Shown here: piece after piece, positions 1-26,557 of the stretch | How positions within the stretch are numbered: position 1 is the first letter of the stretch | Layout of the letters: the number at the start of each line of letters is the position of its first letter | IMG/VR virus record: IMGVR_UViG_3300008262_000671 | Span: 1-26,557 of that record | Origin: a virus | DNA length: 26,557 nucleotides | Strand: one strand, 5' to 3' | Made by a program: the position numbers and the translations under genes | Notes under the pieces: generated by a model | Databases searched by the model: none | Told to the model about the DNA's origin: nothing | Seen by the model: only the letters and a program-made list of their open reading frames with translations

Positions 1-2892
1 TCCGCCGAGCTCATCGGCGAGTTGAATTGAGCATTCTTGGAAAGCTGGCTTCGGCACCAAAGTCACAGCCATGACTCGTGCTTTCTTGATCTTTATTTTA
101 CCGCTTTCTACCTTAGTGTCAGAGCCTTCTTTGACCTCTTGCACTTCTTCGTCACCCTCAAATTGATCGAGATCTGCCGAAACTCCACGAATGAAACCAC
201 CACGAACTAATCGTTCAGCTTCTTGTCCATATGAACCCTTATCAAAATAACCACGGGCATTTCCAATACCACCGTCCGTGCGATCCATTTCAACAATTTT
301 GCCTACTACGACAGAACCATTATGGCCTTCTCCCGTTTGAATTTGCCATAAAAGTGGAAGCGGAAGTTCTCTTACAGAAAGAGCTCCCTTGTTAATAATT
401 CTTCCATCTCCAGACTCGACTTCTTCAGGGATAACAAGGGGGATGAAGAACTCTGATCCGTCTTGACTTTCTATATCTCCACCAGCAGTCATAACTCTGG
501 CTCTAGCGTCCGCTGCTTTAGCACGCATAGCAAAAGTGCTCAGAAGTTCATCATAATCACGCAAAGTATTGACATTAAAAGAACCCATTTCTTGGTTCTT
601 CTTATCTCCTGGCCAGTAGCCATTCATCTCTTTGTGACGAAGAGCGCAGTAGCCCTTAGCACGAGGACCCATGTACTTTGCAAGTTGCTTGTAGCAGCGA
701 GTCCAATCTCCTGGAGTCTTCCAACGAATCTTGGCTGCACCCTTGCCATAGGTCCAATAACGACGAAGCTTCTCTGCTTGTCCACGGTTACGATCTAAAC
801 CACCAGCGGCAGTGATTGCTTTATTGTCAATTTGTTCTATAACATCAAGCAAAGTTGCGTCATCTAAAACAATAACTGGAGGTGGAGTAGCACTCTTAAG
901 GTCCATCAAAACTTGTGGGTCATGTACCCATTGGCCCTTTTTTCTACTATAAGTAGTAGGCTCAATTGTGTTCTTTGTAGCTGGGTGTAGGGCTACTAAA
1001 TCCATAACTGCTTGAGGATCATCTGGTGAAACAATTGCCATATGAATAATTGCAACATCTGAAGTCTCTGGAGTTAGCATCTTATCTTCTGCAGAAGCTT
1101 TTAAAGCTCTTCCTTTAGAATCTAACCAAGGACTGTCAATTCCTTTTTCTTCAACATATTTTTTATTCTTAGCTGGATCCATAAATGGAGGAGCTGTTCT
1201 TCTTCCAGTTTTATCTCCAGCTAACCAATCCTTAAGATTTGCAACATTGTAGGCATTGACTGCTTTCATCTCTGCGCCACTCTTCAGTTGAGGATAATAC
1301 TTTGCTAAAGGGTTTTCAGATCTAGCTGGTGCTTTTGGTTGGCTAGGTGTTGTTCCAGTTCCTGAACCAGAAGGTTGATTAGAAGATACTGGAGAAACAT
1401 CTGGCGAAAGTCTTTGCTCTGATACCCACTGAGGGTAATTTGTAAGCATTAAATTAAGATTTGCTGCATTAAGTGGAGGAAGAGTTCCTGGCATACGAAC
1501 AGGAGAATCCATAGGAGTACGAGGCTCACCAAGAATTCCAGAAGTATCTAACTCCCCTTCTGCAACAGCAGTAGGGATTGGAGTGTATGACTCTAAAGGT
1601 TCTGTCATTGTTGCAGGAACATCTACTGTATTTCCGTTATTAAGCTCTACCTTAACAGTCTGTGTAGCTGCATCCATCGAACGAATATTTCCTTGGTATT
1701 TTGCATTACCACCAATTACTACACGTCCACCCATCTTTGCAAATTTTCCTGATTTATCCCGCAATTGAACATTTGCTCGTGCTGCTTTATCTGCAGGAGT
1801 ATCAATTCCGTCACCTTTACCTGATGTTGCACCTTCTCCAGCAGCAGTAAGGCTGTCGTCAAAGAAATCCCAAGAGTCAGACATCTCATCTTGAAGAGCT
1901 ACATCATCTAACAATTCCCAATCAAGATCGGGTGATGCTTCTTCATACATCTTGCTTTCTTCTGGATAAATCTTATCTACCTTATGTGCAATAAAAGGTT
2001 CGTTGTCAAGAAGTGCTGCAATAAAAAGTGCAGTTTCTGTGTCTACTGGAACATGTCCGCAAGGAGTTCCATCATTAGGGTCATCAAGAACTTTGTCGTA
2101 CATAGACATGTCAGCGTCTGGCATACCCATGTCATCCCAGTCACCATCGTCCCAGACATAGATGTGACCAGCTGGCTCAATTCTATAAAGTCGATCAATA
2201 CCAGATCCATCTAAACGAATGCGAGCAAAGAATTCAATAACATTGTCCTCAGGCATCGTCTTTGAAACAATAAAAGAATCGTAGTTAACTCTCTTTGGCA
2301 TCTCATAATCCATAGGATCTAGACCACCAGCAATGATTGAATTTGACTTAGCTTTTTTATTTTCACGTTCTACTATTGCAGACGCCCATGAACGAGCAGC
2401 ATCTCCACCCCAAAGAGCCCACGCAATTCGGCCATTTGATGGATAATTTTTTTGTCCTGGCTTGTAACCAGTTCCTTTTTTATCTACTTCGTGACGTGGA
2501 AAATATTTTGCAATATGTCGAAGTTTTTTGATACCGATTTGTCCGCCACGAGCAAGTGTGCGGGCAGTGTTAAGACCTACAGATGTACCGCCACGGTTTT
2601 CTTCCTTGCGCCACTCTAGACCACGCTTTGCTTCAGCAACTACTGAGTCTGGAATTGTGTACATACGATCATTGTTTGAAAAAACTTTAATATCTAAATC
2701 TGTAAGAGCTGCTGCTGCAAGCTCTACTGCAGTTCCAGTAGGTCTATCGGATTCACTGTCCCAGTAGGTAGCTGCAATCAAAGGCTCTTTAAGATCTAAC
2801 TCAAGAACAACATTTTGAAATTCGTCTACGACTGTGCCTAGAGTTTCAGAGACAAAAAGTACCTTAGACCCATTACGGCCAATATAGTCCAT
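1..2892 (-). CDS. Prohead protease polyprotein, C-terminal protease domain (3' end outside window)
   Basis: An open frame of 964 codons runs off the left edge with no stop. The ATG at 2892 overlaps the stop of the upstream gene (TAATG), implying translational coupling. Residues about 95-180 hold a conserved phage segment (HEVDKKGTGYKPG, then GRIAWALWGGD). About 385-430 is a small beta/SH3-like module. About 690-770 holds the RYWTYGKGAAKIRW and KGYCALRHKEMNGYWPGD motifs common in actinophage head proteins. From about 813 onward it resembles the HK97-type prohead protease (S78/U35 family): H857 in GHNGSVVVG and S905 in RGVSADL, 48 residues apart, close to the HK97 His-Ser spacing. The protease would cleave scaffold and head proteins during capsid maturation. 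An ~800-residue N-terminal extension is far longer than a normal protease of about 200 residues. Protease call fairly sure; the role of the N-terminal part is unknown. Confidence 0.75.
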   Translation of the reverse strand, partial: MDYIGRNGSKVLFVSETLGTVVDEFQNVVLELDLKEPLIAATYWDSESDRPTGTAVELAAAALTDLDIKVFSNNDRMYTIPDSVVAEAKRGLEWRKEENRGGTSVGLNTARTLARGGQIGIKKLRHIAKYFPRHEVDKKGTGYKPGQKNYPSNGRIAWALWGGDAARSWASAIVERENKKAKSNSIIAGGLDPMDYEMPKRVNYDSFIVSKTMPEDNVIEFFARIRLDGSGIDRLYRIEPAGHIYVWDDGDWDDMGMPDADMSMYDKVLDDPNDGTPCGHVPVDTETALFIAALLDNEPFIAHKVDKIYPEESKMYEEASPDLDWELLDDVALQDEMSDSWDFFDDSLTAAGEGATSGKGDGIDTPADKAARANVQLRDKSGKFAKMGGRVVIGGNAKYQGNIRSMDAATQTVKVELNNGNTVDVPATMTEPLESYTPIPTAVAEGELDTSGILGEPRTPMDSPVRMPGTLPPLNAANLNLMLTNYPQWVSEQRLSPDVSPVSSNQPSGSGTGTTPSQPKAPARSENPLAKYYPQLKSGAEMKAVNAYNVANLKDWLAGDKTGRRTAPPFMDPAKNKKYVEEKGIDSPWLDSKGRALKASAEDKMLTPETSDVAIIHMAIVSPDDPQAVMDLVALHPATKNTIEPTTYSRKKGQWVHDPQVLMDLKSATPPPVIVLDDATLLDVIEQIDNKAITAAGGLDRNRGQAEKLRRYWTYGKGAAKIRWKTPGDWTRCYKQLAKYMGPRAKGYCALRHKEMNGYWPGDKKNQEMGSFNVNTLRDYDELLSTFAMRAKAADARARVMTAGGDIESQDGSEFFIPLVIPEEVESGDGRIINKGALSVRELPLPLLWQIQTGEGHNGSVVVGKIVEMDRTDGGIGNARGYFDKGSYGQEAERLVRGGFIRGVSADLDQFEGDEEVQEVKEGSDTKVESGKIKIKKARVMAVTLVPKPAFQECSIQLADELGG

Positions 2893-3599
2893 TACTTGCT
2901 CTCCTCTGTTACTGGTCCACCAGCGACCCATGCACGACATGTGCGGGATGCAGCGCATTTAAAGTCGAATGCTTCACAATACCCTAAATCTCCAGCCTCG
3001 ATTGAGCCCCAAGCATCATTTCCTTCTTCATTGCCAAGCCCAGAAGCTATGCAATCAAGCATCTTTGGAGTCTGAATAAATACAGCACAATTGCCACAAA
3101 GTTGCTTCTTTGCAGTCTCTTTATCTACTGACCATTCGTCAGCAATCGCTTCCCAATACTCATCGTTAGGCTCTAGAGGGTTAAGAGGTCCATACATAGC
3201 GGTGTCAATAGCGTTCTTACGATTATCAAGGTTAGTACCGATATCTTGGGTTGCAGGAGGACATCCTTCAGATGTCTCTACAGCAGCAGTAATAGCTTTC
3301 TTTAATTTATAGTCAACTCTATATTTTTCTACATCTTTATATGTAAGATATTTACCAGCAGCTGTTGCTTTTTCAAACATCTCACGAACAACTTTATAGT
3401 CAGCTGGCTCTATGTAAATAAAAGACTTTCCATCAAGACTTACATCGCCTTCTGCATATGAACGCCACTTACCATCTATAAGAGTACGAATTCCAAATTT
3501 TTCACTATAAAAAACACATTGTTTTACAATGTCATCGCCTTTTAGATATGCAAGAGCCATACCTTCTTCAGGATAGGACTTAACCACTACGGTTTTCAT
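2892..3599 (-). CDS. Conserved Cys-rich head-operon protein, 235 aa
   Basis: The ATG at 3599 overlaps the stop of the preceding small gene (ATGA) and follows a good ribosome site (GGAAGAGGAT). Residues 1-110 are mixed alpha/beta with no recognised fold. A linker near residue 105 reads KKAITAAVETSEG. The C-terminal ~70 residues carry six cysteines: CGNC, then C-x-A-SGLG, then GYCEAFDFKCAASRTC followed by RAWVAGGP. This spacing recalls the small Cys-rich, HiPIP-like (iron-sulfur or zinc) domains seen in phage structural operons. Metal binding is inferred from spacing only. The gene lies between the polyvalent protein and the protease, so a virion or head-assembly role is likely but unproven. 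Confidence 0.6.
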   Translation of the reverse strand: MKTVVVKSYPEEGMALAYLKGDDIVKQCVFYSEKFGIRTLIDGKWRSYAEGDVSLDGKSFIYIEPADYKVVREMFEKATAAGKYLTYKDVEKYRVDYKLKKAITAAVETSEGCPPATQDIGTNLDNRKNAIDTAMYGPLNPLEPNDEYWEAIADEWSVDKETAKKQLCGNCAVFIQTPKMLDCIASGLGNEEGNDAWGSIEAGDLGYCEAFDFKCAASRTCRAWVAGGPVTEESK

Positions 3600-3724
3600 T
3601 TATCCTCTTCCTTTTCAGGTTCATCGTCAGTGTCCGCTGCAGCATCATAGAAAACAATATCCATGAGTCTTTTATATGCGGCAACCACTGTTTCGGTGTA
3701 TAGCTCTTTATCTTTAAGACTCAT
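3596..3724 (-). CDS. Small acidic-tailed protein, 42 aa
   Basis: This gene begins MSLKDKELYTETVVAAYKRL and ends in a D/E/K-rich tail. Its start overlaps the stop of the upstream small gene (TAATG), and its own stop overlaps the start of the Cys-rich gene (ATGA). This tight stop-start chaining on both sides is the main support for a real gene. The N-terminal half could form one amphipathic helix. No family recognised; a small head-assembly or scaffold-like accessory is one possibility. Confidence 0.55.
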   Translation of the reverse strand: MSLKDKELYTETVVAAYKRLMDIVFYDAAADTDDEPEKEEDK

Positions 3725-3810
3725 TATACATTATCCTTATCTTCAGAATCTTCCTCAGAAATCTCTTGCGCTGGAAACGACTCTGGAGTATCAGATAAAA
3801 TTTTTGGCAT
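3724..3810 (-). CDS. Very small acidic protein, 28 aa (or 33 aa)
   Basis: The short frame MPKILSDTPESF...EDKDNV lies in the gap between the polyvalent protein and the 42-aa gene and ends in a TAATG overlap with the latter. I chose the ATG at 3810 because GAAAAGG lies a few bases upstream. An in-frame ATG at 3825, just after the giant gene's stop, would add five residues but lacks a clear ribosome site. The composition is acidic and probably disordered. No function can be assigned. Confidence 0.4.
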   Translation of the reverse strand: MPKILSDTPESFPAQEISEEDSEDKDNV

Positions 3811-3829
3811 AATAGCCTTTTCCATATCT

Positions 3830-6800
3830 TCAGGGATTGATAACACCTGTCTCTCCTTTCATTTCTCCAATAGCTAATCCTAATAGATTAGCTTCTTTTT
3901 GGAAACCCTCTTGTCGTAGAAGTGTTAAGAAGGTTTGATGCCAATTATTATTATGGCCTCCTCCAGTATTGGACTTCCATCCAGCTTCCATAAGGTGAGC
4001 AATTTCGTGTAGCAAAGCTATCTTAGAAATTCCTCTCTTCCTAACTAGAACTACAGGGAATTCAACGCCCTTTAAAGGATCTCCATCTGCAAATGCTGCG
4101 CTATTTGCAAGACCTACACCAGCTTCGACACCTGAACCACCCTTTCTAGGGTCTTGTCCAAGCATTTCATCAGCTACAGAACCTCCAGCTAAGTAGAATA
4201 GTTTGTTTCCATATCCATACTTTTTTAATGTATCAGAAATGTATTTACCGATTTCATTTCTATCTTTTATTAGTTCTTGTCCATCTAGAATTCTTGAAGC
4301 AAATATCCCGTGTGCTTGTTCTAGTGGAGCATTACTTGATCCTTCATCTGAAGTACGATCATATGTGATGTCGTCCCACAAATCGTATTCTTCACCATCA
4401 ATAGTAATTTTTGTAGATTCTACAGATGTATTTTTATTTTTTGGAGCTTTTGAAGCAATCTCTTCTCCAGTCTGCCCCTGCTCACCAACATTTGGTTCAG
4501 GAGTTACTTCTGGAGTTGTAGGAGCTTGCTCAGCAATTTGCTCTCCAGTTTGACCTTCGCTACCAACACCTTCACCAGCTTGTGGAGTTTCTTGATTATC
4601 GTTATCTCCTGGCTTTATACCTAGCATCCAGTTAACTGCATCTTGAGCTTGCTTTGCAGCAACAATAATCATTCCTGGGTCATCCTGAAGAGGCTTCAAC
4701 CAGCCTTGTGCATATGAAGCTGTGTTGCCCCAGTCAATCTCTACACCAAACTCTGCAGCAATAAGAGCGACAGTAATTTCTGCAATAAGCTCTTCTTCAC
4801 CGCGGCTTGCTCTGTGATCTCCATAATTATCTTGAAGATCTTTGCGCTTTCCTTCTTTACCTAAACGTGAAATATGTCCTGTACTGTGACCTAGTTCGTG
4901 GAAAAGAGTTTCAATAAAGGTTTGACTAGTATCAAATTGCTCTCTTAAAGGTAAGTAAATTTTATCCTCGGAAGGACGATAGAAAGCTCCATCCTGAGGC
5001 CTGTAAATAATTTCTGGATGGTCTTTGTATGACTCTAGTATTTTAGTTTCAATATCTAGTACAGGAACTGGGTCTTTCTTTACTAGAGGTGGAAGATCTA
5101 GTTTCTCAAACTGAGAAACGTTAAAGACTGAGATTTCAGTAAAGTAAATGTAGCCTTCTTTTTTAATACTTCCATCTGGCTGCTTTACTTCTTTAGTAAC
5201 AACGTTAGGCTTTAGAATCTTTGTTCCAGTTTCGCCTTTTCGAACATAACCACCTAAAGCTTTACCTTGGTTAAAGGTTAAGAATCTAGGGTCTGTCCAA
5301 TCATTTAAATGCATTGCTGCCCAAAGAGCTAGCGTGTTAGTTCCTTGATAAGCCTTGTTTGATTTTGCATTTGTTGGAAGGAAGCCTCCACCAGACCATC
5401 CCTTAGTCCAAGGGACAACTCCTTGCTTCATAAGATCAATAAGTCTGTTAGCTACTTCTAAAGTTTTCTGGTCAGTAATCTTTCTAGCCTTGACAACTTC
5501 AGTGCCAATTTCCTCAGGAGTTACAGGATCTGGATCTGGGTTTACTGTCATACCTAGAAGTTTTTCAACTTCAGTTAACTCTGCCTTTTCATCCTCTTCC
5601 GATGTAACGTCATAGACCCACTTTAAGCTGTCTCCTATGTCTATAGCTTTCTTTGCACGAGTAGCTGCAACATAAGAAATTCTACGTTCTTCTGGGCTTG
5701 GAAGCTCCATCTCTCCTTCATCATTGATTTCAGGTTCTTTAAAGTCATCCCAAAGAAGAACACGGTCCCATTCTTTGCCCTTTGACTTGTGTGCAGTGAT
5801 TACTTCAGAATCAATAGGGATTCTTGGAGCGTAGTTTTGTACCCATCTTCTAACATCATTAATTAGAGTGAGCATCTCTTCTTCTTGACCTTTTTGGAAA
5901 GCTACAGCTGGAACTTTGTATGTTCCCAGTGTTCCATCTTTCTTTGTGTACTCTCTATCAACATAGGTTACTTCTTTTAGAAGAAAATCTTGATATGACT
6001 TTGCATTTTCAAACTCGATGAAGCCGTCTTTTACAGTGTAAGTTAGGTCTCCAAGGTAGCCAGAATTGAGCTTGCCTTTACCTAGTTTGCCTGTGGTGCC
6101 TACCTTAACGGCATCCATTCCAAGTGGGACATACTCGTCTGTTCTAAATCCAGTTCCACGAATTGGAGTGATACTGTTGAGCTTATCTACTAAATCTTTT
6201 ACAGACATTCTTCTGTCTCTAAGTAGACGAACCATGTACATGGCACCGCCAACAGACTTACCGTCTTGTACTGCCTTTAATACTTCATTCCAGTTATTAA
6301 ATCCAGCTAAATCTTCATGGATCTTTGGCTTTTTATATGCAGGTGTTCCCTTGTTAGCAGCCATCAACCACTGAGCTGATCTTGCATATGATAAAGCTTT
6401 GTAATACGTTTCTAAGTTAAGTCCAGGATTCTTACCTTTAGCAAGCATGTCAAATACAGCGTCAATAACTCCGCCATTTGTTCTTGCAATAATTGCATCT
6501 GGGTCTTGCATATTATCGACAATTTCGCCATCATCTTCGCCTGGCTTGCCAACAATCTTTTTCTTAGATCCAAGAGTTGTCAAGAACCTGTTTCCTATTC
6601 CAGCAAGTATGTCGCCAAAACGGAAAGTTTGAGTTAGGTAAAGTTCTACTGCATCTCTAATATTATTAAGTTCGTCAACAGCTCCACGGAATGCATAGAT
6701 AGCTTGATTACTATCTCCAACATATACTCTTTGAATACCCTTTTGGTTAGCTAGAAGCTTAACAATTACTGGGTTCATGTCCTGTGCTTCATCAAAGAAG

Positions 6801-9800
6801 AACAGGTCATTCTTTCTTCCCTTGAATGGCTTCGTACTAGTTGATCCAGAATTTAGCCCGTCTGCAAATTGAGGATTTGTAAGTGCCCATGCTTTAAGCA
6901 TGTCGGAGTAGTCGATTCGAGATAGCTTTTTAGATGTAGGATCCCATCCTTCTGTAGTGCTTACATCTGTCCACATTCTTTGTGCATAATCCAACAAAAC
7001 CTTTGGAACTGTGTCAAAGAATGGAGCTGGCTTTTTGAAGTGCTTCTCAGTTAAAGTTTCGTCTCCAGATATTGCAAATCTATTAATAACCTCTCTCAAC
7101 TCTTGTACAAGTTCGTTTCTTCCTAGAGTGGTTTCTGTTCCTCTAATCATTACAGTGATTGGTTCAAATTTGTAGTAGTCAAATAGATTTACATTGTCTG
7201 TGAAATCAATAAGAGATCTTTCACCAATTTTAGGCTTATCGTTAAGTTTATTTCTATCTTTATAGTCAGAAGGAAGCATGGAGTAGACAATGTTGTCCAT
7301 AGTTCTAGAGTCTACGTTTTCTGGCATTCTGCCTTGAGCTTCTTCTGCCGTTTCCTTATTAAACACGATATAAAGAAGATTGCTCTTTGGTCTTTCAGCC
7401 AAAATTCTCTTTGCTGCTAGAACTAAAGTAGATGTCTTTCCAGTTCCAGCAAGAGCTTGAACTACAACATCTTTTCCAGTCATAATTGCGTCAACAATGC
7501 TGCGTTGTTCTTTTGTTGGAGGGAACTTAGAAATATTGTTATAGTCAAAAGAGCTTTCTGATTCGCCTAGAAGAGTTCCATTTCCATAGTTGTCTTCATC
7601 TGTTCCTTCATTGTCTTCTGGCTCCTGAACAACAATCATTGCGCTGATGTTCGTTACTGGATTTTCAAAGCTCTGTAGAACTTTCTGAACATCTAGAGAG
7701 AACTGAGTTTTATCTTCTTCTCTCTTCCAGATAATCGATCCATCTGGTTTGATGGTTGCAATAGGTTGATTTCTTAAGAACTTACCGTCTTTACCTGCTC
7801 TAAATACAATTAAATCATCTTCAGAATCTATGTTTAATTCTTTTGAAGATTTTTCTAGCTCTTTAACGGTAGGCTTATCGAATGCAAAATTTACATCAAA
7901 TAGTTCTCCAGTTTTAAGACTTGGAACGGAATTAAGTGTTCCACCTACTACTGGAAGGTTTTCTTTAAGTTTGTTGACGACATTTTCAGATGTCTTTACA
8001 AAATTAACTTCCTTAGACTGTGCCTCACGAGCTAACTGAGCGTCTGCAATTTTCTGTGCAAGCTCTTCTGGAGTCAATTCATACTCAACAGAAGAGTCTG
8101 TGCGAAGATCTCTAATCTTTTGAGCAATCTCTGCTACTGATTTGTCATCTACTACTGGTTTGCTAATTGACCCAGCTTCTGGTGCAGAGTAGATAATTGA
8201 AAGATTCTTAGAAGCTACAGGCTCTCTTTCTCCTGTATCTTCATATCTAACCTTCACATAGTTTGTGTACTTTTTATTGTACTTATCGAGAAGAACGCTT
8301 ACAAAGCCAACACGCTTGGTCTTAGCGTGAATAACTTTATCTCCTGGCTTGACTGGAGTTACTCCGTCTGCAGAAATGTGGAATGGAGAACCGCCGACGA
8401 TTAAATCAGATGCAGGTGCTTCAGGCTCAGCTATTACCTGCTCTTTTACAGTTTCATCTACGTTAAGACCCTTTACAGCTTCTTCAATAGATGAGTCTGG
8501 CTTAGAAGTTGTGATTACATCAATTGCATCATTTACAACTGTCTCGGCTTGCTCTGGAGTTACTTCCTCGCCTTTAACTGGCTTCTCTTCAGGAATGAGT
8601 ACAGGCTCAACATCTTCAATAGCCTCTATTGTTTCTGTTTCTATCTGAGCATTACTCTTATCAGCATTATCTTTTCTACGATAAGCTCCGCCTTCTAGTT
8701 TCTTGTTCAAGAACCAGCCAGTGCCACCATCTTCTCTTGGTGTCTGTCTTTCTGAAAGAGTCTGACCGTTATTTAGATTTACTCTTATTACTCTTACAAA
8801 ATCTGATGGACGTGCTTCATCGTCTTCAAACTTAATAACTTCTAAAAGCTCTCCAACAGAGCCAAAAATAAAGTCGCCAATCTTTAGATCTTTAACTCTT
8901 GGATTAGGAATAAAGTCTGTATTTTCTGGATCTTTTACCCAGTCTTCGTTAATTGTGTCGTTATATAGAGGGGAAATGTAAACTTTAGGTTCGTCTGCAG
9001 ACTCTTCACCATCAACAATAGTAACGTTCTCTTCTTCGACAGATTTAATGTCTTCAATTATTGAATCAAGGTCTGTACCTTCAGATTTTCCATCAACTAT
9101 GTCTGAAGCAATCTTATCTGCTTCTCTCTTAGTCTTTACTTGCTTCTGGCTGGCTAGAGACTCCATCCACTTCTTAAATTCGTTTGCGTAAGCTACAGTT
9201 CCGCCAATAGGTAGATCTCCAGCCTTAACATTTTCAAGAAGCTTTCTTAATACCTTTTCTGTAACTTCTACATCAAATAATGCATTATGGAAACCAGAAG
9301 AGTTAACTTCTATTCCTAAACGCTTTGCTAGTTGGTTAAGAGCGTTAGAAGGGGCTGCCCATCTTCCCTTTCCATTTTTATCTAGAGTCCATGTCCAAGG
9401 ATTTCCTGCAGAAGAAAAGGCTTGATCTCCTTCTTTTGGATTTTCAGGGAACTCAACTGTAGAACGTTCAATATTTTGTAGAATCTTTGCAATTCCTAAA
9501 GTATCAACAGCAGAGGTTAGTTTGAAATCTATGTCTAACTTTTGAGCCCAGCGTTGAAGAACATTTATATCAAAATCAACATTTTGACCAACAAGAATTG
9601 GCTTATCCCCAAAGAAATCTACAAGCTTTTGTAGTTGTTCCTTAAGATCAGGTTGTGTAGCTAACCACTCGTCTGTTATAGGGTTTCCTTCAGCATCAAG
9701 CATGCGATTAGCTTTAAGAACTCTATTACCAGATTCATCAGTTTCATAGTAATAACTACCTAGAGGCTGTCCAGGATTGATGTAAATATTAAGCTCATCT

Positions 9801-12475
9801 ACTTTCTTGCCATCAACATACTTAACTGCTGCAGCTTGGATAGGAGCATCTGGGTTTAATACATTCTGTACATCGTTTCCTAAGGTTTCAAAATCAAAGA
9901 CGATGAATCCCTTTTCATCTAAAGCTTTTTGGATAGAAGCTCCGTCGGCATCGTTGTCTAGAAGTAGCTCTACAAAACCATAGAATGGAGGTAGCTTTGG
10001 CTTTGATACCTTAGACATTGGAGACTCGGCATTAAACTTGTAGCCTTGATCGGCTAGGGCAATCTTTGCTTGACGCTCTTTCTCAAGCTGTCCGTAGTTA
10101 GGAAGAGATTTGTCTGGTCTATCTAGAGGCTCTTTATCTCCAGCCTGTGGAAGATTTGTTTCTCCACGAATTACATCAATAGATGTACCAGAACGCCATT
10201 CCTTAGTTTGTGTCTGGTGACCTACATAGTGACCTTCGATAGTTGTGACGCCGTCTACAGTTCCTACAACCTTAGTTACTGTAAAGAATTCTCTTGCTCC
10301 AAATTTATTAAATCTAAATGCAATATCTCCAACTTGAATTTCAGATGCAGGAATGTTTGTAGCGTATACAGGGTTTGAAGGAGCTTCTGGTGAAGTCTTA
10401 GGTGCTTCCCACATATTCTGTCTGCGAATACGCTCTTCGTCATACTTTGCATAATCCTCTAAGAACTGAGCTTCTAGCTCTGCGTTCTTAGGTGCGTAAA
10501 GAGTTCTATCCTTAAATCTAACTTTTCTCTGATTAGGGAATGCATATTCTGAACCATAATCTTCTGCCTTTGGCTGATTTAGTTCTGGAAGATCTCCCTT
10601 TGCTGGAGGAGTTGCTCCACGATATAGATCTGTTGCGTAATTCTCTGACCAAAGCTTGCTTGACTGCTCAACAGAGTTTGGATAATAACCAGTGATTCTG
10701 TACGCAGGAATTTCTTGAGTTTGTCCACCTACATTTACCTTCTTTGTGCCTTCACGCTCAACCTTGGTAATTGTGAAGTGGCCGTCTACAAGAACGTCGC
10801 CAGGCTTTAGCTGGTCTGTAGTTACACCTTTTAGAAGCTTAGGTGCTTGCTGTGCAGGAGTAGAGTCTTTTGTTGGTTCAGGCTTTGGAGCTTCATCTGG
10901 TGTAGAAAGAACTATTTCATCAATACGACTAGTTAATTCATCTAACGCATCCTTGAGAGCCTTCTTTTCTTCTGGCTTTACTTCATCAGAAAGATCTGCC
11001 TCATCAATTGCATCTTGAATCTTGCGACGCTCTGCTACAAGCTCTTTAAGAACCTTCTTCTTATCTCCAGAAAGATCTGTAGGCTTTTCCTTTTCAGACT
11101 TTTCTTTTTCTTCCTTTTCAGCTTCCTCTATAAGCTTGTCTTCACGTTCTCTCTTTTTCTTTGCACGAATTTCTTTGAGCTTGCGTTGTCTTTCAGCTTC
11201 AGCTACTTCTTCTTCTGTAGGAAGAACTTCTTCAGCAGCAGGAGCTGGCTCTTCCTGAGGTGTTTCTTCAGGTGCAGTAACAACTACCTCTTGCTCTGGT
11301 TCTTCTGGCTTGTCTGGAAGGTTCTTAATAAATTCCCAACCAAGCTCAGCGTTAACTGCACGGCTAATATCTTCTAGCTCTTCTGTTGTCATACTATCTA
11401 GATCGAAGAGCATAGCCTTAACAGCTCTGCGCTCTGCAAAGTCTAAGTCAAAAGATCCAGGACCAAAGTTAGAGTCGATAATCTTAATGAGCATCTGTTG
11501 ACGATGCTTCTTTTCTTTCTTTAGAGCTTTTCTCTCTGCTCTTGTAAGTTTTCTTCTTTGTTGAACTCTGTCAATAAAGTCATCAACAGTAGGTGCAGGT
11601 TTTTCTTCGTCCAGTACGCTATCGATAATTACTTCATCAACTAAATCTGAGTCATCATCGTCAGCGACTTCTTCTCCACCAAGGTTTTCAGGGCGAGTAA
11701 ATTCATAGTCGTTCCACCACTCTCCACCGTACTTTTGTACAGGAGTAGGTAGCTTATCTACAATCTCTCCAGTTTTAATGTTTACCCATGAACCATCTTC
11801 TTGTTTAATCCAAACTTGTTTTCTACCCTTAAGATCTTTACTGATAGCTCTAGTTCCAGCAGGTAGTAAATCAATTTCATCTGGCACGCCAGCAATTTGA
11901 TCTCGTATTACTCGTGGGGTTGGTTCTGGAGTAGGGGTTTCTTCTTCAGTCTCTGCCTTTGGCTTATCGACTCCTTCAGGAGCCTCGGTCTGTATTACTA
12001 CCTGCTGACTTGTAGGAGTCTCGTCGCCAGGTATACCTAGTGGATCACGAGTGAATAGTGTTTGGTCAACTTCAGTACCGTCATCATTTAACCAATCTTT
12101 TCTGGTCTTCCATTTACCAGTTTTTGGATAATACGGATTACCATCTGTATATTCAACTGTCCAAATAGATGGTTGATCTTTATCGTCAAATTTTCTTTCT
12201 GATACAGAAGTTACTATTCTCCAGCCAACGCCAGGAATATAAACTTCATCACCAGGCTTAAGATCCTGTGGACGCTTTTTGATGTACTTAGGAGCTTCTT
12301 CAAACTCATCAGGTTCAACACCTAACTTATCCATCATTTCTCTAACGATGTCTTCTCGTTCATTGATGTTTGTAGGAGTGCCGTCTTCTTTAAAACCTAA
12401 AGAATCAAAGAACTCTCGTTCTTCTTTAGTCAACATGCTGCGTGGGATTCTTTGACCACTAAGATCATTCTCCAT
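3830..12475 (-). CDS. Giant polyvalent protein: exonuclease + SF1 helicase + ArdC + two zincins
   Basis: 2,881 residues from the ATG at 12475, but the same frame is open without ATG/GTG/TTG back to 13024 and codes plausibly there, so this is probably the C-terminal part of a larger product. Domains: KPGD-type beta modules near 70, 555, 712, 1197 and 1375; K/E-rich helical stretch 270-555; DEDDh (DnaQ-like) exonuclease with DFET at D861/E863, D969 and H1063/D1068; UvrD/PcrA-type helicase with Walker A GTGKT (K1680), DEAQD at D1895/E1896, GDSNQAIYAFRG, AHKSKGKEWD near 2226 and AATRAKKA near 2270; ArdC N-terminal ssDNA-binding domain about 2335-2470; zincin HELGH at H2526-H2530; Gly/Glu/Pro linker with two near-copies of GQTGEQIAEQAP; and a second zincin HEIAH at H2823-H2827. 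This matches the polyvalent-protein class of phages and conjugative elements, thought to be delivered with the DNA to resist restriction. Catalytic residues look intact. Confidence 0.85.
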   Translation of the reverse strand: MENDLSGQRIPRSMLTKEEREFFDSLGFKEDGTPTNINEREDIVREMMDKLGVEPDEFEEAPKYIKKRPQDLKPGDEVYIPGVGWRIVTSVSERKFDDKDQPSIWTVEYTDGNPYYPKTGKWKTRKDWLNDDGTEVDQTLFTRDPLGIPGDETPTSQQVVIQTEAPEGVDKPKAETEEETPTPEPTPRVIRDQIAGVPDEIDLLPAGTRAISKDLKGRKQVWIKQEDGSWVNIKTGEIVDKLPTPVQKYGGEWWNDYEFTRPENLGGEEVADDDDSDLVDEVIIDSVLDEEKPAPTVDDFIDRVQQRRKLTRAERKALKKEKKHRQQMLIKIIDSNFGPGSFDLDFAERRAVKAMLFDLDSMTTEELEDISRAVNAELGWEFIKNLPDKPEEPEQEVVVTAPEETPQEEPAPAAEEVLPTEEEVAEAERQRKLKEIRAKKKREREDKLIEEAEKEEKEKSEKEKPTDLSGDKKKVLKELVAERRKIQDAIDEADLSDEVKPEEKKALKDALDELTSRIDEIVLSTPDEAPKPEPTKDSTPAQQAPKLLKGVTTDQLKPGDVLVDGHFTITKVEREGTKKVNVGGQTQEIPAYRITGYYPNSVEQSSKLWSENYATDLYRGATPPAKGDLPELNQPKAEDYGSEYAFPNQRKVRFKDRTLYAPKNAELEAQFLEDYAKYDEERIRRQNMWEAPKTSPEAPSNPVYATNIPASEIQVGDIAFRFNKFGAREFFTVTKVVGTVDGVTTIEGHYVGHQTQTKEWRSGTSIDVIRGETNLPQAGDKEPLDRPDKSLPNYGQLEKERQAKIALADQGYKFNAESPMSKVSKPKLPPFYGFVELLLDNDADGASIQKALDEKGFIVFDFETLGNDVQNVLNPDAPIQAAAVKYVDGKKVDELNIYINPGQPLGSYYYETDESGNRVLKANRMLDAEGNPITDEWLATQPDLKEQLQKLVDFFGDKPILVGQNVDFDINVLQRWAQKLDIDFKLTSAVDTLGIAKILQNIERSTVEFPENPKEGDQAFSSAGNPWTWTLDKNGKGRWAAPSNALNQLAKRLGIEVNSSGFHNALFDVEVTEKVLRKLLENVKAGDLPIGGTVAYANEFKKWMESLASQKQVKTKREADKIASDIVDGKSEGTDLDSIIEDIKSVEEENVTIVDGEESADEPKVYISPLYNDTINEDWVKDPENTDFIPNPRVKDLKIGDFIFGSVGELLEVIKFEDDEARPSDFVRVIRVNLNNGQTLSERQTPREDGGTGWFLNKKLEGGAYRRKDNADKSNAQIETETIEAIEDVEPVLIPEEKPVKGEEVTPEQAETVVNDAIDVITTSKPDSSIEEAVKGLNVDETVKEQVIAEPEAPASDLIVGGSPFHISADGVTPVKPGDKVIHAKTKRVGFVSVLLDKYNKKYTNYVKVRYEDTGEREPVASKNLSIIYSAPEAGSISKPVVDDKSVAEIAQKIRDLRTDSSVEYELTPEELAQKIADAQLAREAQSKEVNFVKTSENVVNKLKENLPVVGGTLNSVPSLKTGELFDVNFAFDKPTVKELEKSSKELNIDSEDDLIVFRAGKDGKFLRNQPIATIKPDGSIIWKREEDKTQFSLDVQKVLQSFENPVTNISAMIVVQEPEDNEGTDEDNYGNGTLLGESESSFDYNNISKFPPTKEQRSIVDAIMTGKDVVVQALAGTGKTSTLVLAAKRILAERPKSNLLYIVFNKETAEEAQGRMPENVDSRTMDNIVYSMLPSDYKDRNKLNDKPKIGERSLIDFTDNVNLFDYYKFEPITVMIRGTETTLGRNELVQELREVINRFAISGDETLTEKHFKKPAPFFDTVPKVLLDYAQRMWTDVSTTEGWDPTSKKLSRIDYSDMLKAWALTNPQFADGLNSGSTSTKPFKGRKNDLFFFDEAQDMNPVIVKLLANQKGIQRVYVGDSNQAIYAFRGAVDELNNIRDAVELYLTQTFRFGDILAGIGNRFLTTLGSKKKIVGKPGEDDGEIVDNMQDPDAIIARTNGGVIDAVFDMLAKGKNPGLNLETYYKALSYARSAQWLMAANKGTPAYKKPKIHEDLAGFNNWNEVLKAVQDGKSVGGAMYMVRLLRDRRMSVKDLVDKLNSITPIRGTGFRTDEYVPLGMDAVKVGTTGKLGKGKLNSGYLGDLTYTVKDGFIEFENAKSYQDFLLKEVTYVDREYTKKDGTLGTYKVPAVAFQKGQEEEMLTLINDVRRWVQNYAPRIPIDSEVITAHKSKGKEWDRVLLWDDFKEPEINDEGEMELPSPEERRISYVAATRAKKAIDIGDSLKWVYDVTSEEDEKAELTEVEKLLGMTVNPDPDPVTPEEIGTEVVKARKITDQKTLEVANRLIDLMKQGVVPWTKGWSGGGFLPTNAKSNKAYQGTNTLALWAAMHLNDWTDPRFLTFNQGKALGGYVRKGETGTKILKPNVVTKEVKQPDGSIKKEGYIYFTEISVFNVSQFEKLDLPPLVKKDPVPVLDIETKILESYKDHPEIIYRPQDGAFYRPSEDKIYLPLREQFDTSQTFIETLFHELGHSTGHISRLGKEGKRKDLQDNYGDHRASRGEEELIAEITVALIAAEFGVEIDWGNTASYAQGWLKPLQDDPGMIIVAAKQAQDAVNWMLGIKPGDNDNQETPQAGEGVGSEGQTGEQIAEQAPTTPEVTPEPNVGEQGQTGEEIASKAPKNKNTSVESTKITIDGEEYDLWDDITYDRTSDEGSSNAPLEQAHGIFASRILDGQELIKDRNEIGKYISDTLKKYGYGNKLFYLAGGSVADEMLGQDPRKGGSGVEAGVGLANSAAFADGDPLKGVEFPVVLVRKRGISKIALLHEIAHLMEAGWKSNTGGGHNNNWHQTFLTLLRQEGFQKEANLLGLAIGEMKGETGVINP

Positions 12476-12974
12476 AACTGCTTTGAGAAGACCTTTAAGA
12501 AATTCAGGTGAAAGATTTGGTGTTTTTGGTGCAACTACTTCTTCTTCAGGTTTAGGAGTTTCTGTTTCTGCAGCTGGTGCGTCAAAGTCAATTGGCTCTT
12601 GGGCAGGAGACTTTGCAGTTGCAGGACGAGGTTGTAGGTCTATACCAAAACGATCACGAAGTTCACGAGCAAAAGCCTTAAACTCTTCATCAGTCTGTGT
12701 AGCAGATTCTGAGTTAACTGGAAGAGTTTTTCCATCTCTTTCAATGGTGCCAGTCCACTCGAAACCATTCTCATCAAGGAAGTCAGCAATTTCCTTATCC
12801 TTGAAAGCTCCACCAGCACCAGCACGAAGAAGAGTGCGGTTGCCTGAACGCTTGTAAGTAACTGCCTTTTTAGGTTTTACTTCTTCTTCTTTTGTATCTG
12901 GCTCTACTTCTGGTTCTTCGGAAACTGGAGGCTTTATTTTTGCTTTTGCTTTTCCAGCCTTCTTATTAATCTTT

Positions 12975-13024
12975 TCAATAATTGCATCTGTATGCTTCTG
13001 CTGAAACAGGGGCTCCTGATGTCT
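12975..13024 (-). other. Frame junction between the two halves of the polyvalent gene
   Basis: The 749-aa frame ends at a TGA at 12975, while the downstream frame is open from a TAG at 13025-13027. Only within this ~50-base overlap can ribosomes pass from one to the other, by a +1 shift. Skipping one base after GCA would read PVSAEATDAIIEKINKK, which continues smoothly. An AGGAG lies at 13013-13017, just upstream of CCCCTGTTT, reminiscent of the Shine-Dalgarno-like stimulator of the RF2 +1 frameshift. No shift codon there re-pairs well, so a one-base insertion is an equal or better explanation. Confidence 0.6.
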
Positions 13025-15224
13025 CTAAGTTAGGATCAGATATATCAAGTTCGCCAAACCCTGGTCCTTGAGGTCCAGTTCCTCTAATTGCATCCTCTAA
13101 CTTAGAAGTTAAATCTTTTGTTGTATTATCGTTTGCAAGATTTACAGGGTTATAGAAAGGATATTCTGACTCAACTGCTTTAGGGATTAAATTTTCTGCA
13201 GGATCAACAGGGTTTGGATCTAACTTATAGAGTCCTTCAGGTGTATCCAAATCTGCGTTCTTTGGTAAGAATGGTCGATAGTCGCCATCTTTTTTGTATC
13301 CTGCTAATTCTTCTTCTGAAAGACTTTTAAGTAGAGGAGGTACATACCTTTCTTCACCTTCATCAACAATTTCTGCAATAGGTTCTTCTTCAGAAATTGG
13401 TTTTTTAGATTTAGATTTCTTTGTTTCAGGCTTTAGAATTTCGTCTTCAATAATCTTGTCTGAAGGTGAAGGTTCAATCTCTCCATCTTCAACTGGAGCT
13501 TCTTCAATTACAGGCTCTTTATCTCCTCTAGATTCAAGGAGAGCCTTCTCGTTATTATTATTTCCAGCAACCTTATCATAAGCCTGTGCGAGAGCCATCT
13601 CAGCATCTCCACCCTGCTCACGAATTGCTGCAGCAATAGCTTCTGCTGGGACATCTTGCTCACGACCATCTGTAAAACTTATTGGTGCATATCCTGTTGC
13701 TTTTTCTGTATCGCTAACAGGTTCTACTGCTGTAAGAAGGGCATCTTCTAGCTCTTCTGGCATTTGATCGTTTGCAATTGTTACAGGGTCATCAAAATCA
13801 AACTCTGGAGTGTATTCTTCGTTTGGATTAAATTCATATGCTCTATCTGGAACTTCGTATGGGAATGACGAAGCTTCCTTTTTCTTCTTCTTATCAGCTT
13901 TCTTTTTTGTTGGCTTAAAGATGTCGTCTGCTTGGTCAAGAAGTGGGACATTGTCATCTGCTGTCTGAGGCTCAGGGCGTGTGTACTCACGACCTTCATC
14001 TTCATCAAGATTAGGTTCGTCACGAAGGATTTCGTTGTTAACATCTTTCCAAGACTGAGCAAATGCAAGAGGTGTATTCTTTCCACGACGATAAACTCCG
14101 TAGACTGGCTCTTCAATATCCCAGAACTGCTTACCAGAATCTGGATCTACTTCACCTTTTTTAAGAAGTTTTGGTTCTGGCTTGTCTAGCTCTGCAGCTC
14201 TCTTTTGCCCATCAGAGATGGCAGTCTGTGCAGCCTTAGGATTATCAAACTTAACGATGTCATATTTATCGTCTGTATATTTATTACCCTCATCTTTGCG
14301 ATAAATACTTGGGGCATCTGAAATAACAATGCTGCTTTCTGGAAGCACCTGAGCTCCGTTAGGAACTTCTGCTTCTACTGAAGAGTAACCATCAACTGAG
14401 TCCTTGCTTTTAATAAAAGCTTCAAGACCTTCACCAAGCTTTGTAGGTACTGTTGCAACTTTGCCTTTACCCATTTCAATGTCGACAAGGTTGGGATCAA
14501 ACATGTTCTGGTTGAGTAGCTCTCCAGAAAGGCTTCTTGTTGACCCATCATTTCTCTTTACATAGACACGGAAACCATCTGTAGCTCTTTTACCTAAAGA
14601 TCTTCCCATATTGATCCAGCGCTCAAAGCGGTCTGAAAGCTGCACGGCTTCACGAGCACGACGAGCTGCTGCTGAGTTCTTACCAGCAAAAGGATTTGCA
14701 GCAGCTAGAAGAACTTCAACTGGAACTTGTCCCTGAGGAAGGTTCTCTAGGCGAATCATTGAATACTTATGTTCTGGAGAATCAATAGGAGAAAACATTG
14801 CAGATGCCAAAAGGCTCTTTACTGTTTCATCCTTAATGCGTGGATCATCTAATACCCAACGCATCTGGGCCTCTGCAAGAGCAGATGCTGTCATCGAGTT
14901 CATACGAGTAGATCTTGGGTGTGATGTTGGGAGCAAGTCTGTGTTAAATGCTTCTAAACCAACAACCTTGTTGTACTTAGCAAGTGAGATGTAATTAGAA
15001 AGCTCTGTAAGTGCTTGATGCTTACGGATTGAGAAAGGTAGCCCTCTAGTCTTTTGTAGAGAGCGAGCAAGAACCTTGTATGCAGATCGACGATTTACTC
15101 TACGGCTTGTTGTAGAGAATTCATTTGCTTTTTCAATTAAAAGATTTGCTTCTTGACGAATGAAGCGTGCTTGTTCACGACTGCTATATGCTCTGTAAGA
15201 GCTTACAATAATCTTATTCTGCAT
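12975..15224 (-). CDS. N-terminal part of the giant polyvalent protein, 749 aa
   Basis: The ATG at 15224 overlaps the last 11 bases of the 385-aa gene. Residues 1-90 are basic and helical. Around residue 95 is DLLPTSHPRSTRMNSMTAS, nearly repeated in the neighbouring 385-aa protein. Residues about 130-260 (AAARRAREAVQLSDRFERW, then RVYVKRNDGS) resemble a module I associate with actinophage head-operon proteins. About 400-740 is long, acidic and low-complexity with K-rich patches, so probably a disordered linker. The frame ends with AEAYRCNY-stop where the +1 frame begins, and the amino-acid style changes abruptly only in those last residues. Probably the start of the ~3,800-residue polyvalent product; a separate structural protein is the alternative. 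Confidence 0.7.
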   Translation of the reverse strand: MQNKIIVSSYRAYSSREQARFIRQEANLLIEKANEFSTTSRRVNRRSAYKVLARSLQKTRGLPFSIRKHQALTELSNYISLAKYNKVVGLEAFNTDLLPTSHPRSTRMNSMTASALAEAQMRWVLDDPRIKDETVKSLLASAMFSPIDSPEHKYSMIRLENLPQGQVPVEVLLAAANPFAGKNSAAARRAREAVQLSDRFERWINMGRSLGKRATDGFRVYVKRNDGSTRSLSGELLNQNMFDPNLVDIEMGKGKVATVPTKLGEGLEAFIKSKDSVDGYSSVEAEVPNGAQVLPESSIVISDAPSIYRKDEGNKYTDDKYDIVKFDNPKAAQTAISDGQKRAAELDKPEPKLLKKGEVDPDSGKQFWDIEEPVYGVYRRGKNTPLAFAQSWKDVNNEILRDEPNLDEDEGREYTRPEPQTADDNVPLLDQADDIFKPTKKKADKKKKKEASSFPYEVPDRAYEFNPNEEYTPEFDFDDPVTIANDQMPEELEDALLTAVEPVSDTEKATGYAPISFTDGREQDVPAEAIAAAIREQGGDAEMALAQAYDKVAGNNNNEKALLESRGDKEPVIEEAPVEDGEIEPSPSDKIIEDEILKPETKKSKSKKPISEEEPIAEIVDEGEERYVPPLLKSLSEEELAGYKKDGDYRPFLPKNADLDTPEGLYKLDPNPVDPAENLIPKAVESEYPFYNPVNLANDNTTKDLTSKLEDAIRGTGPQGPGFGELDISDPNLETSGAPVSAEAYRCNY

Positions 15225-16371
15225 CTTCTTCTACCTTTTTTGGAAGAAGGTCTGCGTCTAGGCTCTCGTAGCCAAGAGATGCAAGTAATGATGCTCTTTT
15301 AAATGGACTGTCTCCATTTCTAACTCCACGAAGCCAAGCAGCACGAACTGCATGCTCTGCTTCATAACCAAAACCTGAATACTCTGCCATAGCAAGGATC
15401 GCCTCTTCTGGGGATGAGTAATCCTCTTCAGTTAAAAGGTCAATATTTAATTCTTGCTCATATTTCCACTCACTAGCAAGCTTTGCTAGTTCTTGTGGTG
15501 ATTGGATTTCGTTTCCGAGCTTTTCACCTTCAAGAACTCCGACATCAACGACGCCATCTGGAATAACCGCGAAACGACACTTACCCTCGTCTTCGACTTC
15601 CATGTCGATGATTCTGCATTGGCCATTGCCCATGTATAGAACACATGAAGAGCACTTGACTCCGATTCCCTTGACATCATTTTCTGCTGGTGGTGTGTAT
15701 CCTGCCCAGATTCCTGTGGCATCTTCATTGAACTTTCCATATTTGTCTGCAATCTCGATTAGCGCTTCTGCTAAATCGCTCTCTTCAGGAACCAAACCTG
15801 CTGAAGCTGCAATCGAGTTTGATTTCTTTGTTGAACGTGGGTGACCAGAAGGCAGTAGATCATTATCTGTTGTGTAGGCAGAGTTTGATGGCTTTCCAGA
15901 CTTCAACAATCTTAAAAATGCATTTACACGACCCATAGCCCACTGATTGCGTGTCATACCTGGACGATGTGAGACGCTGTAAGCACCTGCACCTCTGCGA
16001 TAGACAGCTTTAAGCATTCCGAGGGTTGCACGACGACCCTTACCTGCTTTTTCGTTATGAGTTTCAACTTTATTTTTTAAAGACTTCTCTACTGCTGCAG
16101 AAAACTTAACTTTACGAGTTCCTGATGCAGATCCCTTTTTGTTTTTGCTAGAACCTTTAATCTGATCCTTCTTAGGAGCAGGAGTTTGAGAAATTGTTCT
16201 CTTTTTCTTTGCTGCAAACTCTGAATCATCTGAAGCGTCAACAGGTACACAGTTAGGAACCATTTTTCCGTCTTCGCCTTTCTTCATACCAACTTGCTTG
16301 TAGCCTTCCCAGCAAGGATCTCCAGCAGAGACAAGTGAAGTAACTACATTGTCGATTGGCTTATCAGACAT
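15214..16371 (-). CDS. Conserved head-associated protein with HPRST motif and Cys cluster, 385 aa
   Basis: The start overlaps the portal stop (TAATG). Residues about 18-42 hold the PCWEGYKQVGMKKG...PNCVP motif frequent in phage virion operons. About 55-100 is Lys/Ser-rich. About 115-175 holds the RRGAGAYSVSHRPGMTRNQW segment followed by DLLPSGHPRSTKKSNSIAAS. About 235-265 has CSSC, then GQCRIIDMEVEDEGKCRFAVIP, a four-Cys cluster that could bind a metal or iron-sulfur centre. The C-terminal part is acidic and helical, ending DLLPKKVEEDAE. A structural or DNA-contacting role is inferred from position directly after portal and from the basic N-terminal half. No enzymatic motif seen. Confidence 0.6.
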   Translation of the reverse strand: MSDKPIDNVVTSLVSAGDPCWEGYKQVGMKKGEDGKMVPNCVPVDASDDSEFAAKKKRTISQTPAPKKDQIKGSSKNKKGSASGTRKVKFSAAVEKSLKNKVETHNEKAGKGRRATLGMLKAVYRRGAGAYSVSHRPGMTRNQWAMGRVNAFLRLLKSGKPSNSAYTTDNDLLPSGHPRSTKKSNSIAASAGLVPEESDLAEALIEIADKYGKFNEDATGIWAGYTPPAENDVKGIGVKCSSCVLYMGNGQCRIIDMEVEDEGKCRFAVIPDGVVDVGVLEGEKLGNEIQSPQELAKLASEWKYEQELNIDLLTEEDYSSPEEAILAMAEYSGFGYEAEHAVRAAWLRGVRNGDSPFKRASLLASLGYESLDADLLPKKVEEDAE

Positions 16372-17255
16372 TACTGCTCTTGCCCTTCTGCGGGAGCCTC
16401 TGTAGCAATTCCTGCAGCTTCTGCACCTTCACTTGCTGCATCTAGTGCTGCTTGTAGCTCAGGTGGGATAGGTGCAACTGAAGACTGCTGTTGCTGAGAA
16501 CGAACAGTGTTAATAACTTCTGGAGCAACTGCTGAAAGCATTGCTTCTGTAAATTCTGGAGTAAATACACCACGCTCTTGTAGGAGTCTGATTGAAAGTT
16601 CCTTTGGAGTTGGTGCATCTGCATCTGAGAAGCCGTGAGCACGACGCCATGTGTTTGCAGAGACTGCCATACGGTCAAATCCTGCGTCAGCATCTGTTGC
16701 ACGGTCATTACGAGTTGCAATTGCTGATGGGTCATACCAAACGACGATGCGATTTACTTGTGTCTCTTCAAAACCATTTGCGATGAGGTATGGGCGAAGA
16801 TAAACAACTGTTAGAGCATCTGCAATGAGCAACATAAGTGGCTCGATGTGCGCCTTGTAAAGTGATTCATCAATCTGCATTGCATTTGAGTACTTAACAT
16901 TTGCAAGACCTGTTACAACATCCTTTGGAACATCAAGTCCCTGAAGGATGCGCTCTAGAACACGATCTGAACGCTCAGCAAGTGCTGGGTCAAATGAACG
17001 CTCGAACTTAAACTGCTTAATCTTGTCGCCAAGTTCTGCAGGACCACGAATAATAAGTGGGACAACTGCTGATGCGGACTCTTCGTCACGAATCGGAGTT
17101 GTCATCGCATCCATTAGTTGCTCTTCGAACTCATCTTCTGCTTCTTCAGCAGTAAAGTTTGGACCAATGCCATCTTCTGAGTCGTAAGGGAAATCTCCAT
17201 CGCCTTGTGAAGCAACAGAAAGTCCGTCTGGCAAGTAGAGAGCGTGCAGTTGCAC
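16371..17255 (-). CDS. Portal protein, C-terminal part (frame-shifted from N-terminal part)
   Basis: This frame can start at a GTG at 17255, but it looks like the continuation of the portal frame. Its beginning (ALYLPDGLSVAS) is a typical portal segment, followed by an acidic insertion, GPAELGDKIKQFKFERSFDP, DRVLERILQGLDVPKDVVTG and a C-terminal Q/P/A-rich tail. These are features of the phage portal family, the dodecameric ring at the head vertex through which DNA is packaged and ejected. The stop overlaps the start of the 385-aa gene. Separate translation from the GTG is possible, since it overlaps the upstream frame, but a lone portal half would not assemble. See the N-terminal entry for the break. 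Confidence 0.7.
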   Translation of the reverse strand: MQLHALYLPDGLSVASQGDGDFPYDSEDGIGPNFTAEEAEDEFEEQLMDAMTTPIRDEESASAVVPLIIRGPAELGDKIKQFKFERSFDPALAERSDRVLERILQGLDVPKDVVTGLANVKYSNAMQIDESLYKAHIEPLMLLIADALTVVYLRPYLIANGFEETQVNRIVVWYDPSAIATRNDRATDADAGFDRMAVSANTWRRAHGFSDADAPTPKELSIRLLQERGVFTPEFTEAMLSAVAPEVINTVRSQQQQSSVAPIPPELQAALDAASEGAEAAGIATEAPAEGQEQ

Positions 17256-18087
17256 GGAATGTTCTGTTGAGGAGAAGTAGTTCAGCGCAGAGATCTAGCA
17301 AACCACGAAGTGATGAATCTGCTTCGTCAGAAAAACGTGGATGTGAACGCCAGATGCGTCCAACAAATGCATCCTTGCCTAGCTTAGATGCTTGACCGTT
17401 TCCACCTTGTGTAGTGGTTGATTGTTCACGTCTTCCAATAACATTAAAACCGCCACGAGGATCGGTTGTTACTTCATCAACAGAACGAATGTCCCAAGAC
17501 TCAGGCAATCTCTGAGATGGTTTAGCTGGCATCTGAACTAAATAACATTCTCCAGCTACTGCAAGGTTAAGTGCAGCATCTCTGAGAAGTCCAGCTTGTC
17601 CACCGTATGCAGAGTTCAATCGTGCAAGTGCACGCTCTGCTGCTGCACCAAGACGATCATCAATTAACTCTGATTGACGAACAGAAATTGGAGTCTCTGA
17701 TGGATCATCAATTACTGCTGCATAAATTCTGATTCGTGAAACAACTGATGCAACTAAATTAAATGCATATTTGATTTCACCAATTGCATCATAATATTCC
17801 CAAGCTTCTGCTTGCCATGCGCTTGATCCAGCAGAGCGACGAATTCTAAATTGCTCAAATTCACCCTTGTCATTAACTTTAATTTGAGCCGCTGCAGCTG
17901 TAAGAGTTCTAGGAGTTGAGTAGCTTGCAGATTGTGCTGTGTTAGTAAACACGGAAGAAATTGTTGAAGGCTTTGGAGCCTGAATTACTTGTGTGGAACG
18001 AGAAAATGTTGACTTAGTTCTCTTACGCTTTGGCTTAGATGGTGGAGGAGTTGGTTGATTAGGTGTGTCGTTAGTGAATAGACCCAC
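17146..18087 (-). CDS. Portal protein, N-terminal part (frame lost near 17,235)
   Basis: The GTG start at 18087 is set by a strong AAGGAG ribosome site. Residues 1-75 are basic, Pro/Ser/Thr-rich and end in LTAAAAQIKV. From about 80 the protein is portal-like: AWEYYDAIGEIKYAFNLVAS, then LLRDAALNLAVAGECYLVQM, then VGRIWRSHPRFSDEADSSLR and AELLLLNRTFRATARS. After that the frame turns into Arg/Leu/Cys-rich nonsense (LLARRTFCCF). The sensible continuation (LYLPDGLSVA) lies in the +1 frame. Family members usually carry SRL-x-GAG or similar between these segments. A deletion of about 20 bases between two GCTCT copies would explain both the missing residues and the shift. Either a true deletion or an assembly collapse. 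Confidence 0.75.
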   Translation of the reverse strand: MGLFTNDTPNQPTPPPSKPKRKRTKSTFSRSTQVIQAPKPSTISSVFTNTAQSASYSTPRTLTAAAAQIKVNDKGEFEQFRIRRSAGSSAWQAEAWEYYDAIGEIKYAFNLVASVVSRIRIYAAVIDDPSETPISVRQSELIDDRLGAAAERALARLNSAYGGQAGLLRDAALNLAVAGECYLVQMPAKPSQRLPESWDIRSVDEVTTDPRGGFNVIGRREQSTTTQGGNGQASKLGKDAFVGRIWRSHPRFSDEADSSLRGLLDLCAELLLLNRTFRATARSLLARRTFCCFTRRWRFPLRLRRWHWSKLYC

Positions 18088-18125
18088 GGTAACTCCTTGT
18101 CATCCTAGTTGCGGAATATGAAGTC

Positions 18126-18422
18126 TTACTTATCTTCATATGCAGTCAACAGTCCTGCTATAGCAGATACCGCATAAACGGTAGCAACTATGTAGGTTAC
18201 TGATGGAATAATGATAGCCGAAATTACAAACCCTGATCCTATCCAAAAGCTAAAACACCACTCACAAGTGGATAAATAGCCAATGTAGGAAGACTCTGGT
18301 GGAAACTTTTTCCAAAAGGCGTTACGCAAAGGGGCTGTAACCATGTCACGAGTTACTAGGCGAGTTACACGGTATGTAGCTAGCCCTAGAAGAACAAACT
18401 GCAGAAGAGTTATATCTTTCAT
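18126..18422 (-). CDS. DUF1360 membrane protein, 98 aa
   Basis: I place the start at the ATG at 18422 (MKDITLLQFVLLG), which overlaps the upstream stop as ATGA. A longer frame back to 18476 is open but lies inside the upstream gene. The motif YRVTRLVTRDMVTAPLR followed by CEWCFSFWIG is the DUF1360 signature, with two conserved cysteines. There are two or three hydrophobic segments: residues about 4-18, 55-70 and 72-90. Function of the family is unknown. It is often found beside phage head genes and in Firmicutes and Actinobacteria. Membrane location is inferred from hydrophobicity. Confidence 0.7.
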   Translation of the reverse strand: MKDITLLQFVLLGLATYRVTRLVTRDMVTAPLRNAFWKKFPPESSYIGYLSTCEWCFSFWIGSGFVISAIIIPSVTYIVATVYAVSAIAGLLTAYEDK

Positions 18423-18787
18423 TCTGTTGGGTCCTGATTCGAGTAGACGGAATTGTTCTGTCCATATGGATTCCAACCTCTAAGACGCGACCCACAACCG
18501 CAAGAAGCGTCCTTAATAAAAGCCACAACCTTTTCGGACTCTGTTAAAACTGCTTGAAGCTTCCCATCGACGTGTCTATGGGTGTACTTCTCTCTGAAGA
18601 CAAGTGTAGGCCCTTGTGGAGAGTCCTGCGCTATCAGAATACTGTCACCAAGAAGTACAACTCTGACTCTATCTACCTTGCGAGTGCCTTGAGGCGATGG
18701 TCCAGGTATAGAAAGCTCATCAAGACCAACGGAACCGGGTGGGGCAATCCAAACTAACGCTGGGAAGACATCAGATACTGCTCTCAA
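18419..18787 (-). CDS. Conserved phage protein with CGCGSRLRGWNPYG motif, 122 aa
   Basis: The C-terminal third contains KVVAFIKDASCGCGSRLRGW, a motif I associate with small conserved phage proteins next to portal or terminase genes. The closely spaced CxC pair plus Arg residues could bind metal or nucleic acid. The N-terminal half (VRVVLLGDSILIAQDSPQGP) is beta-rich. It starts a few bases after the upstream gene and its stop overlaps the DUF1360 start, so it belongs to the late operon. Function unknown. Confidence 0.6.
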   Translation of the reverse strand: MRAVSDVFPALVWIAPPGSVGLDELSIPGPSPQGTRKVDRVRVVLLGDSILIAQDSPQGPTLVFREKYTHRHVDGKLQAVLTESEKVVAFIKDASCGCGSRLRGWNPYGQNNSVYSNQDPTE

Positions 18788-18792
18788 AAGGC

Positions 18793-19131
18793 TTATCCAA
18801 ACTCTGTGTATTCTTCAGGAACATAAAAGTCGTTCCAGCCTAGCGTGTAACCTGCTAAATGTAAATCAAGTATCACTGGAGCTTCTCTAGAGCTAGTCTC
18901 GATGCTCGTATCAAAGTCTTCAGAGCTTTTTACATGCTTTGCCTCTTTCCACGCATAGTGACTCTTAAGAGCGGCTAACGGGAAAGCCATCGGATAACTC
19001 GAGTTAGGTGCAGACATAGTCTCAAGGGATCGTGATTGAGGTCTTTTAGATTTTTTAGGGTTCTTCCAAACAACCACAACCAGTTCGGTGTCCTTGTATG
19101 TGCCGCTTTTTGTTTTATAGAGGCGGCTCAT
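18793..19131 (-). CDS. Unrecognised conserved-looking protein, 112 aa
   Basis: The start ATG at 19131 overlaps the upstream HTH gene stop (ATGA-type coupling), and the next gene begins 6 bases after its stop. Residues 1-40 are basic (KNPKKSKRPQSRS). The C-terminal half (VILDLHLAGYTLGWNDFYVP) is aromatic-rich. No motif allows a functional call. Genome position ahead of portal is where terminase subunits often lie, but its size and sequence do not support a terminase. Confidence 0.55.
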   Translation of the reverse strand: MSRLYKTKSGTYKDTELVVVVWKNPKKSKRPQSRSLETMSAPNSSYPMAFPLAALKSHYAWKEAKHVKSSEDFDTSIETSSREAPVILDLHLAGYTLGWNDFYVPEEYTEFG

Positions 19132-19625
19132 TGACTAAGACGCCTTGCCATAGCACGGTATGTGACCCCAGCGGCCTCAGCTATGGCTGCTGTAGGCACT
19201 CCACGGCTTCTGAGCTGCCTTGCAATCTGAGTGAGCTCGTTGTTTGCCTGAGCTAGAGGGCTAGTTGGAGGTGTCTTAGCTCTATAGCGTTTTGAGAGGA
19301 CCGAAAGCTCACGAAGTCTGGTTCTGATCTCTGGAGGTACGCCCGGAGATATGGACTTGAGACGAGGAGCATGCTTGGTGGGTACGGAGGTGGTTAAAGA
19401 TTTTGGAGGTGGCAGTGGAACTGCTTTTAACTGCTTAGCATCTTCTGCTCTACGGACCCAGAAGTGGATCGTAGTCTTAGGGACAACTGGGTTGAGGGAA
19501 TTGCCAATAACCCCCAGTGACCAACCTGCCTTCCACAGTGAGCGTAGGCGTGACTCCATCTCTGAGCGTGTAAGCGTCGAGATGTAGATGACCTCCTCTA
19601 TCGGAAGTTTAGGCGGGTTCAGCAT
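19128..19625 (-). CDS. Double helix-turn-helix DNA-binding protein, 165 aa
   Basis: I choose the ATG at 19625 (MLNPPKLPIEEVIYIS). The frame is open further upstream, but that part is hydrophobic, AT-rich and lacks a ribosome site, whereas a TACAAT box sits 6 bases before 19625. Residues about 20-70 (RSEMESRLRSLWKAGWSLGV) form one likely HTH. The C-terminal 35 residues (SRGVPTAAIAEAAGVTYRAM) form a second, typical HTH. The middle is Pro-rich. It is the first gene of the late operon and lies beside the repeat array at 19,994. It could be a small terminase subunit or the regulator binding that array. Neither can be decided from sequence. Confidence 0.65.
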   Translation of the reverse strand: MLNPPKLPIEEVIYISTLTRSEMESRLRSLWKAGWSLGVIGNSLNPVVPKTTIHFWVRRAEDAKQLKAVPLPPPKSLTTSVPTKHAPRLKSISPGVPPEIRTRLRELSVLSKRYRAKTPPTSPLAQANNELTQIARQLRSRGVPTAAIAEAAGVTYRAMARRLSQ

Positions 19626-19631
19626 GATCTT

Positions 19632-19637
19632 ATTGTA
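19632..19637 (-). promoter_or_regulatory. Putative -10 box of the leftward late operon (leaderless)
   Basis: TACAAT reads on the minus strand 6 bases before the ATG at 19625, so transcription would begin at or next to the start codon. No Shine-Dalgarno sequence is visible before that ATG. Leaderless messages of this type are common in actinobacteria. The -35 region is poor (CGTACA at 17 bases), so an activator may be needed. Confidence 0.4.
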
Positions 19638-19639
19638 CA

Positions 19640-19993
19640 GAGTTTTTAGAAGGGTGTACGAGAAGAAAGGGGATCCAATCTTGTACGACAGCTTAAAATA
19701 TATGAACCTTTCCATATTTTGCTTTTGGCCCCGGAGAAGGCAGAAGTATATTTCCGGGTTTTTCAAAATCGTTCCGGGCTTTTTTTCTAAAAAAATCTTT
19801 TATTTTTTCCCCCTTTTTGAAAGACACTTTTTTAACTTTTAAAAATAAATTTTGTAGCAAGCATGCCCCTCTATTTTTATTTTTTATTTTTTGTGGAGAT
19901 TTATGGGCTATTTATTGTTATTTTTATTCTAGTTTTTCTTTTAATATATATGTGCTTTTTATTATTCATAGGTCTTACTACTAACTACTACTC
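19640..19993. other. AT-rich intergenic region between divergent modules
   Basis: About 350 bases without a convincing gene. Roughly 19,760-19,975 is dominated by runs of T and A on the plus strand (for example TTTTATTTTTTCC, TTTAATATATATG), far richer in AT than either flank. Open frames crossing it have no ribosome site and no coding character. Together with the adjacent iteron-like array, it has the look of a DNA-unwinding element or a strongly bent regulatory region. Confidence 0.55.
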
Positions 19994-20097
19994 ACTAGTA
20001 ACTTACTGACTAGTAACTTACTGACTAGTAACTACTACCCTCTAACCTACTGACTAGTAACCTACTGACTAGTAACCTACTGACTATTAGCCTAAAA
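19994..20097. repeat. Tandem array of 15-bp iteron-like units
   Basis: Units at 19994, 20009, 20024, 20038 (degenerate), 20053, 20068 and 20083 (degenerate). Two read ACTAGTAACTTACTG exactly and two ACTAGTAACCTACTG exactly; the third copy breaks off after ACTAGTAACT. Each complete copy contains the palindromic hexamer ACTAGT. The array lies beside the AT-rich stretch and between the leftward late operon and the rightward genes. This is typical of phage or plasmid origins (iterons), terminase recognition sites, or multi-copy operators. No spacer structure, so not CRISPR. Confidence 0.85.
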
Positions 20098-20102
20098 AAG
20101 TA

Positions 20103-20112
20103 TGACTAGTCA
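20103..20112. promoter_or_regulatory. Perfect palindrome TGACTAGTCA
   Basis: This 10-bp inverted repeat shares its TGACTAGT core with the neighbouring 15-bp units and lies 27 bases before the -35 box of the next rightward promoter. It may be the idealised half-site pair recognised by the protein that binds the array. Confidence 0.45.
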
Positions 20113-20138
20113 TGTACACGAAATGACTACTTATAAAC

Positions 20139-20167
20139 TTGTAAAGTGCAGGAAAGTAGAATATCTT
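20139..20167 (+). promoter_or_regulatory. Promoter of the 86-aa gene, with CAGGAAAGT spacer element
   Basis: TTGTAA at 20139-20144, a 17-base spacer, then TATCTT at 20162-20167. GTGCAGGAAAGT at 20146-20157 fills the spacer, in the same position as in the next promoter (20554). An overlapping TAGAAT at 20157-20162 is an alternative -10. Confidence 0.55.
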
Positions 20168-20214
20168 TTACTTATTGAAGCAAGGGGCTTCAATAACAAA
20201 AAGGGAGAAAACAA

Positions 20215-20475
20215 ATGTCATACGGAGTTCAAATTACAGTTAAGTACACAGAAGAAACTTCAAACGGAACAATCACTACAGAAAGAGATTATTCTTTCCA
20301 TGTTGATACCGCAACAAATGCTTGCGATTTAATTACTGAAACCGCAAAGAATGCAAAGGGAATGAATGCAACCGTACTAAAGGTTAAGGTAACTGAAGAG
20401 AATCCAAACTCTTATGAGAACCCTTACCGCAACCTTTCAGATAGCGAAATCTTGGACTTACTCCTAACCAAGTAA
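20215..20475 (+). CDS. Unrecognised small acidic protein, 86 aa
   Basis: The ATG at 20215 follows GGGAGAAAACAA, the same leader as the next gene. The sequence (MSYGVQITVKYTEETSNGTI...) is beta-strand-rich in its first half and ends in a helix with LSDSEILDLLLTK. No cysteine cluster, signal or membrane segment. It is a single-gene unit with its own promoter (20139) and a strong terminator (20487). Independent control and position beside the putative origin suggest an early or accessory protein expressed on its own. Function unknown. Confidence 0.7.
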   Translation: MSYGVQITVKYTEETSNGTITTERDYSFHVDTATNACDLITETAKNAKGMNATVLKVKVTEENPNSYENPYRNLSDSEILDLLLTK

Positions 20476-20486
20476 CCGCAAGAATT

Positions 20487-20515
20487 AGCCCCCCTATCCA
20501 AGGGGGGCTTTTTCT
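20487..20515 (+). terminator. Rho-independent terminator after the 86-aa gene
   Basis: AGCCCCCCT pairs perfectly with AGGGGGGCT around a 5-base loop, followed by TTTTTC. Confidence 0.9.
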
Positions 20516-20553
20516 TTTTCTAAGACACACCGCACAAAAGCTTCCCTTTAATC

Positions 20554-20582
20554 TTGCAAAGTGCAGGAAAGTAATCTATTCT
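20554..20582 (+). promoter_or_regulatory. Promoter of the DUF3846 gene, with CAGGAAAGT spacer element
   Basis: TTGCAA at 20554-20559, a 17-base spacer, then TATTCT at 20577-20582. GTGCAGGAAAGT occupies 20561-20572. The layout is identical to the promoter at 20139, so the 12-mer is probably an operator or activator site read from within the promoter. Confidence 0.6.
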
Positions 20583-20624
20583 TTCGGTAGTGGGAAACCA
20601 AGTACCACACTAGGGAGAAAACAA

Positions 20625-20966
20625 ATGAAACTAGCAATTAAACTAACCGCAGAAGGAAACGCTTCTATCATTGACCTAACGGCAGATAGTAACGAACTAC
20701 TAACACTTCAAATGGCGGTAGGTGGTCTTATTGAGCCAAAGACTCTTGCAAGTGGTTACACACTTATTATGAATGAAGAAGGAAAGTTGCAGGGTCTTCC
20801 AGTAAATTCAAGAGCCACTGAAATTTGGTTGGCTAACTTCCCAAACTTTCCTGATGTAATTCTCGGTGATGTAGTTATTGCAGGGGGTTATGATGATGAA
20901 GGTGAGCAATTAGGTCTTGATAAAGATTATGCAGACCGCTTATTGAAAATCTTTGCACAAGTATAA
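20625..20966 (+). CDS. DUF3846-family protein, 113 aa
   Basis: The start is fixed by GGGAGAAAACAA before the ATG. The central part (ELLTLQMAVGGLIEPKTL, then NEEGKLQGLPVNSRAT, then VILGDVVIAGGYDDEGE) matches the DUF3846 pattern: a VGG-x-IE segment, an NEEG-x-L-x-G-x-P-x-N segment and a GD segment. Members occur in many phages and mobile elements. Their biochemical role is not established, though they are often found near antirestriction or replication genes. The protein is acidic and probably cytoplasmic. It has its own promoter (20554) and terminator (20983). Confidence 0.75.
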   Translation: MKLAIKLTAEGNASIIDLTADSNELLTLQMAVGGLIEPKTLASGYTLIMNEEGKLQGLPVNSRATEIWLANFPNFPDVILGDVVIAGGYDDEGEQLGLDKDYADRLLKIFAQV

Positions 20967-20982
20967 AACCCCTAAAACAAAG

Positions 20983-21012
20983 AACCCCCTACCAAAAGGA
21001 AGGGGGTTTTTT
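20983..21012 (+). terminator. Terminator between convergent genes
   Basis: AACCCCCT and AGGGGGTT form a stem around ACCAAAAGGA, followed on the plus strand by a run of T. It ends the DUF3846 transcript and may also slow leftward transcription arriving from 21024. Confidence 0.8.
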
Positions 21013-21023
21013 GTTGTCTTAAT

Positions 21024-21428
21024 TTATGGAAGAACTCCAACACTTTGACCATCAAAGAGATAAGCCAAAACTTCTTCATCAAAGCAACCGCACTCACTAA
21101 GTCCCTTGGACTTTCTAAATGCGTTGATCGCTTCAACTGCTCCTTCACCAAGACGACCAAACTTGTCATTCATTACTGAACTAAAGCCTAAATCATTCAA
21201 CCGCAGTTGAACTGTCTTGACTGACTCAGAATTACCTTCATAAGCATTTACTTTCAAAGCTGAAAGATAAACATACTTTTCAGGGTTGGCTTGAAAAGTT
21301 GGGGCTTTCTTGTCCTTCTTTGGTTCTTCTTTAATCGCTACTGGCTCTGTCTCAACGGCGAGCGCTTGCTCACTAGTTGAAGGCACTAGAGAACCAAGCA
21401 ACGGCATAAGGTTTTCTTGCTCGCTCAT
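21024..21428 (-). CDS. Peptidoglycan-binding domain protein, 134 aa
   Basis: I choose the ATG at 21428 (MSEQENLMPLLG), five bases after the stop of the transglycosylase frame and preceded by AAAAGAAGTGAG. The longer frame to 21494 lies inside that gene. Residues 1-60 are an acidic and then Lys-rich linker. Residues about 70-134 (SVKTVQLRLNDLGF, then GRLGEGAVEAINAFRKSKGL, then DEEVLAYLFDG) match the PG_binding_1 fold that anchors lytic enzymes to the cell wall. No catalytic domain and no signal peptide are present. It probably partners the adjacent transglycosylase, giving a lysin made of two polypeptides. Domain call good; partnership inferred. Confidence 0.75.
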   Translation of the reverse strand: MSEQENLMPLLGSLVPSTSEQALAVETEPVAIKEEPKKDKKAPTFQANPEKYVYLSALKVNAYEGNSESVKTVQLRLNDLGFSSVMNDKFGRLGEGAVEAINAFRKSKGLSECGCFDEEVLAYLFDGQSVGVLP

Positions 21429-21432
21429 AGTC

Positions 21433-21657
21433 TCACTTCTTTTCTGTAGGGAACTTGCTAAGCCACTGCTTGAACTTAGCGAAGTGTTTTCCACTGGTAC
21501 TAGTATAAGCGTCTTTACCTATGTGCCATGAAGTCCAGTCGCTTCCACCATTGCTCATATGCATGGCAATTTGAGCGTTCTTGACTGGGTTGAACAAGTC
21601 CGCATTATGGTCTAAGTCGAACTTCTCTCTACGGTCTTCGCCTAGAGAGTTAATCAT
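21433..21657 (-). CDS. Lytic transglycosylase, C-terminal part (frame broken)
   Basis: The listed ATG at 21657 (MINSLGEDRR) is internal. The same frame is open back to about 21808 without a start and reads SGNRKRLTGDNSYGIFQINM directly upstream, which is the core of the SLT/lysozyme-like fold (the TGDNSYG and FQIN motifs). Downstream come DLFNPVKNAQIAMHMSNGG and a C-terminal W-x-W-type segment, then TEKK. The enzyme would cleave peptidoglycan for lysis. The catalytic Glu is not in this frame; it lies in the N-terminal fragment at 21693-21839. One missing base between the two restores E-x-S-G-N. As sequenced, no functional enzyme is made unless ribosomes shift by -1. Confidence 0.7.
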   Translation of the reverse strand: MINSLGEDRREKFDLDHNADLFNPVKNAQIAMHMSNGGSDWTSWHIGKDAYTSTSGKHFAKFKQWLSKFPTEKK

Positions 21658-21692
21658 GTTGATTTGGAATATGCCGTAAGAGTTGTCGCCAG

Positions 21693-21839
21693 TTAGCCTC
21701 TTTCTGTTGCCACTTGCTCTGTTGCGACAACCTCTTGGACTTTGTTCTCTACTGCTACTGCTACTGCTCCTGATGATAGAACTATAAAGAGCGATACCAG
21801 CGCCAATACCTTTTCAGGGGTCTTTAGAGTTGGGTTCAT
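21693..21839 (-). CDS. Lytic transglycosylase, N-terminal part with signal anchor (frame broken), 48 aa
   Basis: The ATG at 21839 has a good AAGGAA ribosome site. Residues 11-30 (VLALVSLFIVLSSGAVAVAV) form a signal peptide or membrane anchor. It continues ENKVQEVVATE, with E41 as the likely catalytic Glu, before running into QVATERG-stop. The correct continuation is in the -1 frame: with one base inserted after GAG, the protein reads VVATE-x-SGNRKRLTGD, the classical ESSGN-like active-site start of SLT enzymes. A single-base deletion (mutation or sequencing error) is the simplest explanation. No convincing slippery heptamer is present. Confidence 0.65.
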   Translation of the reverse strand: MNPTLKTPEKVLALVSLFIVLSSGAVAVAVENKVQEVVATEQVATERG

Positions 21840-22156
21840 TTGGTTTTTCCTTTGTTAGGTTACGGGGACAGGGTTGCTCTCTGAGCCAACCCGACCATCG
21901 CCTCTTAGGGGATAGCCTTACTTCAAGTGTCTAATTCGTAGATCTCCTTGTGTCGTTCTTTGGTACTGCATAAACTCTAGCATAAGTGCAGGGAAGTCCC
22001 CTAGTCAAATCCGCAGTATGCGTGTCTCAAAAATACTTTTTACGCTTAAAAGCCCTGCTGAGCGTGCTAAATCCATAAAAATCCTTAAATGCCCCAAAAA
22101 AAGTGCAGGAAGGACTGTTTTCAGCCCTTCCCCACACTTTAGAGACTTGCGAGCGC
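21840..22156. other. Gene-free region of about 300 bases
   Basis: No frame here has a credible start and ribosome site. It contains a copy of the 12-mer element (GTGCAGGGAAGT at 21986), a stem-loop terminator (22096-22131) and one GCGAGCGC octamer (22149). On the minus strand, TATGCT and TAGAGT hexamers near 21,975 could serve as -10 boxes for the transglycosylase unit, but no good -35 accompanies them. Confidence 0.45.
22096..22131 (-). terminator. Leftward terminator after the small membrane-protein genes
   Basis: On the minus strand, GGAAGG-g-CTG and CAG-t-CCTTCC form an interrupted 9-bp stem around AAAA, followed after five bases by seven T. The descending arm contains the CAGGAAGG variant of the recurrent promoter element. 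Confidence 0.65.
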
Positions 22157-22321
22157 CTAGCGTCTTTCCCTTGCTGAAAGGGTTGCAAGAGCGATAGAAC
22201 TCAGTCCGAGAGACAAGGCAAGACTGTCTCCCCCTGAACTGTTCTGTAGTCCAGCAATAATTGAACCTACTGCGAGCGCCATAGAAAGAACGGCAGTCCA
22301 AACAATTCGGTTAAAGTCCAT
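22157..22321 (-). CDS. Small two-helix membrane protein, 54 aa (holin-like candidate)
   Basis: The ATG at 22321 directly follows the stop of the HTH gene. The protein reads MDFNRIVWTAVLSMALAVGS..., with hydrophobic segments at about residues 5-25 and 33-48, a short Gly/Ser loop and a basic tail (SARERR). Size, two-segment layout, positively charged end and position upstream of the lytic enzyme suggest a class II holin. Holins have no reliable sequence signature, so this is inference. A frame on the same strand at 22005-22301 overlaps it but lacks these features. Confidence 0.55.
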   Translation of the reverse strand: MDFNRIVWTAVLSMALAVGSIIAGLQNSSGGDSLALSLGLSSIALATLSARERR

Positions 22322-22552
22322 TTACTTTTTTCCCCTCTTCTTAGTAGTTGTTGTCTTTGCCTGTGCCTTCTTTCCAGTAGGACTTGTTCTACCTAGTAGC
22401 CTTGCAGAAGGGTCTCTAGCCACTACCCCTTTAGAGTAGATAGCCTTTCTTGCAGTTCGGTAGGCAACCCCCAACTCCTTAGCGACTGCTTCAATAGCCA
22501 GCCCACCTTCATAAAGCTTTACTGCTTCTTCTTGAATACTAGCGACTTTCAT
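22322..22552 (-). CDS. Small helix-turn-helix protein with basic tail, 76 aa
   Basis: Residues about 5-40 (EEAVKLYEGGLAIEAVAKEL, then GVAYRTARKAIYSKG) form a classic HTH similar to resolvase/Trp-repressor-like folds. The last 25 residues are Lys/Thr-rich (KAQAKTTTTKKRGKK) and would bind DNA non-specifically. The start lies 14 bases inside the end of the upstream gene, so translation is coupled. The C-terminal HTH of the late-operon protein at 19128-19625 has a similar GVxYRxA core, so the two may bind related sites. A regulator of this module is likely; the target is unknown. Confidence 0.65.
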   Translation of the reverse strand: MKVASIQEEAVKLYEGGLAIEAVAKELGVAYRTARKAIYSKGVVARDPSARLLGRTSPTGKKAQAKTTTTKKRGKK

Positions 22553-22730
22553 TTGTTAGTTCTTTCCTTTTCTGTCTAGAGATTTCCGCTTCAAGAAATC
22601 TGATTTTTTCATTCTTTTGGTTGATGACTCGGTGCAACTGTCCCTGCGCTCTGATACCAACAACCATAACAAAACACGAACCTGCGAGCGCAATAATTAT
22701 TGCAAGCATTGTTCCATTATCTAAAACCAT
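22539..22730 (-). CDS. Small single-pass membrane protein with charged tail, 63 aa
   Basis: The start at 22730 (MVLDNGTMLAII) is decided by the very strong AAGGAGGGG ribosome site; a longer frame to 22796 has none. Residues 8-26 (MLAIIIALAGSCFVMVVGI) form one membrane segment. The rest is a highly charged helix (INQKNEKIRFLEAEISRQKR), probably a coiled coil. This layout fits a holin, antiholin or spanin-type lysis accessory near the lytic enzyme, but is not specific. Confidence 0.6.
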   Translation of the reverse strand: MVLDNGTMLAIIIALAGSCFVMVVGIRAQGQLHRVINQKNEKIRFLEAEISRQKRKELTNESR

Positions 22731-22732
22731 AT

Positions 22733-22921
22733 CTACCCCTCCTTCCTTGTATAGGCAAAAGTAAAGACGGAGAAACAACCAACCCAGTCGCCCCACCTTT
22801 TTCCAAAATGAATTGTTTTCCAGTTAGTAGCCACAATGTTTAGCCAAAGGGTGTAGCGACCAACTCCAATAGTTATATGAGCCAAGTAAGTCGGTAGCCC
22901 AAAGCCAATATCAAACATCAT
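22733..22921 (-). CDS. Unrecognised Trp-rich small protein, 62 aa
   Basis: The protein MMFDIGFGLPTYLAHITIGV... starts three bases after the upstream stop with AGGGATAAAAG as ribosome site. A second ATG at 22918 is possible. It is rich in Trp, Gly and aromatic residues (WKTIHFGKRWGDWVG) and looks like a compact beta structure. No membrane segment, no known motif. It sits in the small-gene operon between the 77-aa and 63-aa proteins. Confidence 0.6.
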   Translation of the reverse strand: MMFDIGFGLPTYLAHITIGVGRYTLWLNIVATNWKTIHFGKRWGDWVGCFSVFTFAYTRKEG

Positions 22922-22924
22922 CTT

Positions 22925-23158
22925 TTATCCCTCGTATTCGGCTCTTATTAGTTGTAGTTCATTGTCAATGCGCTGCTCTTCTTCTGCACGAGCGTAATAC
23001 TCTGTAGCGATTTTTTCGTAAGCGTCTTTTAATAACTCTAGTTCATAACCTGTCGGCTTCCATTTACGAACTTTAGGGTGTTGAAATGTGGCTCGCATAA
23101 CCGCATAGAGTTCATCATCATTTAACATAATTGGTTCTGGTTTTCTAAGTCTAGGCAT
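22925..23158 (-). CDS. Unrecognised helical protein, 77 aa
   Basis: The ATG at 23158 is preceded by GGGGGAAAA, part of the recurrent CTATATA/GGGGAAAA element, which here seems to supply both a -10-like box and the ribosome site. The sequence is charged and helical (LELLKDAYEKIATEYYARAE, then EEEQRIDNELQLIRAEYEG), with a basic N-terminus (MPRLRKPEP). Cytoplasmic; function unknown. Confidence 0.6.
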   Translation of the reverse strand: MPRLRKPEPIMLNDDELYAVMRATFQHPKVRKWKPTGYELELLKDAYEKIATEYYARAEEEQRIDNELQLIRAEYEG

Positions 23159-23160
23159 TT

Positions 23161-23180
23161 TTCCCCCTTTATATATAGAG
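23161..23180 (-). repeat. CTATATA/GGGGAAAA intergenic element (one of six)
   Basis: Consensus on its own strand: (T-rich)CTAYRTATAARGGGGRAAAA. Copies: 23161-23180 (-), 23641-23660 (-), 24551-24574 (+), 24821-24849 (+), 25713-25737 (-), 26206-26230 (-). All are intergenic, and most follow a terminator or T-run directly. TATATA could act as a -10 box and GGGG as a ribosome site, but the copies at 24551 and 24821 are not placed for that. Confidence 0.6.
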
Positions 23181-23193
23181 ACCTGCCCTACCC

Positions 23194-23382
23194 TTACGGG
23201 TAGAGCAAGTCCTTACAAAAACTATTCATCTGCTCAACTGGAACTTTGCATTGTTCAGGTGTTGTTGCGTCAAACGCCCAAGCAATAAGAGCGAGCGCAA
23301 TAAGAGCAACCGCAATTCTGCGCCTAATAAACTTTGCTTCTGTTTTCACTTTGTCCCTGCTTTCTGTGGCTCCCTTAGCCAC
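23194..23382 (-). CDS. Small membrane-anchored protein with GTG start, 62 aa
   Basis: The GTG at 23382 lies 7 bases after a TAAAGT box, so the message may be leaderless. The N-terminal 23 residues are basic and helical. Residues about 24-42 (IAVALIALALIAWAFDATTP) form one membrane segment. The short outer part has two Cys that could form a disulfide (EQCKVPVEQMNSFCKDLLYP). The stop codon lies in a small inverted repeat (CTACCC/GGGTAG). Function unknown; superinfection exclusion or lysis accessory are possible for this architecture. Confidence 0.55.
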   Translation of the reverse strand: MAKGATESRDKVKTEAKFIRRRIAVALIALALIAWAFDATTPEQCKVPVEQMNSFCKDLLYP

Positions 23383-23389
23383 TAGTAGA

Positions 23390-23427
23390 ACTTTACACTA
23401 CTTCCCTGCTTTTTTCTACTTTCCTGC
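23390..23427 (-). promoter_or_regulatory. Promoter with two tandem CAGGRAAGT elements
   Basis: On the minus strand, TAAAGT (23390-23395) is preceded by GCAGGGAAGT (23400-23409) and, 18 bases further up, by GCAGGAAAGT (23418-23427). The first has the same offset to its -10 as in the promoters at 20554 and 24530. It drives the GTG-start membrane protein. Confidence 0.5.
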
Positions 23428-23610
23428 TTTATTTGCTTTTCGGGCGTGTCCTGCTAAGGCTAATAATTCCTGCGTGGTTCTGCGTGGGTAGTAATAAGCG
23501 TGTCTATCTCTAACCATACTCAACCCAACCGCACTACCTCTTTTCTTTCTTGTGGCGTTCTTAATGTGTCCTAGTGTCCCAAGCACCGCACTATCAGGTA
23601 GAAACTTCAT
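23416..23610 (-). CDS. Unrecognised basic protein, 64 aa
   Basis: Starts at an ATG after AAAGGAAAATAAAGCT. The sequence is strongly basic (HIKNATRKKRGSAV, then RDRHAYYYPRRTTQELLALA) and ends AGHARKANKAGK. It could bind nucleic acid or act as a small ribosome- or RNA-associated protein, but no family is recognised. Its 3' end runs into the promoter region of the next gene, including one copy of the CAGGAAAGT element. Confidence 0.5.
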   Translation of the reverse strand: MKFLPDSAVLGTLGHIKNATRKKRGSAVGLSMVRDRHAYYYPRRTTQELLALAGHARKANKAGK

Positions 23611-23698
23611 AGCTTTATTTTCCTTTCTCTCTTTTTATTTTCCCCCTACTTATATAGGGAGAAAAGAGAGCGCCCTTGCGAGCGCCCCCTTTCCTTTC

Positions 23699-23821
23699 TT
23701 AAAGTGCGCCTTCCTCTGCTAAACCTTTTTCTAGATTTGAGAGTTCGGCAGGTGTGGCTTCCTCTAGATTTACCCAGCCAGCACCTTCCTCATCTAAGCG
23801 AAAGATTTCTACATATCCCAT
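23699..23821 (-). CDS. Small acidic protein, 40 aa
   Basis: MGYVEIFRLDEEGAGWVNLE... starts two bases after the HNH gene stop, with GGGGTGAT as ribosome site, and ends TTTAAG before a GC-rich stretch. It is acidic with a probable C-terminal helix (PAELSNLEKGLAEEG). Tight coupling to the HNH gene suggests shared expression, perhaps a partner or inhibitor of the nuclease. No family recognised. Confidence 0.5.
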   Translation of the reverse strand: MGYVEIFRLDEEGAGWVNLEEATPAELSNLEKGLAEEGAL

Positions 23822-23825
23822 TTAA

Positions 23826-24497
23826 TCACCCCGCCTTCATTAAAGTTTTGTATTGCTTTGTGTTCTTAATTTTACGGCTTGTAGCCTTGTCTTGTAAAGA
23901 TAGATTAAATCTCCAAGTATCTCTTTCTATGTGAGTCTTTATGCGGTGGCAACTAGAGCAACGCACAACACACTTTTTAATTTCTGCCTTAACTAATTTC
24001 ATACCTTTATTGCTATTTAGTGCGTTTCCAATATCAAACTTCTTGCTGTGAATATGGTCAAACTCTAGGGCTAATACATTGGTTTCACCGCAATCCACGC
24101 AAGGGTGCTTCTTTAGATACTCAAACACGAAACCTCTTGTATCTTTGTTTCTGTTCGCGTTCTTAACTTTTGAGGACTTAGATACGCAACTCTTACATTG
24201 ACCTTCCCAGCCTTCATTTCCATTTGCGTATGTTTTTTCTTGGAAAGAGGATAGAGGCTTGCTTCTTTTACAACCAGAGCAAGGGCGTAATCCTTTTGCT
24301 AATAGTTCCTTGCGCTTTGCGGTGCGAGCCGGGCCACCTTTGCGGTGAATTGCGAAACACTTCTTACATCTTGCTCTTACTCCATCAACGCCCCAGTTGT
24401 ATTTATTAAACTGTGAAAGCGGTAGAGGATAGAAACACCCAATACATACTTTTGTTTTTTCCTTTGGCAATTTAATTACCCCTTTATCCCTATTCAC
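23826..24497 (-). CDS. HNH endonuclease with N-terminal zinc knuckles, 223 aa
   Basis: The GTG start at 24497 follows AAGGGAAG. Residues about 17-50 contain CIGC...CKKC and about 72-105 CSGC...CKSC, two zinc-ribbon repeats each followed by basic residues. Residues about 130-185 form the HNH core: CVDC, then ALEFDHIHSKKFDI, then CVVRCSSCHR. These are the His-rich catalytic and the two structural zinc pairs of the HNH/EVE-type nucleases. The C-terminus is basic. Such enzymes are homing nucleases, or nick DNA for packaging or replication; this one is not next to a terminase or intron, so a free-standing homing or replication role is possible. Its promoter carries the CAGGAAAGT element. Confidence 0.8.
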   Translation of the reverse strand: MNRDKGVIKLPKEKTKVCIGCFYPLPLSQFNKYNWGVDGVRARCKKCFAIHRKGGPARTAKRKELLAKGLRPCSGCKRSKPLSSFQEKTYANGNEGWEGQCKSCVSKSSKVKNANRNKDTRGFVFEYLKKHPCVDCGETNVLALEFDHIHSKKFDIGNALNSNKGMKLVKAEIKKCVVRCSSCHRIKTHIERDTWRFNLSLQDKATSRKIKNTKQYKTLMKAG

Positions 24498-24529
24498 CTT
24501 CGCTTCCCTTAGCGAGTGTGTATGGCTTT

Positions 24530-24550
24530 ATTCTACACGACTTTCCTGAC
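24530..24550 (-). promoter_or_regulatory. Promoter of the HNH gene with CAGGAAAGT element
   Basis: On the minus strand, GTCAGGAAAGT (24540-24550) then CGTG and TAGAAT (24530-24535). The element-to-box offset equals that of the promoters at 20554 and 26034. The leader is about 25 bases. Confidence 0.55.
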
Positions 24551-24598
24551 TTTTTCTACATATAAAGGGGAAAATAAAAAATAAATAAATAACACGCC

Positions 24599-24610
24599 AA
24601 CTTATAAGTT
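24599..24610. promoter_or_regulatory. Perfect 12-bp palindrome AACTTATAAGTT
   Basis: It lies ten bases before the -35 box of the rightward 38-aa gene and between two divergent promoters. Likely a dimeric regulator site. Confidence 0.45.
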
Positions 24611-24619
24611 CCCACACTT

Positions 24620-24647
24620 TTGACGGCACATAAGATAAAATTAAGAT
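24620..24647 (+). promoter_or_regulatory. Promoter of the 38-aa zinc-ribbon gene
   Basis: TTGACG (24620-24625), 16-base spacer, TAAGAT (24642-24647). Unlike other promoters of this region it lacks the CAGGAAAGT element, and it has the best sigma-70-type -35 box seen here. Confidence 0.55.
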
Positions 24648-24672
24648 ACAAGCCAAGAGAAAGGGAACTCAA

Positions 24673-24789
24673 GTGGCAAGAGTAAAAGCAAGTGAAGTAA
24701 TGATTTGGATAAATTGCTATCGGTGCGGAGAGCAATTCCAAATTAGGCAAATAGATTATTACCGCAACATACTTTGCGAAAAGTGCTAA
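24673..24789 (+). CDS. Mini zinc-ribbon protein with GTG start, 38 aa
   Basis: MARVKASEVMIWINCYRCGE..., beginning with GTG after AAGGGA. The two Cys pairs (CYRC and CEKC, 21 residues between) form a minimal zinc ribbon, the second at the very C-terminus. A lone rightward gene between leftward ones, with its own promoter, upstream palindrome and terminator, so it is regulated separately. Possible DNA- or RNA-polymerase-binding regulator; function unknown. Confidence 0.65.
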   Translation: MARVKASEVMIWINCYRCGEQFQIRQIDYYRNILCEKC

Positions 24790-24796
24790 AGAAAGT

Positions 24797-24827
24797 AGCC
24801 CCCGAGAAATCGGGGGTTATTTTTTTG
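24797..24827 (+). terminator. Terminator of the 38-aa gene
   Basis: AGCCCCCGA and TCGGGGGTT pair around GAAA, followed by a run of T. It separates this gene from the convergent peptidase gene. Confidence 0.85.
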
Positions 24828-24849
24828 TCTATGTATAAGGGGGGAAAAA

Positions 24850-25419
24850 CTAATCTCGGTATTGCGTTAAAAGATAAAAAGGTTCGGCAGTTTTGTTATC
24901 AAACTTTGCAGACACGGCGAGCGCAGTTTTGATAGCTGACCTTGCGTTAGTGAGAGTTCTTTTCTTTCCCTCTGATAAGGCATTAAGAACGCCTAGAGCA
25001 TAGGCTGAACCTGAACCAATAGAGTATGCCCCAACGGTATCGTGGCACCAAGAGTAGTCCTCACCTATCTCATAGATAGTTCCATTAACTAAAACAATAA
25101 TCTGACTTTCGTGGTCGCCATCTTTTGAGTAAGAGGCTTCCTCAAAACACTTCTTAAGTTCTGGGATAAATACGGCAGTCATAAACTTATTTAGTTTTAC
25201 CCCTAAAGTGTTTATGGTGCAAACTGGTGGCTTAAAAACATGAGCCAATAAATTAATAGCCCGCACATCACCAGCTACTCCAATTATGTAGTTACCATTC
25301 TTAAAAACTTTTCCATTGTCTTTCGGCAGAATATAAGTTCTACCTTCTTCCTCTGAAACTCTGGAGTCATAACCAATAACCGCCCAGCCATCACCCTGCA
25401 CTGATGCTATTGTGGTCAT
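24850..25419 (-). CDS. Proteasome beta/HslV-like Ntn peptidase, 189 aa
   Basis: MTTIASVQGDGWAVIGYDSR is the N-terminus of the T1 peptidase fold. After Met removal, T2 would be the nucleophile, with D18 and K37 (GKVFKNGNYIIGVAGD) in the positions of the classical Asp17 and Lys33. GSGSAYALGVLNAL matches the conserved Ser/Gly loop near the active site. Length fits HslV and bacterial proteasome beta subunits; unlike actinobacterial PrcB there is no propeptide. It should form rings and degrade peptides with a host or phage unfoldase, or process phage proteins. No HslU-like ATPase is in the window. It follows the 81-aa gene by 14 bases. Confidence 0.8.
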   Translation of the reverse strand: MTTIASVQGDGWAVIGYDSRVSEEEGRTYILPKDNGKVFKNGNYIIGVAGDVRAINLLAHVFKPPVCTINTLGVKLNKFMTAVFIPELKKCFEEASYSKDGDHESQIIVLVNGTIYEIGEDYSWCHDTVGAYSIGSGSAYALGVLNALSEGKKRTLTNARSAIKTALAVSAKFDNKTAEPFYLLTQYRD

Positions 25420-25433
25420 TGCTCAATCCTTAA

Positions 25434-25679
25434 TTAGTAGTTAAAATCATTCCAAAGTTCATCACGCAAGGCATACTCATACTTATCGGCACTATGAGAG
25501 TTTCTGTCTCCTATATCCTCATTTTCAATAAGTCTGTCTAACGATAAAACGGCGGTGTATTCATTATCTTCAAACATAATTACAAGTTTTGTATCCCCGG
25601 CATCAGGGTCATCAACTATGGCAACAATAAACGGCGCACTAGATCCATTTGAGTGATATACCTTCTGAACTATTTCCAT
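25434..25679 (-). CDS. Unrecognised acidic protein co-transcribed with the peptidase, 81 aa
   Basis: MEIVQKVYHSNGSSAPFIVA... is beta-rich and acidic (VDDPDAGDTKLVIMFEDNEY), with a helical C-terminus (KYEYALRDELWNDFNY). It precedes the proteasome-like gene by only 14 bases, so the two probably form one operon. It could be a substrate, regulator or cap, but no known family is recognised. A CAGGAAGG element lies 25 bases before the start. Confidence 0.6.
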   Translation of the reverse strand: MEIVQKVYHSNGSSAPFIVAIVDDPDAGDTKLVIMFEDNEYTAVLSLDRLIENEDIGDRNSHSADKYEYALRDELWNDFNY

Positions 25680-25732
25680 ACTCTAAAGAATAACCGCACT
25701 CAACCTTCCTGATTTTTCCCCTTCTTATATAG

Positions 25733-25759
25733 AAAAACCCCCCACCTTTCGGTGGAGGG
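25733..25759 (-). terminator. Leftward terminator after the zinc-ribbon gene
   Basis: CCCTCCACC and GGTGGGGGG pair around GAAA on the minus strand, followed by TTTTT. It merges directly with the next CTATATA/GGGGAAAA element. Confidence 0.8.
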
Positions 25760-25767
25760 CTTCGGGT

Positions 25768-26004
25768 CTATTCGCCCCATAACTCTTCTAAGGTATCAGG
25801 CGCATTAGGGTCGCCCATTTCCTCTTGTTCCTTTTCAAAAGTCCAAGCATTACCGCACTCGCACTTTACTTCTGAGGATACATTTCCCCAGTCGTCGGTC
25901 ATAAAATCTTCTTCCCAAGACTTACCGCACTCATCACACTCAACCTCAAGTGTTACATCTTCGGAGTAGATACCCGAACCTTTCATACTTCCTTCATAAC
26001 TCAT
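25768..26004 (-). CDS. Acidic zinc-ribbon protein, 78 aa
   Basis: The ATG at 26004 follows GGGAGAAAGTT. Residues about 23-50 hold CDEC and CECG (VECDECGKSWEEDFM, then VKCECGNAW), a four-Cys ribbon of the type found in small phage transcription- or replication-associated proteins. The C-terminal half is acidic (EKEQEEMGDPNAPDTLEELW). It has its own promoter (26034) and terminator (25733). Zinc binding likely; role unknown. Confidence 0.65.
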   Translation of the reverse strand: MSYEGSMKGSGIYSEDVTLEVECDECGKSWEEDFMTDDWGNVSSEVKCECGNAWTFEKEQEEMGDPNAPDTLEELWGE

Positions 26005-26033
26005 AACTTTCTCCCTTCCGAGCTACTGTCTTT

Positions 26034-26054
26034 ATTCTACATTACCTATCTGAC
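26034..26054 (-). promoter_or_regulatory. Promoter of the acidic zinc-ribbon gene
   Basis: On the minus strand, GTCAGATAGGTAATG then TAGAAT (26034-26039), continuing AAAG exactly as in the HNH promoter at 24530. GTCAGATAGGT is a divergent copy of the CAGGAAAGT element. Confidence 0.5.
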
Positions 26055-26064
26055 ATTTTCAATA

Positions 26065-26167
26065 GGGACACTTCACCCCCGCTAGGGAGGCAGGGGTGAG
26101 GTGCGATAGGCAGGGAAGCCTATCTCATCAGGGAGCGATAGGAAGGGAAGTCCTCGCTACTACCTGG
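26065..26167 (-). ncRNA. Candidate structured RNA with three hairpins and UUCCCU loops
   Basis: Three stems in 95 bases with no coding frame: 26069-26079 with 26093-26103 (11 bp, one GU), 26105-26111 with 26118-26124 (7 bp, loop AGGGAA on plus), and 26135-26143 with 26151-26157 (loop AGGGAAG on plus). If transcribed leftward from the extended -10 at 26174, the last two loops read UUCCCU and CUUCCCU, complementary to AGGGAA in several ribosome sites here. No T-run follows the last stem, so it may instead be a long leader of the next gene. Confidence 0.45.
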
Positions 26168-26173
26168 ACTCTT

Positions 26174-26182
26174 ATTCTAGCA
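26174..26182 (-). promoter_or_regulatory. Extended -10 promoter before the structured RNA
   Basis: TGCTAGAAT on the minus strand is a good extended -10 box. The predicted start is near 26167, right before the hairpin region. The -35 (TTTTTG) is weak, as expected for extended -10 promoters. Confidence 0.45.
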
Positions 26183-26223
26183 TTACAACTTCGGTGCAAA
26201 AACTTTTTCCCCCTACATACATA

Positions 26224-26253
26224 GAAAAAGAAAAACCCCCGCAGGGGCGGGGG
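26224..26253 (-). terminator. Leftward terminator after the 29-aa gene
   Basis: CCCCCGC and GCGGGGG pair around a 4-base loop, followed on the minus strand by TTTTTCTTTTTC. Confidence 0.85.
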
Positions 26254-26268
26254 CTTCTCTCGAACGAT

Positions 26269-26358
26269 TTAGTCTTTCTCTATTTCGTCCAGCAATTCTG
26301 CCAAGATAACTTCGCAAGCTTCTGAAGCTTCATCTAGCTTCTCTTGAAGTGTTGCCAT
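26269..26358 (-). CDS. Very small acidic helical protein, 29 aa
   Basis: MATLQEKLDEASEACEVILA then ELLDEIEKD. It starts at an ATG with AAGGAAAGATAA upstream, has a strong terminator directly after it and a CAGGAAAGC element upstream, so expression is well supported despite its size. It is a single amphipathic acidic helix, possibly a protein-protein inhibitor or an adaptor. No family recognised. Confidence 0.55.
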   Translation of the reverse strand: MATLQEKLDEASEACEVILAELLDEIEKD

Positions 26359-26403
26359 TTATCTTTCCTTTCCCTAGTTAGTGTCGGTATTAAATTGTAG
26401 TCC

Positions 26404-26424
26404 GATTGTAGTCGCTTTCCTGCA
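26404..26424 (-). promoter_or_regulatory. Possible promoter of the 29-aa gene
   Basis: TGCAGGAAAGC (26414-26424) followed at once by GACTACAAT, giving a TACAAT -10 one base closer than in the other copies. A second TACAAT lies 11 bases downstream. Confidence 0.35.
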
Positions 26425-26434
26425 TTTTTTCAAA

Positions 26435-26557
26435 TCAACGCTTATTAAAACAATCGGGGCATTCCAGCTCTCTCATCTGACCGCTTACTTCACTTCTTAC
26501 TTTTCCCTCTCCATAACAAGTTTCACAATTAGGGTCTCCCTCATCAAGAACGCCTAT
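26435..26557 (-). CDS. Zinc-ribbon protein, C-terminal 40 residues (5' end outside window)
   Basis: The open frame enters from the right edge and ends at 26435. It contains CETCYGEGKV and, after 13 residues, CPDC: two Cys pairs like a DnaJ-type zinc ribbon. The N-terminus is not visible, so size and function cannot be judged. Confidence 0.55.
   Translation of the reverse strand: MGVLDEGDPNCETCYGEGKVRSEVSGQMRELECPDCFNKR

Follow-up and report, generated by a model that had tools for sequence, protein, structure and literature searches.

The window analysed here, the 26,557 nucleotides of the IMG/VR record IMGVR_UViG_3300008262_000671, carries within a head operon the gene of a giant phage-type polyvalent protein. 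Several unrelated enzymatic domains in a late/virion gene setting, together with the combination of ArdC-N and MPTase-PolyVal, characterize it as such, and the proposal of the first-pass annotation that a polyvalent protein lies in a head operon is thus borne out for the phage type by domains, signature families and gene context. We lean towards a role in genome establishment: the protein, of some 3,600-4,000 aa when intact, would be produced alongside the head in a tailed phage probably infecting actinobacteria, packaged and injected. Its sequence places it in an already known kind, the polyvalent proteins.

The main open frame (3830..12475, 2881 aa) is on the minus strand, as are all features described below; beyond its ATG the frame continues as far as about 13024, but with no further start codon. 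Along its chain follow a DEDDh 3'-5' exonuclease domain (residues 848-1085, 9221..9934; RNase_T, 1.5e-10), a UvrD-type SF1A helicase (residues 1641-2300, 5576..7555; UvrD-helicase, 2.9e-18, and UvrD_C, 1.3e-8), an ArdC-N domain of the ssDNA-binding type (residues 2340-2451, 5123..5458; ArdcN, 3.8e-24) and an MPTase-PolyVal zincin (residues 2493-2609, 4649..4999; 9.1e-26), with all five Pfam matches above the family cut-offs. These domains had been recognized from the sequence alone, the exonuclease as intact, and the residues then named are indeed in place: D861, E863, D969, H1063 and D1068 in the exonuclease, AGTGKT at 1676 and FDEAQD at 1894 in the helicase and HELGH at 2526 in the zincin, all of which are kept in 6/6 close family members. 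Among more divergent exonucleases, the D, E and D residues are present wherever the alignment columns are covered, and a loose HxxxxD pattern is found in 13/13 members; the exonuclease of one locus, L039, is without motif I. The ArdC part, an ArdC-N domain followed by the MPTase zincin, also matches PHROG 7245 (7.3e-61).

As for the kinship of the two DNA enzymes, the nuclease is of the PolC/DnaQ type as judged by profile comparison, the best solved match of its profile in the PDB being the PolC-type exonuclease 2p1j (5.2e-12); a match to the avidin chain 2c4i was discarded as spurious. The helicase region contains the UvrD-type motifs, in agreement with Pfam, and its profile finds FBH1 best among solved structures (3.6e-43) and UvrD next, a kinship from which a 3'-5' polarity may be inferred. 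The RecBCD/AddAB-like character suggested earlier therefore does not hold, and Pfam, searched with E values up to 1, assigns no PD-(D/E)XK nuclease family to the window protein. Of 27 matched PADLOC models, the 25 listed are UvrD-type (GajB) apart from one DEDDh and one helicase model, and we abandoned a defence-system reading because no whole system was found among these 25. A by-eye idea of homologous barrel-like repeats between the domains was likewise dropped, as five segments gave no mutual phmmer match.

The C-terminal domain (residues 2700-2881, 3833..4378) is a probable second zincin. Its HEIAH motif, at residue 2823 (3995-4009), is present in 7/7 aligned C-terminal domains and kept in 6/6 close family members, so that the motif reported by the first reading stands, whereas the zincin fold is only probable. 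With the domain model (pLDDT 71.4, pTM 0.77), Foldseek retrieved nothing within an E limit of 0.001, and a sequence search of the PDB yielded none at E up to 1; in VIA-align, the best rows were selecase (Z 4.9), SPRTN 6mdw (4.6) and MATCAP and Wss1 (both 3.9).

The gene lies between portal and protease genes, as had been noted, and comparison of gene orders indicates that this place is conserved. Upstream are two overlapping portal frames (294 and 313 aa, 16371..18087), both matched by PHROG 776 (3.7e-59 and 1.4e-39), and a 385-aa DUF5824 protein assigned by Pfam (15214..16371) sits between portal and giant protein. Downstream come a 235-aa slot protein (2892..3599) and a head-protease polyprotein that runs off the window (1..2958); the latter matches PHROG 3244 (1.1e-4), with Pfam Peptidase_S78 only at 0.17, and is 47.7% identical to DSL-LC01 genes annotated as capsid maturation protease. 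By eye, two small ORFs can be discerned in the gap of about 230 bases 3' of the giant gene. No tRNA was found in the window. An actinobacterial host is suggested by two WhiB-like ORFs seen by eye in a related contig (G003) and by the hosts of relatives; a search of genome contigs for host or prophage relatives found none.

The slot between portal and head protease recurs in divergent phages with changing cargo, and the named ones infect actinobacteria. In 17 records flanked on both sides, collected with queries biased toward the N-terminal region, exonuclease and helicase, we found the N-terminal region in 16/17, the exonuclease in 13/17, the helicase in 11/17 and the ArdC-MPTase pair in 9/17. 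An exonuclease without helicase occurs in three of these slots and a helicase without exonuclease in one. An obligate exonuclease-helicase pair or machine is thus rejected, the two being separate in 4 of the 17, and since each is found without the other, joint action with the helicase is not required of the exonuclease. One clade, at about 56% identity in the N-terminal region, retains exonuclease, helicase, ArdC-N and MPTase in unchanged order, as does another at 36-37% identity in the exonuclease, for which no second-zincin match was obtained. Other loci carry a Nudix domain with ART-like and kinase-like stretches recognized by eye (the slot protein of L059) or a GNAT domain (the related giant protein of L155). 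So far, the exonuclease has been found in the slot only in contigs and not in named phages; the seven records listed for it among named or deposited phages are all weak partial matches. It is tempting to speculate, albeit tentatively, that the slot is a dedicated cargo bay of this lineage. The giant protein filling it would keep a head-targeting N-terminus throughout and a DEDDh exonuclease almost throughout, with helicase, ArdC, zincins, Nudix and ART-like/kinase-like modules joining or replacing one another around them. This exonuclease, and not the helicase or ArdC, would then be the main virion-delivered effector, acting on genome ends or defence nucleic acids at entry.

The conserved N-terminal region corresponds to residues 1-420 (13965..15224) of a 749-aa ORF (12975..15224), which is the N-terminal part of one gene in five close relatives; the model of the conserved region is of low confidence (pLDDT 53.9, pTM 0.33). 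The region holds three putative head-protease sites, MTASA (residues 111-115, 14880..14894), LLASA (residues 138-142, 14799..14813), the most widely kept, and LLAAAN (residues 172-177, 14694..14711). The underlying motif was picked by eye and is exploratory; it is enriched in head-protease polyproteins and reaches P < 0.05 in two of eight further N-termini. Over their full length, the giants of DSL-LC01, Mimi, Big4 and Cece carry it no more often than shuffled sequences, and none was found in the L059 N-terminus or in Pumpernickel gp82.

Gene context and, weakly, these protease-site-like motifs lead us to infer packaging and injection. The N-terminal region might take the giant protein into the prohead, perhaps to be trimmed by the head protease, and the protein would exit the particle along with the DNA. 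The zincins could divide the chain into functional pieces or else target proteins of the host. After entry, ArdC-N would bind single-stranded DNA and hinder type I restriction, and the helicase and 3'-5' exonuclease would process strands or ends that the entering genome exposes, thereby favouring establishment. A counterpoint to the ArdC-N step is that the domain binds ssDNA, whereas the phage presumably injects dsDNA.

Alternatively, the protein might not be injected and might function late, inside the cell that makes the virions, for example in packaging, where it could trim DNA ends or unwind them, or as an assembly factor, with its place in the operon reflecting timing only. The overlapping genes of the head operon, as in a coupled operon, and the generic nature of helicase and exonuclease would fit such a role. 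We nevertheless regard it as unlikely, since a 72.9-kb relative keeps DNA polymerase-like and helicase-like ORFs, identified by eye, in a separate block, and the Nudix and by-eye ART-like and kinase-like cargo of the L059 slot, like the GNAT domain of a related giant protein, suits entry-phase conflict better. A protein of attack, with exonuclease and helicase breaking down the host's DNA or nucleic acids of its defence and with zincins cleaving host proteins, appears distinctly improbable. The zincins, the ART-like/kinase-like stretches of the slot relative and the frequency of the exonuclease speak for it, but PolC/DnaQ-type exonucleases usually shorten single strands from the 3' end, and the window protein has no toxin-like family match in Pfam or PHROG.

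The first reading also took 3830-15224 as one protein, which is right for five close relatives (5/5), in which a single frame of 3613-4009 aa includes the 749-aa ORF, whereas this record has two frames. They meet at a junction (12975..13024) with 32 bases fewer than relatives L006 and L002. Two genuine proteins, one of 749 aa belonging to the head and an enzyme of 2881 aa, could be read from the stop of the upstream frame and the ATG at 12475, and the giant gene is also split in four other contigs (L026, L040/L142, L041/L147 and L144). The places of the breaks differ among those contigs, however, and adjacent genes are broken too in L139, L142 and L147. In the window itself, the portal is short of 20 bases and broken, whereas 12 of 13 listed loci have it as a single stop-to-stop frame (565-585 aa), L027 being cut by the contig end. 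The split portal makes an assembly error the likely cause of the break in the giant gene, and we consider two separate proteins highly improbable. A programmed frameshift is out, given the single-frame relatives and the missing bases. Median dN/dS values of 0.07-0.26 across nine segments indicate purifying selection on the giant protein and argue against a chance frame for the 2881-aa ORF (over 15 pairs: helicase 0.107, ArdC-N 0.072, MPTase 0.094, exonuclease 0.176).

Returning to the injected polyvalent protein that we favour, its class was inferred to be virion-delivered, with phage members near virion genes (Iyer et al. 2017, PMC5512222). It has in common with those proteins a chain that combines unrelated enzyme domains, ArdC-N with a zincin, and virion-gene neighbours. 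That study calls ArdC-N rare in phage-type members, which speaks against our reading, and places UvrD in a few actinomycete ones, in conjugation-like contexts. Its main text has 'exonuclease' a single time, within the title of a reference, 'DEDD' and 'DnaQ' are absent, and an exonuclease as the commonest cargo enzyme is not described, in contrast with the DEDDh domain of the window.

Among phage proteins, gp77 of Arthrobacter phage Mimi ('DNA helicase', 2709 aa) shares the slot between portal and capsid protease; its helicase is 31.8% identical and HEFGH was seen by eye near its C-terminus, but no exonuclease or ArdC was found. DinG also joins a DEDDh exonuclease to a helicase (the exonuclease profile matches 8zef weakly, at 0.0061), and WRN is another DnaQ-helicase fusion. 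Their helicases belong to other families, and the exonuclease and helicase of the window, about 550 residues apart, are separable, unlike in DinG-like fusions.

Giant chains with a related SF1A helicase also occur on actinobacterial plasmids (OJH72069.1, Micromonospora WP_328384361.1 and a 7109-aa Kitasatospora frame). The published 12,242 aa of OJH72069.1, as well as frames of 5188, 4804 and 7109 aa (the last on a plasmid), contradict the ranking of the window protein as one of the largest of its kind. Of six profiles run against the Micromonospora and Kitasatospora stretches, the helicase alone matched. In Micromonospora, a gene annotated as ArdC-like, to which the ArdC profile gave no match, lies just upstream of the UvrD giant, with one small ORF between; ArdC-type and UvrD genes are near each other on the two plasmids inspected, a point in favour of the establishment reading, but both plasmids are typed non-mobilizable, a point against it. 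The stand-alone ArdC of plasmid R388 is required in the recipient cell and opposes HsdRMS, its metalloprotease being dispensable for antirestriction (PMC7213743); it likewise consists of ArdC-N then an MPTase zincin, a pair that is fused to helicase and exonuclease in the window. In conjugation, recipient UvrD aids ssDNA-to-dsDNA conversion (PMC10085688). This action of UvrD and the opposition of ArdC to HsdRMS fit the establishment reading; the dispensable metalloprotease tells against it.

Except in a few models, little is understood of how phages protect and establish their genomes during the earliest minutes of infection. Phages with recorded laboratory hosts (Mimi, Big4, Cece and Pumpernickel) possess the conserved slot and its swappable enzyme cargo, and would make it possible to test directly which proteins accompany the DNA into the cell.

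The giant protein is a real, conserved phage-type polyvalent protein whose set of DNA enzymes is unusual. In the window, an IMG/VR virus record of 26,557 bases, its 2881-aa main frame (3830-12475, minus strand) carries, from N- to C-terminus and all above the Pfam cut-offs, RNase_T (best stretch residues 931-1075), UvrD-helicase (1655-1933), UvrD_C (2224-2278), ArdcN (2340-2451) and MPTase-PolyVal (2493-2609). PHROGs matches to this frame are concordant, with a helicase at 2e-72, an anti-restriction protein at 7.3e-61 and a polymerase exonuclease subunit at 4.4e-23. The C-terminal HEIAH stretch, a probable second zincin, matched no curated Pfam family above the cut-off, with SprT-like at E 0.86. 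The residues named in the first-pass annotation were found in the window and are kept in five close relatives. Median dN/dS, from the 15 pairwise comparisons among six members, was 0.072 for ArdC-N, 0.094 for the MPTase, 0.107 for the helicase, 0.176 for the exonuclease, 0.224 for the second zincin and 0.19-0.26 for the remaining segments, ratios that are rough because dS exceeds 1 in several segments. According to passages of PMC5512222, in which the class was defined, UvrD polyvalent proteins occur in a few actinomycetes, one of these proteins having 12,242 aa, and ArdC-N is rare in phage-type polyvalent proteins. The published 12,242-aa protein overturns the idea that the present one is among the largest. 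We found no report of its enzyme combination in titles, abstracts and passages, a scope outside which supplements and most subscription journals lay.

Each of the five close relatives has a single giant frame (3613, 3972, 3910, 4009 and 3926 aa) that contains both the 2881-aa ORF and the 749-aa ORF (12975-15224) of the window, which is 32 bases shorter than two relatives at the junction of the two ORFs. The portal gene (16371-18087, minus strand) also lies in two overlapping frames and is 20 bases shorter than its counterparts in two relatives. As a broken portal is unlikely in a live phage, both breaks probably represent assembly errors, judging from these alignments. Split giant genes are also found in four other viral contigs (L026, L040/L142, L041/L147 and L144) at differing break sites, and genes adjoining the giant gene are broken too in L139, L142 and L147.

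In the 72.9-kb relative G003, the gene order is portal, a 388-aa protein, the giant protein, a 235-aa protein, a protease polyprotein of 1611 aa and a protein of 691 aa, which was assumed to be the capsid protein and served as query for it. Giant proteins also fill the slot between portal and protease in other phages: gp77 of Arthrobacter phage Mimi has 2709 aa, those of the Microbacterium phages Big4, Cece and Pumpernickel have 1756, 1654 and 2235 aa, respectively, and that of the lake-metagenome phage DSL-LC01 has 3289 aa. The host of DSL-LC01 is predicted to be actinobacterial in PMC10611076. Freshwater actinophages that have been isolated, about 39 kb in size and carrying WhiB, are described in PMC10202952.

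Profile scans of viral contigs yielded at least 156 helicase relatives, the best 80 of which were kept, and 40 exonuclease loci. The fetched loci and four phage records, after removal of rows sharing a 60-base stretch, gave 36 rows with profile-matching frames of at least 1500 aa, three of them (L001, L016, L018) taken from the window or from contigs that other rows represent; Pumpernickel, whose match to the N-terminal region (residues 1-420 of the 749-aa ORF) is weak (2e-4), is not in this table. Seventeen of the 36 frames are flanked on both sides, lying downstream of a portal and upstream of the 235-aa protein, the protease or the capsid protein. Among these 17, the N-terminal region is present in 16, the exonuclease in 13 and the helicase in 11, shares that are biased upward because these three modules served as queries, and ArdC with MPTase in nine. 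Three flanked slots have the exonuclease and no helicase (L151, L152, L158), and that of Mimi has the helicase and no exonuclease. The cargo extends further: a single 5188-aa frame (L059:2987-18553) combines the N-terminal region, exonuclease and helicase with a Nudix domain and with stretches judged by eye to be ART-like and kinase-like, and a GNAT domain occurs in the giant protein of L155, which is not among the 17. In a second kind of giant protein (L061, L062, L063, L069, L070, L079), MPTase precedes a UvrD-type helicase whose match is split into pieces; ArdC stands beside MPTase in four of the six (E up to 2e-3), and a head-protease-like frame lies downstream in L063 and L069.

Between the two zincins, three loci (L002, L003 and L006; giant proteins P0007, P0008 and P0009) carry an insert that contains a GEGNHR motif and looks ParB/sulfiredoxin-like by eye, and L005 carries a different one; the window and L004 have none there. 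Elsewhere in the window, a 189-aa frame (24850-25419, minus strand) shows weak similarity, below the cut-off, to the proteasome/HslV-type hydrolases of PF00227 (E 0.0016), and DSL-LC01 has an HslV-annotated gene. Lysozyme-like and peptidoglycan-binding pieces lie in two frames at 21024-21657 (minus strand).

A RecBCD-like reading of the exonuclease-helicase pair is contradicted by its kinship. Against solved structures, the helicase profile best matched F-box DNA helicase 1 (3.6e-43), then UvrD, with PcrA and GajB lower, and the exonuclease profile best matched a PolC-type exonuclease (5.2e-12), then PolC, with weak matches to DnaQ (0.0015) and DinG (0.0061). The exonuclease D, E and D are kept at every column covered by the alignment, and a loose HxxxxD pattern follows in 13 of 13 divergent members; the exonuclease of L039 is without motif I. 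Named phage records gave seven matches to the exonuclease segment, all weak and partial. For the HEIAH domain, the predicted model is of moderate quality (pLDDT 71.4, pTM 0.77), and Foldseek found no significant match to it. VIA-align returned mostly metallopeptidases (selecase, Z 4.9; SPRTN, 4.6; MATCAP and Wss1, 3.9), which would be compatible with a zincin fold, Z values below 8 being little proof.

A tblastn search of plasmids matched 4710 records, of which three were inspected. In Pantoea NZ_CP110472.1, a single gene separates an ArdC-type zincin gene from a UvrD gene; Micromonospora NZ_CP107937.1 has a gene annotated as ArdC-like, one small ORF and a giant UvrD gene of 15,534 bases, although the ArdC profile did not match this stretch. 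A Kitasatospora stretch carries the helicase in a 7109-aa frame. PLSDB types the Pantoea and Micromonospora plasmids as non-mobilizable. The neighbourhood was thus seen on two of the three plasmids, and since ArdC-type and UvrD genes occur together on different kinds of mobile elements, a shared role is mildly favoured.

Whether the giant protein is packaged was approached through a candidate head-protease motif, [ILVM][TIASVL]A[AGS][ADGNSE], picked by visual inspection of capsid and head proteins. It exceeds shuffles in the protease polyproteins of G003 (10 versus 1.54 expected), the window (part; 5 versus 0.74) and Big4 (16 versus 2.15). The capsid proteins of Mimi and Big4 are above shuffles as well, as is the 749-aa ORF (4 versus 0.49, three separate sites). 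The motif does not exceed shuffles in the G003 capsid protein (4 versus 1.89, P 0.13), the 2881-aa frame, the whole giant proteins of DSL-LC01, Mimi, Big4 and Cece, or 11 control ORFs of G003 (tail, replication, other); in the giant proteins of the five close relatives, P was 0.018-0.07. With the motif fixed, further proteins above shuffles were five of five protease polyproteins (P 0.0005-0.0195), the Pumpernickel protein in capsid position and, at 0.05, two of three proteins of the type of the window's 385-aa DUF5824 protein, and none of seven controls (three portals, a tape measure, a terminase and two unannotated proteins), tests that are not independent, given that the motif was chosen with the help of Big4 and Cece, to which Pumpernickel is related. 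Two of eight giant-protein N-termini fell below P 0.05 (L038, L149), some of the eight being near copies and hence not independent. The N-terminal 300 residues of L059 and the whole of Pumpernickel gp82 have no site. These counts support a head-protease signal in the operon and, weakly, one for the giant protein itself. A passage of PMC5512222 gives as a rule that phage polyvalent proteins are encoded near virion genes. Together with the head context and the motif, this rule favours packaging, and it is plausible that the giant protein would be delivered with the virion and protect the incoming DNA.
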